From Neorhizobium sp. NCHU2750 (lineage in GTDB: Bacteria > Pseudomonadota > Alphaproteobacteria > Rhizobiales > Rhizobiaceae): a stretch of 64,000 bases of DNA. Every line of letters starts with the position of its first letter. Within the stretch, counting starts at the first letter, position 1. Position numbers and translations under genes: made by a program. A model generated the notes under the pieces. It made no database searches, had not been told where the DNA came from, and worked only from the letters and a program-made list of their open reading frames with translations. The DNA is taken from contig NZ_CP030830.1 in the NCBI RefSeq assembly GCF_003597675.1, positions 316,326-380,325 on the forward strand, read 5' to 3'. Positions 1-64,000 of this stretch are shown here, in pieces.

Positions 1-426
1 TGCAGAGAGTGCTGCTGCTGTAAGCGTTTTGCCCGTCCCGGGTGGACCGGCAAGCAATACTCGCCGTCTCGGGCGCAGCCCACGCTCTTCGAGCTTTTCC
101 GCATGATGGATCTCTGCGATAAGGTGCTCAAGCTCGTCTTCGATTACCGGCGGCACGATGACGTCCGCCATACGAGCCGTCGGATAACTCGCACCCAGAA
201 AACCGGATAGCTCGCCTCGCGGGGCAGCGAGTGGCGTCAAATTCGGGCGCTTCTGCTCAGGTGCACTTGCGCCGGCCTCAGCCCATTGGCGAAGCTGCTC
301 TGCTAGGCGGCCATGACCTTTCTGGGATTCGGCGGCAGCCAGCTGCATCGCAAGGTCGTAGAAACGATCCTTGTCGCCTTCAGCATGACTCTTCACGAGC
401 CCGATGATCTGTTGTGCCGATGCCAT
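1..426 (-). CDS. AAA-family ATPase, N-terminal part (runs off window)
   Basis: The gene reads leftwards from an ATG at 424-426 and is still open at base 1, so only about 142 residues are visible. A helical N-terminal region of about 80 residues precedes the ATPase domain. The Walker A motif GPPGTGKT lies near residue 130, just before the window edge, preceded by a basic stretch (LRPRRRVLLA). This arrangement is that of single-domain AAA ATPases of about 300-350 residues, some of which pair with a subtilisin-like protease, but the partner would be outside the window. Walker B, the arginine finger and the C-terminus cannot be seen, so the role is not assigned. Confidence 0.75.
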   Translation of the reverse strand, partial: MASAQQIIGLVKSHAEGDKDRFYDLAMQLAAAESQKGHGRLAEQLRQWAEAGASAPEQKRPNLTPLAAPRGELSGFLGASYPTARMADVIVPPVIEDELEHLIAEIHHAEKLEERGLRPRRRVLLAGPPGTGKTLTAAALSA

Positions 427-895
427 GGTCTAACTCTACGGTAGTTGCCAGGATTGGGAAGCCCGACACAAATATATAGGAACATTCTGAACAGTTTTAC
501 CTATCGTATGCACTGCAACTCGCCCCAACCTTTCGTTTGGAGGTTGTGCGCGGATACACTCCCTCTGCGCAGCATTGTTCGCAGGCCCATAGCAGGCGAG
601 CATTTCTAACGCCACCCGATTGCGGGAGACGTAAATAAGAAGGGGCTGAAAAGAGGAAAAGGAGGAAACCCGATCGCCGATCGGTCCTCCTGCCGCCGCT
701 GTCGCTCAACCGCGGCCTGCGCGATCCCGGCCGCTTATCCTTCGCTGGGCATATGCCCCGCTTGTCCGGCGCAGCAGGGATGCTCGGCCGCAGTTGCGGC
801 AGTCGGGCCGCTCGGCGGTCCGGGGGGTGTCTTCGAAAAAAAGAAGACAGGAAGGGCTGGCAAGGCGCCGGTCCGAACCCGAAAGGACAGATCCC
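427..895. other. Non-coding leader between divergent genes
   Basis: This 470-base stretch separates the leftward AAA gene from the rightward ParB-like gene. The part from about 440 to 520 is AT-richer and probably holds promoters. The rest (about 650-890) is GC-rich and reads as a long untranslated leader ending in a ribosome site, GAAAGGACAG at 881-890. No convincing gene is visible in it. Confidence 0.5.
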
Positions 896-2650
896 ATGCA
901 GATCATGAAGGTTGACCCACGCGCCCTGAAGGAAAACCCCGACCGGATGCGCCAGTCGAAGTCGTCGCCGCAGGCCGACGCGCTGATGCTAGCAACGATC
1001 AAGGCCGTCGGTATCGTTCAGCCGCCGGTCGTCGCGCCGGAAACCGATGGTGGCAATGGCTATATCATCGATGCCGGCCATCGCCGCGTCCGGCTTGCGA
1101 TTGCCGCCGGCCTCGACGAAATCGAAATTCTGGTGGCTGATGCCGCCAACGACAACGGCGCAATGCGTTCGATGGTCGAAAACTCTGTTCGCGAGCCGCT
1201 CAACCCCGTAGACCAGTGGCGGGGTATCGAGCGGCTCGTTGCCCTTGGCTGGACCGAGGAAGCAATCGCCGTCGCTCTCGCTCTTCCCGTCCGCCAGATC
1301 CGCAAGCTCCGGCTTCTCGCCAATGTCCTGCCGGCCATGCTCGAGCAGATGGCGCTCGGCGACATGCCGTCCGAGCAGCAGCTGCGTATCATCGCGGCCG
1401 CCGGCCAGGCCGATCAGAAGGAAGTCTGGAAGGCGCACAAGCCGAAGAAGGGCGACACGGCGCCCTGGTGGCAAATCGCAAATGCACTGACCAAGAAGCG
1501 CATGTATGCCAGGGAGGCGAGCTTTGGCGACGATCTCGCTCAGGCCTATGGCATCGAATGGGTCGAAGATCTCTTCGCACCGGCCGACCAGGACGGGCGC
1601 TATACGACGAATGTCGAAGGCTTCGTCGGCGCTCAGCACGAATGGATGACCAGCAACCTGCCGAAGCGCGGCGGGATCGTCGAGGTCAACAGCTGGGGTC
1701 AGCCCGAATTGCCGAAGAAGGCCAGCCAGGTCTACGGCAAGCCGTCGAAGTCCGACCACACGGCAATCTATCTCGACCGCGACGGCAAGGTCCAGACGGT
1801 GCATTACCGCATGCCCGAGGCGACGAAGCCGAAGGGAGCCGGTGGTAACGAACCGATCACCGGCGGCGATGACGCTGATGCAATTGCGGCGCCGAAGGCC
1901 CGGCCGGATGTGACCCAGAAGGGTCATGACATGATCGGTGATTTCCGCACCGATGCCCTGCACGATGCACTGGGTCGCGCACAGATCGAAGACGACATGC
2001 TGATGGCTTTGATGGTGCTGGCCTTTGCCGGAAAGAATGTCCGCGTCGACTCCGGTGCGGACGGGACTTTCTACGGCGGGAAGCGCTTCTCGCGCCATGC
2101 TGTGGGTCTGTTCGACGAACATGGAAGGCTCGCTTTCGATCAGGATCAGCTTCGGGTCGCCGTCCGTTCCGTGCTGATCGATGTTCTCTCGTGCCGCCGT
2201 GGCATGTCGAACAGCGGCATGATCGCGGGCATCGCCGGCGATGCCATCGGCGCCGACGAATTCCTTCCGAACATGGGCTCGGAGGATTTTCTCTTGTGCC
2301 TGTCGCGCCAGGCGCTGGAAGCGTCCTGCGCCGAGGCATCGGTCCAGCTGCGCCAGAAGGTGCGGGAAACCCGCGCAGCACTCGTCGAGCATTTTGCAAA
2401 CGAGCATTTCGTCCATTCCGCCGGCCGCTTCGCGCCGCCGGCCGACGAATTGCTTGAATGGATCCGGGCAGGTGCTGCTGCGGATGTGATCGGCGCTGGC
2501 TCGCGGAGCAACGACGGAGATGCCGACGAGGCCGTTGAAGAACAGGCAGGGCAGGTCGAAGAGGAGGCGGATCAGGGCGACCCGCATGAAACTGACGGTG
2601 CAGCTGACGAAGAACACGACCAGGATTTCGATCAGAGGGCAGCAGCATGA
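896..2650 (+). CDS. ParB/RepB-like nuclease-domain protein (plasmid type)
   Basis: A protein of 584 residues with a ParB-like N-terminal domain. It shows the nucleotide-binding box GHRRVRLAIAAG at residues 61-72 and a box-III-like stretch ENSVREPLNPV at 95-105, followed by a helix-turn-helix region (about 115-165). The middle of the protein (about 200-500) is not recognised. The last 45 residues are strongly acidic. The start at 896 was chosen because it follows GAAAGGACAG and begins the ParB domain directly. At about 580 residues it is nearly twice the length of a canonical ParB, and no parA lies beside it, so a role as an accessory DNA-binding/CTPase protein is more likely than chromosome-style partitioning. 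It overlaps the next gene by ATGA and is probably co-translated. Confidence 0.85.
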   Translation: MQIMKVDPRALKENPDRMRQSKSSPQADALMLATIKAVGIVQPPVVAPETDGGNGYIIDAGHRRVRLAIAAGLDEIEILVADAANDNGAMRSMVENSVREPLNPVDQWRGIERLVALGWTEEAIAVALALPVRQIRKLRLLANVLPAMLEQMALGDMPSEQQLRIIAAAGQADQKEVWKAHKPKKGDTAPWWQIANALTKKRMYAREASFGDDLAQAYGIEWVEDLFAPADQDGRYTTNVEGFVGAQHEWMTSNLPKRGGIVEVNSWGQPELPKKASQVYGKPSKSDHTAIYLDRDGKVQTVHYRMPEATKPKGAGGNEPITGGDDADAIAAPKARPDVTQKGHDMIGDFRTDALHDALGRAQIEDDMLMALMVLAFAGKNVRVDSGADGTFYGGKRFSRHAVGLFDEHGRLAFDQDQLRVAVRSVLIDVLSCRRGMSNSGMIAGIAGDAIGADEFLPNMGSEDFLLCLSRQALEASCAEASVQLRQKVRETRAALVEHFANEHFVHSAGRFAPPADELLEWIRAGAAADVIGAGSRSNDGDADEAVEEQAGQVEEEADQGDPHETDGAADEEHDQDFDQRAAA

Positions 2651-3591
2651 CCGCGGCCTTCCAGTCGAACATGGCAGCACCCACCCCCGATCTCTCGGGG
2701 GTGGAGTTTGCCACCAGCGCGGACGGATTGCCGGTTGCCCGCATAGATGATCTGGTCCTGGGCATGGTGACCTCGCCGAGTGGATTTGCTTATCTCGCGA
2801 GCACGGTCTTCGTTCGCCGGCCGTTGGCAGAGCTCACGCGTGCCGACTTCATCGGGCATGATGGCCGGGTGGCCGGCGAGGCCGAATTCCGCGCGCGTGT
2901 TGCCGAGACGGCCAGTCACAAACGCGATCTGGCGAAACTGAAGCGCGTGCAGACCCGCATGTCGGCGAGCACGCCCTGGGGAAGCTCGCAGATGGCGGTC
3001 ATCTATGCCGAGGGCGTCGTCGCCCATAGCACGGCCGGCCACGGAGGCTTCCATCTATCGGCCGACCGCAATGCCAAAATCCATCCGCCGCTGCGGAAGG
3101 GCACCCCATGGTACGAGGAAGATTGCGAATGGGCGATCGTGGCGCTCACATTTCCGGATCTGTTCACTGCCTACGAGCGATCTCTGGCCGACAAGACCTT
3201 TCGAAACACCTGGCCGGATGAGTGGGAGGCAATTCAAGGTGCCAAGCTGGCCGAGGGCGAGAGCTGGACGAAGGATCGCCGTGCGTTCGATGAAAGTCAT
3301 GCTGCGGACTATATCGTCATGTCGGCAATCTTCTCCGATCAGCACCCCGGCATGACCGAGGTTGTGGCGGTTCTCGGCGGTAAACGGCAACCAGACCACG
3401 ATGAGCGCCGCTTCCTTGTGCCGAGCGACGAATATGCCGGGCGCGGCCGCTTCGGCTTCGTTATCGATCCAGACCGTCATGCAGAATATCATGGGCCGTC
3501 CTCCTTCATCGGCTGGCGAGGACGGGGGATGGGTCATGATCGATGTTCGCGTTCCGAAACCGCTGGCGAAGGCAATCGGCGCACGGCGTGA
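2647..3591 (+). CDS. DUF7007-type plasmid protein
   Basis: A 314-residue protein whose ATG overlaps the stop of the ParB-like gene (ATGA at 2647-2650). The central part (about residues 110-260) has a tryptophan-rich pattern, with GTPWYEEDCEWAIVALTFP and FRNTWPDEWEA, typical of the proteins annotated as DUF7007 beside ParB-like genes on rhizobial plasmids. No catalytic motif, signal peptide or membrane span is seen. The function is unknown. The tight coupling suggests that it works with the ParB-like protein. The last 50 bases overlap the next small gene in another frame. Confidence 0.7.
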   Translation: MTAAFQSNMAAPTPDLSGVEFATSADGLPVARIDDLVLGMVTSPSGFAYLASTVFVRRPLAELTRADFIGHDGRVAGEAEFRARVAETASHKRDLAKLKRVQTRMSASTPWGSSQMAVIYAEGVVAHSTAGHGGFHLSADRNAKIHPPLRKGTPWYEEDCEWAIVALTFPDLFTAYERSLADKTFRNTWPDEWEAIQGAKLAEGESWTKDRRAFDESHAADYIVMSAIFSDQHPGMTEVVAVLGGKRQPDHDERRFLVPSDEYAGRGRFGFVIDPDRHAEYHGPSSFIGWRGRGMGHDRCSRSETAGEGNRRTA

Positions 3592-3847
3592 GACGCAGCG
3601 GCATCTCGATTGTCTGACCCGCCAGATAGCAGCGCGCGCCGGACGGCAGGCGATCACGGTGAAGGTCCGGAGCCGGGCGCGCCGTCGGTCCGGTCCCCGA
3701 CTCTACCATCAGGAGCTTGCCGACCGCCTGGCCTTCGAACGGTGGCGCGAACTCGACACGCTCGCATCAAGGCTGGCGGTGCAAGAGCAGATCATCGACG
3801 CGCTCGAGCATTGCGGTGATGCACCTGTTTCGCCAGTGGCGAGATAG
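3536..3847 (+). CDS. Small basic hypothetical protein
   Basis: About 103 residues from the ATG at 3536, overlapping the end of the preceding gene by 56 bases. The protein is basic in the middle (KVRSRARRRSG) and ends in a helical region (LAFERWRELDTLASRLAVQEQIIDALEH) that may form a short coiled coil. An earlier in-frame ATG exists inside the upstream gene, so the start is uncertain. It belongs to the same transcription unit as the ParB-like gene. I do not recognise the family. Confidence 0.5.
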   Translation: MIDVRVPKPLAKAIGARRETQRHLDCLTRQIAARAGRQAITVKVRSRARRRSGPRLYHQELADRLAFERWRELDTLASRLAVQEQIIDALEHCGDAPVSPVAR

Positions 3848-4241
3848 GCAGACCTCTAGCGGGCTTTGCATTCGGCGGAAGCTGTTCATCTTGCGGCCAC
3901 GTCATCTCCCAGGATGGCTCGCTCGGCCATGTCGTCCCCCGTTAGCATGCATCTGACATCTGATCCGTGCCGGACTGCCCTTCTTTTCGTTGCGGTCTGA
4001 ACCGGCGGCCGGTCGTTTCAAGGCCGCTGGCGCGCCGCGGAGCGGCCGACCCAACCTCACTGCGCGAGGGCAGGCCCGCGGTCCCAAGCAGGTCAAAACC
4101 TGCTGGCCCGCAACCCTGCCCTGCTGGCTTAGTCGGATCGGACCTGTGAAGCCGCCCGTCCTTTGCCGATTCTGGTCGTCCGCATCGAAGGGCAGACCGG
4201 CACGGGCCGGAACCGCTTCGGCAGAAACGGAAGGAACAGAC
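3848..4241. other. Non-coding leader with stem-loop
   Basis: About 390 bases with no convincing gene. It contains a 7-bp stem-loop AGCAGGT-caaa-ACCTGCT at 4087-4104 that is not followed by a T run, so it is more likely a leader structure than a terminator. A ribosome site AAGGAAC sits just before the next gene. Confidence 0.45.
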
Positions 4242-4829
4242 ATGGCCAAGCCCGCCAACCCCAATCGCTCCACCGCCAGATCGGCGCAGTCGCGCCGCGG
4301 CACCACACTCGAAATGGTCCGCCTCTCCTGCCCGGACGCCGTCCAGGCACTTAAGATCGCCGAAAGCTTCGGCACCGCGGTCGTCGACAGCGATGGCATC
4401 CGCAGCCTGCATGAGCGGCTGATCGTCGAGACCGCCGACAGCCTCTCTGAAGGGCTAGGCGAAAAGGCCATGCAGATCCATCTGCAAAGGATCGTCGGAG
4501 CCTTCGTCGGATCGGCTCACGGCGCCGGACGGTTCTACTCGCGGGCCGTCAGCGAGGCGCGCGACGCAACGGCCAAGGCATCGAATGATGCCCGCGACGA
4601 GGATCTCGACGGGCCGGTCGGCTACGATAGCGCCGCCCAGCGCAAGCGGGAATTTGCGGCCGACATGGGTGTCCAGTCCCACGCGCTGCGCATGGCAGCC
4701 GAGGGCGCCGTGGCAGCCTACGAACAGGTTGTCGGCGAGACCTGGAAGCCGTTCGACCGTCCGGTCGAGAACCCGGGCGCCTCGCTCGACCGCAAGGCAG
4801 CGGAGGCTCAGCTGGCTGCCTTCGGCTGA
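4242..4829 (+). CDS. Hypothetical plasmid protein, 195 aa
   Basis: The ATG at 4242 follows GGAAGGAACAGAC and was preferred to the upstream in-frame extension, whose sequence looks non-coding. The N-terminus (NRSTARSAQSRRG) is basic and probably disordered. The rest is alanine-rich and helical, with no signal peptide, membrane span or catalytic motif visible. It sits alone between two long leaders and is followed by a good rho-independent terminator, so it is a monocistronic gene. The function is unknown; proteins like this are common beside ardC on rhizobial plasmids. Confidence 0.65.
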   Translation: MAKPANPNRSTARSAQSRRGTTLEMVRLSCPDAVQALKIAESFGTAVVDSDGIRSLHERLIVETADSLSEGLGEKAMQIHLQRIVGAFVGSAHGAGRFYSRAVSEARDATAKASNDARDEDLDGPVGYDSAAQRKREFAADMGVQSHALRMAAEGAVAAYEQVVGETWKPFDRPVENPGASLDRKAAEAQLAAFG

Positions 4830-4837
4830 TCGGGTCC

Positions 4838-4866
4838 GCGGGGCGACAGCCCCGCATCCCATTTTT
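4838..4866 (+). terminator. Rho-independent terminator
   Basis: A perfect 7-bp stem GCGGGGC-gaca-GCCCCGC at 4838-4855 is followed by ATCCCATTTTT. It lies 9 bases after the stop of the 195-residue protein. Confidence 0.75.
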
Positions 4867-4913
4867 CAACTTCGAGGCTTGTATCCCGAGCCAGAGCACC
4901 GGAGAAATACGAT

Positions 4914-5098
4914 ATGCTTTTTTCCATCCAGCTCGTTTGCGTCGCGCTCTCGCTGATCTTCGCCGCCACCATGTCGGTCGATCATTTCCGGGCGCGCGCT
5001 TTCCTGAAATATCGCGATGGCATCGTCGCTATGCGATGTTCAGCTTCGTTGTCCTCACCTTTGTGATGTGTTTGCTGATCGCGATCACACGGCCCTAA
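4914..5098 (+). pseudogene. Small membrane protein, apparent single-base frameshift
   Basis: The ATG at 4914 follows CCGGAGAAATACG. As read, the frame gives 50 residues and stops at 5064-5066. Its start is hydrophobic (FSIQLVCVALSLIFAATMSV). In the next frame, directly after the point where the first frame loses sense (about 5029), a second perfect membrane segment appears, MFSFVVLTFVMCLLIAI, ending at a TAA at 5096-5098. Adding one base (GTCGCT to GTCGCCT) joins them into a 61-residue protein with two membrane spans. It may be a recent mutation or a sequencing error. The function is unknown. Confidence 0.6.
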
Positions 5099-5133
5099 TA
5101 ATTCCGACTCCTAGCTTTCATACGCACAGACTT

Positions 5134-5165
5134 AAAAGGCTGACACCATCAGGTGTCGGCCCTTT
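5134..5165 (+). promoter_or_regulatory. Strong leader hairpin upstream of the ardC-like gene
   Basis: AAAAGGCTGACACC, loop ATCA, GGTGTCGGCCCTTT forms a stem of about 12 pairs with one wobble and one mismatch. It is followed by GTCGG rather than a T run on the plus strand. It could terminate the small upstream gene or act in the 240-base leader of the next gene. Confidence 0.5.
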
Positions 5166-5376
5166 GTCGGTTCACCTCTGATGGAAAGAAAGGCAGGGCG
5201 CGCCGCTCGCGGCCTGTCCCGTTCAGCGGCCCTGCCGGAGCCGGGATGTCGATGCAACGGCTTTGCCGTCCTCCACGCTGTTGCGGCCGTTCCGGTGCAT
5301 CACCATCCGATCGGCCCCGGCTTTTGGCCTCCGTGACGGACCGCGAATGGCGCGGTCCTGGAAACGGAGAAAAGAT

Positions 5377-6303
5377 ATGGGAAAGAAACCGGAAGCGGAT
5401 CGTACCGACATCTACACGAAGATCACGGATCGTATTGTCGAGGATCTCGAACGCGGCGTGCGTCCCTGGCTGAAGCCATGGAGCGCTGCCAATACGAATG
5501 GCCGGATCTCGCGGCCCTTGCGGCACAACGGACTGCCCTATTCTGGCATGAATGTGCTGCTCCTCTGGTCTGAGCAAATGTCGCGCGGCTTCGCCTTGCC
5601 GATGTGGATGACATTTCGACAGGCGCTCAAGCTGGGCGCGGCCGTACGCAAGGGCGAAACCGGCTCGACCGTGGTCTTCGCCAGCCGTTTCACCAAGTCC
5701 GATGCGGACGGGAATGGCGGCGAGATCGATCGAGAAATTCCGTTCCTGAAAGCGTACTCTGTATTCAATGTCGAGCAAATCGACGGATTGCCCGACAGCT
5801 ACCATGCACCGGTGACCGAGGTGATCGATCCGGTCGAGCGGATCGAAAATGCCGACCGCTTCTTTGAGAATACCGGTGCCACGATCCGGCACGGCGGAAA
5901 TCAGGCATACTATTCGCCCGTCACCGACCACATCCAGATGCCGCCATTCGAGGCGTTCCGTGATGCAGCCGGCTACGCGGCTGTCCTCGCGCATGAGTCC
6001 ACCCATTGGACGGCTTCCAAGGATCGCGTCGGGCGAGATCTCTCCCGCTATGCCAAGGACCGGACGGACCGCGCGCGCGAAGAGCTTATCGCCGAGCTCG
6101 GCAGTTGCTTCCTCTGCGCCGATCTCGGCATCGCCCCTGAGCTGGAGCCGAGGCCGGATCACGCGTCCTATTTGCAGTCGTGGTTATCGGTGCTTTCCAA
6201 CGATCGGCGGGCGATCTTCCAGGCGGCCGCGCATGCGCAGCGGGCGGTGACGTTTCTGCATTCCCTTCAGCCGGCGGCGGATGAACTGAAGCATGCGGCA
6301 TAA
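5377..6303 (+). CDS. ArdC-like antirestriction protein (ssDNA-binding + zincin)
   Basis: 308 residues. The N-terminal half (about 1-125) matches the ArdC ssDNA-binding domain (DUF1738), with the hallmark start DIYTKITDRIVEDLERGVRPW and the GLPYSGMN stretch. The C-terminal half is a zincin-like peptidase with HESTHW at 206-211 and a downstream glutamate helix EELIAELG (about 236-243) that supplies the third metal ligand. Known ArdC proteins travel with conjugative plasmids and protect incoming single-stranded DNA from host nucleases. The start at 5377 follows GGAGAAAAGAT. It sits alone after a long leader. A role in plasmid establishment is a family-based inference. Confidence 0.88.
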   Translation: MGKKPEADRTDIYTKITDRIVEDLERGVRPWLKPWSAANTNGRISRPLRHNGLPYSGMNVLLLWSEQMSRGFALPMWMTFRQALKLGAAVRKGETGSTVVFASRFTKSDADGNGGEIDREIPFLKAYSVFNVEQIDGLPDSYHAPVTEVIDPVERIENADRFFENTGATIRHGGNQAYYSPVTDHIQMPPFEAFRDAAGYAAVLAHESTHWTASKDRVGRDLSRYAKDRTDRAREELIAELGSCFLCADLGIAPELEPRPDHASYLQSWLSVLSNDRRAIFQAAAHAQRAVTFLHSLQPAADELKHAA

Positions 6304-6955
6304 GCCGGCATTCGCATGTTCGATCAGGTGCGGTCGTCACCATCGGCGGCGGCCCGCCGATCCGTGTCTTCCTGGTCCTTGAGACCTTGCGAGATGTCAG
6401 CGCCCAACCTTCCCCATATCGACGGCTTTTCGGGATCTGGCCTGGGCTTGCGGGATGGTTTTCGTTCAACGACGAACGGTTTGGTCGGTTGGCGCATGCG
6501 GGTTCTGGATCCTCCTGGGCGACGAATCGCACACGACGATACCGCACAGAGTATCGGTGGCAATGCCCCTCTCCAGGGATATTGATAGGGGCATTCCGAG
6601 GCGGACATGTCTGTGCATGGTTCAGTTTGGGGCTGGTGAAATGCGGGTTCCATGGCGCCAATCCGACGCCAGCCATTGTGGTGTTCCTTCAATCTTGTCC
6701 TGGGGCTCCATCTGCGGGCTCGATGGGGCATGTCTGACCGGAAACCGGCTGCGCCTCGATCGTCCTCCCGCAACGGCAGGTCTCGGATTTCTCACCCCGG
6801 CCGTCGAGCCGCCCTCCTCTCCCTCCAAGAAATCCGACCCCTGCCGCCTTCCACTGCGTTTCAGCCCTTTGGGTGCGGTCCGATCGTTCCCGGATCTTGT
6901 CGACAGCCATCGAGGTCGCACTGGAGCGGCCCGAAACAGCGAAAGGAACGCAAAA
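6304..6955. other. Long non-coding leader before the DUF736 gene
   Basis: About 650 bases with no convincing gene. It holds one copy of a roughly 58-base repeated element (6714-6770) that recurs at 8593-8650, and ends with a ribosome site GAAAGGAAC before the ATG at 6956. Confidence 0.5.
6714..6770 (+). repeat. Dispersed leader element, copy 1
   Basis: Aligned without gaps to 8594-8650, this copy matches at about 41 of 50 positions over 6721-6770, with the shared core TGTCTGACCGGAAAC (6731-6745). It lies about 185 bases before the DUF736 gene. The function is unknown. Confidence 0.6.
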
Positions 6956-7264
6956 ATGGCTACCATCGGCACCTTCACCTGCGAAAAGAACGGCTTCACC
7001 GGCTCGATCCGCACCCTCGCCCTCAACGTCAAGGCTCGCATCACCCGCGTCGAAAATCCTTCGGAAAAAGGCCCGCAGTTCCGCGTCTACGCGGGAACGG
7101 TCGAACTCGGCGCCGCCTGGCAGAAGACTTCTGAGCAAGGCCGCGACTACCTCTCGGTCAAGCTCGACGATCCGAGCTTCCCGGCCCCGATCTACGCGAC
7201 GCTCGCAGAGGTCGAAGGAGAGGATGGCCTTCAGCTCATCTGGTCCCGCCCGAACCGAGACTGA
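6956..7264 (+). CDS. DUF736 family protein
   Basis: 102 residues beginning [20 protein letters not shown], the characteristic opening of DUF736 proteins, and including the family-typical [15 protein letters not shown] and [20 protein letters not shown] segments. The fold is predicted to be a small beta-rich domain. The biochemical role is unknown; the family is very common on rhizobial plasmids next to ArdC and SyrB-like genes, as here. The start follows GAAAGGAACGCAAAA. It converges with the next gene, and a hairpin lies between them. Confidence 0.88.
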
Positions 7265-7274
7265 TGTGGATCAC

Positions 7275-7299
7275 GAGGCTCCGCCACCGGCGGGGCCTC
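7275..7299. terminator. Hairpin between convergent genes
   Basis: GAGGCTCCGCC-acc-GGCGGGGCCTC, an 11-bp stem with one G-T pair, lies between the stops of the DUF736 gene and the leftward alanine-rich gene. There is no clear T run, so a bidirectional terminator is likely but not proven. Confidence 0.5.
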
Positions 7300-7324
7300 A
7301 TCCTCATTGAAGAAGACGTCGCGC

Positions 7325-7921
7325 TTATCGCGCGTCGAACCTGGCAAGCATCTTGCGCAATTGCGCATTCTGCTCCGTGAGCTTTTTTGCGAGTTGGCGT
7401 CGCAACTCAGCGACATCCGCATCGAGTTCAGCCATCTCGTCCAGGATCGATTTGGGGCCGGCTGCCAGCGCACGCCCAGCCTCATCGGCTTGGTTTTTAA
7501 AGTCCGCCGGTTCTGTGACCGGCGCAATCTTCTTGGCGCGCGTCGGCGCTGGCTCGCCCTCTACCTCGACAGGCTTGATCGGGGCATGGATCGGCTCGAC
7601 AGGTGCGGGCGCTGCCGCGGTCACCACCACTTCGTTTGAAGCCTTGGGAACCTCTTCTGAAATTGCAGGTGTTGCCTCAGGGGGCTCGGACACAGGTTCC
7701 GGATCGGACGGTGGTTCGGGCGCAACGTCTCCTGCCGGCGCCGCGGGCGGCTCAACAGATTGCACGGTGTCAGGCGCCTCGGTCGCAGGATGTGCCTCTT
7801 CAACGTCCGGCTTGTACTCGAGAGCGATTGTCTTGATCGCGACGGCGGTGGACTCGTCGTTGCTTTCTGTCTTCGGCTTACGCGACACCAGGTCAGCCAC
7901 AAATCTCCATGGTGTTCTCAT
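7325..7921 (-). CDS. Pro/Ala-rich protein with C-terminal coiled coil (SyrB-like neighbour)
   Basis: About 198 residues from MRTPWRFVADLVSRKPK. This start follows GAAAGG at a good distance; an in-frame ATG 21 bases upstream lacks one. The first 20 residues are basic and aromatic, the middle (about 40-150) is a low-complexity Pro/Glu/Ala/Val stretch, and the end is a heptad-patterned helix (LDADVAELRRQLAKKLTEQNAQLRKML). No catalytic or HTH motif is seen. The C-terminal helix is clearly similar to that of the next gene upstream, so the two are probably paralogues or partners that form a coiled coil. Rhizobial proteins of this style are often annotated as hypothetical or SyrB-like. Confidence 0.6.
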   Translation of the reverse strand: MRTPWRFVADLVSRKPKTESNDESTAVAIKTIALEYKPDVEEAHPATEAPDTVQSVEPPAAPAGDVAPEPPSDPEPVSEPPEATPAISEEVPKASNEVVVTAAAPAPVEPIHAPIKPVEVEGEPAPTRAKKIAPVTEPADFKNQADEAGRALAAGPKSILDEMAELDADVAELRRQLAKKLTEQNAQLRKMLARFDAR

Positions 7922-7989
7922 CGCGCCAAACCTTTCAAGCATTGTGGCGGATCATTGCCACAGACATTTCAATATCGAACGCATAATCA

Positions 7990-8020
7990 GCGGCGCCTCG
8001 CCTGTAGTGTGAGGCGCCGC
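7990..8020 (-). terminator. Hairpin after the SyrB-like gene
   Basis: A perfect 10-bp stem GCGGCGCCTC / GAGGCGCCGC with an 11-base loop lies 13 bases after the stop of the leftward 137-residue gene. It lacks a strong T run. Confidence 0.5.
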
Positions 8021-8033
8021 CGGAAGGCGGGTA

Positions 8034-8447
8034 TCAGGACTTGCCGAGACGTTTGCGCAGATCGGCATTTTCGGATCGCAGCTTTTCGGAAAGCTCCTTG
8101 CGAAGCTGCTTGTTCTCTTCCTCCAGCTTGATCAGGTCGGCGATATCGTCAATCGCTTCGATCAAAGCGGCAGGGGGCGTCGCTGCAGTTTTGGCGCGCG
8201 GCGCGCGGGTGGCGGTCTTCTTCCGTTCGGCGGCAGCCTTTTCAGCCCTGACCGGAACGGTCTTGGAGCCGCGTTTCGCACGCGTCTTCTTGGCAGGCTT
8301 TTCGGCAGATGCAGCCGTAGTGTCGACCGGGCTGGCTTCAGCAGCGACAGGCTTCGGCGCACGTGGCTTGCGGGTCTTCTTCTCAACGGGGGCTGTGGCC
8401 GGTGCTACGGGCGTTGCAGCTGTCTCAATCGTGGTTTCGTCGGCCAT
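8034..8447 (-). CDS. Lys/Ala-rich SyrB-like protein with leucine-zipper tail
   Basis: 137 residues. The first 100 are rich in Ala, Lys, Pro and Thr, with repeated KKTR/RKPRAPK/KKTRAKR blocks like histone H1 tails or the N-terminus of rhizobial SyrB. The last 35 residues form a leucine-zipper-like helix (IKLEEENKQLRKELSEKLR, then SENADLRKRLG). The basic tail suggests DNA or nucleic-acid binding and the zipper suggests dimerisation. SyrB itself carries a different C-terminal domain, so the functional link is weak. The start follows GAGGAGAACACTG. It lies upstream of, and in the same direction as, the 198-residue paralogue. Confidence 0.65.
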   Translation of the reverse strand: MADETTIETAATPVAPATAPVEKKTRKPRAPKPVAAEASPVDTTAASAEKPAKKTRAKRGSKTVPVRAEKAAAERKKTATRAPRAKTAATPPAALIEAIDDIADLIKLEEENKQLRKELSEKLRSENADLRKRLGKS

Positions 8448-8871
8448 CAGTGTTCTCCTCTGTCAGGCGGACAAGCATTTGTTTCTCGGTAACTTAAAGT
8501 CAATGCAGCAAGCCCCAATTTCGGATCTAATCGGCGTCTGAAACATCGCCATGTCCGAATTCCTTTCATTGCGCAACGAAGGGTCGGTCCAAGGCGAGCT
8601 TGATGGGGTATGTCTGACCGGAAACGGGTTTCGCCTTGCTCGTCCCTCCGAGGTTAGCCGCCACCACTGAGATGACAGGAGCCGTCAGATCCAGACCGAA
8701 CTTGAGGCGGCAGAGCCGCAACACGCGGCCGGAAAGTCTGAATTCGAGACGATGCTCAACTCAGAGCCGCCACGTTGAGGGTGGCATCTCGATCCACAGT
8801 CTAGCTTCGATCGAGCACCGACGATATATCTCTTATTGCATAGCGTTCACTCATGAAGTTAGGGCTCCGCA
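8448..8871. other. Divergent intergenic region
   Basis: About 420 bases between the SyrB-like gene and a rightward membrane-protein gene. It contains copy 2 of the repeated leader element (8593-8650). Nothing else is recognised. Confidence 0.45.
8593..8650 (+). repeat. Dispersed leader element, copy 2
   Basis: The second copy of the element at 6714-6770, sharing the core TGTCTGACCGGAAAC (8611-8625). It is 220 bases before the next rightward gene. Confidence 0.6.
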
Positions 8872-9327
8872 ATGGTGGCAGATGACGAGCGATTTATCTC
8901 ATTCGCGGAATTTAAGCGTGGCCTATCTGAAGCACGTCGACCTTGGACCGCAGAGAGGATGGCGTACCAAAGATTCACCATGCTCTACTTGGTGCCAACA
9001 TTCTTTTTGATCGCAACTCTCATCGTCATCGTTGGTGGCATCGCGAAGTGGCCTGGCCTCGACAGCCTGGGCAAAATAATTGCTGCCGCGACCCTGACTT
9101 ATCTGGCAGGCATTATCGCCTTTGTCCTTGCCCGCATCGATCGGGGACACGGATTTGGCGTCTTGCTCGGTCGGATCATATGGCCTTTGCCTATCTTCTC
9201 AGATGTGAAGAAGAGACTCAGGACCCAGGCCGAATTCAGGATGAACGCCGACCCGAGAGAACTTTATGAGCATGAACGTGCCCGCTACGAGCGTTTTGCA
9301 AAAAGGATGGGCGCAAAACGACATTGA
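8872..9327 (+). CDS. Hypothetical inner-membrane protein with two spans
   Basis: 151 residues. There are two hydrophobic segments, FTMLYLVPTFFLIATLIVIV (about 36-55) and IIAAATLTYLAGIIAFVLA (about 69-87), linked by a short loop. The N-terminus and a basic, charged C-terminal half (residues 110-151) would both be cytoplasmic. There are no catalytic motifs and I do not recognise the family. It stands alone between the SyrB-like genes and the WGR gene. Its codon use looks less GC-biased than the neighbouring backbone genes. Confidence 0.55.
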   Translation: MVADDERFISFAEFKRGLSEARRPWTAERMAYQRFTMLYLVPTFFLIATLIVIVGGIAKWPGLDSLGKIIAAATLTYLAGIIAFVLARIDRGHGFGVLLGRIIWPLPIFSDVKKRLRTQAEFRMNADPRELYEHERARYERFAKRMGAKRH

Positions 9328-9427
9328 ATTTTCAGTGGGGATTGGTTGGCTACGCATTCGCATAGCACGGTCTGAAATGACCAAATTGAAACACTAGTTG
9401 CCATTCGTTAAAGTGATCCTAGTCGCA

Positions 9428-9685
9428 CTAACGTTGGGTGCGCAAAACTGTCCCATAACCCTTGCCACGTTTCTGACGAAGCAGATCGAGGAAGAGGATC
9501 ACTGCATCCTTCTCTCGTTCGAAATGATGGGTCATCATCTGTCCCTTCGTCCCAATCCTTCCCCAGCGGCGCGTCAGGCACGCTTCACCAAATAGGTTCG
9601 GCTCGATGGACATCGCATAGAAACGGGCCATATTCCGGCTGGCGTCGGTTCGCTCGATATAGAGTTGGTAGCGCTGGCTGATCAT
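9428..9685 (-). CDS. WGR-domain protein
   Basis: 85 residues from MISQRYQLYIERTD. The WGR domain covers nearly the whole protein, with the diagnostic TRRWGRIGTKGQ stretch at about 37-48 and a C-terminal helix EKDAVILFLDLLRQKR. WGR domains occur in PARP-type and other nucleic-acid-binding proteins and are thought to bind DNA. Stand-alone copies of this size are frequent on rhizobial plasmids. The function is unknown. It lies downstream of the decayed traG fragment in the same orientation. Confidence 0.8.
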   Translation of the reverse strand: MISQRYQLYIERTDASRNMARFYAMSIEPNLFGEACLTRRWGRIGTKGQMMTHHFEREKDAVILFLDLLRQKRGKGYGTVLRTQR

Positions 9686-9769
9686 GGCGACAGAATCGCG
9701 CGCCAGGTTTCTCCCGTCCAATGACTGTTTTGAATCGGTGGCAGGTCAGCGATTCATTTTCGTGAATAA

Positions 9770-10015
9770 TCCTTCGAAGGCGTTCGGATGGTCATTCGTC
9801 GGCGTACCGCTCTTGCCGAGACTTGCCTCCTCCTCGGCTAAGAACAGTGCCCGGCCCTTCGTCGCGCCATCGCGATCATAGATTGCGTTGAATTCGAGCC
9901 CGCGATGCCGCGGGGCAAGCGGGGATGCGTCTCCAACGTCTTCGGGTCGGTCTTGCCGACGGCTATGTCGTTGTTCGAAAAGCTTGAGATTGACACACTG
10001 TATCCGCTTACACTC
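9770..10015 (-). pseudogene. Decayed traG fragment
   Basis: Leftward frames in this stretch contain short matches to the Walker B region of the intact traG at 26186-28102. One frame has SFSNNDIAVGKTD-PKTLETH (intact: [26 protein letters not shown]) and another has NAIYDRDGATKGRALFL (intact: [17 protein letters not shown]). The DNA can be aligned base by base, with about 20 bases missing around 9940 and at least one frame change. It is a diverged remnant, not a recent copy. It marks the left edge of the catabolic island, whose right edge abuts the intact traG. Confidence 0.75.
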
Positions 10016-10122
10016 CGATCGCTGCACCAACGCCATCCCAAAGCCTAGCAGGGTCCATGTCGTGTCATCGGCGTTAAAATACTGCGCCATCAATTGAGGA
10101 ACAACGCCTTTGGCTATGGCTT

Positions 10123-11079
10123 CTACGGATCGACTACGAAGCTGAGCTTGGAGAAGAGTTCCGGATGCTGGTGGCGGGTTCTGAGCAACTGGCTATCGAA
10201 AACCTGGCGGGCGCCCTGCTGGATCAAGTCGGTCAGGGCGCCGAGTTCGTATTGTCTCGTGGCCAGTGTGATCCTGCGCGAAATGGCAGACTTCTCAATG
10301 GGCCTGATATTGACCTGATGGCGTTCAGGCGTTTCTCGCAAAAGCAGCAAGGATGGCACCAGAGCCCATCCAAATCCATGAGCCACCGTCATCAATACGG
10401 AATCAAGAATGTCGAATGTGGCTGTCGGCGTCGCGTCTATCTTGAGGCGGGACAGATAGGCAGCAACCAGCCGGCCGAAACCGGAATCGCGGTTTGCGCC
10501 CACCATCGGCACGCCCGCGGCCAGCTCACCGAGCGACAAATGGCTGAGTAGCGGCGGCGTGATTAGAACGACGGATTCTGTTAGCAGGTTGAACTTCGTC
10601 GCACCATCACGCCGCTCGTCATCGTCAAGCACGATGAGTGCCGAGAGTTCCCTGGCATAAAAACGTTCCCACAGTTCGGCATTGCTGCCGCTGGCAACCG
10701 TCCAGGAGCGCGAGTTTGCGGCAAGTTGCTCGATGAGATTTGTGGCAAACCACGTACCCAAAGTTTCGATAACGCCGATGCTGAGATGGGCATGCTTTAC
10801 CCGGCCTTTGGTTCTCAATTCCTGATTTATACCTGTGGCGTCCTGCAGTAGCTGCTGCCCTCGGCTAAAAAGTTGTGTCCCTAGAACCGTTGTCTTGAGG
10901 GGGCGAAACGAGCGGTCGAACAGCGTGACGCCCATCCGCTTTTCCATGCGACGGATCAGATGTGAAACGGCAGATTCCGTCAAGCCCAGCCGTCGCGCGG
11001 CCTCCGTCATACTGCCGGTCTCGCAGACTGCTATGAAAGCATCCAGATCGGCCAAGTCAAAGTCGCGTGTCGTCTGCAT
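10123..11079 (-). CDS. LysR-family regulator (agmatinase/ABC operon)
   Basis: 318 residues from MQTTRDFDLADLDAF. The N-terminal winged helix-turn-helix is typical (ETGSMTEAARRLGLTESAVSHLIRRMEKRMGVTLFDR, cut here in length only by the family's usual 60-residue domain), and the rest is a LysR substrate-binding domain. An in-frame extension to 11145 exists but begins before the domain. The gene is divergent from the agmatinase-like gene at 11354 with a 274-base shared upstream region, which is the classic arrangement for a LysR activator of that operon. The inducer is probably a guanidino compound or amino acid, inferred from the neighbours only. Confidence 0.85.
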   Translation of the reverse strand: MQTTRDFDLADLDAFIAVCETGSMTEAARRLGLTESAVSHLIRRMEKRMGVTLFDRSFRPLKTTVLGTQLFSRGQQLLQDATGINQELRTKGRVKHAHLSIGVIETLGTWFATNLIEQLAANSRSWTVASGSNAELWERFYARELSALIVLDDDERRDGATKFNLLTESVVLITPPLLSHLSLGELAAGVPMVGANRDSGFGRLVAAYLSRLKIDATPTATFDILDSVLMTVAHGFGWALVPSLLLLRETPERHQVNIRPIEKSAISRRITLATRQYELGALTDLIQQGARQVFDSQLLRTRHQHPELFSKLSFVVDP

Positions 11080-11353
11080 TGAAATCGCATTCCAAAAAAT
11101 AGGCAATTGCGGCCTGACTATGCAGCTACAATGAATTTTTTTCAAGGTTGACGGTTAGTTTGACCATCAAGCCAAGCCGGAGCTCCACGCCCCCGTGCAC
11201 CGATCCGCCTCAAACACTCACGTTTTCATAGGCTTACTTTGAAGCGCCGTGGATGCTCACGCTAGTCATCAAGTAGAAATCGCTTAAATAACCTGATTGC
11301 AACGTGGCTCATTCTCCTCATGCTATCGCCAATATTGAGAAAAGGAGAATGCC

Positions 11354-12304
11354 TTGCTTACCGCCAGACCCGCACCCGTGCACGATACGTTGCTCTATTC
11401 CGCGCCGTGCCACGATCTCGATCAACTCGATGCCGATATCGCCTTCCTCGGTATCCCCTATGGTGCGGCCTATGACCAGTTCGCGGTTTCGAGCGAACAG
11501 TCCAAATTCCCCGATGCACTGCGCCGGGCAACCGACCGCATCGTGCGCGGCCTCGATCATTTCGACTTCGACTTGGGCGGCACATTGCTCGACAACCAGC
11601 CGATCAAGATGGTCGATTGCGGCAATGTCGCCGGCCACCCCTCAGACCCGACGGTGCATCAAAAGAATGCCGAACTGGCCGTACGCCAGATCCTGAAGGC
11701 AGGAGCGATGCCTATCGTTCTCGGCGGCGATCATTCCACACCGATCCCGATCTTCAAGGCCCTGGCTGAACTGGGCAAGCCGGTCACGCTTATCCAGGTT
11801 GATGCGCATCTCGATTGGCGCCAGGAAATCAACGGTGTTACCGAGGGCCTGTCCAGTCCGATCCGCCGGGCATCCGAGATGGATCATATTGGCGAGATCT
11901 TCCAGATCGGCCTGCGCGCTTCCGGCAGCGGCCGCACGGAGGAATATGAAGCGGCGATGGCGTATGGCGCAAACCTTATCACGGCGCAGGACGTTCATGA
12001 CGTCGGCATGAAGGCGATCCTCGACCGCATCCCGGATGGCGGAAACTACTACCTCACTGTCGATGCCGACGGTATGGATCCGTCTCTGATGCCGGCGGTT
12101 CTCGGTCCGGCCTTTGGCGGGTTGCTCTATCCTCAGATGTTGACCCTCATCAAGGGCCTGGTTCAAAAGGGCAACATGATCGGCATGGACATTGTCGAGA
12201 TCGCTCCTGACCGGGACCACAACCGCCGCACGCTGATCGCCGCTGGCCGCTTCATCTTCAATCTGATCGGCACGGCCGTTCGGGCGGGATACTTCAACAA
12301 ATAA
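11354..12304 (+). CDS. Agmatinase/arginase-family ureohydrolase (first copy)
   Basis: 316 residues with all the metal-binding motifs of the ureohydrolase family: GGDHS at 124-128, DAHLD at 150-154 and DADGMD at 237-242. These bind two Mn ions that activate water to split a guanidino group into urea and an amine. It begins just after AAAGGAGAATGCC. It is the first gene of an operon with a polar amino-acid ABC transporter and a second ureohydrolase, so the substrate is probably imported by that transporter. Agmatine, guanidinobutyrate or another guanidino acid are all possible; the sequence alone does not decide. Confidence 0.85.
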   Translation: MLTARPAPVHDTLLYSAPCHDLDQLDADIAFLGIPYGAAYDQFAVSSEQSKFPDALRRATDRIVRGLDHFDFDLGGTLLDNQPIKMVDCGNVAGHPSDPTVHQKNAELAVRQILKAGAMPIVLGGDHSTPIPIFKALAELGKPVTLIQVDAHLDWRQEINGVTEGLSSPIRRASEMDHIGEIFQIGLRASGSGRTEEYEAAMAYGANLITAQDVHDVGMKAILDRIPDGGNYYLTVDADGMDPSLMPAVLGPAFGGLLYPQMLTLIKGLVQKGNMIGMDIVEIAPDRDHNRRTLIAAGRFIFNLIGTAVRAGYFNK

Positions 12305-12334
12305 CGATAAAACAGACCACCACAGGAGAACATC

Positions 12335-13198
12335 ATGGCATTTTCGAAATTCATGAAGGCAGCCGGTATTGCGGCTGCCCTCCTTGCCCTGCCGGTCACC
12401 GCGTTTGCCGGCCCGGTCATGGACAAGATCAAGGAAACCGGAAAGATCACGGTTGCCACGGAAGCATCCTACCCTCCTTTCGAATTTGTCAAGGATGGAA
12501 AGATTACCGGCTATGGCAAAGATCTTCTCGATCTGCTGGTTCAAGCCCTCTCGAAGCAAGTCGGTAAGGAGGTTCAGCTGGAGCAGCTCGATCTACCGTT
12601 CCAGGGCATTCTGCCTGGTCTCAGCGCTGGTCAGTTCGACTTCGTCGCAACCTCGGTTGGTATCAACGCCGAGCGCGCCAAGCGTTACGCCTATACACGT
12701 CCCATCGCTACGTCTGCCCAGACGGTGATGATCCGTGCCGGCGACGCCGACAAGCTGAAGACGCCCGAAGATCTGAATGGTAAGATCGTCGGTACACAGA
12801 TGGCGTCCGCAAGTGAGCCTGTTGTTCGCGGCTTCGATGAAAAAATGAAGTCCGCCGGCAAGCCGGGCGTTGCCGAACTCAAGCTCTTCACATCCTATCC
12901 GGAGAGCTATGTAGCACTTGCCAACGGATCGATCGACGCCGTCGTTCAATCAGGGCCAGCCTTGGCCGTTCTCGTAAAAGAACGTCAGGGAGTGTTCAAG
13001 CTGATGGGACCGCTGACTGACCAGAAGAGCTATCTGGCCTGGGTAGCACGGCCGGAAGACAGCGATTTCCGCGATTTCGTCAACAAGTTCTTCATCGATC
13101 TCAACAAGAGCGGCAAAATGGGCGAACTCCAGGAAAAGTGGTTCGGCTTCAAGATGGATACGCCTGACAGCGGTTACCTGCCGGAAGGCGCCCTCTGA
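12335..13198 (+). CDS. Amino-acid ABC transporter, periplasmic binding protein
   Basis: 287 residues with a clear signal peptide (basic start, hydrophobic core AAGIAAALLALPVTAFAGP) and the family-3 solute-binding fold, including ITVATEASYPPFEFVKDGKITGYGKDL near the mature N-terminus. It should bind its ligand in the periplasm and hand it to the two permeases downstream. A RBS CAGGAGAACATC precedes the ATG. A hairpin followed by TTTTTT lies after the gene, which would let the binding protein be made in excess. The ligand is probably a polar or basic amino acid or a guanidino compound. Confidence 0.88.
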   Translation: MAFSKFMKAAGIAAALLALPVTAFAGPVMDKIKETGKITVATEASYPPFEFVKDGKITGYGKDLLDLLVQALSKQVGKEVQLEQLDLPFQGILPGLSAGQFDFVATSVGINAERAKRYAYTRPIATSAQTVMIRAGDADKLKTPEDLNGKIVGTQMASASEPVVRGFDEKMKSAGKPGVAELKLFTSYPESYVALANGSIDAVVQSGPALAVLVKERQGVFKLMGPLTDQKSYLAWVARPEDSDFRDFVNKFFIDLNKSGKMGELQEKWFGFKMDTPDSGYLPEGAL

Positions 13199-13220
13199 CA
13201 TTACCGCCAACTTCTGAGCA

Positions 13221-13256
13221 GGGGGCGGATCTCGGGTCCGGCCCTTGCGTTTTTTG
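13221..13256 (+). terminator. Attenuating hairpin between binding protein and permease
   Basis: An imperfect GC-rich stem GGGGCGGA / TCCGGCCC around 13222-13244 is followed closely by GCGTTTTTTG. Its position just after the binding-protein gene suggests partial termination. Confidence 0.5.
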
Positions 13257-13275
13257 TCTACCGCGGAGCAACACC

Positions 13276-13938
13276 ATGGAATTCAGTTTTGGGTTCATGC
13301 TTTCAACCATACCGGCGTTGCTTTCGGCGGCAGGCGTAACGATCCGCGTGGCAGCGCTGACCATTCTTCTGTCGATCAGCGTCGGTACTCTTCTCACCAT
13401 CATTCGGGCGTTCAAGATCAGGCCCATCAACTGGGTGATTGGGCTCTACATCAGTTTCATCCGTGGAACTCCACTTCTCGTCCAGATATTCTTGGCGTTT
13501 TACGCACTTCCGGCAATTGGTATAAAGCTTGGCCCGGTTACAGCAGGCGTTCTCGCCATCACCGCCAATAATGCCGCTTTTATGACTGAAATTTTTCGCG
13601 GCGCGCTGGCGAGCATCCCGCCAGGCCAGATCGAAGCCGCCGCGTCACTCGGCCTCAATTCACGGGCAATCTGGCTCAAGGTCATCCTGCCGCAGCTTTA
13701 TATACGCTCGCTGCCGGCAATCATCAACGAATGCACGATCGTCGTCAAAGGCACGGCGCTGCTGGCAGTCATCACTGTCGTGGAAGTGTTTCGTACCGCC
13801 CAGCAAATCGGCTCAAGCAGCTTTCGCCCCTTCGAGACGTTTGTCGCCGCTGGACTTGTCTTCCTGGCCATGAGCCTTGTCATCAGCCAGACCGGCCTCT
13901 GGCTCGAGCGCCGTTTCTCGCTGCGACGTGGCGCCTGA
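13276..13938 (+). CDS. Amino-acid ABC transporter permease (HisM/HisQ type)
   Basis: 220 residues with about five membrane spans and the EAA loop that contacts the ATPase (QIEAAASLGLNSRAIWLKVILP near residues 116-137). The early ISFIRGTPLLVQIFL segment is typical of polar amino-acid permeases. It should pair with the next permease as a heterodimer in the inner membrane. The stop lies 8 bases before the next ATG, so translation is probably coupled. Confidence 0.88.
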   Translation: MEFSFGFMLSTIPALLSAAGVTIRVAALTILLSISVGTLLTIIRAFKIRPINWVIGLYISFIRGTPLLVQIFLAFYALPAIGIKLGPVTAGVLAITANNAAFMTEIFRGALASIPPGQIEAAASLGLNSRAIWLKVILPQLYIRSLPAIINECTIVVKGTALLAVITVVEVFRTAQQIGSSSFRPFETFVAAGLVFLAMSLVISQTGLWLERRFSLRRGA

Positions 13939-13948
13939 GGAGAACGAT

Positions 13949-14665
13949 ATGGACTATACCGTCGTCACCAACAATTGGCAGCTGTTCGCAAAAGGCATCT
14001 GGATGACCATCCAGATCTCGATCGCCGCCATCCTTTTTGGCTTCATCATCGCTTTCGCTGTGGCATTGATCCGGACCAGCCGCTTCCGCGCGCTTAAGGT
14101 TGCTGCCGCAGTCTATGTCGAAGTGCTGCGAAATATCCCCTTCGTCATTCTGCTTTTCATATTCTTCTATGGCCTACCCTTTGCCGGCATCAGGCTGCCG
14201 GAACAATTTGCCGGAACGGTCGCGCTGTCCTTGTTCGCTTCGGCCTATTACGGCGAGATCATTCGTGGAGCGATGGCATCAGTCGCGCGCGGGCAGGTGG
14301 AAGCGGCGCGGGCGATGGGTTTCACTTGGGGCCAAACTTTAAGAGACGTCATCATCCCGCAAATGTGGAAATTCGCGCTGCCACCGATGGCTGGCACCAC
14401 CACCATGGCGATCAAGGAATCCTCGATCCTGAGTACCATCACGGTTGCCGAGCTAACCTATCAGGGGCTCGTTGTGCAGGGCATGACATTCGCGCCTTTC
14501 GAAGTGTTTTTTGCCGTGGCGGGACTTTACTGGATCTATACGGCCATCATCTCACAGCTCTTCCGCCAGGCTGAGCGCCGGCTTGGTGCCTCGGAACTGG
14601 CTGCCGCCCACCGTAGCCCTGTTGCTCGCAAATACCTGACACTTGACGCCGGGAGGCGCGCATGA
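13949..14665 (+). CDS. Amino-acid ABC transporter permease, second subunit
   Basis: 238 residues from MDYTVVTNNWQLF, just after GAGGAGAACGAT. It has the same architecture as the preceding permease: several membrane spans, VEVLRNIPFVILLFIFF and an EAA loop QVEAARAMGFTWGQTLRDVIIPQ. The hydrophilic C-terminal tail of about 30 residues is longer than usual. The gene overlaps the ATPase gene by ATGA at 14662-14665. Confidence 0.88.
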   Translation: MDYTVVTNNWQLFAKGIWMTIQISIAAILFGFIIAFAVALIRTSRFRALKVAAAVYVEVLRNIPFVILLFIFFYGLPFAGIRLPEQFAGTVALSLFASAYYGEIIRGAMASVARGQVEAARAMGFTWGQTLRDVIIPQMWKFALPPMAGTTTMAIKESSILSTITVAELTYQGLVVQGMTFAPFEVFFAVAGLYWIYTAIISQLFRQAERRLGASELAAAHRSPVARKYLTLDAGRRA

Positions 14666-15432
14666 AAGCCCCGATCCTGACAATCGACAATTTGGTCAAA
14701 TCCTATGGGCCGACCCGCGTACTGAACGGTGTCAGTCTGGATATCCGGCCCGGAGATGTCGTCGGTATCATCGGCAGGAGCGGTTGTGGCAAGAGCTCGC
14801 TTCTGCGCTGCATCAACGGCCTTGAGAAGATCGACGACGGGTCGGTCAACTTGCGTGGCGAATTCATCGGTCGCGTGCCGCAAACGGAGGGCCGTTGGCG
14901 CTACCAATCCGAACGGGAACTGACGAAACTCAGGGCGCGTATCGGTTTCGTCTTCCAACAGTTTAACCTGTGGTCCAACAAGACGGCGCTCGACAACGTC
15001 GCGCTGCCGCTCGTCAGGGTGCAGGGAAGGTCCTGGACCGAGGCACGCCAGAATGCGGCGGATATGCTGACCAAGCTTGGCCTAGGCACCAAGACAGGCT
15101 CGTATCCGAGCGAACTATCCGGCGGTCAGCAGCAGCGCGTCTCTATCGCTCGCGCCCTGGTTATGAAGCCTGAACTGATGCTGCTCGACGAGCCGACATC
15201 GGCGCTTGATCCGGAACTAGTGCGGGAAGTGCTTGCCGTTCTGCAGGATCTCGTGACCGACGGCATGACGATGCTCTGCGTCACCCACGAAATGGGTTTC
15301 ATCCGCAATTTCGGCAATCACCTCATCTTCATGGACAAGGGCAAGATCGTCGAGGCGGGGCCGCCCAAGGATGTGATGAGCGCGCCGAAGACCGAGCAGC
15401 TGCAGACGCTACTCGGCATGATGGCCCATTGA
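14662..15432 (+). CDS. Amino-acid ABC transporter ATPase (HisP/GlnQ type)
   Basis: 256 residues. Walker A is GRSGCGKSS near residue 40, the signature motif is LSGGQQQRVSIARAL near 150, and Walker B is LMLLDEPTSALDPE near 172. It should drive the two permeases. The ATP-binding site motifs are complete. It overlaps the upstream permease by ATGA and is followed 25 bases later by the second ureohydrolase. Confidence 0.9.
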   Translation: MKAPILTIDNLVKSYGPTRVLNGVSLDIRPGDVVGIIGRSGCGKSSLLRCINGLEKIDDGSVNLRGEFIGRVPQTEGRWRYQSERELTKLRARIGFVFQQFNLWSNKTALDNVALPLVRVQGRSWTEARQNAADMLTKLGLGTKTGSYPSELSGGQQQRVSIARALVMKPELMLLDEPTSALDPELVREVLAVLQDLVTDGMTMLCVTHEMGFIRNFGNHLIFMDKGKIVEAGPPKDVMSAPKTEQLQTLLGMMAH

Positions 15433-15457
15433 TACCCGTATCCATCTGGAGAATCAC

Positions 15458-16432
15458 ATGAATATGCTTGGCGAAGACGGCCGTCTCAACCGCGGCTATG
15501 TTGGCATACCGACCTTCCTGCGCAGCAATTATTGCGCCGATATCGATGCATTGGATGCCCGATACGCGGTTTTCGGGGTTCCCTATGACGAAGGTTCGCC
15601 CTTTCTGCCGGGCTCGCGCTTCGGGCCGCGTGCAATCCGCGAGCATTCACTGCGTTTTAGCCCGGACGGCATTTTCGATCCGGCAACCGAGACATCTTTC
15701 CTGACTGAGGTCATCCGTCAGGGCAAGCTGGTCGACATCGGTGATATCGACATCGTTCCGAGCAGTCCGTCGCGCACTTTCGCGGGCCTGACCGACACGG
15801 TGAAAAAGCTGCGTCGCCGTGGTACGATACCGGTCATGCTCGGTGGTGATCACGCCGTCAGTTTTCCAGCCGTGCGCGCTTTCGAGGAGGATATCTACGT
15901 CATCCAGCTCGATTCCCACATCGATTACGGCAAGTATGACGACGAGTTCCGTTATGGAAACGGCCAGGGTTTCCGGCAGATCAACGAGTTGCGGAACGTC
16001 AAGGGTCTGACGCAGATCGGCATTCGCAGCTACCGCACCAATCCGGCCGATTTTCACAAGGCCAAAGCGGATGGCAGCCGGATTGTCACCATGCCGGAAT
16101 TGCGCGAACGCGGGCCGACTGCGGCCGTGTCGCAAATTCCAGAAGGTGCCTCTGTCTATCTGAGCATCGACATTGATGCGTATGATGGACCAATGGTGCC
16201 TGGCTGTGTATCCGCTGAACCGGACGGCCCCTCGTTTGCCGAAATGCGGTCTATTCTGGAGGTGATTACCGACAGCTTCCACATCGTCGGCTGCGATCTG
16301 GTTGAAGTCAACCCGCCGCTGGACGTCAAGACCGGCGCGACATCCTATCTTGCTGCTCTTACAATCGCTCTTCTGCTAGGCCTGATCGACAAGAAGGATG
16401 CGCATGGGGCACAGCCGTTCGCAGCGCCATGA
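15458..16432 (+). CDS. Agmatinase/arginase-family ureohydrolase (second copy)
   Basis: 324 residues with intact metal motifs GGDHAVS (129-135), DSHIDYG (152-158) and DIDAYDGPMVPG (about 245-256). The N-terminus, with VPYDEGSPFLPGSRFGPRAIRE, is typical of agmatinases and guanidinobutyrases. It is only distantly similar to the copy at 11354, so the two probably act on different substrates or successive steps. It follows the transporter ATPase by 25 bases in the same operon and ends facing a leftward LysR gene. Confidence 0.85.
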   Translation: MNMLGEDGRLNRGYVGIPTFLRSNYCADIDALDARYAVFGVPYDEGSPFLPGSRFGPRAIREHSLRFSPDGIFDPATETSFLTEVIRQGKLVDIGDIDIVPSSPSRTFAGLTDTVKKLRRRGTIPVMLGGDHAVSFPAVRAFEEDIYVIQLDSHIDYGKYDDEFRYGNGQGFRQINELRNVKGLTQIGIRSYRTNPADFHKAKADGSRIVTMPELRERGPTAAVSQIPEGASVYLSIDIDAYDGPMVPGCVSAEPDGPSFAEMRSILEVITDSFHIVGCDLVEVNPPLDVKTGATSYLAALTIALLLGLIDKKDAHGAQPFAAP

Positions 16433-16541
16433 TCTGCTTGCGGGATCTGGCTTTCCACAACAAAGCGAACGAGGTGAAGGCCTTGATGAGTTTCAGCAGC
16501 TCCCTCAAAGGTTTCGCCCCATTTGTTGCGAAGAGCCTGAT

Positions 16542-17516
16542 TCACATGACGATGGGCAGAAGTTCAGACGGCACAAGTGGCATCAATCCCATCAAAACCT
16601 CCCGATTCAGATGGGATCGGCAACTGGCCGCGAGATCTGCCGGCATATTGGCAAATCGGTCGCGCTTCGCAATCAGATTGATCGTTCGATGTGGCGCTGG
16701 CGGCGGCAAAGCTCGCACATCGATCTCGCGTTCACAGAGGTTGGCGCCCCACAGGCAAAAGGGTGTGGCAATTCCCCATCCCGCCCGGCGGCGTATGGCG
16801 TCAATCATCGTGGCAGTCTGATCGAATTCAAGTGAACGAGGAATAAAACCTAGAACCCGCATCAGATAATCACTTGCTAGCGCGCCAATTCGACGGCGAC
16901 TGGAGAAGTGGGCGAAGGGCAGGCTGCGGGCCAGTTCCGCAAGGTCGTCCGGCGCCGATTGGGTGAGATAACCGTTTGGCGCCAACAGGACCAGTGGCTC
17001 GCTAGCTATATGGTGGATCTCATAGATCTCCGGATCAAATGGAAGGGCCGATAGTAGGATATCCGTTCGGTCGTTCAGGATTTCCTGGTCGTGGCGCAGG
17101 CTGACGGATGTGTTGAGATGAATCTTCTCCACCTTGCCGTCCAAGGCCTCGATAATCGGCGGCGAGAGGATCTTACTCATCGTGTTCACGATCGTCACCG
17201 AAAGGCTTGGATAGGCATAGCCGCTGAAGCGATGTAGCGATTGCTCGCACAGGCGGACGTCCTGGAGGATTCTTCGTGCATGAAACAGGAGGTTTGTTCC
17301 GGCAGGAAGTATCCGAAGCTCCCGTCTGTGCCTGTCGAAGAACTCCAGTCCGAAATTGGCTTCCATCTTGGCGATCTGCTGTGACACCGCGCCCTGGCTA
17401 ATGCCGAGTTGCGCGGCGGCTTTCGACATGCTGCGCAAATTGGATACGGCGACAAATATCTGCAAAGCTCTGAAATCAAGGTGGCCCGGGGCTTCCTTCA
17501 CCTCCGTCGTCTTCAT
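16542..17516 (-). CDS. LysR-family regulator of the taurine/nitrate-type ABC operon
   Basis: 324 residues with an N-terminal HTH (MSKAAAQLGISQGAVSQQIA at about 30-49) and a LysR effector domain. It is divergent from the ABC operon starting at 17920 and the shared region holds an AT-rich palindrome. The effector-domain segment FDPEIYEIHHIASEPLVLLAP is nearly repeated in the LysR at 24900, so these two are paralogues that flank the same catabolic module. Confidence 0.87.
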   Translation of the reverse strand: MKTTEVKEAPGHLDFRALQIFVAVSNLRSMSKAAAQLGISQGAVSQQIAKMEANFGLEFFDRHRRELRILPAGTNLLFHARRILQDVRLCEQSLHRFSGYAYPSLSVTIVNTMSKILSPPIIEALDGKVEKIHLNTSVSLRHDQEILNDRTDILLSALPFDPEIYEIHHIASEPLVLLAPNGYLTQSAPDDLAELARSLPFAHFSSRRRIGALASDYLMRVLGFIPRSLEFDQTATMIDAIRRRAGWGIATPFCLWGANLCEREIDVRALPPPAPHRTINLIAKRDRFANMPADLAASCRSHLNREVLMGLMPLVPSELLPIVM

Positions 17517-17919
17517 TCGACCGTCCTTTCTCAGCAGCTGGTGAATAGGTGATCAACTGGTGCAGCAGATCATTAGTAAAACTAATATGTAAAGTTAACT
17601 TATTGATTAAAATCAATTATGAAAGTTACATTCAGCCGCATAAATGCCTATATTCGAGGCATCCTGCCATTCGACGGGTATGAAAATTTTGCCGATATGC
17701 GTGCCTACTGCCAACCACGATAGTGCACAAGCCAGACGACGTTGGGTCTATCGACGCATCTGGTTGTTTTTATTTGAAAATGCCATTTGGCACGGAGCTT
17801 GCTGATACGTGTTCGATGAATTGGCCTGGGCATAAGCGAAGCCGGATAGACCCGTGACATCGACGACTGCGCGCCAGTTTCAGCCCAAGGCCGTTTGCCC
17901 CTGTTTGAAGGAAATTTTC
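17517..17919. promoter_or_regulatory. Divergent promoter region with LysR-type palindrome
   Basis: About 400 bases between the LysR gene and the ABC operon. At 17602-17617 lies ATTGATT-aa-AATCAAT, a perfect 7+7 inverted repeat of the kind LysR proteins bind, and next to it AAGTTAACTT (17592-17601) is also palindromic. The surrounding 17570-17640 is markedly AT-rich. Confidence 0.55.
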
Positions 17920-18714
17920 ATGTCCCGTGCGCCGAAACTCAAGCTTGAAGACCTGTCGATGGCCTTCACCACACCCACGGGCTCCTTCCAGGCACTGGCG
18001 CCGGTCAATCTCGAGATCGAAGCCGGAAAGTTCATCAGCCTCATCGGGCCATCGGGCTGTGGCAAGAGCACTATCTTCAACATCGTTGCGGGGCTTCAGA
18101 TCCCGTCTGCCGGTAAGGTTCTGATTGACGCCGAAGACGCAACTGGCACGATCGGACGTGTCGGCTACATGCTGCAGAAAGATCTCTTGCTACCCTGGCG
18201 TACCGTACTCGACAACATCGTGCTTGGAATGGAAATCCAGGGCGTACCGGCCCGCGAAGCCCGCGATCGGGCTCTTCCTTACATGAAGCGCTACGGGCTC
18301 GGAGGGTTTGAAAGCCAGTATCCGAGTGCACTTTCCGGCGGAATGCGTCAGCGCGCGGCCCTTCTGCGGACCTTGCTTCTCGACAACGATATCGTTCTCC
18401 TCGACGAACCGTTCGGGGCACTCGATGCCCAGACCAAGGCGCAGATGCAGGAATGGCTGCTGCAGATCTGGGGGGACTTCGGCAAGACCGTCATCTTCGT
18501 CACGCACGATGTCGATGAGTCCATTTACCTCTCGGACGAGGTCTGCGTGATGGGTACGCGGCCTGGCCGGGTTATTGAAAGAATGACTGTCACGCTTCCG
18601 CGGCCGCGGCCCCGGTCTATCGTCAACCATTCCGATTTCATCAGCATGAAACAAAAATGCATGGATCTTCTGAACCAGCAATACGCCAAGCCCGAGCTTG
18701 CAGATGCCGTCTGA
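17920..18714 (+). CDS. Taurine/nitrate/sulfonate-type ABC transporter ATPase
   Basis: 264 residues from MSRAPKLKLED, preceded by GAAGGAAATTTTC. It has Walker A GPSGCGKST near residue 47, a Q-loop MLQKDLLLPWRTV, the signature LSGGMRQRAALLR and Walker B DIVLLDEPFGALD. The Q-loop 'D(H)LLPW' pattern and MRQR signature are characteristic of the SsuB/TauB/NrtD group. It is the first gene of an operon with the permease and binding protein. Confidence 0.88.
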   Translation: MSRAPKLKLEDLSMAFTTPTGSFQALAPVNLEIEAGKFISLIGPSGCGKSTIFNIVAGLQIPSAGKVLIDAEDATGTIGRVGYMLQKDLLLPWRTVLDNIVLGMEIQGVPAREARDRALPYMKRYGLGGFESQYPSALSGGMRQRAALLRTLLLDNDIVLLDEPFGALDAQTKAQMQEWLLQIWGDFGKTVIFVTHDVDESIYLSDEVCVMGTRPGRVIERMTVTLPRPRPRSIVNHSDFISMKQKCMDLLNQQYAKPELADAV

Positions 18715-18741
18715 TCCCAAATCTAGCGCAGGACACCGAAA

Positions 18742-19599
18742 ATGACGGACACGACCACCTCCATCCCTGTAGCGATCAATCAGCCTTCAGCGAACGCGAA
18801 TGTGCGTCCTAGAAAATATCGTCGACTCCCTGTTGCGCGGCAGTGGCCCACCTGGGTCATCGTGCTGGTACAGATCGGGATCGTTGCCGCGATCGTTGGC
18901 TACTGGGAAGTCGGCGCGCGGACTGGCCTGATCGATTCCTTCTTCTGGTCGCAGCCATCATCGATCTGGGAGACGGCGAAGATCTTCTTCTCTTCCGGCA
19001 ATGCCTATACCGATATCGCCTTTACGTTCCGCTCGACGCTGTTGGGATTTTTCCTTGGCACGTTTGCCGGCTCGGCACTCGGGCTTTCATTTTGGTGGTC
19101 GAAGAATTACGCGGCGATCGCCCAACCCTACATCATTTGCTTTGAATCGTTGCCGAAATTGGCCCTCGCCCCGCTTGTCGTGCTGGTATTCGGCATGGGA
19201 CTGGCCTCCAAGGTGGCGATCGCCGTGGCTCTGACCGTAGTCGTATCGACACTGACGACTTATGCCGGCGTGAAGGCGGTGGACAGAGATTCCGAGCGGC
19301 TTTTCTACTCGCTCGGCGCCAGCCGATGGCAGGTTTTCGTCAAACTCGTTGTACCGTCATGCTTGCCATGGGTCATTTCGGTCCTGCGCGTCAATATTGG
19401 CCTTGCGTTGACCGGTTCCATCGTTGGTGAATTCATCTCCTCCCAATATGGCCTCGGCCGTACGATCCTTTATGCCGGCCAAACCTACGACATTGCGCTC
19501 GTATGGGTTGCCGTCACGGTTCTCTCCCTTCTCTCGATCGCCATGTACGTCGCGGTGTCCTGGCTGGAAAAAAAGCTGAGAAAAGGCGTGATGCACTGA
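18742..19599 (+). CDS. Taurine/nitrate-type ABC transporter permease
   Basis: 285 residues with a basic N-terminal arm of about 35 residues and six predicted membrane spans. The EAA loop reads RLFYSLGASRWQVFVKLVVPS. This is the SsuC/TauC architecture, so it should form a homodimeric channel with the preceding ATPase. It is separated from the ATPase gene by 27 bases. Confidence 0.88.
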   Translation: MTDTTTSIPVAINQPSANANVRPRKYRRLPVARQWPTWVIVLVQIGIVAAIVGYWEVGARTGLIDSFFWSQPSSIWETAKIFFSSGNAYTDIAFTFRSTLLGFFLGTFAGSALGLSFWWSKNYAAIAQPYIICFESLPKLALAPLVVLVFGMGLASKVAIAVALTVVVSTLTTYAGVKAVDRDSERLFYSLGASRWQVFVKLVVPSCLPWVISVLRVNIGLALTGSIVGEFISSQYGLGRTILYAGQTYDIALVWVAVTVLSLLSIAMYVAVSWLEKKLRKGVMH

Positions 19600-19640
19600 C
19601 TTCCTTTTTGTCTCAAAACCTTGAACGCATGGAGCACTCA

Positions 19641-20639
19641 ATGAAAAGAATAACGGGAATAGCCGCCGCACTCATGATCGGACTGACCGCTTTTGCTGGC
19701 ACGTCTCGCGCCGAAACCAAGGATGTCGTGGTTGCCGAGCCAATGCACAGCCTGGGTTATCTGCCCCTCTATGTCGCAATTCGCAAGGGATACTTTAAGG
19801 ACGAAGGCATCAACGCAACAATCTTGACAGTGGAAGGCGGAGGCGCGCACACCAATGCTGTGCTGACAAAGCAGGCTTTTGCCTTCATCGGCGGCCCCGA
19901 GCATGATGCGTTTGCAAAGGCAAAAGGTGCGGAATTGCGCGCAGTCGTCAACGTCGTCAATCGCGGCAACGTCTACTTCGTTGCGCGAGCCGGCCTTAAG
20001 CCGCCGACGGATGGCAATATCAAGGACTTCCTCAAAGGAAAGAACATTGCGACCGGGGCCTTCGGCGGTACGCCGAATTCGATTACGCGTTATGTGCTCG
20101 ACAAGGTTGGCCTCGATTTCAAAAAGGACGTGACGGTTCAGGAAATCGCAGCGACAGCCGGCACTCTCGCTGCTTTGAAAACCAAGCAAGCGGATATCGG
20201 CGTCGTTACCGAACCGATGCTGACTGCTGGCATCCGCGCAGGTCTTTGGGGCGAGCCCTTCTACAACGTACCGAAGGAACTCGGTCCTTACGCCTATTCG
20301 ACGCTCAATGTCCGCAAGGAGTCGATCGATAAGGACCCCGAACTGGTCCGTGGCTTTGTCAAGGCCGTGGCGCGTGGGCTCAAGTTCACCAACGACCACC
20401 ACGACGAAGCAGCCGAAATTGCGCATCTCGAATTCCCGACCATGCCGCTTGAGGATGTGAAGGCGACGTTGGATCGCTCCTTTGCCGACAATATCTGGAG
20501 CGAAGATGGCTCGATTACGCCGGCTTCCTGGACGACCGCCAAGTCCGTCGTCATGGATGCTGGCATTCTGAAACAGGATGTTCCTTATTCCGATGTCATA
20601 GACACCAGCATTTTCGAAAGCGTCAAGCCCTCGCTCTGA
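19641..20639 (+). CDS. NMT1/SsuA-type ABC transporter binding protein
   Basis: 332 residues from MKRITGIAAALMIGL, with a cleavable signal peptide ending near SRAET. The mature protein matches the NMT1/ThiY/SsuA fold (HSLGYLPLYVAIRKGYFKDEGI near residues 35-56). Members bind sulfonates, nitrate, pyrimidine precursors or aromatic acids, so the ligand cannot be fixed. Co-location with an amide-cleaving cysteine hydrolase, an amidase and RidA suggests a nitrogen-containing ring or ureido compound. Confidence 0.85.
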   Translation: MKRITGIAAALMIGLTAFAGTSRAETKDVVVAEPMHSLGYLPLYVAIRKGYFKDEGINATILTVEGGGAHTNAVLTKQAFAFIGGPEHDAFAKAKGAELRAVVNVVNRGNVYFVARAGLKPPTDGNIKDFLKGKNIATGAFGGTPNSITRYVLDKVGLDFKKDVTVQEIAATAGTLAALKTKQADIGVVTEPMLTAGIRAGLWGEPFYNVPKELGPYAYSTLNVRKESIDKDPELVRGFVKAVARGLKFTNDHHDEAAEIAHLEFPTMPLEDVKATLDRSFADNIWSEDGSITPASWTTAKSVVMDAGILKQDVPYSDVIDTSIFESVKPSL

Positions 20640-20674
20640 GCCGTAAGGCATGGCAATCAACTGAGGAGAAAGAC

Positions 20675-21451
20675 ATGACCGAGCGGATTTGGGACCAGTT
20701 TCTCACCGAACGCGACAAGGCGGTGTTTGCCGCATCCGGCTACGGCGCGCGTGGCGGCTTCGGCAAGCGACCGGCGCTGATCATCATCGACGTCAACTGG
20801 GCCTTCTGCTCCGAAAAGCCGGAGCCGATCCTGGAGGCAATCAAGCGATGGCGCAATTCCTGCGGCGAGGATGCATGGGAGGCCATGCCCTATCTGCAGG
20901 CATTGATCAACAAGGCTCGCGAGCGTGAAATACCGGTCATCTACACAACCGGCATCCGGCGTGACGACAATTGGGATGCAGGTTCCTGGAGTTGGAAGAA
21001 CAACCGTTCCAAGGAGGATACATTGCCGCCGTCTAATCTCGACGGCAATGACATCGTCGCCGATATCGCGCCGGGCCCGCGAGACATCGTGGTCTACAAG
21101 CAGAAGCCTTCCGGGTTCTTCGGTACGAATCTTGCGTCCTACCTCACCCTTCTGGGGTGCGACAGCGTGATCATGACCGGTACGACCACATCGGGCTGCG
21201 TGCGCGCCAGCGTGCTCGACGCCTTCAGTCTCAACTATCGTGTGGCGGTTGCGGAAGAGGCCTGCTTCGACCGCAGCCAGGCAAGCCATGCGATCAACCT
21301 CTGCGACATGAACGCAAAATATGCGGACGTAGTGAAGACCGGGGAGATCCTCACCTTCTTCGATACGATCGAAAAAGGCCAGTTTAACCTGCCGCAGGGA
21401 TCGTCGGTCAGGGTGCCTGATTTGACGCCTGCCCTGGCAAAGTCCGCCTGA
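20675..21451 (+). CDS. Isochorismatase-fold cysteine hydrolase (N-carbamoylsarcosine amidase-like)
   Basis: 258 residues with the complete catalytic triad of the family: Asp39 in IIIDVN, Lys144 in VYKQKPSGFF and Cys175 in TTSGCVRAS. The family hydrolyses C-N bonds in amides, ureido acids and N-carbamoyl compounds. The start follows GAGGAGAAAGAC. It lies directly after the ABC binding protein and before the MFS carrier and amidase, so it probably acts on the imported compound or an intermediate. RutB and N-carbamoylsarcosine amidase are relatives, but the substrate is not predicted. Confidence 0.85.
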   Translation: MTERIWDQFLTERDKAVFAASGYGARGGFGKRPALIIIDVNWAFCSEKPEPILEAIKRWRNSCGEDAWEAMPYLQALINKAREREIPVIYTTGIRRDDNWDAGSWSWKNNRSKEDTLPPSNLDGNDIVADIAPGPRDIVVYKQKPSGFFGTNLASYLTLLGCDSVIMTGTTTSGCVRASVLDAFSLNYRVAVAEEACFDRSQASHAINLCDMNAKYADVVKTGEILTFFDTIEKGQFNLPQGSSVRVPDLTPALAKSA

Positions 21452-21651
21452 GGCTTTTCACCGCTCGGGACACCTCCCAAACCGGCTCTCGCGCCAGTGC
21501 CCCTGCAAGGCTGCACTGCGCTTTCGCCCACGAAAACAGGTGCTGCGCTCGTCAACGCGGCACCTGCCTCCGCGATGATCTTGCCGGAGCAAATTCGCGA
21601 ATAGCCGTGCCGGGTCATATTCACCAGTGCCGGCCGATCGATAGAGTGACC

Positions 21652-22926
21652 ATGCGCCAGATAGTGCTTTTTCTCTCGCCTCTTTGGCGTAACCCGCAGA
21701 TCGCAGCCATGGTGGTTCTCACGACCTTCATCATGTCAGGCGTCGGGCTGGTCTCTCCCATTCTTTCCGTCTACGCGGCCACTTTCTCCGCATCGGCGAC
21801 GATGGCCGGCATGATCATCACGCTCTTTGGCGTCGGCCGTCTGATCATCAATCTTCCGGCGGGCATCCTGTCCCAGCGGTTCGGGCACCGAATTCTGCTG
21901 ATGGCCGGCCCCTTCATTCTCGTTGTTGGTTCGATCGTTGCAGCACTTGCCACAAATCTGGATGTGCTGCTTCTGGCACGTTTCGTTCAGGGCATCGGCT
22001 CCGGCATCTATATGACCGTGTCGAGTGCCGCGATCGCGACACTCGCAGAGCCCGGAGAACGCGGTCGCCTCATGGCCCTCTATCAGGGGGGCATGCTGAT
22101 CGGCACCGGTCTCGGACCAGCTATCGGCGGCCTTCTGGCCAGCCACTTCGGATATTCCGCACCATTCTGGGCCTATGCCCTGGTCTGCATAGCCGCGCTC
22201 TTCATCGCATGGTCATCGGTCGGCCATGACGACAATGTCATCGACACTGTAAAGCAGGCAAAACCGGCTGCCGCAGCATATACGACGTCCTTGTCGATCT
22301 TGCGCGACATGCCCTTTCTTCTCGTCTGCATCATCAACTTCGGCGTCTTTTTCACCCGCACCGCCTCGCAATGGCAGGCAATTCCCCTTTTGGCCCATCA
22401 ACGCTACGCGATGGGTGTTGACGAGATCGGATTGGCGCTCAGCATGCTGGCGGTGATGAACTTTGTCAGCCTGCCGCTGACCGGAATGCTGGTCGACCGT
22501 TATGGCGCCCGCCGCCTCACATTCGCCTCGACGATCGTCACCGCAATCGCGCTTGTGTGGATCGGGTTCGGCGATAGCGTTCACATGCTGTGGATCGGTG
22601 TCGCTGTTCTCGGTATTGGCGGGGGACTGAACGGGCCGGCGACTGCAGCCTATGCAGCAGAGATCGTACCGGTCAGGCAATATGGTCCGGCCATGGGATT
22701 GATGCGCACCTTCGGAGACGCGGGTTTCGTCATCGGCCCGATCATGATCGGCAGTCTTGCGGATTTCGGCTCGTTCGGCTCGACCGGCGGACTGCTTGCC
22801 AACGCGCTGCTGATGGCAATCGCCGGCCTCGCCTTCCTGACCGTGGGAAGTCAGAGAAAATCACGAACCACGCCTGTTCAGGCAATTCCGACCAGTCACG
22901 ACAGCAACAAGGATCAGATCGCATGA
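21652..22926 (+). CDS. MFS transporter
   Basis: 424 residues from MRQIVLFLSPLWRN, with about twelve membrane spans and the MFS motif-A-like loops (LPAGILSQRFGHR, TGMLVDRYGARR). It probably moves a small molecule across the inner membrane, as an importer of a related substrate or an exporter of a product; the direction cannot be read from sequence. It overlaps the amidase gene by ATGA at 22923-22926, so the two are translationally coupled. Confidence 0.85.
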   Translation: MRQIVLFLSPLWRNPQIAAMVVLTTFIMSGVGLVSPILSVYAATFSASATMAGMIITLFGVGRLIINLPAGILSQRFGHRILLMAGPFILVVGSIVAALATNLDVLLLARFVQGIGSGIYMTVSSAAIATLAEPGERGRLMALYQGGMLIGTGLGPAIGGLLASHFGYSAPFWAYALVCIAALFIAWSSVGHDDNVIDTVKQAKPAAAAYTTSLSILRDMPFLLVCIINFGVFFTRTASQWQAIPLLAHQRYAMGVDEIGLALSMLAVMNFVSLPLTGMLVDRYGARRLTFASTIVTAIALVWIGFGDSVHMLWIGVAVLGIGGGLNGPATAAYAAEIVPVRQYGPAMGLMRTFGDAGFVIGPIMIGSLADFGSFGSTGGLLANALLMAIAGLAFLTVGSQRKSRTTPVQAIPTSHDSNKDQIA

Positions 22927-24266
22927 CCTCGTCTTCCTATGTTTCCCTCGCACCCGATTTCCTCAGTGGCAAAACATCGCCCGCGGAGTTTCTTGAGACC
23001 TGCCTGTCCAAAATTGCCGCAAGCGAGGACGTGGTCGGCGCATTCGTGACGATCGACATCGAAAGCGCACGCCGCAAGGCAGAGGAATCTACCGCCCGCT
23101 GGAAGGCCGGCCAGCCGCTGTCTGCCATCGACGGCATGCCAGTCGGCATCAAGGACATTATAGAGACGGCCGACATGCCGACAGGTCAGGGTTCTCCGAT
23201 GTGGGAAGGCTTCGAAAGCGGGCGTGATTCCGCCACGGTCCAGGCTTTGCGCGATGCCGGCGCCATCATCCTCGGCAAGACGACGACCACGGAATTCGCC
23301 TCGTCGCCGACATTCGCACGGACGACCAATCCGCATGATCCCAAGCGGACACCCGGCGGCTCCAGCAGCGGCTCGACGGCTGCGGTCGGTGCCGGCTTCG
23401 TGCCGCTCGCACTCGGCAGCCAGGTCGTCGGTTCGACATTGAGGCCGTCGAGCTTTTGCGGTTGTGTCGGCTTCAAGCCGAGTACCGGTGGCATCAACCG
23501 CAGCGGCTCCTACGATCACCTGAGCCACAGCTGCGTCGGCGTGATCGGCACGAACTTGGAAGACGTCTGGCTGTCGGCAAAAGCGATCGTCACCCGGGTC
23601 GGCGGCGACCCCGGCTATCGTGGCCTGACGGGCCCGGCAAACCTGCCGGGCGCACAGACACCGAAGCAACTTCTCGTGCTGCAGACCGACGGCTGGAGCA
23701 GAGTGACGCCCGGCGCACGCGCAGCCTTCGAAAGCGTGATCGCAGCGCTTGCGAAATCCGGTATCGAACTGATCGATCGCAGCACCGATGCAGAGGTCGA
23801 GGCCTTCGAGCGGATGATCGAGGATGTACGCTCGCTATCCAACGTGATCCTGTCCTGGGAGAACCGCTGGCCGACCGCGGGCTATCTGCGCAAGAACGCA
23901 GGTAAGGTTCACCCGGTCACTGCAGCGCGCTTCAATGAGGCCAGGACGCTGACCCAAAACGATTATGCCGAGGCACTTGCACACCGTCAGGCGCTGCGTG
24001 ACGCCTATGCGCTCATAGCCGCAAAAGCGGACGGCGTCGTTACGCTTGCGGCCACCGGCGCGGCACCCGTCGGTCTTGTCAGCACCGGGGATCCGGGCTT
24101 CAACATCCCCGCATCGATCATCGGTGCCCCGGCACTTTCCCTTCCCCTGCTTGCCGACGAAGGCTTGCCGCTCGGAGTGCAGGTCATCGGACGCAGAGAT
24201 GAGGATGCAGCGCTTTTCGGTCTGGCGGCATGGCTGACCCAATGGCATGCTTCGGCCATCAACTGA
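22923..24266 (+). CDS. Amidase (amidase-signature family)
   Basis: 447 residues. The Ser-cisSer-Lys triad is visible: Lys77 in GIKDIIET, the Gly/Ser-rich loop GGSSSGSTAA near 145-154, and the nucleophile region QVVGSTLRPSSFCG with Ser near 171. This family hydrolyses carboxamides to acids and ammonia. Its length is close to the usual 450-500. It follows the MFS gene by ATGA overlap and precedes RidA. In the operon it would complete release of ammonia from an imported amide. Confidence 0.88.
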   Translation: MTSSSYVSLAPDFLSGKTSPAEFLETCLSKIAASEDVVGAFVTIDIESARRKAEESTARWKAGQPLSAIDGMPVGIKDIIETADMPTGQGSPMWEGFESGRDSATVQALRDAGAIILGKTTTTEFASSPTFARTTNPHDPKRTPGGSSSGSTAAVGAGFVPLALGSQVVGSTLRPSSFCGCVGFKPSTGGINRSGSYDHLSHSCVGVIGTNLEDVWLSAKAIVTRVGGDPGYRGLTGPANLPGAQTPKQLLVLQTDGWSRVTPGARAAFESVIAALAKSGIELIDRSTDAEVEAFERMIEDVRSLSNVILSWENRWPTAGYLRKNAGKVHPVTAARFNEARTLTQNDYAEALAHRQALRDAYALIAAKADGVVTLAATGAAPVGLVSTGDPGFNIPASIIGAPALSLPLLADEGLPLGVQVIGRRDEDAALFGLAAWLTQWHASAIN

Positions 24267-24287
24267 AACAGAGGAGGCGCGGGCAAG

Positions 24288-24764
24288 ATGACCTCAAGCA
24301 GTAGCCGGATAGAAGATCGACTGGCGGCGATGGGGTTGTCCCTGCCGGATAGCGCCCCTTCCCGTGCGAATTTTCTTCCCTTCAGGAAGAGCGGCAACCT
24401 GCTCTTTCTTGCCGGTCAGATCTGCGAATGGAATGGCGTGCCGCAATATTCTGGTCCGGTCATGCCGGGCTACGATCTTGCCACAGCCAAGAAGGCCGCG
24501 GAAATGTGCGCGCTCAACCTTCTCTTCGGCATCCGCGCGGCGACCGGATCGCTCGATAGCGTCTCAGCCGTCTTACGGCTTGGCGCATTCGTCTCCGCGC
24601 CGTCGGGCTGTGCCGATGGCCCTAAGATCGCCGATGGCGCCTCCGAACTCTTCATTAATCTCTATGGCGATGCGGGCCGGCACGCCCGCACCGCCGTCTG
24701 CGTATCCGGCCTGCCGGCCAATGCCCTCGTGGAGGTGGACGCCATTATCGAGGTGAACGACTAA
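24288..24764 (+). CDS. RidA/YjgF-family protein
   Basis: 158 residues. The C-terminal half carries the family signature, ARTAVCVSGLPANALVEVDAIIEV, with the arginine that positions 2-aminoacrylate-type substrates. RidA proteins hydrolyse reactive enamines and imines to ketones and ammonia. Versions in catabolic operons, such as RutC, act on aminoacrylate-like intermediates. The N-terminal extension fits the slightly longer subfamily found with amidases. The start follows AGAGGAGGCGCGG. Confidence 0.88.
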   Translation: MTSSSSRIEDRLAAMGLSLPDSAPSRANFLPFRKSGNLLFLAGQICEWNGVPQYSGPVMPGYDLATAKKAAEMCALNLLFGIRAATGSLDSVSAVLRLGAFVSAPSGCADGPKIADGASELFINLYGDAGRHARTAVCVSGLPANALVEVDAIIEVND

Positions 24765-24899
24765 CTCAATCGGTCGCAATCTCAGGCGTGACCAATCTCC
24801 ATTTGCATGCCCAGGGGACACGTCTAGGTACGTTGCGCGGCACACATCGCACGGGTATCGTCGCGACATAAAGATGGCCTCCGAAAGACCTATTCCCCG

Positions 24900-25868
24900 A
24901 TGAGGACAGGCGCGTCACTCGACACACGATCACTGCAGATATTCCTGGCCGTTTGCGATGCGAGCGGAATGGGATCAGCTGCTCGCGATTTGGGCATCTC
25001 GCAGAGTGCAGTCTCACAGCAGATCAGCCGGTTGGAAACGATGCTCGACCTCAAGCTTATCGATCGCGATGCCAAAGGCTTCCGCCTGCTGCCTGCCGGG
25101 CGAACGTTCGAGCATCATGCCCGCCGTGTTATCCGCGAGCTGGATGCGACCGAGCGAGCGATGCAGGAGTTCCACGGCTTCAAGTTTGCCAACCTGTCGA
25201 TCCGCATCATGGATTCTCTCAGCAAGACCCTGTCAAACGAAGTCGTGAAGGCACTTCATGGTGCCGTCGAACAGATGCAGATCGGAGCAGCCGCCGTGCA
25301 CCGGCATCGCGAGGACTTTCTTGCCGGCACGGTCGATATGCTGATCACCTCGCTGGATTTTGATCCAGATACTTTCGAGATCCACCATATCGCCACCGAA
25401 CCGCTGGTGCTGATCGCTCCGAAAGGTGCGGTCTCTGCCGACAGTTTTGAACTTGATGATCTCGCAAGTATGCTGCCGTTCGTTCACTATGCGAACCAAC
25501 GCTATCTCGGGGTGATTGCTGACCGGTATCTTGCGCGCCAAATGGTCAATGTCGTGCGTTCCATCGAGGTGGATCAGGCGACGGCGGTTATCGACACAGT
25601 CCGATATGGCCGCGCCTGGGCGATAACGTCACCGTTCAGTCTTCTCGATCAGTCATTTGACGAGCAGGACATTGAGGTGCTGGCATTGCCGAAGCCGGTG
25701 CCTACACGACCAATCGATCTCGTTATTCGTCCGGGTGCGCTATCCGATTTAGCAAGGACGCTGGCGACGCGATGTCGGCAGTATCTGATGCAGCAGATGA
25801 AAATGGATCTTTGCCGTATCGTTCCGGCTGAGGCGATGCCCATCGTCTCAAGCGAGACCGGTAGATAG
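24900..25868 (+). CDS. LysR-family regulator, paralogue of the 16542-17516 gene
   Basis: 322 residues from MRTGASLDTRSLQIFLAVCD. The HTH covers about 20-65 (GSAARDLGISQSAVSQQISR) and a LysR effector domain follows. FDPDTFEIHHIATEPLVLIAP closely matches the equivalent segment of the other LysR, and both end in ...PIV-. It is in the same direction as the preceding operon with a 135-base gap, so it probably has its own promoter. It may regulate the same operon from the other end. Confidence 0.85.
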   Translation: MRTGASLDTRSLQIFLAVCDASGMGSAARDLGISQSAVSQQISRLETMLDLKLIDRDAKGFRLLPAGRTFEHHARRVIRELDATERAMQEFHGFKFANLSIRIMDSLSKTLSNEVVKALHGAVEQMQIGAAAVHRHREDFLAGTVDMLITSLDFDPDTFEIHHIATEPLVLIAPKGAVSADSFELDDLASMLPFVHYANQRYLGVIADRYLARQMVNVVRSIEVDQATAVIDTVRYGRAWAITSPFSLLDQSFDEQDIEVLALPKPVPTRPIDLVIRPGALSDLARTLATRCRQYLMQQMKMDLCRIVPAEAMPIVSSETGR

Positions 25869-26185
25869 ATTGCTTGAAGCGACAACATTGTCCCGTGGAA
25901 CAATCAATACCGGCGCATGATTTCGGATTTGTTCTCTTCTGATACGGCAGAGCGAGCCTTGTGTGGGCAGTTGTCATCAAATCCATGGGTCTTATTCAGA
26001 TCAACGCTGCTGCATTTGATTAAATCTGACGGGACGCCGAATACCTATCTATTTTGTCACCGGCCACGGCATGGTTGGTGTCTCGCAACCTCTAGCACGA
26101 CAACGCTATGCCTCGATCATTTGGACGTCCGCAATGGCAGCTTCCACGCTTGCCAACGTTGTACCGTGCGCGGCAAACCCGACGA
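25869..26185. other. Intergenic region between island and traG
   Basis: About 317 bases between the LysR stop and the traG stop. The first half is AT-richer than the surrounding genes. No gene, repeat or clear terminator is recognised. Confidence 0.4.
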
Positions 26186-28102
26186 CTAAGCGTTGTCACG
26201 TACCCGATCTTTGATGACGCAGGACTTCATGTCTACCCGGCGAAACCAGATCGCACGCCCGCAACGCAGCGGCGCGTTGCCGGCCGTGAAGACGATCTGT
26301 TCGTCGGCGCGCATGCGCAGCACCTCATGCGGCTGGATCAGCGGCCTCGACGCCAGTTGCTTGGATCGCGTGCGCGAGGATCCGCGCGCCTGGAAACTGC
26401 GACTGACCTGATCGATCTCGACCGTGGTCGTCCCGCAGCGCCGTGAGATATAGTCAGCGGTCTCCGGATCGTTGATGGCAGCGAACGAGATCCAGCTTGC
26501 GCTCTCAAACCATTTGCTCGAAGCGTCCCGTCCGCCATAGGTCTCGCGCATCTGGCCGATAGACTGATAGATCATCGTCAGCGTGATCCCGTACTTGCGG
26601 CCGGCATCCCTCGCCGTCTCCAGAATTCGCATGTAGCCGAGCCGTGCCACCTCATCGAGGAGGAAGAGCGCCCTGCCCTGCATCGCACCATCCCGATTGT
26701 AGATTGCGTTCAGAAACGAGCCGATGATGACGCGCGCCAGGCCGGCATGCGTCTCCAGGGTTTTCAGGTCGATATTGATGAAGACGTCGGTCTTTCCGGC
26801 GGCGATGTCGTCGGTCGAGAAGCTCGATCCCGACACGAGCGCCGCATAGTTCGTATAGGAGAGCCAATGGGTTTCCTTGATGGCATTGGCATAGACGCCG
26901 GAGAAGGTTTCCGGCGTCATGTTGACAAAGGCGGCGACGTTTTCTTTCACAAAGTCGGAGCCGGAATTGTCGTATATGTCCTGCAGGCGCTGGCGCAGTT
27001 TCGGCTCGGGCTCCGAGAGGTTGGCCCGCACCTGGCGAAGGGTTTGGTCCTTCGGGTCCGTATGACCAGACAGGCAGACATCCGCGATCATCGCCGTCAG
27101 CAACTGCAGGCCGGAGGCGCGGAAGAAATCATCGCGGACGCCGCTTGCCCTTCCGCTCTCGCTCATGATCCAGGATGCGACCGAGGCGATATCCTCCTCC
27201 TTCGTTCGGCCATGCTTGCCGATCCAGTCAAGCACGTTCATGCCGGTGCCCGGCCGCTTCGGGTCAAGCACATGGACATCGCGCGCAGCCTTATGACGAT
27301 GCTCCATCACCATCGGCGCCACTTCGTTGGAAGGATCCAGGACGATGAGCGTCCCGCCCCATTTGAGCGCCGTCGGCACGGTCACTGAGGTCGTCTTGAA
27401 GCCGCCGGAGCCGGCAAAGACGATGCCATGCGACGAGCCGAACGAGCCGTTGAAGCAGAGCAGCGGCGCCTTGCCACCCCTGCCCCAGCTATCCGGCTGA
27501 TCGGCTCGGAACGAGACCGTTGCCGTGCTGTCACGATCGACACGATAGCCCTCGCCAACAACGATGCCGCCGGCCTCTCCGAAGAGCTTCATCGCCTCCG
27601 GCATTTTCATCCAATCGGCTTCGCCGTGGATCGCACGCTTGCCGCGGATGCGTTTGGGCTCGGCTGAGGCAAAGGCTGCATTGCCGGAGATCGCAACCCG
27701 CAGCGCAAAGCACGTTGCCATCAGTGCCAGCGCGGCACCGATCATTGTCGCCGGATCGAGATAGGACAAAACCGATTGGCCAGCCGGAACATTGTCCTTC
27801 AACGACAGGAGCCGAATGAATTCTCTCCCGCATGCAATCACGATCGTGATGATGCCGCCCGCGAACACCCCCCATCCGGCGAACCGAATGCTCCGGGAGC
27901 CTGCGCTCGCAAACAGAAAGACGATCCCGGCGCCCGCAGCCAGAACATAGGGAGCGGCAATGCCGGCACGGCCCAGCATCAGGCGGGCCCTGTCGCTTTT
28001 TCCGATCGCCGCAAGCGCGTGCTCGAACCCCGACAGGCCGATGGTGATCGCCGCCATCAGCGCGATTGGAGCGGCGAACATCATGACCTTACTAGCTGTC
28101 AT
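26186..28102 (-). CDS. traG: TraG coupling protein (VirD4-type ATPase)
   Basis: 638 residues with several hydrophobic N-terminal spans (about 5-140) that anchor it in the inner membrane. The motor domain has Walker [10 protein letters not shown] at 231-239 and Walker [15 protein letters not shown] near 475-488. TraG links the relaxase-DNA complex to the Trb channel. The start overlaps the end of traD by 11 bases, and order and orientation match the Ti-plasmid traC-traD-traG operon. The protein length and motifs look complete. Confidence 0.95.
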
Positions 28103-28304
28103 CGCCGAACGCCTCCGCTCCGATGGCTGTCAGCCGCTTCCGCTCTTCCGCATCCGCTTTCAGGCGGCGGCTGAGGTCGACAAGGGCGCCAAGTAAGAGC
28201 GCACGCTTCTCGTAGCGCAAACCGGCTTTGACGATCAGGCCACCCAGCTCAATTTTCTCACGCGTGGCCTTTTTACGGGCCTCGGATGTCGTCAATCGTG
28301 CCAT
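28092..28304 (-). CDS. traD: TraD conjugation protein
   Basis: 70 residues from [29 protein letters not shown], which matches the small TraD of Agrobacterium Ti plasmids. The protein is highly charged and helical. Its role in DNA processing is accessory and incompletely known. An in-frame extension of 20 residues exists but lies inside the traC coding end. It sits between traC and traG in the conserved order. Confidence 0.9.
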
Positions 28305-28308
28305 CCGT

Positions 28309-28572
28309 TCAAGCCTCAGGAGACTGGCCCGCAGCCTCGCCAGTGCCGAGTGTCGCCGTCGCAAATGGGGTGGCTGCTTTGCTGCCGTTTCGAAACCGGG
28401 TTGCGATCTCCTCGAAGGCCGATTGCAGCGCGTTGGGCTCGACCTCGAAATCGCCGAGACCCGCCTTTAGCGCGATACGGCCAATGCGTTCTGCGTCTCG
28501 GGTTTCGGCATGCCTGAGCTCCTCTTGAAGGCGGGCGAGCTCGTCGCGCAGTTTGGCGGTTGGTTTTCTCAT
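28309..28572 (-). CDS. traC: TraC relaxosome accessory protein
   Basis: 87 residues. It closely resembles Ti-plasmid TraC, with [20 protein letters not shown] forming a coiled coil at the start and [17 protein letters not shown] following. TraC is needed with TraA for oriT processing. It is the first gene of the leftward traCDG operon, next to the oriT region, and ends 4 bases before traD. Confidence 0.92.
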
Positions 28573-28827
28573 GATTGCAAGTCTCCGATATTCCTGCTCG
28601 AGGAGGTCGAGGTCTCAAAGGTTCTTCGATTTCCTTCCGAGCGAAAGGTGCAAATCTGCACCTCGCCAAAGCGCCAGCTTTTGGCGAATGATCCCGCCGG
28701 TTCGAAGAAGCGGATTCAAGGGCGCAATTATACGTCGCTGGCACGACGTGTTGCTAAGAGCACCCTGGCGGGGCCGAGACCTCCTTCGAACGCATTGAAT
28801 TTGTTCGATTTCAGGAGCTGGTATCTC
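28573..28827. promoter_or_regulatory. oriT and divergent tra promoter region
   Basis: This 255-base region separates divergent traC and traA, the place of oriT in Ti-type plasmids. At about 28721-28749 it has GGCGCAATTATACGTCGCTGG followed by a short stem ACGTCG-ctggca-CGACGT (28732-28749), which resembles the conserved nic region of Agrobacterium repABC plasmids. The tra box at 28646-28663 lies within it. The exact nick base cannot be read from the sequence alone. Confidence 0.75.
28646..28663. promoter_or_regulatory. tra box (TraR-binding palindrome), traA/traC side
   Basis: AGGTGCAAATCTGCACCT is an 18-base near-perfect dyad that matches the known TraR box (ATGTGCAGATCTGCACAT) in its core GTGCA-N6-ish-TGCAC arrangement, and matches the tra box in front of trbB except at one central position. 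It is well placed to activate both traCDG and traAFBH. Confidence 0.8.
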
Positions 28828-31800
28828 GTGGCCGTCCCGCATTTCTCAGTCAGCATCGTTGCCCGTGGCTCCGGCCGCAGCGCCGTGCTGTCGGCGGCCT
28901 ACCGTCACTGCGCCAAGATGGAATACGAGCGGGAAGCAAGAACCATCGACTACACCCGAAAGCAGGGTCTGCTTCACGAAGAGTTCGCCATCCCCGAGAA
29001 CGCGCCGGAATGGATCCGGGCGATGATCGCCGATCGGTCCGTGTCCGGTGCGTCGGAGGCGTTCTGGAACAGGGTCGAGGCCTTCGAGAAACGATCCGAT
29101 GCCCAGCTCGCCAAGGATGTCACCATCGCCTTGCCGATCGAGCTGTCCGCCGAGCAGAACATCGCGCTCGTCCGGGATTTCGTCAGCCGGCACATCACCG
29201 CTGAAGGAATGGTCGCCGACTGGGTCTATCACGACGTCCCAGGCAATCCGCATGTCCATCTGATGATGACGCTGCGCCCCCTGACCGAGGACGGTTTCGG
29301 CTCCAAGAAGGTCGCGGTCATGGGGCCGGATGGAAACCCGATGCGGAACGATGCTGGCAAGATCGTCTATGAGCTCTGGGCCGGCGGCACCGACGATTTC
29401 AACGCCTTCCGGGACGGCTGGTTCGCCTGCCAGAACCGGCACCTGGCTCGCGCTGGTCTCGATGTCCGTGTCGATGGCCGCTCCTTCGAAAAGCAAGGAA
29501 TCGAGCTGACGCCGACCATTCATCTCGGCGTCGGGACCAAAGCGATCGAGCGGAAGGCAGAGGTGCGCAAACCGGGGGAACGCGAGCAGGAGATTTCGCT
29601 CGAGCGGTTAGCGCTCCAGGAAGAGCGACGCTCCGAGAATGCCCGCCGTATCACGAACAATCCCGAGATCGTCCTCGACCTGATCACGCGGGAGAAAAGC
29701 GTCTTCGATGAGCGCGATGTGGCCAAGATCCTGCATCGCTATATCGACGATGCAGTCCTGTTCCAGAGCCTGATGGCGCGCATCCTGCAAAGCCCGCAGA
29801 CGCTGCGTCTCGACTGCGAACGGATCGACTTCACCACGGGTACCAAGGCACCAGCCAAGTACACCACGCGCGAGCTGATCCGGCTCGAAGCCGAGATGGC
29901 CAATCGCGCCATCTGGCTATCGCAGCGCACCTCTCACAGGGTCGATGCGACGGTCCTCGATACCGTCTTCTCGCGTCATTCCCGATTGTCGGATGAGCAG
30001 CGAACGGCGATCGAGCATGTCGTGGGATCCGAGCGGATCACCGCAGTCATCGGTCGTGCCGGGGCCGGCAAGACGACGATGATGAAGGCCGCCCGCGAGG
30101 CATGGGAAGCGGCGGGTTATCGGGTCGTCGGGAGTGCCCTTGCCGGCAAGGCGGCCGAGGGTCTCGCGAAGGAAGCCGGTATCGCTTCGCGGACGCTTTC
30201 ATCGTGGGAGCTTCGATGGAGCCAGGGTCGAAACCACCTCGATTATAAGACAGTTATTGTGCTCGACGAGGCCGGTATGGTCTCGTCCAGACAGATGGCG
30301 CTGCTGGTCGAAACAGCTACAAAGGCGGGCGCCAAACTCGTGCTGGTCGGCGATCCGGAACAGCTCCAGCCGATCGAAGCGGGTGCCGCCTTCCGCGCGA
30401 TTTCCGATCGCATCGGTTATGCCGAACTGGAAACAATCTACCGCCAGCGCGACCAGTGGATGCGTGATGCCTCCCTCGATCTCGCGCGTGGCCGTATCGG
30501 AAAAGCCATCGCCGCCTACGAAAACCACGGCAGGATGATCGGCGCGAAGCTGAAGACGGATGCGGTCCAAAACCTCATTGCCGATTGGGACCGCGATTAC
30601 GATCCGGCGAAGTCGTCATTGATCCTCGCTCACCTGCGCCGTGATGTCCGCATGCTCAACGAACTCGCGCGCGCAAAGCTCGTCGAGCGGGGCTTGGTCG
30701 ATGAAGGGTCGGCCTTCAAAACCGCCGACGGCGTCAGGATGTTTGCAGCCGGCGACCAGATCGTCTTTCTCAAGAACGAGGGATCGCTTGGGGTCAAGAA
30801 CGGCATGCTGGCCAAGGTGGTCGAAGCCGCCCCCGGCCGCCTGACCGCCGTGCTCGGTGAGGGTGCTGACGCCAAGCGCGTTACGGTCGAACAGCGCTTC
30901 TATAACAATGTCGATCATGGTTATGCGACGACCGTTCATAAGAGCCAGGGGGCGACCGTCGATCAGGTGAAGGTGCTCGCTTCCCTGTCGCTGGACCGCC
31001 ACCTTACCTATGTCGCCATGACCCGTCATCGCGAGGATCTCGGCGTCTATTACGGCACCCGTTCCTTTGCCAAGGCCGGCGGGTTGGTCGAGCTTCTATC
31101 ACGCAAGAATTCCAAGGAAACGACGCTCGATTACGCGGGCGGATCGCTCTACCGCCAGGCGCTCCGCTTCGCCGAGGCGCGGGGTCTCCACCTCGTGAAT
31201 GTCGCCAGAACCGTCGCCCGGGATCGGCTGGAATGGACGGTGCGGCAGAAGCAGCGGCTGGTCGATCTCGCAGGCCGCCTCGCCGCCATCGGAGCCCGCA
31301 TCGGTCTCTCCTCATCGCAGCCCCATTCGTCCACGCAATCCACCGCAAAGGATGCAAAGCCCATGGTCGCAGGTATCACGACTTTCCCGAAATCGATCGA
31401 CCAGGCGGTCGAGGACAAGCTGTCCGCCGATCCCGGTTTGAAGAAGCAATGGGACGATGTCTCGACCCGCTTCCATCTCGTCTATGCCGATCCACAATCG
31501 GCCTTCAAGGCGGTCAATGTGGACGCCATGCTGGCGGACAAGTCCGCTGCTGCCAACACCTTGTTCAAGGTCGCGAATGACCCGGAAAGCTTTGGAGCCT
31601 TGAAGGGCAAGACCGGGATCTTTGCCGGCAAGGCAGACAAGCAGGATCGCGACACCGCAATCCTTAACGTGCCCGCTCTGGCCCGCAATCTCGAACAATA
31701 TCTCAAGGCCCGCGCCGAGGCCGAGCACAAGCACGAGGCCGAGGAGCGTGGGGTCCGCGCGAAGCTCTCGATCGACATCCCGGCACTCTCGGCCAATGCG

Positions 31801-32154
31801 AAGACCGTCCTCGAGCGGGTCCGCGATGCCATCGATCGCAACGACCTGCCATCAGGGCTGGAATGTGCGCTCGCCGACAAGATGGTGAAGGCCGAATTGG
31901 AGGGGTTTGCCCGCGCCGTTTCGGAGCGGTTCGGCGAGCGGACGCTCCTCGGCATCGCCGCCAAGACGGCAGATGGAGAGGCGTTCCAACGCGCGACAGC
32001 AAGCATGGCGCCCGGCCAGAGAGCGGAGGTCAAGGCAGCCTGGGATCAGATGCGGACGGTCCAGCAGCTCTCCGCACATGAACGCTCAGTGACCGCGTTG
32101 AAGCAGGCCGAGACGATGCGGCAGACAAAGAACCAGGGGCTTACACTGAAATGA
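28828..32154 (+). CDS. traA: TraA relaxase-helicase
   Basis: 1108 residues from a GTG codon preceded by CAGGAGCTGGTATCTC. An upstream in-frame ATG at 28510 would run through oriT and the tra box and is rejected. The relaxase domain has Tyr25 in AAYRHC, as the likely nucleophile, and the metal triad H135, H142 and H144 (YHDVPGNPHVHLM). The helicase half has Walker A GRAGAGKTT near 410 and Walker B VIVLDEAGM near 477. TraA nicks oriT and unwinds the transferred strand. The length and whole layout match Ti-plasmid TraA. It overlaps traF by ATGA. Confidence 0.95.
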   Translation: MAVPHFSVSIVARGSGRSAVLSAAYRHCAKMEYEREARTIDYTRKQGLLHEEFAIPENAPEWIRAMIADRSVSGASEAFWNRVEAFEKRSDAQLAKDVTIALPIELSAEQNIALVRDFVSRHITAEGMVADWVYHDVPGNPHVHLMMTLRPLTEDGFGSKKVAVMGPDGNPMRNDAGKIVYELWAGGTDDFNAFRDGWFACQNRHLARAGLDVRVDGRSFEKQGIELTPTIHLGVGTKAIERKAEVRKPGEREQEISLERLALQEERRSENARRITNNPEIVLDLITREKSVFDERDVAKILHRYIDDAVLFQSLMARILQSPQTLRLDCERIDFTTGTKAPAKYTTRELIRLEAEMANRAIWLSQRTSHRVDATVLDTVFSRHSRLSDEQRTAIEHVVGSERITAVIGRAGAGKTTMMKAAREAWEAAGYRVVGSALAGKAAEGLAKEAGIASRTLSSWELRWSQGRNHLDYKTVIVLDEAGMVSSRQMALLVETATKAGAKLVLVGDPEQLQPIEAGAAFRAISDRIGYAELETIYRQRDQWMRDASLDLARGRIGKAIAAYENHGRMIGAKLKTDAVQNLIADWDRDYDPAKSSLILAHLRRDVRMLNELARAKLVERGLVDEGSAFKTADGVRMFAAGDQIVFLKNEGSLGVKNGMLAKVVEAAPGRLTAVLGEGADAKRVTVEQRFYNNVDHGYATTVHKSQGATVDQVKVLASLSLDRHLTYVAMTRHREDLGVYYGTRSFAKAGGLVELLSRKNSKETTLDYAGGSLYRQALRFAEARGLHLVNVARTVARDRLEWTVRQKQRLVDLAGRLAAIGARIGLSSSQPHSSTQSTAKDAKPMVAGITTFPKSIDQAVEDKLSADPGLKKQWDDVSTRFHLVYADPQSAFKAVNVDAMLADKSAAANTLFKVANDPESFGALKGKTGIFAGKADKQDRDTAILNVPALARNLEQYLKARAEAEHKHEAEERGVRAKLSIDIPALSANAKTVLERVRDAIDRNDLPSGLECALADKMVKAELEGFARAVSERFGERTLLGIAAKTADGEAFQRATASMAPGQRAEVKAAWDQMRTVQQLSAHERSVTALKQAETMRQTKNQGLTLK

Positions 32155-32717
32155 ACCCTGCTCCCTCGGATGCCCGAAAAATCACACGCCGATCGCGCGG
32201 TCCGGCGCGGATATTGACGGCGGCAGCGATCGTCGGTGCCGGCACTTTCCTGGCTGGCCTTTACGGCGGATTGCGGATCAACACGACCGCAAGCGAACCA
32301 CTGGGCATTTGGCGGATCATGCCGCTCGACCGGCCAGCCGCGAGAGGCGATCTCGTCTTTGTCTGCTTGCCGGAAAATGCCGACAGCGCGGTCGGGAAAT
32401 CGCGGGGTTATCTACGGCCTGGATTGTGCCCGGACGGAGTTGGCCCGTTGATCAAAACGGTCGTGGCGGTCGCAGGCGAAAAGATCACCGTGGGCGGTTC
32501 CGTCACCATCGATGGGATCGCGCTCGCCGACTCCCGTGTCGTCGAAATTGATGGCAGGGGCCGACCGCTTGTCCCCTACGCAGGCGGTGTCGTCCCTTAC
32601 GGTCAGGTGTTCCTGCACTCGCCCTTCGCCGGCTCATGGGACAGTCGATATTTTGGCCCGCTCCCCGCATCGGGGATCCTCGGTCTCGCCCGCGAGGTGC
32701 TGACCTATGATCCGTGA
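32151..32717 (+). CDS. traF: TraF signal-peptidase-like protein
   Basis: 188 residues with one hydrophobic N-terminal span (about 20-42). The S26 peptidase residues are Ser49 in TTASEPLGIWR and Lys102 in PLIKTVV. In RP4 the TraF homologue cyclises the pilin, and this Ti-type protein probably processes TrbC. It overlaps traA by 4 bases and traB by 11 bases. Confidence 0.93.
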   Translation: MNPAPSDARKITRRSRGPARILTAAAIVGAGTFLAGLYGGLRINTTASEPLGIWRIMPLDRPAARGDLVFVCLPENADSAVGKSRGYLRPGLCPDGVGPLIKTVVAVAGEKITVGGSVTIDGIALADSRVVEIDGRGRPLVPYAGGVVPYGQVFLHSPFAGSWDSRYFGPLPASGILGLAREVLTYDP

Positions 32718-33873
32718 TCTCGCGCTGCCTATCACCCTTATCGGCGCCTCGGCGCTGGTAGGCTATGTCGGCTGGAGCGGAAGCGCCCTGACACTGCCCG
32801 TCAGCGTCGCCTTCCCCATTCTCTGGTCGTTATCGTCGAGCCGTCGGACGGCTGCTACGGTCTCAGCCGCCTACTTTCTCGCAGCGTCACGAGGATTGCC
32901 GCAAGGGGTCTCGGCTTTCTATCAGTCGGACATTCTACCCGGTATGGTGCTGTGGCTCGTTGCATCGCTCGGCTTCGTTCTGGTTCATACGGCCCTTTGG
33001 ACGCACAAACTCGGATGGGCGCGGCCTATCCGCTATGTCCTGGCGATGGTGACCATGGCGGTGCCGCCCTTCGGCATTCTCGGCTGGGCCCATCCAATCA
33101 CCGCAGCCGGCATTCTCTTTCCGGGATGGGGCTGGATTGGCCTCATCCTGATGGCAGCCGGCCTTGCGGCCTTGACGACCCGATACCGGCCGGCTGCAGC
33201 CATAGCCTTTGGTGGCCTATGGCTCTCGTCCGCCGCGTGCTGGACGTCGACAAACCTAGATCGAGACTGGCAGGGTGTCGACCTACAATTCGGCAGCAGC
33301 CTCGGTCGGGATGTGTCGCTTGCGCGCTATCATGCACTCGATTTGAACATTTCGGCGCAGCGGCACGCGGGCATATCGGTGATCGTCCTGCCAGAGAGCG
33401 CACTGGGCTTCTGGACGCCGACCACCGAACGATGGTGGATCGAGCAGCTGAAGGGCGCCGGGGTCTCTCTGGTCGCCGGCGCCGCCGTGGTGACCGACAC
33501 GGGCTATGACAACGTGCTCATTCGCGTGACGCCTGCGGGCGGCGAGGTCGTCTATCGCGAGCGCATGCCGGTGCCCGGATCGATGTGGCAGCCATGGTCT
33601 CAGTTTACAGGCAGTGCAGGCGGTGCGCGGGCGCAGTTCTTCGCAAATCCGACCATCGACATGGATGGGCGCCGCGCCGCGCCGCTGATCTGCTACGAGC
33701 AGTTGCTCGTCTGGCCGATCCTTCAGTCGATGCTGTTCGATCCGGACGTGATCGTCGCCGTCGGCAATGGCTGGTGGACGGCTGGCACCTCCATCATCGC
33801 CATTCAGCGCGCGAGCGTCGAAGCCTGGGCCCGCCTCTTCGACAAACCCCTGGTGATGTCCTTCAATACCTGA
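32707..33873 (+). CDS. traB: TraB conjugal transfer protein (nitrilase/CN-hydrolase fold)
   Basis: 388 residues. The first 180 are hydrophobic with several spans and the rest is a nitrilase-like domain: the glutamate is in VIVLPESALGFW and the cysteine is in APLICYEQLLVWP. The lysine position of the usual triad is not obvious: the corresponding stretch reads YRERMPVPG, without a lysine. This is TraB of Ti-type plasmids, resembling apolipoprotein N-acyltransferase in outline. It is needed for efficient transfer, with its reaction unproved. It starts inside the end of traF. Confidence 0.9.
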   Translation: MIRDLALPITLIGASALVGYVGWSGSALTLPVSVAFPILWSLSSSRRTAATVSAAYFLAASRGLPQGVSAFYQSDILPGMVLWLVASLGFVLVHTALWTHKLGWARPIRYVLAMVTMAVPPFGILGWAHPITAAGILFPGWGWIGLILMAAGLAALTTRYRPAAAIAFGGLWLSSAACWTSTNLDRDWQGVDLQFGSSLGRDVSLARYHALDLNISAQRHAGISVIVLPESALGFWTPTTERWWIEQLKGAGVSLVAGAAVVTDTGYDNVLIRVTPAGGEVVYRERMPVPGSMWQPWSQFTGSAGGARAQFFANPTIDMDGRRAAPLICYEQLLVWPILQSMLFDPDVIVAVGNGWWTAGTSIIAIQRASVEAWARLFDKPLVMSFNT

Positions 33874-33886
33874 CGCGGAGACCCTC

Positions 33887-34558
33887 ATGGATGCTGAGCT
33901 GCTGAAAGAATGCACCGATCCCTCACTCAAGCCGGCAGTGATCGAGCAGTTCATCGATCAGGCCGGATCGGCTGATCCTCTGGCGATCAGCGTGACGTCC
34001 GATGGCCGGCGCGTTCTCGTTCCGCGGCCACGATCGCCCGAGGAAGCCATGGCAATTGTCCGTGACTATGTCGGCAAGGCAGTCGTCCGCGTCGGGATCA
34101 CCCAATATCCAGCAGGTGTCGGCGTGAAGGATGTCTCGGAAATCGATGATGGTCTCGTCGAACGCTGCTCGAACCTTCGCAATGGCACGGCCATGCTCGC
34201 CAAGATCATGCGGATTATCGCGCGATGGTATGGGGACCCCAGGGAGGACGACAAGCTGCCGCAGATCTTCGACGATGCAGTCGTAGCCTGGCAGACAGGG
34301 GAGTTTCAGGGGATTGGGGTGTTTCAGGCGGAGGATCCGCAGCCGGTCAAGATGCAGCGAATGGAGCAGGTCGTTCCAGATGGCCAGAAGGTTGTGGGGA
34401 ATGAAGAAGACAGCGTCGGCGAAATCGCCCCGATAGCGAGCGCACCGTCACCATCTCAGCCGGAAATTCGGGATGCCAGTAGCATGGCCCCAGACAAGGC
34501 AGGCATACGGATCGATCTCACGCGGATCGGGGGGCGTGGTTCGTCGGAAAGTCGATGA
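33887..34558 (+). CDS. traH: TraH conjugal transfer protein
   Basis: 223 residues. It matches Ti-plasmid TraH along most of its length, including DPSLKPAVIEQFIDQAGSADPLA near the start and PDKAGIRIDLTRIGG near the end. It has no signal peptide or catalytic motif; the role is unknown. It is the last gene of traAFBH and its 3' end overlaps the tail of the leftward Fic pseudogene by 41 bases. Confidence 0.9.
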   Translation: MDAELLKECTDPSLKPAVIEQFIDQAGSADPLAISVTSDGRRVLVPRPRSPEEAMAIVRDYVGKAVVRVGITQYPAGVGVKDVSEIDDGLVERCSNLRNGTAMLAKIMRIIARWYGDPREDDKLPQIFDDAVVAWQTGEFQGIGVFQAEDPQPVKMQRMEQVVPDGQKVVGNEEDSVGEIAPIASAPSPSQPEIRDASSMAPDKAGIRIDLTRIGGRGSSESR

Positions 34559-35651
34559 CCAGCTCATAGGCCGTGCAGCGGCCGCCAGCCTCCCCCTTGC
34601 GTAGGATTCCCTTTGCCAAAAGGTCGGCAATATCGCGAGACGCAGTATCCTGGGATGCGTTTGTCAGCTTCGCCCATTTCGTCGATGTGAGCTTGCCTTC
34701 GAAACCTCCTTCCAGCAGTCGATTGAGGACTTTCGCCTGCCGATGATTGAGATCCCGTGTTGCATGGGTGTGTCAGAAGTCATTCTTGAGCATGACGTTG
34801 TCGAGGGTCGACAACGCGTCGCCGACGGCATTGCCGAGGCGATCGATGAACCACTGGATCCACGTTGTAATATCGATAGCATCCTTAGCGGTGACCGATT
34901 GCAGTACTTCATAATAGCCGCTGCGGGACCTCTCGATGGCGGCCGACATGGAGTAAAGCCTCTGTGCACCGCCGCCACTGCGGGCGAGCGTCATGTCCGC
35001 GATCGCACGGGTTATGCGGCCGTAGCCGTCGCCAAACGGATGAATGGCGACGAACCAGAGGTGGGCGATGGCTCCCTTGACCAGAGGGTCAAGATCTTGC
35101 GATCCGTTGAACCATTCGAGGAAGGCTGACATCTCTGCGTCCAGGTGCTCAGCGGGCGGAGCCACATAGTGGACCTTCTCGTGCCCAAATGCGCCCGAGA
35201 CGATTTCCATGCGGCCACCGGCATCATCGCGCCAATCCCCGACCCGAAGCCTATGGCCCCATTCGTCGCGTCCGGTTAGAAACAGGGCAGAATGCCATTG
35301 AAACAGCCGTTCCGCCGTCAGCGGTTCGAAGCAATTGATTGTGGCGTCGAGCGCAATTGGACGATGCCTTCGATCGAGCGGTTTGGTGTCACGTAACCAT
35401 CGATATCGATGCCGAGCCGCCTTGCCAGCGATGACCGGACCTGCTGTTCATCCAACTGTTCCCCTTCAATCGCCGATGACTTGACGACATCGTTGGTCAA
35501 CGCCTGCAGGAACGTTGTCTCGCGAATGCGCAATCCAAGGCCCTCAACGCGGCCGACCCTGATCGAGGCGAACGGCCGCAAGCCGGGCCGAGAACTGCTC
35601 GATCTTCCAACTGAATGTCGGCCAACCCGGAGATCGCCATATAGAGGTCAT
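34518..35651 (-). pseudogene. Fic-family (DUF4172-Fic-wHTH) gene, inactivated
   Basis: The parts of an approximately 375-residue Fic protein lie in order on the minus strand. The start has IWRSPGWPTFSW, the classic DUF4172 opening. The next segment is ETTFLQALTNDVVKSSAIEG, followed after a frame change by a Fic core HPFGDGYGR, and finally a wHTH segment with NRLLEGGFEGKLTSTKW. There are two frame changes (near 35560 and 35350) and a TGA near 34770 where relatives have a tryptophan. The Fic motif also has Tyr where Asn is usual (HPFxxGNGR). It is a decayed AMPylase-type gene. Confidence 0.85.
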
Positions 35652-36069
35652 GCCCGGCAATGAGCCTGACATGCCGGGAATAGCAATGTTTATTTCCGCA
35701 AATATGCGGAGATAATGGGCTCCAATCTCCGCAACATTAATATCAATGAAGCAAGGAAGGCCCAAGCATTCGTGGCGAGGCCAGAAAGACCATCTCCTCG
35801 ATCATCCGCTCCAGCGCGAACAGACCAAAGCCCGGCGGAATGGAGCTTAGGCAGAATAGCGCCGAGCATTTTCGCCAAGCCAGACAGAGCGCGTGCTCCC
35901 ATTTCACAAACACTTATCACTGCTCTCACATCCGTGGGCACATGAACGAAAAGAGCGACGAAAGATACGGTCCCGTGAACACGCATGACCAAAGGACCGG
36001 AATGTTGAGGCGGCATAGAACAGGATCGTCGATCAGCTCGAAAGTCCATGCCACCAGGATTGATGGATC
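35652..36069. other. Intergenic region
   Basis: About 420 bases between the Fic pseudogene start and the stop of the amino-acid binding-protein gene. No supported gene is visible. The promoter of the dead Fic gene would lie near its left end. Confidence 0.4.
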
Positions 36070-36915
36070 CTACTCAGATACTAGATCGGCATGGAACCAC
36101 TGAATGCTGATTTGCCGAAGAGTTCCATCTGCTCGAGCGGCGTCAATGGCGGCGTTTAAGCGGTCGACCAAAGCGCTGTCCTCCTTTCGCATTCCTATGC
36201 CGACGCCAGGACCAAAGATCCCTCCCGAAATGCGCGGACCGTAAATTTCTGCAGCGGCCCCCTCATTGGATTGGAGGAATTCCTGCCAGACCGAATAATC
36301 GGCCAATCCCGCATCGATGCGGCCAGCCGACAAATCGAGATTCAGATTGTCCTGCGTATCATAGCTTCGGACATCGACCGCATCGCCGAGATATTGGCGC
36401 ACGAAAGCTTCCGCATTGGTCGAGCCCTGCACACCGATGACCTTGCCCTGGAGATTATGCTTCAGGGTCTGCAACAAAGTCTTGTCGTTATCGGATGATG
36501 ACGAAAGATCCAATCGCGCATCACCGGCAAGACTGGGCAGAGCCGCGGTCTTGGCGACAACGAAATAGTTCGAAGTCAGGGCATAGGGCTCGGAGAAGGC
36601 GATGACCTCCTTGCGTTTGTCCGTTATCGACATGCCGGCCATGATCGCATCGAATTTGCCAACCTTTAGGGCCGGGATGATCCCGTCCCATGCCTGCGTG
36701 ACAAACGTGCACGTCAACTTCGCGCGTTCGCAGAGCGCCTTGCCCACGTCGATGTCGAAGCCGATGGGCTGGCCGGCGGTATCGACGGCATTCCAAGGCG
36801 GAAAGGCCCCTTCCGTGGCGATTGTGATTGCCTTTGCTTGATTGTCTTGAGCCGGCGACTGCCCAGACCAGACGAGTACCGCAAGAGCGGCGAATGCGAG
36901 AATACGTGCTTTCAT
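36070..36915 (-). CDS. Amino-acid ABC transporter binding protein
   Basis: 281 residues from MKARILAFAALAVLVW with a signal peptide ending near SPAQD. The mature N-terminus (ITIATEGAFPPWN) and the fold are those of lysine/arginine/ornithine-type family-3 binding proteins. It is the last gene of a leftward operon whose other genes are the ATPase, two permeases and an alanine-racemase-like gene. The start is supported by a purine-rich stretch, AAGGGGAAGATA, upstream. Confidence 0.87.
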   Translation of the reverse strand: MKARILAFAALAVLVWSGQSPAQDNQAKAITIATEGAFPPWNAVDTAGQPIGFDIDVGKALCERAKLTCTFVTQAWDGIIPALKVGKFDAIMAGMSITDKRKEVIAFSEPYALTSNYFVVAKTAALPSLAGDARLDLSSSSDNDKTLLQTLKHNLQGKVIGVQGSTNAEAFVRQYLGDAVDVRSYDTQDNLNLDLSAGRIDAGLADYSVWQEFLQSNEGAAAEIYGPRISGGIFGPGVGIGMRKEDSALVDRLNAAIDAARADGTLRQISIQWFHADLVSE

Positions 36916-36943
36916 TATCTTCCCCTTTTTGTGGATTGGATTT

Positions 36944-38104
36944 TTAGACATGGACCCTTGGGACGTGATCCCTGAGGCCTGCATAGAGACCGATAAGATC
37001 GGTGTTCCAGCGGGACATGATCTCGGCATGGGTGATTGCCTCTTTGCCCTGACGCCCAAGCAGGACGACCTCATCGCCAAAGCGCGCATCCGGTATACCC
37101 GTGAGGTCAATGCGGATATGTTCAAGGTGGGCGGGGCCGATGAGCCGGGCACGCTGGCCTCGGACAAGTCCGACCGAACCGCACGGGGTTTCCCTCGGCA
37201 GGCCGTCTCCCCAACCCATGGCGAGAACGCCGAGCACCATTCCAGGCTTCATGCCGGGGATATCAGGGAGCGGGCCGAGTGACGCATCGATGCGCTTAAC
37301 CGAAACCAGTCTCGCGGTGATTGTCATCAACGCTGGTTGCAGCATGATCGGGCGAACGTGCCTTGTCGTCTCAGCAATGCCGAACAGGAGCGCGCCCGGG
37401 TCAACTGCATCAAAGTCCATTTCCGGATGGCTCAATACACCCTCCGTGCTGGACATCATGATCATCGGCAAATCGTGGCCGAGTGTCTGGATGCTCCTGA
37501 GGGCGGAGTGCATACGCGCGAGTTGTGCCTGAGCCTGGTCCGGTTGAGAGGACGGAAGCTCACTCATGTGAGCGTAGATGCCCACTACCTCAGCGCCCGG
37601 GTCACATTCTGCTGCATCAAGGAGCTCCGGCAACCGGGCTGGCGTGACGCCAGCGCGAAAGAAGCCGAGATCGAGTTTAATGAAGGCTCGCGCTCTGGGC
37701 AGAACCGAGCGCCATTGCCTCAATTCGTCGATACTGGAAACGCTGACCGTCAGGTCCAAGGCTTCGATGATCGGCGCGTCAGCAATGCCTGCTCCCGGAT
37801 AGAGAAGGATCGGTCGCGAAACGCCAGCCCGACGGATGGCGACCGCGTCGTCGATCGCCGATACTGCAAATCCGTCGATGCCCTCCTGTGCCAAAGTCAT
37901 GGCAGTCTGGCCTGCACCGCAGCCATAGGCATTGCGTTTGAGGCAGCCAAAAATCTTCACATCCGAGGGCACGTTTCGGCGCAGCTGGCGATAATTGTCG
38001 CGGATGGCGCCGGTGTCGATCTGATACCAACACCCTCTCGCGCGGGCTTCATTCGTCGGTTCAGCGGCATCTTTGGGGGTGTTTCGAGCGACCATCCGGT
38101 TCAT
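36944..38104 (-). CDS. Alanine-racemase-like PLP enzyme
   Basis: 386 residues from MNRMVARNTPKD. The family N-terminal PLP region reads IFGCLKRNAYGCGAG (family: VKANAYGHG), with the lysine kept. In the C-terminal domain the usual GYADG, which carries the second catalytic base Tyr265 of Bacillus Alr, reads GWGDG here, so the tyrosine is replaced by tryptophan. The rest, including MDFDAVDPGALLFGI, is family-like. It may be a racemase of altered specificity or an inactive relative. It sits inside an amino-acid ABC operon (ATGA overlap with the upstream permease), so the transported substrate may be a D-amino acid. Confidence 0.78.
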   Translation of the reverse strand: MNRMVARNTPKDAAEPTNEARARGCWYQIDTGAIRDNYRQLRRNVPSDVKIFGCLKRNAYGCGAGQTAMTLAQEGIDGFAVSAIDDAVAIRRAGVSRPILLYPGAGIADAPIIEALDLTVSVSSIDELRQWRSVLPRARAFIKLDLGFFRAGVTPARLPELLDAAECDPGAEVVGIYAHMSELPSSQPDQAQAQLARMHSALRSIQTLGHDLPMIMMSSTEGVLSHPEMDFDAVDPGALLFGIAETTRHVRPIMLQPALMTITARLVSVKRIDASLGPLPDIPGMKPGMVLGVLAMGWGDGLPRETPCGSVGLVRGQRARLIGPAHLEHIRIDLTGIPDARFGDEVVLLGRQGKEAITHAEIMSRWNTDLIGLYAGLRDHVPRVHV

Positions 38105-38859
38105 CTCCGGGCCTCCCGCGGACGAGGTTTTATCCACGCGAAACGGCGCGGATATGTGCAACGCTTGAGAGGGCTGGATCGTGTTTCGCTCGTCGAAAAA
38201 GAGGCCTCGACCAACCTGAAGCCCTGCATAATTACAAAGGATAGGCCAAGGTAGATCACGGCCGCAGCGATAAAGACCTCGTATGGCGCAAAGGTCTGGG
38301 CGACAATTTTTCGGGCACTTCCGGTGATCTCCATGATGGTGATCGTGCTCGCCAGCGAGCTTGATTTCAGCAGCATGATGACTTCGTTGGCATACATCGG
38401 AAGCACCAGTCGGATTGCTCTGGGCAGAACCAGCCGCCTTGTCCTCAACATGTAAGACATGCCGACAGCCTTTCCGGCTTCAACCTCGCCGACGGGAACA
38501 GCACGTATGCCGCCGCGGAGGATTTCGGTCGCGTAGGCTGCGTGGTTCAAGACAAAGGCAATGAGGGCACACCAGATCGGATCCCTCAGGATCATCCACA
38601 GCATGCTGGAGCGAACCCAACCGATCCGGCTCGCCCCATAATAAATCAGGAACAGCTGGACCAGCAGAGGCGTCCCGCGGAACACGTAGGTATAGAACAG
38701 CACCGGATAACGCAGGGCCGCCGAGGACGATGCCCGCATCAGGGACAATGGTAATGCGACGGCGGCGCCGATGACGACGGCGGCCAGTGTCAGGCAGATG
38801 GTGAGGATCATGCCATGGACCAGTTGTGGCATGATGTCGACAATCAGAGAGACGTTCAT
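38101..38859 (-). CDS. Amino-acid ABC transporter permease
   Basis: 252 residues from MNVSLIVDIMPQLVHGM with about five membrane spans. The FRGTPLLVQLFLIYYGA motif and the EAA loop VEAGKAVGMSYMLRTRRLVLP are those of histidine/lysine-type permeases. The C-terminal 25 residues are unusually basic. It overlaps the racemase-like gene by ATGA at 38101-38104. Confidence 0.88.
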   Translation of the reverse strand: MNVSLIVDIMPQLVHGMILTICLTLAAVVIGAAVALPLSLMRASSSAALRYPVLFYTYVFRGTPLLVQLFLIYYGASRIGWVRSSMLWMILRDPIWCALIAFVLNHAAYATEILRGGIRAVPVGEVEAGKAVGMSYMLRTRRLVLPRAIRLVLPMYANEVIMLLKSSSLASTITIMEITGSARKIVAQTFAPYEVFIAAAVIYLGLSFVIMQGFRLVEASFSTSETRSSPLKRCTYPRRFAWIKPRPREARR

Positions 38860-38869
38860 CGCATCGACC

Positions 38870-39547
38870 TCACGAGACAATCCGGATGCCGCGGCTCGCA
38901 CGGTGTTCCAAGAGGTTCAGGCCGATGATGGAGATCGAGGTGAATAGCAGATAGATGAGGGCTGCGGCGCTGTAGAATGTCAGCGGATCATGGGTCACGC
39001 CTGCCGCAACCGTCGTTTTTCGCATGAGGTCGTCAAGGCCGACAACGGAGACGAGTGCGGTGTCTTTGAGCAGAGTGAGCCAAAGATTGCCGAGTCCTGG
39101 AATTGCGTATCTCCACATTTGCGGGAAAATAACGAGGCGCCATATCAATGCATCTCGCAGACCGAGTGCTCGTGCCGCTTCGAGCTGTCCGCACGGCACG
39201 GCTCCAATCGCCGCTCTGAAAACTTCCGTGGCATAGCCGCCGAAAACCATTGTCAGCGCGAAGACGCCGCTGGCAAACGCATTCACCTCGACATACCTCC
39301 CGGCCATCGCGGTCAAGGCAACCGTTCCTCCGAAATAGAGGATGAGGATGATCAGCAGCTCGGGCACGCCACGAATGATTGTCGTATAAAGATCTGCCAG
39401 AATTCTCGTCGCAGACGACGCGCTCTGCTTGGCAATCGCCCCGCAAATACCGACGCAGATGCCAAGAATGAGACTGGTTACGGCCGTTTTCAGGGTGACA
39501 ATCGCGCCGGCCGCCAATTGATCGGCAAAGCTGTACAGTCCGATCAT
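38870..39547 (-). CDS. Amino-acid ABC transporter permease, second subunit
   Basis: 225 residues. There are several membrane spans, the RGVPELLIILILYFGG motif and the EAA loop LEAARALGLRDALIWRLVIFP. It should pair with the 252-residue permease. Its ATG overlaps the ATPase stop (39544-39547), which supports coupled translation. Confidence 0.88.
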   Translation of the reverse strand: MIGLYSFADQLAAGAIVTLKTAVTSLILGICVGICGAIAKQSASSATRILADLYTTIIRGVPELLIILILYFGGTVALTAMAGRYVEVNAFASGVFALTMVFGGYATEVFRAAIGAVPCGQLEAARALGLRDALIWRLVIFPQMWRYAIPGLGNLWLTLLKDTALVSVVGLDDLMRKTTVAAGVTHDPLTFYSAAALIYLLFTSISIIGLNLLEHRASRGIRIVS

Positions 39548-40353
39548 AGGTTTCGTCCCTGGAGGCGATGAGCAAGGAACTGAGCCAGCCTCGGTGAAGA
39601 TGGTTGCAGCAGGATCTGATCTGGTCTGCCTTCCTCCTCGATCCGACCCGCATGCAGAAAGATGATGCGATCGGAGACCTCCCGAGCAAACCCGACCTCG
39701 TGGGTTACAATCAGCATTGTTCGTCCCTCATCGGCGAGCGTGCGAATCACCTTCAGGACCTCGCCGACCAGTTCCGGATCAAGTGCAGAAGTCGGTTCGT
39801 CGAAGAGGAGGATGTCCGGCTCCATCGCCAGGGCACGTGCGATTGCGATCCGCTGCTGCTGTCCTCCAGACAAATGAGTCGGATAGGCATTGCGATGTTC
39901 GACCATTCCCACTGTATTGAGCAATGCCAACGCACGCTCAATTGCCACCTTTTGTGGCAACCCAAGAACGTGGATCGGTCCCTCGATAATGTTTTCGATC
40001 GCGGTCTTGTGTGGCCAGAGGTTGAAATGCTGGAATACCATGCCGAGCGACGTGCGCAGGGTGTTGATCTGACGCTGGCTTGCAGAGCGGCGATGCGCGG
40101 AGACTTGTCGACCCCGGATCCAAATCTCTCCGCCGCATGGTTCTTCGAGAAAGTTCAAGCAGCGTAGGAAGGTGCTCTTCCCAGAGCCGCTGCTGCCCAG
40201 GAGGGAAATGACCTCGCCACGCTTCACTGAAAGGGAAATGCCCTTTAGGACCTCAACCGGCCCGAACCGCTTTTTGACGTCAATGACACGGAGGGTGGTT
40301 GATGGGTGATGCGGACCTGACCGGCTGGTTCCGGCATGACTATTCTGTTTCAT
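39544..40353 (-). CDS. Amino-acid ABC transporter ATPase
   Basis: 269 residues and the first gene of the leftward operon. Walker A is GSSGSGKST near residue 55, the signature is LSGGQQQRIAIARAL and Walker B is ILLFDEPTSALDPE. The N-terminal 20 residues are polar and not part of the fold. It is a HisP/GlnQ-type ATPase and drives the two permeases. The binding protein is at the far end of the same operon. Confidence 0.9.
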   Translation of the reverse strand: MKQNSHAGTSRSGPHHPSTTLRVIDVKKRFGPVEVLKGISLSVKRGEVISLLGSSGSGKSTFLRCLNFLEEPCGGEIWIRGRQVSAHRRSASQRQINTLRTSLGMVFQHFNLWPHKTAIENIIEGPIHVLGLPQKVAIERALALLNTVGMVEHRNAYPTHLSGGQQQRIAIARALAMEPDILLFDEPTSALDPELVGEVLKVIRTLADEGRTMLIVTHEVGFAREVSDRIIFLHAGRIEEEGRPDQILLQPSSPRLAQFLAHRLQGRNL

Positions 40354-40885
40354 GTGCCCCTCATTTTTCTTAGAGGGTGCCTTGGTTACCTAGAGGAACG
40401 CTTGCATCGGATTGACGCAGTTGAAGCATCTGATCATGAAATCAATGAACGTCAGTCTCGTAATCTTACTAGGAGGCCAGAGCCTCGGCGACCAATTTGA
40501 GTAATCCCGATTTTCGTAGACGCACTGGGTGATAGCTTCTCCGATGCTTCCCAGGCTCGATGGTGGACAGTATAATACCCCAATCAAAAGATGCTCTCAA
40601 TCAGGGGACGGAAGTATCGGATGTGGTGGGCGGCCAATGCGATACTTGCGTTCTAGAGGCGCTGCTACAAAGCCGACGAAACATGCGGGGAGCCCTCGGT
40701 AGACAGGAAAGCTGCAGAAAGGTCAGGGTGCCGCCCCGCGGGCGATAAAGACCAAAAAGCTGTCTTATTCTGCAGCAACGTCCATATCTTCGGAGGCTTC
40801 TGAAAGCCGGTCAATGGGTGTCGTTTTCCTTGGGCATATTCAAGGCTACGCCACCCACCAACATCGTGATATCGCCGAGCGAAGC
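40354..40885. other. Intergenic region, no gene recognised
   Basis: About 530 bases. It should hold the promoter of the leftward ABC operon near 40360-40450. Neither strand shows a convincing gene or known insertion sequence, though the sequence has the broken look of old decayed DNA. Confidence 0.4.
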
Positions 40886-41665
40886 CTACCTAGGAACAGG
40901 TATTGCTTCCATACCGCTTGCATTGATGATGGGCGCCGCCTCTGCATTAGTCATTGCGTCGATCAGAGCCTTGGCGGCCTGCCGGTTCTTGGCCGTTGTT
41001 GGAATGCCGACCGAAAAAACCGTGACCAACTGAACGCTGTCCGGAATGGGGCCGACGATATCGATCCCTTTAACAGGCTTGAGCTCACTTATCTGTTGGA
41101 GCGCTACATCCGCTTCGCCTCGTGCAACCACGACACCAGCTGGCTCATCTGCGCTCACCCTGCCGGTGGTCTTCAATCGCTCTGCGATTCCGAGTTTCGG
41201 GAACAGGGTGGTTGTCAGATAGACACCGCTTGCACTGGTCGAATAGACAACGCCATTTGCGGCAAGTAATGCCGACTTGAGCCCGTCCTTCGTTGAAATA
41301 TCTGGTTTAGGAGCCCCGGCCTTTACTGCCAGACCGATTCTCGATTTCGCGAGATCGACAATCGATGAGCCATCGATGGCGCCTGCCTTGACAAGATCCG
41401 AAAGTGCAGGTGACGCAAGGATGACCAGATCAGCGGCTTCACCTCGAGCCAGCCGATTGGGTATGGATGTAGGCGTCGAACCCATCGATGCACCATGGAC
41501 GGTTACGACATGCACGCCCGTTTTCTCTTCGAACGCCGCCACGAGAGGTTCGTAAGCGGCGCTGAAACCTCCCGAGATCAGCACGTTCAAATCATCAGCT
41601 TTCGCCGTGTTTCCCATCAGCACAACGACAAGAGCGATGCGCCCTAGTTTCCCTTGCACAAACAT
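40886..41665 (-). CDS. ModA-like periplasmic substrate-binding protein
   Basis: 259 residues from MFVQGKLGRIALVVVLMG, preceded by AGGAGGATCGAGAG. A signal peptide ends near KADDL. The mature protein follows the ModA/extracellular-binding fold (LNVLISGGFSAAYEPLVAAFEEK, then DLVILASPALSDLVKAGAI). No ModB or ModC is nearby, so the ligand need not be molybdate; relatives are found with aromatic catabolism genes. It is divergent from the aromatic-acid MFS gene. Confidence 0.75.
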   Translation of the reverse strand: MFVQGKLGRIALVVVLMGNTAKADDLNVLISGGFSAAYEPLVAAFEEKTGVHVVTVHGASMGSTPTSIPNRLARGEAADLVILASPALSDLVKAGAIDGSSIVDLAKSRIGLAVKAGAPKPDISTKDGLKSALLAANGVVYSTSASGVYLTTTLFPKLGIAERLKTTGRVSADEPAGVVVARGEADVALQQISELKPVKGIDIVGPIPDSVQLVTVFSVGIPTTAKNRQAAKALIDAMTNAEAAPIINASGMEAIPVPR

Positions 41666-41825
41666 CTCTCGATCCTCCTGTGCCACCACCTCGTTGAGGC
41701 ATGTCTAGGGCAGACCGAGCAATCTGGCACTCCATTATAGCAAAAACTTATCCAAGCACACTAAATTTAAATTAGCACGATTTGCGGGCGTGGCGCCAAA
41801 TAGCACCTACTGGAAGGAGGATCCA

Positions 41826-41951
41826 ATGCAGATCTATGACAATTCCGGACGCCCATGCTTCGTTTCGTACGGCTGGACGGCCACCACTTCAATTATCATT
41901 TTGAAAGCACGATTGCAGGCGCAGTATTCTATCGAGGGGAGTGCGGCATGA
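41826..41951 (+). CDS. Small ORF coupled to the MFS gene (41 aa)
   Basis: The ATG at 41826 follows a near-perfect ribosome site, GGAAGGAGGATCCA. The frame gives 41 residues and stops with TGA at 41949-41951, overlapping the MFS ATG at 41948. It is not recognised. The strong RBS and ATGA coupling suggest a leader peptide that helps translate the transporter gene, or the remnant of a longer gene. Confidence 0.5.
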   Translation: MQIYDNSGRPCFVSYGWTATTSIIILKARLQAQYSIEGSAA

Positions 41952-43234
41952 GGCTCGGTTGGTATTCCGATCTTAATACGACCGAGCGCCGCACATACTG
42001 GGCATGCTTTGCGGGCTTTGGTCTCGATTCCATGGACTCGACGATCTATGCGCTGGTGATCCCCGCGTTGATCGCTACTTTGGGCATAACGCGCCCCGAA
42101 GCCGGCTATCTGGCGACTGCGGCGCTCGTTGGCGCAGCCGCTGGCGGATGGGGCGCAGGTATCTTGGCGGATCGTTTCGGCCGCATTCGCATCCTGCAAT
42201 GGACCATTTTCTGGGTCGCATTCTGGACAGCGGCATCCGCGCTGGCAAGCAGTTTCTCGCATTTGTTTATTATTCGTTTCCTGCAAGGTCTCGGCTATGG
42301 CGGAGAAGCTGCCGTCGGTGGCGTCCTCATCAGCGAGGTGATCAGGCCAGCGTTGCGCGGTCGGGTAGCAGCGTCGATCCAAAGTAGCTACGCGGTTGGC
42401 TATGCAATCTCGGTCGGCCTGCTGCCGATCATATCATCAATTTTTCCCGAGGAGATAGGTTGGCGCGTTTTCTTTGCGATCGGCATATTGCCTGCGTTCG
42501 TCGTCTTCGTGATCCGGCGGTTGGTACCGGAATCAGAGATATTCACGAAGACCAAAACCGCACATGATGGCGATCCGCAGCCATTCTGGTCGATTTTCGA
42601 GAAGGCTCACCGCAGCCGCACGATAACGGCTGCAATCATGTCGACCGGTATCTTCGGCGGTGCATATACAATGATCACGTGGTTGCCGACCTACTTGCGC
42701 ACGGCGCTCGGCATGTCGGTGACCACGAGTGCCGCTTATCTCTGCCTCAATATTCTCGGCTCGCTGGTCGGGCCGCTCTTGTATGGTTGGATGGCTGACC
42801 GGATGGGGCGGCGCGGCGCTTTTATCACATTCCTTATCTTGCAAGCAGTCAACGCAGGCGTTTACCTGCTCGCGCCGATCGGGCCCGGCCTCACGATTGC
42901 ACTCAGTTTTTTCCTCGGGGCATTCCAAGCCGCGTTGGCCTCAGGGATGATTCCAACCTTCTCGGAATTATTTCCAACGCGCATCCGGGCAAATGGTCAG
43001 GGGTTTTGTCTGAGCGGTGGGCGCGGTTTCGGTTCCGTTGTTCCTGCGACGGTTGGAATGGTCGCTGCAACCTTGCCGTTGGGAACGGCGATGGGAATTT
43101 GTGCGCTATGTTCTTACGGCGTGGCGTTCCTCGCTGCCATTGCCTTGCCTGAAACTCAAGGAACCAATTTGGCTGACAATGCGCTGGAAGCGCAGGGAGG
43201 CACCAGAAAAGACGAAGGTCATCCTGCTTTATAA
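41948..43234 (+). CDS. Aromatic-acid-type MFS transporter
   Basis: 428 residues from MRLGWYSDLNTTERRTYW, with GAGGGGAGTGCGGC upstream. There are twelve predicted spans. The loop GGWGAGILADRFGRIRIL and the DSMDSTIYALVIPALI segment fit the aromatic-acid:H+ symporter / sialic-acid group. It is next to LysR, GalB-like and GalC-like genes, as the gallate carrier GalT is in Pseudomonas putida. Uptake of gallate or a similar aromatic acid is inferred from context, not from substrate-specific residues. Confidence 0.78.
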   Translation: MRLGWYSDLNTTERRTYWACFAGFGLDSMDSTIYALVIPALIATLGITRPEAGYLATAALVGAAAGGWGAGILADRFGRIRILQWTIFWVAFWTAASALASSFSHLFIIRFLQGLGYGGEAAVGGVLISEVIRPALRGRVAASIQSSYAVGYAISVGLLPIISSIFPEEIGWRVFFAIGILPAFVVFVIRRLVPESEIFTKTKTAHDGDPQPFWSIFEKAHRSRTITAAIMSTGIFGGAYTMITWLPTYLRTALGMSVTTSAAYLCLNILGSLVGPLLYGWMADRMGRRGAFITFLILQAVNAGVYLLAPIGPGLTIALSFFLGAFQAALASGMIPTFSELFPTRIRANGQGFCLSGGRGFGSVVPATVGMVAATLPLGTAMGICALCSYGVAFLAAIALPETQGTNLADNALEAQGGTRKDEGHPAL

Positions 43235-43277
43235 GAAATCGGCAGTCCGTTGCGGATCGAGGTATTCAACGGACTGT

Positions 43278-44450
43278 CTAGTCTGCGGCGGTGCAGGCAT
43301 CAGACACCAGCGCCAGGAACTGCGTCTGGGCCTTGGTTGGCATCCAGTCCAGACGCCGTGTCAGCCCAATAGGCCTCGCGGTGTGGCTGAGATCAAGTGG
43401 CAACGCCTTCAGCAACCCGCGAGAAAGCTCGGCTTGAGCCTGAAGATAGGAAATACATCCCAGATGATCGGTGATGCTCAATAATTCACGCATGAGGATC
43501 AGTGAACTGGACTCGATAATGCTCGCAGCCACGTGCCCAGCCGTTTCGAATAGCGCATCGAAGTGTCCGCGAAGTGGAGTTCCTTTCTGGCCGACTATCC
43601 ATGGGTAGGACGCCAGTAGCTCGATCGAAATATTATCTTGGGCGGCCAGCGGATGATGGTTTCCCGCTACGACGGCCAGTGTGTCGCTGAATAGCTCCGT
43701 CTGCTCGACATCCCCAATAGGCGCCGGAAACCGTAACGCCCCGATCAGGAAATCGATCTCGCCACAGCGGAGGCGAGCGAGCAGGTCGGCATACGGTCCT
43801 TCGACGATATGGACTGGAGTTGTTGGGCGGACCTGCCGGAATGCTGCAATCGCTCGCGGCAGCAAAAAAGAACGTGACAGCGGCATTGCTCCGACAACGA
43901 CCCGACCGGCCTCCTCCTGCAGACTGTCGGCAAGATCGACTTCGGCCTGTGACAACTCGCCAAAGGCAAGTTGGGCGGCCTGTGCTAGTGCTTGTGTCAA
44001 ACGCGTTGCAACGATGCCATATGCGGTTCGCTCGAAAAGAGGACGCGCCGCTTCCTGCTCCAACTGGCCGATCGCTCGATGGACAGTCGGTTGTGCCAGC
44101 CCCATACGCCTAGCAGCTAGCGTGAAGTTTTGGCTCTCGCGGACTGCGATCAATGCCTGCAATTGTGAAGCTGTGGCAACGATATGCAGTCGGGGACCGA
44201 GCTCCTTCAATGCAGGATCAAGATAGTTGAAGGCTCGGCGTACACGTCTGGCAAGAACGTTTCCCGAAGGCGTGACGAACAATCCCTGCGGTGTACGCGT
44301 GAACAGGCTGACGCCCAGAGATCCTTCTATTTTTGAAAGGCCTTGGGTCACCGCAGGCTGTGAGAGGTTACAGATCTCTGCCGCGCGAGTGACGGAGTGG
44401 TGATCGACGACCTCGAGAAAAACCCTGAGATGACGCAGGTTATACAACAC
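43278..44450 (-). CDS. LysR-family regulator with two HTH domains
   Basis: 390 residues, about 80 longer than a usual LysR. The first HTH is at about 5-65 (SVTRAAEICNLSQPAVTQGLSK). A second LysR-like HTH segment is present at about 95-150 (NFTLAARRMGLAQPTVHRAIGQ). The effector domain follows. It is divergent from the GalB-like gene (200-base intergenic region) and convergent with the MFS gene, so it probably controls both. Confidence 0.85.
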   Translation of the reverse strand: MLYNLRHLRVFLEVVDHHSVTRAAEICNLSQPAVTQGLSKIEGSLGVSLFTRTPQGLFVTPSGNVLARRVRRAFNYLDPALKELGPRLHIVATASQLQALIAVRESQNFTLAARRMGLAQPTVHRAIGQLEQEAARPLFERTAYGIVATRLTQALAQAAQLAFGELSQAEVDLADSLQEEAGRVVVGAMPLSRSFLLPRAIAAFRQVRPTTPVHIVEGPYADLLARLRCGEIDFLIGALRFPAPIGDVEQTELFSDTLAVVAGNHHPLAAQDNISIELLASYPWIVGQKGTPLRGHFDALFETAGHVAASIIESSSLILMRELLSITDHLGCISYLQAQAELSRGLLKALPLDLSHTARPIGLTRRLDWMPTKAQTQFLALVSDACTAAD

Positions 44451-44652
44451 GGATTGCTCCCAACATGGTCGAGTGGTCAGGCGAAACTATCGACTACACT
44501 GACGCGCGCGATAAGAAGAAGCTATAGATGCTGCCACGCATAGCAAGGCATTCCAGAATGCTATAGCTAAAAATTATCGGGATGCGGTGATTTCGAATTG
44601 TGAAAGACGAGGACGGGGGATCTAATTCTAGTCGTTCGCGAAGGAGAATTTC

Positions 44653-45387
44653 ATGGCCGAAAAGAAAACCGCTCTGGTCATCAGCGCGCATGCCGCCGAC
44701 TTTGTCTGGCGCTGTGGAGGCGCGATCGCGCTGCATGCGGCGATGGGTTATGAGGTGACTGTCGTTTGCCTTTCGTTCGGCGAACGAGGTGAATCCGCCA
44801 AGCTGTGGAAGGTGCCGGGTATGACACTCGAAAGGGTAAAGGCGGCACGCCGTGCGGAATCTGAGAAAGCCGCAAAGGCATTGGGGGTTCATAAATTGAT
44901 CTGCTTTGACCTCGGGGATTATCCGTTGCGCATGACGGATGAAAACAAAGACCGCTTGGTGGATGTCATCCGCGACGTGCAGCCATCCTTCATGCTCAGC
45001 CACTCGCAGTATGACCCCTATAATACCGATCACATGTATGCCACTCAGATCGCGCTTGAAACGAGGATGATTGCGCAGGCTTGGGGGCATAACCCCGGGC
45101 AAAAGGTGCTCGGCGCGCCGCAACTTTATCTGTTTGAGCCGCACCAGACCGAGCAGATGGGGTGGAAGCCGGATGTGTTTCTCGACATTAGCGACGTCTG
45201 GGAGAAGAAGCGTGCCGCCATCGAGTGTATGGAGGGACAGGAACATCTTTGGGAGTTCTATACACGCGTGGCGCAAAACCGTGCCAACCACTTCCAGCGC
45301 AATTCCGGCGGGCAATCTGGGGGGCGGGCAACAAAGTACGCGGAAGGGTTTCAGTCCGTATTCCCGCGGACTGTGGATGAACTCTGA
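44653..45387 (+). CDS. galB: 4-oxalomesaconate hydratase-like PIG-L/LmbE-fold enzyme
   Basis: 244 residues from MAEKKTALVISAHAADFVWRCGG. The early HAAD metal site and the later SHSQYDPYNTDHMYATQ stretch are PIG-L/LmbE-fold zinc ligands. The HAADFVW variation, instead of the usual HPDD, is the version seen in GalB-type hydratases of the gallate pathway, which add water to 4-oxalomesaconate to give 4-carboxy-4-hydroxy-2-oxoadipate. It directly precedes a GalC-like aldolase. This assignment rests on motif pattern and context together. A generic PIG-L deacetylase is the alternative. Confidence 0.78.
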   Translation: MAEKKTALVISAHAADFVWRCGGAIALHAAMGYEVTVVCLSFGERGESAKLWKVPGMTLERVKAARRAESEKAAKALGVHKLICFDLGDYPLRMTDENKDRLVDVIRDVQPSFMLSHSQYDPYNTDHMYATQIALETRMIAQAWGHNPGQKVLGAPQLYLFEPHQTEQMGWKPDVFLDISDVWEKKRAAIECMEGQEHLWEFYTRVAQNRANHFQRNSGGQSGGRATKYAEGFQSVFPRTVDEL

Positions 45388-45432
45388 AGATCTCACAACA
45401 AGACAGAGCTATATTGATATTGGAGCAGTGAC

Positions 45433-46104
45433 ATGGGTGTCGTCGTCCAGAACATCGTTCGCGCCGAGCAAGGTTTGATAGACAGGCTGGCGAAAGCCGG
45501 TGTGGCAACGGTGCATGAAGCGCAGGGCCGTAAAGGCATGTTGGCAAGCTATATGCGCCCCATTTATGCTGGCGCACAAATCGCTGGCTCGGCCGTAACG
45601 ATATCGGTGCCTCCGGGAGACAACTGGATGATTCACGTTGCCATTGAGCAGTTGAAGTCGGGCGATATCCTTGTGCTGGCGCCGACCTCTCCATGCGACA
45701 ATGGTTATTTCGGCGACCTTCTGGCCACGTCGGCCGCCGCACGTGGGTGCCGCGGTCTGGTTATCGATGCAGGCGTGCGCGACATCCGTGATCTCAAGGA
45801 AATGCAGTTTCCTGTTTGGTCGAAGGCGATCTCTGCACAGGGTACGGTGAAAGAGACGTTGGGGTCGGTCAACATTCCAGTCGTTTGCGCAGGAGCGTCG
45901 GTGGATGCAGGCGACATTATCGTCGCAGATGACGATGGCGTCTGCGTCGTAAAACGTGCGGAGGCCGACGAAGTTGTGATAGCGGCTGAGAAACGCGTCG
46001 CCAACGAAGAGGCCAAACGTAAGCGGTTGTCTGCCGGAGAACTTGGCCTCGACATATATGACATGCGTCCAGCCCTGGAGCGCAAAGGGCTCAGGTACGT
46101 CTAA
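45433..46104 (+). CDS. galC: 4-carboxy-4-hydroxy-2-oxoadipate aldolase-like protein (RraA fold)
   Basis: 223 residues with the RraA/HMG-CHA aldolase fold. It has [24 protein letters not shown] near residues 95-118, whose terminal Arg-Asp is the substrate/metal site, and ends in [17 protein letters not shown]. The enzyme splits CHA into pyruvate and oxaloacetate. It follows the GalB-like gene by 45 bases, giving the last two steps of the gallate/protocatechuate 4,5-cleavage pathway. No dioxygenase (galA/ligAB) or tautomerase (galD) is in the window. Confidence 0.8.
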
Positions 46105-46494
46105 ATAACCAGTCCTGGTTTGGTCGATTGGAAGGCGTGTCATATAAGTCGGATGTCAGGGACAGATTCTTATATGCGTTGGCATTAAAACGCGTGTGAT
46201 CAGTGACAACCCTATCGTTATCCCTCCGCAAAACATTACCTTTGTGCTGTGGCTTTCTTGTCGAACTGATGATTGGTCGAGGGGGCGGCGATCAAGCGTA
46301 GGTTCGTCGTTTCCTTCAGAATGAACCGGCGATGGCAATCGAAATTTCCGCGTCGCGATCCACGTTCGACGCATCTGGACAGTCGTAGAATTGAGTATAA
46401 GCGCGACGCCACGGCACGGCCTCAGCGACGACGGGTGAACTGCGCTGATACCGTCAAATCCAGTTGGCCGCCATCCGCGCAATTGTTCTGTGAG
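46105..46494. other. Intergenic region
   Basis: About 390 bases between the GalC-like gene and the end of the AraC gene. No supported gene or clear terminator is seen. Confidence 0.4.
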
Positions 46495-47385
46495 CTACCA
46501 ATTCCACCTACTTCGATAATCCAGAGGTGTCATCCCGGTTATGCGTCTGAAGGTATTGGAAAAATGGCTCGAGCTCGAAAATCCGCAGGACAGCGCAATG
46601 TCCGTTATGCTCAATGCCGTGCTGCGGAGATGACCCTGGGCCCGTTCGATCCTTCGTCGGACTATGAACGTGTGCGGAGGATAGCCAACGGACTGCCGGA
46701 ATGCCCGGCAAAAATGTGGAACGCTGAGACCGAGTTGGTCAGCCATCTCTGAAAGCGAGAGTTCCGATATTGCATTCTCATCGATGAGTTCGAGGATGTG
46801 ATGGAGGTGTGATCTTGTCAGGCCGCCCTTCTGCATAGAAACAGTATGCCGGTCTTTCCGGAGCAACTGGGCGAAGATCGTCGCGATATAGGCTTCGGTC
46901 ACCATCATGCTGAGCGGGTTTCGGGTGGTGATTTCTCCGGCAATACCTTGGGCGGCGTTCATGATCACAGGATCCTCGAAGCCAAGATCGGGCGACAAGG
47001 TCAAAGCCGAGCGATCAGGCAGATCGGCGCAGAGGGTGGCGATCAACGTTGGATCTATCGAGATCGAAAGATAGGCGGCTGTCGATGCGCCTGCCTCCCA
47101 GCCCCGCCAATCGCATCCGGCGGGGATGAACAGAAGAGCGCCTGGTCGCCGCTGAACGAACGTCGCGCTCCGACCATTCAAGGTATATTGGCCCTGCTCG
47201 GAAGCGCCTTTTAGGTTGAGAACAACGAGGTGTCGGTCCGACAGGACGGCGGTCTCTTCTTTCCCGAGCCCGGTTCGCTCGACGATTTCGGCGTCGATGA
47301 ACCGCCAAGTACGGCTTCGGCGTGAAATTGTCCGGCACGATCCGCGTTTGAGGTTTGAATGTTGCATCGCGAATTGACCGGTCAT
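46495..47385 (-). CDS. AraC-family regulator (first paralogue)
   Basis: 296 residues from MTGQFAMQHSNLKRG, with GGAGGCAAGTCT upstream. The N-terminal ligand domain contains RRPGALLFIPAGCDWRGWEAG. The C-terminal AraC HTH pair is complete (SLSEMADQLGLSVPHFCRAFRQ, then DIALSCGFSSSSHFSNTFRR). It resembles the second AraC at 49362, and the pair brackets an MFS exporter gene. The role is unknown but the position suggests control of the exporter or of the adjacent quorum-sensing island. Confidence 0.85.
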   Translation of the reverse strand: MTGQFAMQHSNLKRGSCRTISRRSRTWRFIDAEIVERTGLGKEETAVLSDRHLVVLNLKGASEQGQYTLNGRSATFVQRRPGALLFIPAGCDWRGWEAGASTAAYLSISIDPTLIATLCADLPDRSALTLSPDLGFEDPVIMNAAQGIAGEITTRNPLSMMVTEAYIATIFAQLLRKDRHTVSMQKGGLTRSHLHHILELIDENAISELSLSEMADQLGLSVPHFCRAFRQSVGYPPHTFIVRRRIERAQGHLRSTALSITDIALSCGFSSSSHFSNTFRRITGMTPLDYRSRWNW

Positions 47386-48065
47386 AGACTTGCCTCCATG
47401 ACGAAGTGAATCCGGTAGCGGAATGATAGCTTTCCTGCCGCCTTGCGGTCGCAACGCTGTCGATCGATCGCAGGCGCCGATGGAGTGCGTTGTCGAACAC
47501 AACGTGTGAGATGTGGTCGAGTACGCGTGCCAAACCCGGAAGTATTACCAGCCACATTCAGCTGTGATCGTAGGTGCCCAGAAATATGAGGGCGCCGGAC
47601 GAGAGATCCAGTCGCGCAGGACGTTCCCATCGCGGCTTCCAGTGGATGCGGCCGCTGGTTCTGAGAGATATTATGGTGTTTCATCATGCACTCCCCGTCG
47701 AGAGAGTTTGTCGCGGTGCGTCCCCGCGATAGACTCACTAAACCTCCGAATGATCGGGGAGTTTGCAACTGTACAAGACAGCCCTGAGGCCTTTAGTTCC
47801 GGAGAACCTGGACATACGCCACAGGCTCCCCGACCCGAAAGGTCAGAGAGTTTGATGCTGTATCGACCAGCACCAGTCGCTTGTAGGGGTTGCAAAGCCC
47901 CAAGGCAGTACGTGCTGCCTCGTGTATAGAATAGTCTATGCTGGCAGCTGTCGCCAGTTCTTTGTGACAGAAATGACAGCTACTGCGACTATTTAGCGCC
48001 AGCTGTAAGACGAAAGCTGCGTATTCCAGGTGTCGGGAAAGCGGCCCCCCGGTGGCTTCAACTTC
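47386..48065. other. Intergenic region with an uncertain small ORF
   Basis: About 680 bases between AraC and the MFS gene. A minus-strand frame from 47687 to 47382 (about 101 residues) begins after GGGGAGTGC and overlaps the AraC ATG by ATGA, but its composition is not protein-like enough for a call. Nothing else is recognised. Confidence 0.4.
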
Positions 48066-49253
48066 TCAGCCTGCTTTGCCGCCGTCCGGGCGGTACGCAG
48101 CCAGGAAAATAGCCGCCGTCAACAGGAGTGCCCCGTAGAGCATGAACACCGTTGACGGAGAGAAACGGTCTACACTCAGGGTGATGACGAGGAATAGTGC
48201 CAACCCGAGAGCAACGCCGGCACAATGAAATGTGCCTTTCGCGCGTCCAAGTGCCGAATGCGGGACGGTTGCCTGCAGGGTCACTTCGATCGCGACGCGG
48301 CCAAGGTTATAGAGCGTACCGACGCCGGCAAAAATGAGAAGCGACGCCGGCAAGCCCGACCATCTCAGGCTCGCAAACAGTACCGCAGTGAAGGCCAGAA
48401 TGATGATCAGCAAGGACGGGCGTCGCGCGAAGGCTGCCAAGGGGATGAGCAGAATGGCACCGAGAATCGAGCCGACCGACCAGGCGCTTTCGAGCCCTCC
48501 GAATTCCAGTGCACCACCCGAAAGTTCGTCGGCAACAAAGCTGGCTGCGAGGATGCTGACGAGTGTGCCCGCGCCATAGAGAAGTGCGAAGATCGACCCC
48601 AGACGGATGAATTGTCGTTCGATCCGAAGCGATATGGGTGGGGAAGAAGTCGCAGAACGCGCCACGGCCGAAACATTAGTCACGGCTAGCATGCAGATAG
48701 CCGACAGAAGAAAGGCCGCACTGATTGCGCCGAATGCAGCCGTCTCCCAGCTCATCGACAGAAATATTCCGACAAGGCCGGCCGCAGTCAGGCTTCCAGC
48801 CTGCATGCTGAAGAAGCAAATCGAGTTGGAGGTGTTGGATGGGAGATGTCTACCCAGGGAAGGAATCATCGCCTGCGATGTCGTGAGAGCGGCGCGATCG
48901 CAGGCCGCAAATACGATCGCCGACAACCAGATAGCCCATTCGACATTGGTGACGGTCAGCAAGGCAACGGTCAGCATCCGGATACTGTCTGCTGCGATGA
49001 AAACGCCACGCCGGTCAAAACGATCGCAGATCCATCCCGCTATCGGGCTAACGAGCAATTCGGTCAGGCTGATGATTGCGATGAAGGCTGCAACGGCTGA
49101 ACTTCCACCGTCAGCGACGAGTATCCAGGTGCATGCCACTGCATAGCCGTTGCGCGCCATGGAAGAAATGAACGTGCATGCCAGAAACCAGCGGAAATAA
49201 TGGCATCCAAAGATATCAAGAATGTTGGCCGATATCCGGCGAAGCCGAGCCAT
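48066..49253 (-). CDS. MFS transporter (efflux-like)
   Basis: 395 residues with twelve predicted spans. The SPIAGWICDRFDRRGVFI loop matches MFS motif A, and the general pattern recalls macrolide-type exporters. It is flanked by two paralogous AraC regulators and lies near an unassigned SAM-binding protein and traR. Export of a small molecule is inferred; the substrate is unknown. Confidence 0.78.
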   Translation of the reverse strand: MARLRRISANILDIFGCHYFRWFLACTFISSMARNGYAVACTWILVADGGSSAVAAFIAIISLTELLVSPIAGWICDRFDRRGVFIAADSIRMLTVALLTVTNVEWAIWLSAIVFAACDRAALTTSQAMIPSLGRHLPSNTSNSICFFSMQAGSLTAAGLVGIFLSMSWETAAFGAISAAFLLSAICMLAVTNVSAVARSATSSPPISLRIERQFIRLGSIFALLYGAGTLVSILAASFVADELSGGALEFGGLESAWSVGSILGAILLIPLAAFARRPSLLIIILAFTAVLFASLRWSGLPASLLIFAGVGTLYNLGRVAIEVTLQATVPHSALGRAKGTFHCAGVALGLALFLVITLSVDRFSPSTVFMLYGALLLTAAIFLAAYRPDGGKAG

Positions 49254-49361
49254 CTATAGCCCTTGAAACTAGATCGTGCCTCGCAGACTATTGCGTGGCG
49301 ATAGTAACCGCTTTCGAAATCGTGCCATTGTTGCCAATTCGTGCCAAAACTTTGCGCATTG

Positions 49362-50297
49362 TCAGCGCCGCCAGTTTCGGCGAAATTCAATTGGGCTTGT
49401 CGCGAAGGCATTCCTGAACACCGTCGTGAAGTGGCTCGGGCTTGCGAAGCCACATTCCAGGGCAATATCGATAGCCAGGCGATCGGTTGTTCGAAGAAGA
49501 TCGGCAGCACGTTCAAGCCGATGTTCGAGCATATAGGCGTGTGGCGTCTTTCCGGTTGATTGTTTGAACGCCCGGAAAAACTGGCGTTGGCTGAGACCAA
49601 TCTCTTGGGCCAGTTCGTCCAAACTCGGTGGATCAGCCACCCTGCTCTCTATGGTCGCCACAGTGCGCCGCAGATCAAAACTTGACAGTCCGCCCTTTGC
49701 CGGCTCGAGGGCAAGCAGGCGCAGCCGTGCCAGATTCACGAACATCTGGATGGCCTGGCTTTCCACCATCATCCTGCTGATGGGATCCGGATGGGCGAGT
49801 TCTGCTGCAATCAGTTGGAGTGAGGATTCGATCGCTGGATCGCGCACACCAAGGACAGGTTTCAGATCAGGGAAATGATCAATCCCGAAAAATTTCGCGA
49901 CGAAAGCTCGGCGGATTGCCACCATCAAATAGGAGCCAGTCCTGTCTCCTTCATCCCATCCCCGCCACTCGCGGCAGGCCGGCACGAAGACGATGGAACC
50001 GGGGCGGCGGGGTGTAAAGGTGACCCTTTTGCCATCAATGAAATCCTCGCCGACTTTTGCGTCACCCATCAGATTGATCATGATCACGTGGTGCTTGGGC
50101 GCAAGCAATGTTTCCTGGCGAAATAAGCCAGTCCGCTTGACGAGATCGGCTCGGACCGTACCCCAATCCATATATCTATGGACCAGTGTTCGCTGCGTGG
50201 CCCGGCGAACGTCCTCTGGCCGGAACTCGTCTGTCTGTGACACTATCTGCACGGCCTCGGGAAAATGTGTTGGCAATCCAATCATATAAGAGCGCAT
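49362..50297 (-). CDS. AraC-family regulator (second paralogue)
   Basis: 311 residues (or 307 from a second ATG). The N-terminal domain contains RRPGSIVFVPACREWRGWDEG, nearly the same as the first AraC. The C-terminal HTH pair (SLDELAQEIGLSQRQFFRAFKQ, then DIALECGFASPSHFTTVFR) is complete. It is divergent from the SAM-binding protein gene at 50513, with about 215 bases between, so it may control that gene. Confidence 0.85.
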   Translation of the reverse strand: MRSYMIGLPTHFPEAVQIVSQTDEFRPEDVRRATQRTLVHRYMDWGTVRADLVKRTGLFRQETLLAPKHHVIMINLMGDAKVGEDFIDGKRVTFTPRRPGSIVFVPACREWRGWDEGDRTGSYLMVAIRRAFVAKFFGIDHFPDLKPVLGVRDPAIESSLQLIAAELAHPDPISRMMVESQAIQMFVNLARLRLLALEPAKGGLSSFDLRRTVATIESRVADPPSLDELAQEIGLSQRQFFRAFKQSTGKTPHAYMLEHRLERAADLLRTTDRLAIDIALECGFASPSHFTTVFRNAFATSPIEFRRNWRR

Positions 50298-50512
50298 CTG
50301 AGGTTGTCCGGCAACAAGACATGAACCGCGAGCTGCGATGATGGCACTTTTGTGACATAATGGCAGATCCTCGAAAGCAGGAGTTTTCTCGCGGGTCTAG
50401 CGTCCGAATGCACGCTGCGTGTCGGGCGGATCGGCCTCGCTCATAGACGAGGAATTCCACAGATAACTGGACCAGCGTCGCACCGTGATGTCATTCGAAC
50501 AGGTGTATTGCG

Positions 50513-51514
50513 ATGCAGGATTTCAGCGATTTTTTTCAAGAATGCGATAATGGCCCGCGACTGAACGAACTGACGGGTTTCTTCTCCGATACTGCGGCGG
50601 GTAAAAGTGGCTTCCCCTCGCGCAAGCCAGCAGTCGATATGCGGCTTCTGCCCAATGACGATCTTCTTCACCGGCTCATCCAGCTTCATTCGCGCCGCCA
50701 GGGTTTTTTCGATCAGCACTATCACGCGAGCATACCCTATCGTCTGGAGGAGGAATGCCGCATGGCGCACGCCTTGCTCCGATACAGCCAGATGCGGTCA
50801 GGTGATCTGCAATTTTACAGCCTCGGAACGGCTGAAGGGACGATGGCTCGGGTCGTATCCGAGATGAGCGGCGGCAAGATCCAGTCCCTCGCCTGCAGCC
50901 CAAACGAAGAGAACTACAAATGCTTCATGGCATTTGGCGAGCCTCTTGGAGCAAGTTTCTTCCTCGGGCCGTTTCATCGTCTGACCAAGGAGCATCTGCG
51001 ATCAACCGCCGACCTGGCCCACTTCGCCGATGGGTTCGACATTATTCTGGAGGATACGACATTTCAGATGTACTCCCCCAATCGCCTTGCGCAGATCGAG
51101 TTTGTCTCGCAGCACCTCAAGCCCGGGGGCATCTTACTGTTCCTGGAAAAATTTCGAGCTGCCGATCCGCTCGATTATCAGGCACGCGAAGAACAGAAAA
51201 ACCTCGGCTTCAAGGCCCATTACTTCGGTGCGGACGAAATTGCCCGCAAGACCGAGCTTGTCCTCAACACGATGCACGAGTGCGAGGTGTCGCTGACCGA
51301 AATGGCCGAGGCGATATACGCTCAGTTTGATCACTGCCTCGTGACGTGGAATAGCGGCAACTTCTATGGGCTCGCAGCAAGCAATGACGGGGACAACCTT
51401 GGTCGGTATCTCGCGGCCATGATGCAGCCGGCGATACCGGTGGAATACGTCTACGAGCCCAGACCCTATTGCGATCTCGCAAGCTGGATGAGGCGCCGCC
51501 GTCTGCCAACGTAA
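50513..51514 (+). CDS. SAM-binding Rossmann (methyltransferase-like) protein, unassigned
   Basis: 333 residues. The N-terminal 100 residues are helical. A motif-I-like loop, FYSLGTAEGTMARVV, is near residue 105. HLKPGGILLFLEKFRA follows near 205, typical of class-I methyltransferase motif III ('LkpGG'). The chain ends in a long region with several aromatic residues. No transit or membrane segment is seen. The substrate is unknown. It lies between an AraC gene and traR in the same direction as traR, which makes it a candidate member of the signalling module. Confidence 0.55.
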   Translation: MQDFSDFFQECDNGPRLNELTGFFSDTAAGKSGFPSRKPAVDMRLLPNDDLLHRLIQLHSRRQGFFDQHYHASIPYRLEEECRMAHALLRYSQMRSGDLQFYSLGTAEGTMARVVSEMSGGKIQSLACSPNEENYKCFMAFGEPLGASFFLGPFHRLTKEHLRSTADLAHFADGFDIILEDTTFQMYSPNRLAQIEFVSQHLKPGGILLFLEKFRAADPLDYQAREEQKNLGFKAHYFGADEIARKTELVLNTMHECEVSLTEMAEAIYAQFDHCLVTWNSGNFYGLAASNDGDNLGRYLAAMMQPAIPVEYVYEPRPYCDLASWMRRRRLPT

Positions 51515-51693
51515 CAAACCGGTTCGGTGTTTCAGAACGGTCGGCGCTCTCCTTTCGCGGATCCGCCTCCTCGTTTGGAGGCATGAAAGGGGGGCGTCCG
51601 CGCCGCCGTGACCACAGACCTCACAGCAGGGAACGTTGAAATCCCGGCCGCGGGCATCCGCTTGCGGATATCTCTGCTCGATCTGGATTTTCC

Positions 51694-52410
51694 ATGGAGC
51701 ATTGGATGGATCAGTTGATTGGTAACCTCTTGGACTTGAGTGCCGTTGTCCGAAGCCAGGCGACGCTGAAAACGTCGCTGGCAACTCTGGCGGAAAAGTC
51801 CGGCTTCAGCGGATATGGCTTTCTCAACCTACGCCCGGGGGATCTCTACGCAATCTCCAACTTCCAGGAGGAATGGCAGATGCGCTATTTTCATGAATCG
51901 CTGAGATTTATGGATCCTCGGGTCAGACAGGCTCGAAAGCAACAGTGCGCATTTGTGTGGACAGGAGACCCGAGCCGCGGGCAGCTCTCAGGCGAAGACA
52001 AGCGGTTTTATGCCGAGGCCGCACGATATGGCATACGCTCGGGCATCTCCATTCCGGTCCCGATCGCCAACGGGGCACTGGCGATACTGACATTTGCCTC
52101 TTCCGAGCCCGTCCAGACGAAACAATGGAGAATCGATTCCGTTGCGGCAGCATCTGCGGCTGCCCAGTTACACATGCTGATCGGCTATCTTCGAGTAACA
52201 CCTTCCGTTGAGGAACAGATTTACCTCAGTCCAAAGGAAGCAACCTATGCGCGATGGCTTGAGCTTGGCAAGACGGTCGAGGACACAGCCCTGATCGAGG
52301 CCGTCAAATATAACACGGTTCGGATTTCGCTTGCCGAGGTGCGGCGGCGTTATGATCTCTGTAACAATACCCAGCTCGTCGCGCTCGCCATTCGACGAAA
52401 GCTGATTTGA
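51694..52410 (+). CDS. traR: TraR, LuxR-type quorum-sensing activator
   Basis: 238 residues that follow Ti-plasmid TraR closely, from the first residues (MEHWMDQL vs MQHWLDKL). The autoinducer pocket is conserved: Trp61, Tyr65, Asp74 and Trp89 match TraR Trp57, Tyr61, Asp70 and Trp85, and RYGIRSGISIP is present. The C-terminal LuxR HTH runs about 175-238 and ends in LALAIRRKLI. It should bind an acyl-homoserine lactone and activate the two tra boxes. It lies 180 bases after the SAM-binding gene and is tail-to-tail with traM. Confidence 0.93.
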   Translation: MEHWMDQLIGNLLDLSAVVRSQATLKTSLATLAEKSGFSGYGFLNLRPGDLYAISNFQEEWQMRYFHESLRFMDPRVRQARKQQCAFVWTGDPSRGQLSGEDKRFYAEAARYGIRSGISIPVPIANGALAILTFASSEPVQTKQWRIDSVAAASAAAQLHMLIGYLRVTPSVEEQIYLSPKEATYARWLELGKTVEDTALIEAVKYNTVRISLAEVRRRYDLCNNTQLVALAIRRKLI

Positions 52411-52421
52411 TTGAGTTACCC

Positions 52422-52718
52422 TCATACGGTCGGGACGCGACCGAGAATAGCCAGGAGGCTCGTCAGGGCTGACATTTGCGCATGCATCGCAATGGTTGCT
52501 TCGAGATAGGCGACATGGGCGTCGATACTGGCCTCTGTTTCGGACCCGACATTTTCCGGTAAATTTTGAAAAAGCTCCTCGGCTGTTGCGACCAAAGCAC
52601 GGTGCTGTTTCATCGCGTTGATCGTCAGCCGTTCCTTGATCGGCTCCGAAGTGTCGGCCAATAAACCAACCAAGGGCCTGAGGGTCGCATCCTGGATGTC
52701 CTTGTTTTCTAGGATCAT
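52422..52718 (-). CDS. traM: TraM antiactivator
   Basis: 98 residues from MILENKDIQDATLRPLVGLL, after TCGGAAGGAATT. Ti TraM features are conserved: LRPL-GL near the start, THR/QHRALVATAEELFQNLPEN in the middle and EATIAMHAQMSAL near the end. TraM binds TraR and blocks its DNA binding, setting the population threshold for transfer. It is 11 bases from traR, convergent. Confidence 0.92.
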   Translation of the reverse strand: MILENKDIQDATLRPLVGLLADTSEPIKERLTINAMKQHRALVATAEELFQNLPENVGSETEASIDAHVAYLEATIAMHAQMSALTSLLAILGRVPTV

Positions 52719-53201
52719 AATTCCTTCCGAAGCTGTTGGTTGTTCGGTTGAGTTGGAACGTTTCGCGCGGTTCCGTTGTGGTAAGCAGCCACGTCTCAGG
52801 CGTTTGGCATTCGCAACTATCGACCGGAGGCGCCGTACTCTGCGGGTGTAATTATCTATAGTCGTGAGGCTGCGGCCATTCCACTGCAGTCTTGCACGAA
52901 GACATTTCACATTCGGCGACCAGTGAGAATGCCGGCCTGAATGCTGTCATCGCCATGCCCATGGATATCGAGCCCTACTGGCCGAAGGATTGGCAATATT
53001 CCTCTCAATTCGAATTCGTGGATTGGCCGCAAATCGTGCTGGATATCGTTGATCCGACCGAGACGAAACTGTTTTTGTGGCAGTCGCCACGAGTGGTGAT
53101 TTGGCTGTGAGACTGTCATCGGAAAGACAATCTGCCCCTCGCTTAAATTGTAAGGCTATTTGACGTACGTATGCGCCGTAGTTTCAGGACTGGAGGGATC
53201 C
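52719..53201. other. Intergenic region before the toxin-antitoxin pair
   Basis: About 480 bases. It holds the traM promoter on the right of its start. A rightward frame 52892-53110 is not supported by a ribosome site or recognised sequence. Nothing else is seen. Confidence 0.4.
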
Positions 53202-53510
53202 ATGCATTCTCTCAAGGATATCACGGGAGATATCGACGAACCGAATAATGCCCGGATGAATTTCCGAACGAAGGCACGCATCAAAGACGCTATCCATCGG
53301 GCAGCAGCATTGTCCGGCATGGACGATTCTACCTTCACCATGAATGCGGCATACCGCTCTGCCATCGAAACGATCGCCGCTCATGAAGCGACTGTTCTCA
53401 AGTCTGCAGATCATGCAGCGTTTTTTGCGGCTCTCGACAATCCTGCTGACCCGACAGAGCAATCGAGGGACGCCTTCACGCGTCACCGCGAGACTGTCGT
53501 TTCCCGCTGA
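53202..53510 (+). CDS. DUF1778/TacA-type antitoxin
   Basis: 102 residues from MHSLKDITGDIDE, after GGAGGGATCC. The ribbon-helix-helix region reads RMNFRTKARIKDAIHRAAALSG, followed by the toxin-neutralising C-terminal tail (FAALDNPADPTEQ). The protein should repress its own operon and bind the GNAT toxin encoded next; the antitoxin looks intact although the toxin gene is frameshifted. Confidence 0.88.
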   Translation: MHSLKDITGDIDEPNNARMNFRTKARIKDAIHRAAALSGMDDSTFTMNAAYRSAIETIAAHEATVLKSADHAAFFAALDNPADPTEQSRDAFTRHRETVVSR

Positions 53511-54051
53511 TGTCAGAGCAAGCGCAGCCCAAGCTTATCATCGAGCCGCTCGATCCGTCCAAGCACGACCAAGCGGCTTTTTCGTGTGGCGTGACCCCAC
53601 TCGATAACTTCATCAAGAAAACGGCCAACAAGCTCACAAAGGCCGACAATCTTCGCGTCTGGGTCATGACAGGGGACGGGATCTCCATCATCGGCTTTTA
53701 TGCCATCAACGCTCATTCTATCGACTATCAGGATCTCCCGGAGACATTTTCCCGGAATTGGCCAGGACACGGCTCTATCCCTGCCGCCTATATTTCGATG
53801 ATCGGCCGCGACCAGCGATTTAAGGCGGTGGATATGGAGGTGTTCTCCTTGCCGACTGCTTGCAAAGGATAGCGACCGTTGCCGATCACATCGGCACGGT
53901 GATTACCGTCCTTGACGTGCTCGATTGTGGTGACGTCGAAAGAACACAACGGCGAATGCAACTCTACACTGGATACGGTTTCCTGCCGTCTCCATTAGAC
54001 CCGACGCGTTTGTTCCTGTCCGTGGCGACGATCAAGCGGCTGCTTACATGA
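53510..54051 (+). pseudogene. GNAT (TacT-like) toxin, frameshifted
   Basis: The start overlaps the antitoxin stop. The first frame gives 120 residues up to a stop at 53870-53872, ending at GRDQRFK-. The next frame continues with GGGYGGVLLADCLQRIATVADHIG and ends at 54051. Adding one G near 53823 (AAGGCGG to AAGGGCGG) joins them into a 180-residue GNAT with an acetyl-CoA loop GxGYGG. TacT toxins acetylate charged tRNAs. As read it lacks most of the acetyl-CoA-binding half and should be inactive. Confidence 0.82.
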
Positions 54052-54072
54052 ATTTCTGCGGGTCACCTTCGA

Positions 54073-55374
54073 CTATTGAGTATAATTCCCAGGAAAGATG
54101 ATGTCCTGGTCGACAAGGACGTTGAAGCGGTAGCCTGGCCTGATCTTGATTGTCGGCTGGACATTGAGGTTCTTCGAGATCGTCTGTTCTGCGACACGGC
54201 CGAAAGTCTCGGCGAAGTTCCGGCGCGCGGCGTCGGAAGCCGTGTCCTGTGTGGCAAGGGTCGAACTCTGTGGCATCGACATATCAATACCCGCACCGAT
54301 CAAGGCGACCAGGGCTGCCGACCCGAAGGTCCTCAAATAGTGGTTGTCGACCTGGTCTTTAAATCCACCATATCCTTCGGAGTCGGTTCCCGCCATCCCA
54401 CCGATCTGCAGGGTCGATCCGTTCGGGAAGATGATGTCGGTCCAGACAACCAGCGCACGGCTCTGGCCGAACGAGACCTTGCTATCGTAGCGGCCGAACA
54501 GCTTCGTCCCCTGCGGGACAAGCAATAGGTGGCCGGTGGCACTATCGTAGACATTCTGACTGACCTGCGCCGTGATCCGCCCGGGGAGATCGGAGTTGAT
54601 GCCTGAAATCAGAGTTGCCGGGATGACCGAGCCTCGCTTGAGTTCATATTGCGACTGCTGCGGCACGACCTGATTGGGCAGATAGCCGAGGTCCTTGATG
54701 TCGGCGTTGAAGAAATCCTCCTTGGAGGCCTGGCCGTTCTGGTCGACCGACTGCCCTGCAATGCCTGCCCGCAAAGCAGCAGCGTAAAGGTCGGACGCCT
54801 CACCCCCGGGTTGGGCCGGCTGCATTCGATTTGATGCCCCACTTGTCGCCGTCGCCTTGCTCTCAACTTCCGAAATGTCGACCTTCAGCGGAGAATCTAG
54901 TGCTGCACTTTTAGCCTGCAGGCTCGCCATACGCTGCCTTTGCTGTTCGCGGGCGATCTGCTCGCGTTGCTCGCGCAGCATGCGTGCGTTCCATTCCTCA
55001 TCCGATTCCATCTGCGGGCGCTGTGCCTGACGAGGCTCAGGCCTCGCTACCGCAGGAGCGGGATGCGTCGGAACGGCTGCGGGCGGTATCGGGGCCGGCT
55101 GGAAGGCCGGAGGATCGTCCCGGTCGCCTATGATGCCGTCTTTCACGCCACGCTTCATCTGCTCAGCGAAGTTTGAGGCCGGCGCATTTCCACCTGCCTC
55201 CTCTGGCGCCTGCTGGCCAAACCGAAACCCGCGGGAGGACAGCCCGTAAACCAGAACGGCGAGGAACAGGACGGCGATGCCGATCCCGACAAACAGAGGC
55301 ACGCGATTGAGGCGCTTCATACCCTTGTCGTCGGCGGAAGGATTGGGATTGCCGAGTTGCAGCGATTGGACCAT
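54073..55374 (-). CDS. trbI: TrbI mating-pair protein (VirB10-like)
   Basis: 433 residues with one N-terminal membrane span (about 22-44), a Pro/Gln/Arg-rich middle (about 60-170) with a coiled coil, and a VirB10-like C-terminal barrel region ending in VDQDIIFPGNYTQ. It spans the inner membrane to the outer-membrane complex of the Trb type IV secretion channel. It is the last gene of the trb operon. The length is usual. Confidence 0.93.
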   Translation of the reverse strand: MVQSLQLGNPNPSADDKGMKRLNRVPLFVGIGIAVLFLAVLVYGLSSRGFRFGQQAPEEAGGNAPASNFAEQMKRGVKDGIIGDRDDPPAFQPAPIPPAAVPTHPAPAVARPEPRQAQRPQMESDEEWNARMLREQREQIAREQQRQRMASLQAKSAALDSPLKVDISEVESKATATSGASNRMQPAQPGGEASDLYAAALRAGIAGQSVDQNGQASKEDFFNADIKDLGYLPNQVVPQQSQYELKRGSVIPATLISGINSDLPGRITAQVSQNVYDSATGHLLLVPQGTKLFGRYDSKVSFGQSRALVVWTDIIFPNGSTLQIGGMAGTDSEGYGGFKDQVDNHYLRTFGSAALVALIGAGIDMSMPQSSTLATQDTASDAARRNFAETFGRVAEQTISKNLNVQPTIKIRPGYRFNVLVDQDIIFPGNYTQ

Positions 55375-55389
55375 GAACCTCTTCCGCCT

Positions 55390-55836
55390 TCAATTGCGCT
55401 TCAGGAGAGAAAGTGGGCTTGCGGGGACCGCGACGCCGTTGGTGATGGAATAGGCTCGGCCGAGTTCGAGATCATCTGTCGAGAGGCGTGCAAGGACCTG
55501 CCCATCCAGACTGGCGATCGAATATGCAAGCTCGATAGGCTTTGCCGCATCCTTTCCGGATGTCGCTTTGTCCTCGGTGACGACGGAATAGCCCCAGCCC
55601 TTCAATGCTGCCTCGAGTGCGACCGCAAAGTCCGATGTGTCCTTGTGCAGTCTGATCGGTGTCGAGGTCGATCCGGCCTGCTCGGCGAAGCGTCCAGCCA
55701 TATCGCCGGCGATCGCACTGGCGGCAGGACCGGTAATCTCGGGAGGTGCCGCGCTGGTCGTCAGGCCGTCAGTCGCCGTCTGGCACCCTGAAAGCCCGAT
55801 CAGGCATACGACCGGGAAGAGGATTTGCGGGCGCAT
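55390..55836 (-). CDS. trbH: TrbH lipoprotein
   Basis: 148 residues from MRPQILFPVVCLIGLSGC, with a lipobox LSGC at about residue 18, so it is probably anchored to a membrane by lipid. The rest has no known catalytic motif. This is TrbH of Ti-type operons; its exact role in the mating channel is not known. It lies between trbG and trbI. Confidence 0.9.
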   Translation of the reverse strand: MRPQILFPVVCLIGLSGCQTATDGLTTSAAPPEITGPAASAIAGDMAGRFAEQAGSTSTPIRLHKDTSDFAVALEAALKGWGYSVVTEDKATSGKDAAKPIELAYSIASLDGQVLARLSTDDLELGRAYSITNGVAVPASPLSLLKRN

Positions 55837-55838
55837 GG

Positions 55839-56668
55839 TTACCCTCCCCTTCTGATCGTAATCTTTTGCTGGTGCCAGCCAACACCGGACACAAGCACTA
55901 CCTTGTCGATATTGTAGTCGACGATCATCATGTTGTTCTTCATGCGGTAGTTGACGATCCGGTTCTGCCCGCCGGAAACGACAAAGAGGACAGGGGCATC
56001 CTGGCCGGAGATCGCGCGCGGAAACTGGATGTAGGTCTTTTGGCCATCCGAATAGACGCGGCTCGGACGCCACGGCGCACTTCCGCTCAGCGAATAGGAG
56101 AACGCAAGCTGTTCGGGTGGAACGCCACCGCCGGGGCCGGTCATCGCCTGGATGCGGGCATTGATGTCGGAAAGCTTCGTTGCAGCGTCCTCGGGGTATT
56201 CAAAGCCGACACGCGCCATATACTGGGTCGGATGGGACTTGAGCTGGATGTGGTATGTGCGGCGGGATGTCGTGACCACCATCGAGGTCACAAGACCCGG
56301 TTCCGACGGCTTGACAATCAGATGGATCGCCTGCCCGCCAGCGGCCCCTGAGGTGGCCGGTTCGACTTTCCAGCGGACCGTATCACCGACGAGAACGTCA
56401 CGGACGATCTCGCCGCCCTGCAATTCGATATCCAGACCTGCAGGGGTGAGCAGACCACCGGCGGCTGCGTCTCGCCGAAGAGGAAGACCACCTTTCCGTC
56501 CGGCCCGCGTGTGACGAGCCCCGTTTGTCCTCGCCATTGCCCTGACAGCGTCGTTGCCTTGACCTCATTCCGGTTCAGGCTCTGGGATGCTGCCGGCGTT
56601 GATGCAATCGTCGCAGCGGTCGCCAGCAAGATGCCAGCCAGCGCCTTTCTGTTCATTGTCCCCGTCAT
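55839..56668 (-). pseudogene. trbG: trbG (VirB9-like), single-base frameshift as read
   Basis: A signal-peptide-bearing start [21 protein letters not shown] at 56668 (or MNRK at 56656) reads through [21 protein letters not shown]. After 56434 the frame becomes nonsense (WISNC...), while the +1-related frame continues with [24 protein letters not shown] to RRGG at 55839. Inserting one base (GTCTGGATATC to GTCTGCGATATC) gives a 276-residue TrbG with the conserved C-D junction. TrbG is essential for the outer-membrane part of the channel, so the plasmid would be transfer-defective if the shift is real. A sequencing error is also possible. Confidence 0.85.
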
Positions 56669-56678
56669 TGCCCTGCCC

Positions 56679-57341
56679 TTACAGCTGTGCGGTCCAATCG
56701 AAATCGGTGACGTAGACACCGATCGGATTGAGCCGGATTGTTGCTTCATCTTGTGGTGAGGTGATCGCAATGGTCGCGATCCCGCGGAAGCGGCGGGTTG
56801 CCGTTTCTTTGCCTTTCCGGTCGCGCTCATATTCGGTCCAGTCGATCTGATAGGTCTGGTTGGACAGCGCGACGATATTGTTGACCTCGATCGCCACGGT
56901 CGCGTTGACGGCCTTCTCGAATGGCGAGTTGGCGCGGAACCAGGCGTTGATCTTCTGGGTCGAAGGATCGGAGGTGCGAAGGAGCGCATAGGTCCGATCG
57001 ATATATTGCTTCTGAACCACGGCATCCGGCGTGATCGACCGGAAGTTGGATGTGAAATTGCCGAGCGTGGCGCGGACGACGCGCGTATCGGCGTACTCGA
57101 TTTGCTGCGGGAAGCCGCCGGAGACCGTGTTGCCGAGCTTGTCGACCTCGACGATGTAGGGGACGAGCTTGACCTGGGTGCTTAGATAGAGCGCATAGCC
57201 AAAGCCGATCACGGCCATTCCAAGGCTCAATATGCCGACGGCCCGCCAGGCTGAGGCCGCCTTTACATAGGAGCCGTATCGTTCGGACCATTCCTGCCGG
57301 GCGGCAAGATACGGGTTATCCGATGCGCGTGGCGCTGCCAT
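56679..57341 (-). CDS. trbF: TrbF mating-pair protein (VirB8-like)
   Basis: 220 residues with a short cytoplasmic start, one membrane span (about 30-55) and a periplasmic VirB8-like domain. [16 protein letters not shown] and [14 protein letters not shown] are typical of TrbF. It is the inner-membrane scaffold of the channel. It begins just before trbG in the operon. Confidence 0.93.
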
Positions 57342-57365
57342 GGTGACCTTCCTGTCTATGAGTGA

Positions 57366-58544
57366 CTATTTGTCGGAGCGCTCGGGCGGCGTTGGCGACG
57401 AGGAAGACTTGCCACGCGCCTGATCGAGCTTGGCGTTCGCCAGCCCGAGGATCGACCCTGCATAGGCACCGGGAGAGCCGATCGCCTTTTCCTTGGCGGC
57501 CGATCCTGCCGCTGCGGCACCCGATCCAAAGCTCGCCTCCATGCCGCGAAGGGCGGCTCCCGCAACTGAGGAGCCCCCTGCCCTTGCCGATTGGGCGGCT
57601 GCAAAGCCAGCGCCAACGGCGCCAGCTGCAAGGAAGGCCCCGCCAGCTGCAAACGACGCGGCCTGGCCCCCGTGGCGGATGACTTCCATTCCGCCCGAGA
57701 CCGAGGCGCCTTGAACCACGCCCTGGATGATGCTCGGCACATACATGGCGATGATGAAGACGACGACGGCGATGCCCGCTATTGAAAGCGTCGTGATGAA
57801 CTGATCTGTCTCAGCCGTTGGTGCACTGGAAAGCCCAAGCATGACGGTCGAACCGATCTTGGCGATCATCACCAAGGTCATCAGCTTCATGCCGATACCG
57901 AAGGCATAAATCAGGTAGCGGATAGCAAAATCCTTGGTGAACGACGAGCCGCCCAGGCCCAGCATGATCATGCCTGCAAGCAGGCCGACATACATCTCGA
58001 CCATGACGGAGACGAAGATGGCAGCCACCAGCGAAAAGCAGATCACGACGACGCACATCGACATGACGGCTGCGATCGCCAGCGCATTGTCCTCAAAGAC
58101 ACCGAACTTAGCCTGTTGCGACATTTGCGATGCAACGCGAACCCCGGCATCAAACACCTCGGCTGGCGATGCTGAACCTCCTCCGGCGCCGATCTGATAA
58201 AGACTGTCGATGACAGCCTTCGCGAAAGCTGGGCCTTGAGTCAGCACGAAGGCGAAGAAGCCGATATACATGATGCGCCGAACCAGCTCGGCGAACCATG
58301 TTTCTAGAGAGGCAGCCTGGATCGCCAGCCAGACGGCAGCAATGCCGACCTCGATCGCAGCCAGGATCCAGAACAGCGATTTCGCGGCATCCATGACGGT
58401 GGTTTCCCAGCCTTTGGCGGCTGTTGAAACCTGGTTCTCCAGTTCTGTCAGAACTTGCCCCTGCTGCGCGAAGGCTGGCTCCGCCAAAAGCAAGCAGGCG
58501 ACACCGGCGGCCAGCGAAAAGCGGATCAGTCGATGCCTCACCAT
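57366..58544 (-). CDS. trbL: TrbL polytopic membrane protein (VirB6-like)
   Basis: 392 residues with an N-terminal hydrophobic signal and about six further spans, then a Gly/Ala-rich segment and a polar C-terminus rich in Ser and Pro. This is the TrbL/VirB6 type of channel core. It overlaps the end of trbK by 7 bases. Confidence 0.9.
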   Translation of the reverse strand: MVRHRLIRFSLAAGVACLLLAEPAFAQQGQVLTELENQVSTAAKGWETTVMDAAKSLFWILAAIEVGIAAVWLAIQAASLETWFAELVRRIMYIGFFAFVLTQGPAFAKAVIDSLYQIGAGGGSASPAEVFDAGVRVASQMSQQAKFGVFEDNALAIAAVMSMCVVVICFSLVAAIFVSVMVEMYVGLLAGMIMLGLGGSSFTKDFAIRYLIYAFGIGMKLMTLVMIAKIGSTVMLGLSSAPTAETDQFITTLSIAGIAVVVFIIAMYVPSIIQGVVQGASVSGGMEVIRHGGQAASFAAGGAFLAAGAVGAGFAAAQSARAGGSSVAGAALRGMEASFGSGAAAAGSAAKEKAIGSPGAYAGSILGLANAKLDQARGKSSSSPTPPERSDK

Positions 58545-58744
58545 TTTGGTCGCATCTCCTGCCCTTTCGGGATCGGGGCGGGCTCCTTCGCGGTCCCGAA
58601 GAATTTCTCACGGGTGGCGCGTTGCTCCTCGCTCATCTGAGGAGCAGAAGGCGCCTGGTTCCGCGCTATGACGACGGTGGTGACCGCAGCCAGGACCGCG
58701 ATGGCGGCCAGAAGTGAAATGATCGTTGTTGTACGGGTCACCAC
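58538..58744 (-). CDS. trbK: TrbK entry-exclusion-type protein
   Basis: 68 residues with one hydrophobic segment (ISLLAAIAVLAAVTTVVIA). The position between trbJ and trbL is that of TrbK, which in RP4 and Ti plasmids is an entry-exclusion lipoprotein; no cysteine lipobox is obvious here. Its last 30 residues (EKFFGTAKE...PKW) resemble the end of TrbJ. It overlaps trbJ by 7 bases. Confidence 0.85.
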   Translation of the reverse strand: MVTRTTTIISLLAAIAVLAAVTTVVIARNQAPSAPQMSEEQRATREKFFGTAKEPAPIPKGQEMRPKW

Positions 58745-59547
58745 TTCGGCTCCATCTTCTGACCATCGGGGATGGTTTGAACATCGGCATTGAAGAATTT
58801 CTCGCGACGGGCCTGGGCAAGATCCTTGTCCGACTGCTCACTCTGCAGCCATGTCCCCATCAGTGTCGCCTGTTGCGAGACGATACCGCGCAGCTTCTGC
58901 ATCTGGGCCACCTGCTGCGCGGCGATCTCATGCCCGACCTGCAGCGCCTTCATCTGCCCGTCGGCCGACTGCGACATCGAGCGCAACTGGCTCATCGTAT
59001 CCTCTTCGCTGTCGAACTGCTCCGCCGTCAGGCTTGCAGCCTTCAGCGTGCTGGCGATCGTGTCGCGGTTCGTGTTCGACCAGGTCTGATAGGTCGAGGA
59101 GAAGGTCTCAGCGTTCGGGAGATTGGTTTTCAGATCCGCATAGCTCTTAAAGCGCTGCTTCAGCAGGTCATCGGCATTGCTCATCGAGAACGAGATACTC
59201 TGACTCTGATTGACGATGCTGCGAAGCTGAGTGAGATCGCCCTCGACCTCGCCCCAGACATGGCTCGGCAACTGCGCGGTGTTCTGCAGCATGTTCTGAT
59301 AGATGTTGAGCTGGTTCTGGATCTGCTGGGCAAGCTGCGTGATCTGGGTGATCTGATTTTGGATTTGCGTGCCGGACTGACCAACCAATGAGATGAGCTC
59401 GCCATTGTTGAGGAGCTGCGTCATTTCGGTAGCACCGGTGACAGCGCCGCCGGCAAAGGCTTGATGCGGCAAGGCCGCCAAGCCGAGAGCCGAGACAAAC
59501 GATAAGACGATTGAACGCTTCGTTCGATCTGAGACGAGATTATGCAT
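58738..59547 (-). CDS. trbJ: TrbJ mating-pair protein (VirB5-like)
   Basis: 269 residues from MHNLVSDRTKRS with a signal peptide ending near QAFAGGA. The rest is strongly helical and Gln-rich (ITQLAQQIQNQLNIYQNML), as expected for a pilus-associated VirB5-type protein. Its C-terminus REKFFNADVQTIPDGQKMEP(K)W resembles the C-terminus of TrbK. It overlaps trbE by 8 bases. Confidence 0.92.
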   Translation of the reverse strand: MHNLVSDRTKRSIVLSFVSALGLAALPHQAFAGGAVTGATEMTQLLNNGELISLVGQSGTQIQNQITQITQLAQQIQNQLNIYQNMLQNTAQLPSHVWGEVEGDLTQLRSIVNQSQSISFSMSNADDLLKQRFKSYADLKTNLPNAETFSSTYQTWSNTNRDTIASTLKAASLTAEQFDSEEDTMSQLRSMSQSADGQMKALQVGHEIAAQQVAQMQKLRGIVSQQATLMGTWLQSEQSDKDLAQARREKFFNADVQTIPDGQKMEPKW

Positions 59548-61975
59548 CACGATTGATCCCCCTTTCGATGAGCCATTCCTGCGGCCAGTCTTTGCCTTGA
59601 GTGGTGCGTAGCGCCCTGATGCGGGCCAGATCCGTCTTGCCGGACGCGCCGACGAAGGACAGCGTGACCGGGCCGAGCGCCATGTCGAACAACCGCCGCC
59701 CATCCGGTGAGGTGACGTAATATTCGCGCTTGGGAATGGCGTTTGCGACGATCTCGATCTGCCGCTCGTTGAAACCGATCCGCTCGTAGAACTCCCGAGT
59801 GCCGCTCTCGCGGGCGGCCCCGTTTGGCAGGCAGACCTTCGTCGGGCAGCTTTCCTTCAGGACGTCGATGATCCCGGAGCGCTCAGCGTCCGAAATCGAC
59901 TGGGTCGCGAGGATCACGGCACAGTTGGCTTTGCGCAGCACCTTCAGCCATTCCCTGATTTTGTCCCTGAAGACCGGATGGCCGAGCATCAACCAGGCCT
60001 CATCGAGAATGATGAGACTCGGCCGACCGTCGAGACGCTTTTCGATGCGTCTAAACAGGTAGGTGAGGACAGGCACGAGATTGCGCTCGCCCATGTTCAT
60101 GAGCTCCTCGATCTCGAAGCACTGGAAACGGCCGAGTGTCAGGCCATCGGCCTCCGCATCGAGGAGCTGTCCCATCGGCCCGTCGATAGTATAGTGATGA
60201 AGCGCATCCTTGATCTCGCGCATCTGGACGCCACTGACGAAGTCGGACAGAGAGCGGCCGGGTGCTAACGCCATCAGTCCGACCTGTCTGGAGATCGCAT
60301 TGCGATGATCTGGCGTGATCGTCACCCCCTGCAGAGAAACTAGGGTCTCGATCCACTCGGATGCCCAAGCGCGGTCGCCGTCAGTCGAGAGTTCAGACAA
60401 TGGGCAGAAGGCCAGATTGGCCCCCTCCCCCGCTTCGCCGCCGATCTCGTAATGATCACCGCCAGCCGCAAGCGTCAGCGGCAGCATCGAATTGCCCTTA
60501 TCGAAGGCAAAAATCTGCGCATTCTCATATCGGCAGAATTGTGCTGCGATCAGCGCCAGCAAGGTCGATTTGCCCGAACCCGTCGGCCCGAAGATCAGGG
60601 TGTGGCCGACATCGTCGACATGCAAGTTCAATCGGAACGGGGTCGACCCGGAGGCCACCTGCATGAGCGGCGGCGCGTCCGGTGGATAGAACGGGCAAGT
60701 GGCGGTCGGGCTGCCGGACCAGACGGAATTGAGTGGGACAAGGTCGGCGAGATTGCGGGTGTTGATCAGCGGTTCTCGAATGTTGCAATACCAGTTGCCC
60801 GGCAGGCTGCCGAGATAGGCATCGGTGGCATTCAGCGTTTCGATCCGGGCACCGAAGCCCTCGGCCTGGATCAGCCGACGGACGGCTTCTGCCTTTTCCT
60901 GAAGGACCGCACGGTTCTCATCGAAAAGTACGATGACAGGCGTGTAATAGCCGTAAGCGACGAGTTGAGACGACGCTTCGGCGATGGCATCTTCCGTCTC
61001 AGCCACCATGGACATGGCGTCCTGATCCACTGACCGAGATTGCGTCTGGAAAAGCTGGTCGAAGAACGGCCGCACCTTCTGCTGCCACTTCTTGCGCGTG
61101 CGTTCGAGCCGCTGTTTGGCTTCCTCGGCATCGAGAAATATGAACCGCGTGGACCAGCGATAGGTGAGTGGCATCAGATTGAGGCTATTGAGGATGCCCG
61201 GCCAGCTTTCGGCCGGCAGTCCGTCGATCGCGATCACGCCGAGAAACCGGCTTTCGACACGCGGCGTCAGTCCATGCTCCAGTTCGGCTGTCGCCAGCCA
61301 ATCAAGGTACATGGGAATTTCCGGAAGTCGGACCGGATGGTTCTCGCCGGTGATTGCAAAGCGGATGAACTGAAAGAGCTCGTCGTATCGAGCGATCCGC
61401 TCCCCTCCCCGCTCGCGGACGTTACGCGTTTGCATGCGTTGGACCGAAACGATGTTGCCAAGATACTGCTCTATCTCGCGGATCGACCGCCGGAAGGAAT
61501 CCAGGACCGTTTCCGCGTAGCTGGCGGTCCGGCTCTCGGTATCGGCGTAGATATAGCGAGTGAGGCCGCCGCGCCGCCGCTCAGGCGGCCGATAGGTGAG
61601 TATCAAGGCCTGTCGGCTCTCGAAATGGCCCTGCTCGCGGCCAAAATGCCGACGGCGTTCGTCATCGATCAATGCGGTGACCGTGTCTGGAAAGTGGCTC
61701 CGTTCGGCGGACGGATATTCGGTGGTCGGGACTCGCACGGCCTCAACCTGGATCATCCACCCAGTCCCGAGGCGTGAGAGAATGGCGTTGATCTGCCGGG
61801 AAAGCTCGTTGCGCTCGGAATCCGTCGCGCTCTCCGAATCCGGGCCCGCGAAATACCAGCCAGCCATCAGGCTTCCGTCTTTCAGAAGAAGGATGCCGTT
61901 GTCGACCAAGCCGGCATAAGGGACTAGGTCGGCGAAGGATGGGCCGGTTGATCGAAATGCGCGCAATGCCACCAT
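59540..61975 (-). CDS. trbE: TrbE ATPase (VirB4-like)
   Basis: 811 residues from MVALRAFRSTGPS. Walker A, GPTGSGKSTL, lies near residue 462 and Walker B, LIILDEAWLM, near residue 659. The N-terminal half carries TrbE-typical sequence for substrate or channel contact. It powers pilus assembly and substrate passage. An upstream in-frame ATG at 62050 lies inside trbD and is not preferred. Confidence 0.95.
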   Translation of the reverse strand: MVALRAFRSTGPSFADLVPYAGLVDNGILLLKDGSLMAGWYFAGPDSESATDSERNELSRQINAILSRLGTGWMIQVEAVRVPTTEYPSAERSHFPDTVTALIDDERRRHFGREQGHFESRQALILTYRPPERRRGGLTRYIYADTESRTASYAETVLDSFRRSIREIEQYLGNIVSVQRMQTRNVRERGGERIARYDELFQFIRFAITGENHPVRLPEIPMYLDWLATAELEHGLTPRVESRFLGVIAIDGLPAESWPGILNSLNLMPLTYRWSTRFIFLDAEEAKQRLERTRKKWQQKVRPFFDQLFQTQSRSVDQDAMSMVAETEDAIAEASSQLVAYGYYTPVIVLFDENRAVLQEKAEAVRRLIQAEGFGARIETLNATDAYLGSLPGNWYCNIREPLINTRNLADLVPLNSVWSGSPTATCPFYPPDAPPLMQVASGSTPFRLNLHVDDVGHTLIFGPTGSGKSTLLALIAAQFCRYENAQIFAFDKGNSMLPLTLAAGGDHYEIGGEAGEGANLAFCPLSELSTDGDRAWASEWIETLVSLQGVTITPDHRNAISRQVGLMALAPGRSLSDFVSGVQMREIKDALHHYTIDGPMGQLLDAEADGLTLGRFQCFEIEELMNMGERNLVPVLTYLFRRIEKRLDGRPSLIILDEAWLMLGHPVFRDKIREWLKVLRKANCAVILATQSISDAERSGIIDVLKESCPTKVCLPNGAARESGTREFYERIGFNERQIEIVANAIPKREYYVTSPDGRRLFDMALGPVTLSFVGASGKTDLARIRALRTTQGKDWPQEWLIERGINRDA

Positions 61976-61985
61976 CTTGGAAACC

Positions 61986-62285
61986 TCAGAAGCTCCGCCA
62001 GGGGGATGACGTGGGCAGGTAGTCGGCGCGATAGCGCATGTGCCGCACATAGACCTGCCGCATCAACGGATCGGATTTTGCCATCATTCGGAGCGCGCCA
62101 ACGACGACGATCCAGATCGCGACGCCAAAGACAGCGGAATAGACAGTCAGAACGACGAAGATCAGAATGACCGAGGCGAGCCCGGCCAGAAGAACCAGTT
62201 CCCGGTCCGCCCCCATCAGCAGGTTGGGACGCGACAGGGCGCGATGGATCCGGTTTCGATGGAGTGCGGAGCCGGCCTCAGCCAT
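61986..62285 (-). CDS. trbD: TrbD mating-pair protein (VirB3-like)
   Basis: 99 residues with a hydrophobic hairpin ([20 protein letters not shown] and a second span) and a positively charged end. This is the VirB3-like TrbD. It overlaps trbC by 8 bases, and trbE starts 10 bases later. Confidence 0.92.
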
Positions 62286-62667
62286 TGGTCCCCTCCCCTC
62301 TGGTCGTCATGGAGGGTTGTGAGCTTTGCTGATCGGCAATGGTCGCGATGCCGATCGACGCACCGGTAGCGCCAAAGAGGCCGACGATCGTCGTTGCGCC
62401 GAGAAGGATGCCGGCAACCAGTACCACATACATCAGGCGACGCGCGAAATCGTTGAGTTCGCCTCCGAAGATCAACATGCCCCCGGCAATCGCGACGGCG
62501 GCCAGCGCGATGTAGCCGGCCACCGGTCCGGTAATCGATTCCTGGATCTGCTGAAGCGGCGCTTCCCAGGGCAGGCTTCCCCCGGAACTGGCAAGCGCCG
62601 GGGCGGCATACGATGTGCCGAGAATGGCGGCGGGGAGTCCCAAACGGAGCAGACGATTATGCGGCAT
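62278..62667 (-). CDS. trbC: TrbC pilin (VirB2-like)
   Basis: 129 residues from [17 protein letters not shown]; this start follows GAGGACAGCC and is preferred to an ATG 12 bases upstream. A signal peptide ends near APALASSG. Two hydrophobic segments ([15 protein letters not shown] and [21 protein letters not shown]) give the pilin fold. TrbC of Ti-type plasmids is cut and probably cyclised by the signal-peptidase-like TraF. Its start lies inside the end of trbB. Confidence 0.93.
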
Positions 62668-63631
62668 GGCTGTCCTCATCGATGTGCGGATAGTGTCCAG
62701 TCTGGTAGCGGGATCCATTGAAGCCCTCGACATGCAGGACTTCTCGCACCCGCCTCCCCGCGCCGGCGCGTTCGATCGAAATCACCAGATCGACGGCCTC
62801 CCCGATCACGGCCTGCATTGGCTGCTGGCTCGCCTCGGCGGTTAGCTGTTCGAGCCGGCGAAGCGCCGACATCGCGGTGTTGGAATGGATCGTCGTCACG
62901 CCACCCGGATGACCGGTGTTCCAGGCCTTGAGCAGGGTAAGTGCTGCGCCATCGCGCACCTCACCGACAATGATGCGGTCGGGCCGCAGGCGCATCGTGC
63001 TCTTGAGCAGCCGGGCCATATCCACGGCGTCGCTCGTATGGAGACTGACGGCGTTTTCGGCCGCGCACTGGATTTCGGTCGTATCCTCTAGGATCACCAT
63101 GCGGTCATCCGGCGCCGTCTTGGCGACTTCGGCGATGACAGCGTTGGCGAGTGTCGTCTTGCCGGATCCCGTCCCGCCGGCAATGACGATATTGAGCCTG
63201 TTGGTGATGGCGCTGCGAATGATCGAGGCCTGCGCCTCCGTCATGATCCCCGTGCTGACGTAATCGTCGAGCGGGATCAGCTGCGAGGCGCGTCGGCGGA
63301 TCGTAAAGGTGGGCGCATTGACGACGGGGGGAAGCAGTCCCTCGAAGCGATGCCCGCCGATCGGCAGTTCGCCGGAAATGATCGGACGATCTCCGTCGGC
63401 CTCGGATTGCAGGGAATGCGCTACCGAACCGATCACGGTCTCAGCCGCCGCCGGTTGCATTTCCCCTGCCGGAGCGACGCCATGCCCGAGGCGCTCAATG
63501 TAGAGCTTGCCGTCAGGATTGAGCATGATTTCGACGACGGTCGGGTCGTCAAGGGCGCTACATAAGCGCTCACCAAGCGCGTCCTGCAATTTGCGGACAA
63601 GGCGGGAGTGCGACTGAAGCATGGATGACAT
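62657..63631 (-). CDS. trbB: TrbB ATPase (VirB11-like)
   Basis: 324 residues. Walker A is [10 protein letters not shown] at 151-160 and an Asp-box ([11 protein letters not shown]) is near 180. It is the hexameric VirB11-type motor and the first gene of the trb operon. It is followed by trbC with an 11-base overlap. In Ti plasmids traI comes first; here no traI lies between the tra box and trbB. Confidence 0.95.
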
Positions 63632-63683
63632 CGTCCCCTCGTTTGAGCACGTGGGAAGAGAGACTGCGTGTGGGTGGAGATGT

Positions 63684-63705
63684 CGAGGTGCAAATTTGCA
63701 CCTCG
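63684..63705. promoter_or_regulatory. tra box in front of trbB
   Basis: A perfect dyad centred at 63694/63695, with core AGGTGCAAATTTGCACCT at 63686-63703 extended by CG on each side to 22 bases. It differs from the traA-side box at one central position. It lies about 55 bases before the trbB start, the usual distance for TraR activation. Confidence 0.85.
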
Positions 63706-64000
63706 CGCTGGCTCGGTGATTCCGTCAGGCTAACAGCGGTTGCCCGGGCTGATCCGCGCCAACAATCGCCAAAGGCGGTTTAAGTCACAGGAAAGGCGAC
63801 GAGCGGGTGGCAGCTTTATTGATGTCAATGGGTTGGATTGTAAGGGAGATATCTAGTTCTCGTGGTGTTTACCCACCGCCTTTAGGTTTTCGTTAACTAA
63901 AAATCTCTTGCTCGGCCAACAGAATCGGAGCTTATTGCCGGAGGCGGAATTTTGGTGATTTCTCGAAAAAAATCGCCACTGGCAGGAAATGGATCTTGAG
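63706..64000. other. Right-edge non-coding region
   Basis: About 295 bases to the window edge with no supported gene on either strand. It contains an A-rich stretch near 63965-63972. On related plasmids this side leads to traI or repABC, which are not visible here. Confidence 0.45.

Follow-up and report, generated by a model that had tools for sequence, protein, structure and literature searches.

A traI-less rhizobial replicon with traR possibly captured behind an AraC-linked cassette

We analysed a 64-kb stretch of DNA from Neorhizobium sp. NCHU2750 (the window), which forms the right end of contig C4 (positions 316326–380325 of 380325) in a host genome of 6.35 Mb and 7 contigs. The first base of C4 is the ATG of repA, suggesting a closed replicon opened at repA; we infer that C4 is circular, its ends showing no overlap. 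On C4, trbB faces repA directly. The Dtr genes traG, traD and traC (minus strand) and traA, traF, traB and traH (plus strand), located by tblastn with annotated Tra proteins and by ORFs, occupy 26186–34558, and the trb mating-pair operon runs from trbI to trbB at 54073–63631 on the minus strand. Between them lie a multigene cassette, traR (51694–52410, plus strand, 238 aa) and the antiactivator gene traM (52422–52718, minus strand). TraM scored 76.4 bits against a PF09228 cut-off of 22.2; its start at 52718 was picked from the length of relatives, and the open frame extends to 52910. The layout traH, variable genes, traR–traM and trb resembles that of pSinA and R. oryzihabitans p5. Those plasmids have LuxR and AHL synthase genes between traM and trb, whereas C4 has in that place (53160–54051) a TacA1-type antitoxin gene and, by eye, a GNAT-like ORF. 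This ORF is 120 aa long in the window and 180 aa in Neorhizobium sp. JUb45 (locus L004), and its frame in the window appears split.

A sequence-only reading of this DNA had described a methyltransferase-like, SAM-binding gene about 180 bases before traR and facing the same way. Both parts of that description agree with our results: the gene (50513–51514, plus strand, 333 aa) stands on the same strand 179 bp before traR, and a confident structure model predicts for its product a class I SAM fold, nearest to CmoA, with an N-terminal helical part. Compared with CmoA, a carboxy-SAM synthase, the enzyme is 20% identical (TM-score 0.50 by query length), has a longer N-terminal part and stands in a cassette context with an exporter. 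It had no Pfam (including PF00765) or NCBIfam match at E 0.001, and on this ground we rejected the LuxI-type synthases as its family. We also rejected an AzeJ-type cyclase, as both motifs given for the azetidine-2-carboxylate synthases AzeJ/VioH in PMC11794875 (PFNxxGN and RxxYYxxC) were found in 0 of 33 rows; AzeJ/VioH entries were absent among the 50 fold matches listed, an absence that carries no weight. A defence gene was rejected too, its sole match being weak (mad2, E 0.016). The host has a second copy of the enzyme, 41% identical, at C6:164838–165779, with no AraC, MFS or traR match in the 20-kb stretch inspected (L102).

Divergent from the enzyme gene lies AraC1, which encodes an AraC-type regulator (49362–50297, minus strand; PF12833). 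Beyond it are an exporter-like MFS transporter gene (48066–49253, minus strand; PF07690, with TIGR00900 below its cut-off) and a second AraC-type regulator gene, AraC2 (46495–47502, minus strand), which is a neighbour in some loci. The left part of the cassette encodes an amino-acid ABC importer (binding protein, two permeases and ATPase; 36076–40353, minus strand) in which the binding-protein frame is open, and within this region lies an alanine-racemase-type gene (36944–38161; Ala_racemase_N/C). The importer–racemase gene order is the same in pAvCG78b, in P. zundukense and in locus L160 of genome G227, which carries the same sequence as strain JUb45. The interval between importer and AraC2 is 6.1 kb in the window versus 2.0 kb in L160; in the window it holds extra genes for an MFS protein, a PIG-L deacetylase and an RraA-like protein (40886–46143) and, by eye, binding-protein-like and LysR-like ORFs.

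We compared the locus with relatives found through 141 pattern matches, of which 136 encode relatives and the best 80 of the 136 were kept. Among these 80, a divergent AraC gene lies within 600 bp of the enzyme gene in 68 and an MFS match within 5 kb in 67, with both present in 64. The cassettes of the window, L160 and pAvCG78b also share the amino-acid ABC importer, the Alr-like racemase and the second AraC gene, and two loci (L046 and L070) have importer matches and a LysR-like gene seen by eye, with no AraC or MFS match. The enzyme belongs to a portable, separately controlled cassette. Counting traR and traM, a transfer gene lies within 6 kb on the 3′ side of the enzyme in 43 of the 70 loci whose 3′ flank is complete and on the 5′ side in 1 of 68 (both drawn from the best 80 of 136), a comparison that is descriptive because the cassette partly fills the 5′ side and the relatives are not independent. 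The same cassette also adjoins several other rhizobial transfer systems, the genes on its 3′ side including p42d-type traA, Mesorhizobium trb, virB, Ti-type traG and traR–traH.

A same-strand traR stands within 1 kb behind the enzyme gene in the window and in 4 of the 80 loci (best 80 of 136), so the SAM-binding gene does not lie far from traR in all relatives, an outcome that would have spoken against a link. The order is present in the window, in JUb45/G227, in pAvCG78b and in L046/L070, with 179, 134 (L004), 201 and 189 bp, respectively, between the enzyme stop and the TraR match, and these loci represent two transfer layouts and two clearly different TraR groups. Four A. vitis records, apparently from one plasmid lineage, have enzyme and traR adjacent by coordinates. 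We found no publication on the enzyme–traR order at the level of titles and abstract openings. Of 199 genomes drawn evenly from the family, 5 carry the enzyme (E 1e-90) and 8 carry TraR (E 1e-50), and in only one, that of the host, are the two adjacent. Of 57 genus genomes, 8 carry the enzyme (E 1e-60; 3 at no less than 75% identity) and 14 carry TraR (E 1e-50), and the two are adjacent in 2, the host (G000) and G227; both genome samples overlap with the 80 loci.

In the other 76 of the 80 loci (best 80 of 136), no traR follows the enzyme gene on the same strand within 1 kb; the 3′ flank of L045, one of these loci, is just 79 bp long. Since the cassette is mostly without traR, the enzyme is not a dedicated partner of TraR and the cassette serves a purpose of its own. 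The same count would suit an explanation in which the cassette is fitness cargo, such as an antimetabolite or nutrient module, near transfer genes with no regulatory meaning. Enzyme homologues accompanied by a LysE exporter gene, found on small plasmids of E. coli and on a Streptococcus plasmid, point the same way, as does the GC content of the cassette (0.56–0.58, versus 0.61–0.62 for trb/tra), although traR has 0.55 and traM 0.54. However, mere cargo would leave aside the same-strand enzyme–traR order with gaps of 134–201 bp in two transfer layouts and the position of transfer genes 3′ rather than 5′ of the enzyme, for which the control is not fully fair; we regard this explanation as unlikely.

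The slot before traR varies among the relatives examined, being filled by rcgA/rcgR, traH, a TonB-receptor gene or the cassette, and on pTiA47a by a hypothetical gene. By analogy, such variety would be expected if traR had repeatedly been put under different promoters. On pLN1 (L125, 4286–5705), traR lies 181 bp behind a same-strand cluster of response-regulator and cytochrome genes, possibly another capture by a different promoter.

The intergenic region between AraC1 and the SAM-enzyme gene contains an operator-like direct repeat, TGGCAC-N14-GGCA (50342–50365, plus strand). The exact motif was found in 19 of 81 loci (best 80 of 136 plus the window), against 0.12 expected from first-order Markov shuffles. 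These 19 are close relatives and include the traR-bearing window, L004 and L018 as well as loci without traR; the motif is absent from the other 62, among them L046 and L070. The 179-bp gap between enzyme and traR (51515–51693, plus strand) showed no terminator-like or sigma-70-like promoter site on the plus strand in a scan confined, for promoters, to the sigma-70 type. It contains a hairpin with arms at 51545–51556 and 51585–51596, no T run and a fold z of −2.0, and its sequence is not conserved between the window and L004. The hairpin could end or attenuate readthrough, or the gap could hold a traR promoter.

Two 18-bp tra-box-like palindromes were found, AGGTGCAAATCTGCACCT between traC and traA (28646–28663, plus strand) and AGGTGCAAATTTGCACCT upstream of trbB in the repA–trbB interval (63686–63703, plus strand), where C5, another replicon of the host, has traI. 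They are the sole matches in the genome to a pattern built from both sites, which is expected to give 0 matches in shuffled windows. The traA/traC and trbB promoters are therefore likely targets of TraR, as judged from the sequence of these sites. The Ti-type site before trbB had been called empty, which holds for traI but overlooks the perfect palindrome there. No tra box was found upstream of traR or of the SAM-enzyme gene with up to 3 mismatches allowed. On C5 the box reads ACGTGCAGATTTGCACCT, with 2 positions unlike those of the C4 trbB box, and it falls outside the C4-derived pattern by one letter class. Genome G201, whose TraR is 53% identical, has the identical palindrome, without mismatch, in its traA/traC interval (L162), the traA/traC box of L160 has two mismatches, and no tra box was found in the fetched stretch of pRL8.

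Replicon C4 (380,325 bp) has no match to PF00765, the LuxI/TraI family, at E 0.001, and a search of the replicon beyond the window thus returned no traI homologue. The host has three PF00765 genes on other replicons (255 bits on C5, 177 bits on C6 and 61 bits on C1). This is a traI-less replicon, then, not a traI-less cell, and the earlier statements that traR is an orphan and that an AHL synthase is missing are right for C4 and wrong for the host. The PF00765 gene of C5 adjoins trbB in the usual order repA–traI–trbB, and traR-like and traM genes are also present on C5 and C6. The trbB–repA interval across the joined ends of C4 holds no traI or traI remnant (best tblastn E 3.1), so that, if C4 is circular, no traI lies just right of the window, where one might have been suspected. 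Of the 13 other TraR-positive genus genomes, 4 were searched for PF00765, and the matches are strong in G227, G201 and G224. In the fourth, G226, the sole match is weak (25 bits), and its traR is possibly an orphan without any synthase; this genome encodes a TraR of the same group as that of the window (60%) and has a second TraR-like gene beside traM (L161, 6551–8871).

The C4 TraR scored above the cut-off of the NCBIfam TraR model (258.3 versus 250 bits) and aligned end to end (1–238) with the solved TraR structures 1h0m/1l3l (E 2.5e-65). We take the residues that form the AHL pocket to be Tyr53, Trp57, Tyr61, Asp70, Trp85 and Thr129 in C58 numbering, a choice and a set of roles that we assume. 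The C4 TraR keeps five of these six positions (F-W-Y-D-W-T, the usual pocket being Y-W-Y-D-W-T), with Phe57 as the equivalent of C58 Tyr53. TraR and TraM had been read as well conserved, AHL pocket included; Trp61, Tyr65, Asp74 and Trp89 are present as described, but Phe57 is a departure. At positions 53-57-61-70-85-129, the pocket reads FWYDWT in the window, LWYDWN in JUb45/G227, LWYDWT in G226, LWSNWS in pRL8 and LWKNWS in pSmeSM11b. Tyr53 is thus altered in all five sampled TraRs near that of the window, with Leu in the four relatives. YWYDWT was read in the other 13 of the 17 rows of the tree alignment (two of them identical) and in 18 of 20 fetched loci, 5 further TraR matches in the genus genomes that had no locus being left out. 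The C4 TraR is 66% identical to that of L004, 59% to that of pAtCFBP6625a, 57% to that of pRL8 and ~45% to Ti-type TraR. In a tree without the pLPU83a TraR, it groups with that of L004 (100/97) and next, at a fork below the starred level (94/94), with those of pRL8 and pSmeSM11b.

Around the changed-pocket TraRs, no TraI match was found in the stretches fetched, that of L160 stopping just past traM. Intact pockets with no traI found in the fetched stretch also occur (pAtCFBP6625a, pAt1D1108b, M. mediterraneum and G201), so the absence of a nearby traI alone is no predictor of pocket change. Nor does the rcgA/rcgR pair track it, since L120 has rcgA/rcgR together with an intact pocket. It is plausible that Phe at the Tyr53 position gives the C4 TraR a weaker AHL dependence, and with five of six pocket positions intact the C4 TraR may still be controlled by AHL by way of other replicons. 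One explanation of the locus builds on the latter, as ordinary quorum sensing between replicons: the C4 TraR would bind AHL made by LuxI enzymes of other replicons, so that the lack of traI on C4 would be of no consequence, and the SAM enzyme would be unrelated cargo. The three LuxI genes of the host, the largely intact pocket and the near match of the C5 box to the C4 trbB box are consistent with it, as is the cross-activation between the co-resident plasmids pTi15955 and pAt15955 reported in PMC7856919. On the other hand, Tyr53 is altered in every sampled TraR around that of the window, pLPU83a of group I-C reportedly does not respond to AHL (PMC13055273), and the repeated enzyme–traR order is left unexplained. 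We consider this explanation possible but doubtful.

Rhizobial group I-C plasmids are already described as having traR without traI in PMC9601222 and PMC13055273; according to the former, the region between Dtr and Mpf contains rcgA and rcgR in divergent orientation to traR. C4 is like this group in that its transfer region has traR but lacks traI and shows the order traR–traM–trb. Its trb DNA is 78% identical to that of pRL8, which, like pSmeSM11b, we assigned to group I-C by gene order only. C4 is unlike the group in having the cassette in the place of rcgA/rcgR and a less changed AHL pocket. No match to rcgA/rcgR was found in the whole host genome at E 0.001; as a positive control, the same queries found 66–76% homologues in L118 and L120. 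A traI-less traR is already known, but the one on C4 has a different, portable control module in front of it. Opine control on Ti plasmids places traR under different promoters (PMC7856919), and by analogy with these Ti/Agrobacterium plasmids the C4 traR stands behind a presumed inducible uptake operon. Unlike in the Ti opine systems, the cassette on C4 is of the AraC type and includes a SAM enzyme and an exporter, it has no known opine, and the replicon lacks traI.

We propose, with a probability of roughly 0.5, that C4 carries a TraR-controlled, traI-less transfer system in which traR is promoter-distal, captured behind the AraC-controlled cassette. AraC1, perhaps with AraC2, would sense a small compound resembling an amino acid on which the cassette acts: the ABC system would take it up, the Alr-like enzyme would racemise it, or the SAM enzyme would make it for export through the MFS protein. 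AraC1 would then switch on the SAM-enzyme promoter near 50342–50365, and readthrough from this promoter would transcribe traR. TraR would in turn activate the tra and trb operons at the two tra boxes, against TraM, and AHL, if still required, would come from LuxI genes of other replicons or of neighbouring cells. Capture of traR is suggested by the traI-less replicon, by two tra boxes with none found at traR, by a gap in which no terminator-like or promoter-like site was found on the plus strand, by the conserved operator-like site, by the repeated enzyme–traR order, by the TraR grouping and by the altered Tyr53 position. Co-transcription, TraR binding, the ligand, the enzyme product and the need for AHL are all elements that we infer.

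The SAM-binding gene had been thought either linked to the signal or unrelated to traR. Its recurrent adjacency favours a link, which transcriptional capture of traR explains better than an action of the enzyme on AHL, though the enzyme may have a role in signalling. Very improbable is a private density signal for traR, in which the enzyme would produce an autoinducer other than AHL and the cassette would export it, take it up again and sense it. Genes for enzyme, exporter, importer and regulator do lie together in one cassette, and in Brucella pseudogrignonensis (L077) an enzyme–MFS pair is divergent from LuxI-like and LuxR-like genes; against this, many loci have no importer or racemase match within ~6 kb, and the predicted fold by itself gives no substrate. 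We hold a more far-reaching version of capture to be a long shot: the cassette would make, export, take up again and sense a SAM-derived amino-acid-like compound and, by drawing traR into its own transcript, put conjugation under this non-AHL signal in place of TraI, with TraR gradually losing its AHL dependence and the Tyr53 position the first to change. If traR is captured by the cassette as we propose, a small molecule, rather than cell crowding alone, may govern the spread of the plasmid. How TraR is controlled in traI-less plasmids is a question posed for group I-C in PMC13055273, and for a layout related to I-C the locus offers a concrete, testable answer, an inducible cassette capturing traR. 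The change of Tyr53 to Phe or Leu provides a sequence marker for asking when TraR stops needing AHL.

The enzyme family extends beyond these settings. Relatives 39–49% identical lie directly 5′ of a LysE-type exporter gene, a two-gene unit found far outside rhizobia, in E. coli (L111, the 5.7-kb plasmid pAVS0578-D, and L114) and on a Streptococcus plasmid (L112), as well as in a Rhizobium MAG (L079). The LuxI-like protein of B. pseudogrignonensis (L077, 3833–8237) is 32% identical to TraI and the LuxR-like gene was identified by eye, giving another link of the enzyme family to quorum sensing. In a Mesorhizobium branch (L066, L068, L074, L075 and L082) the enzyme gene is followed by one for a protein of ~475 aa, which gave no Pfam match when tested in L066. 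Upstream of the enzyme, L066, L068 and L075 have a second methyltransferase-like gene, likewise tested in L066.
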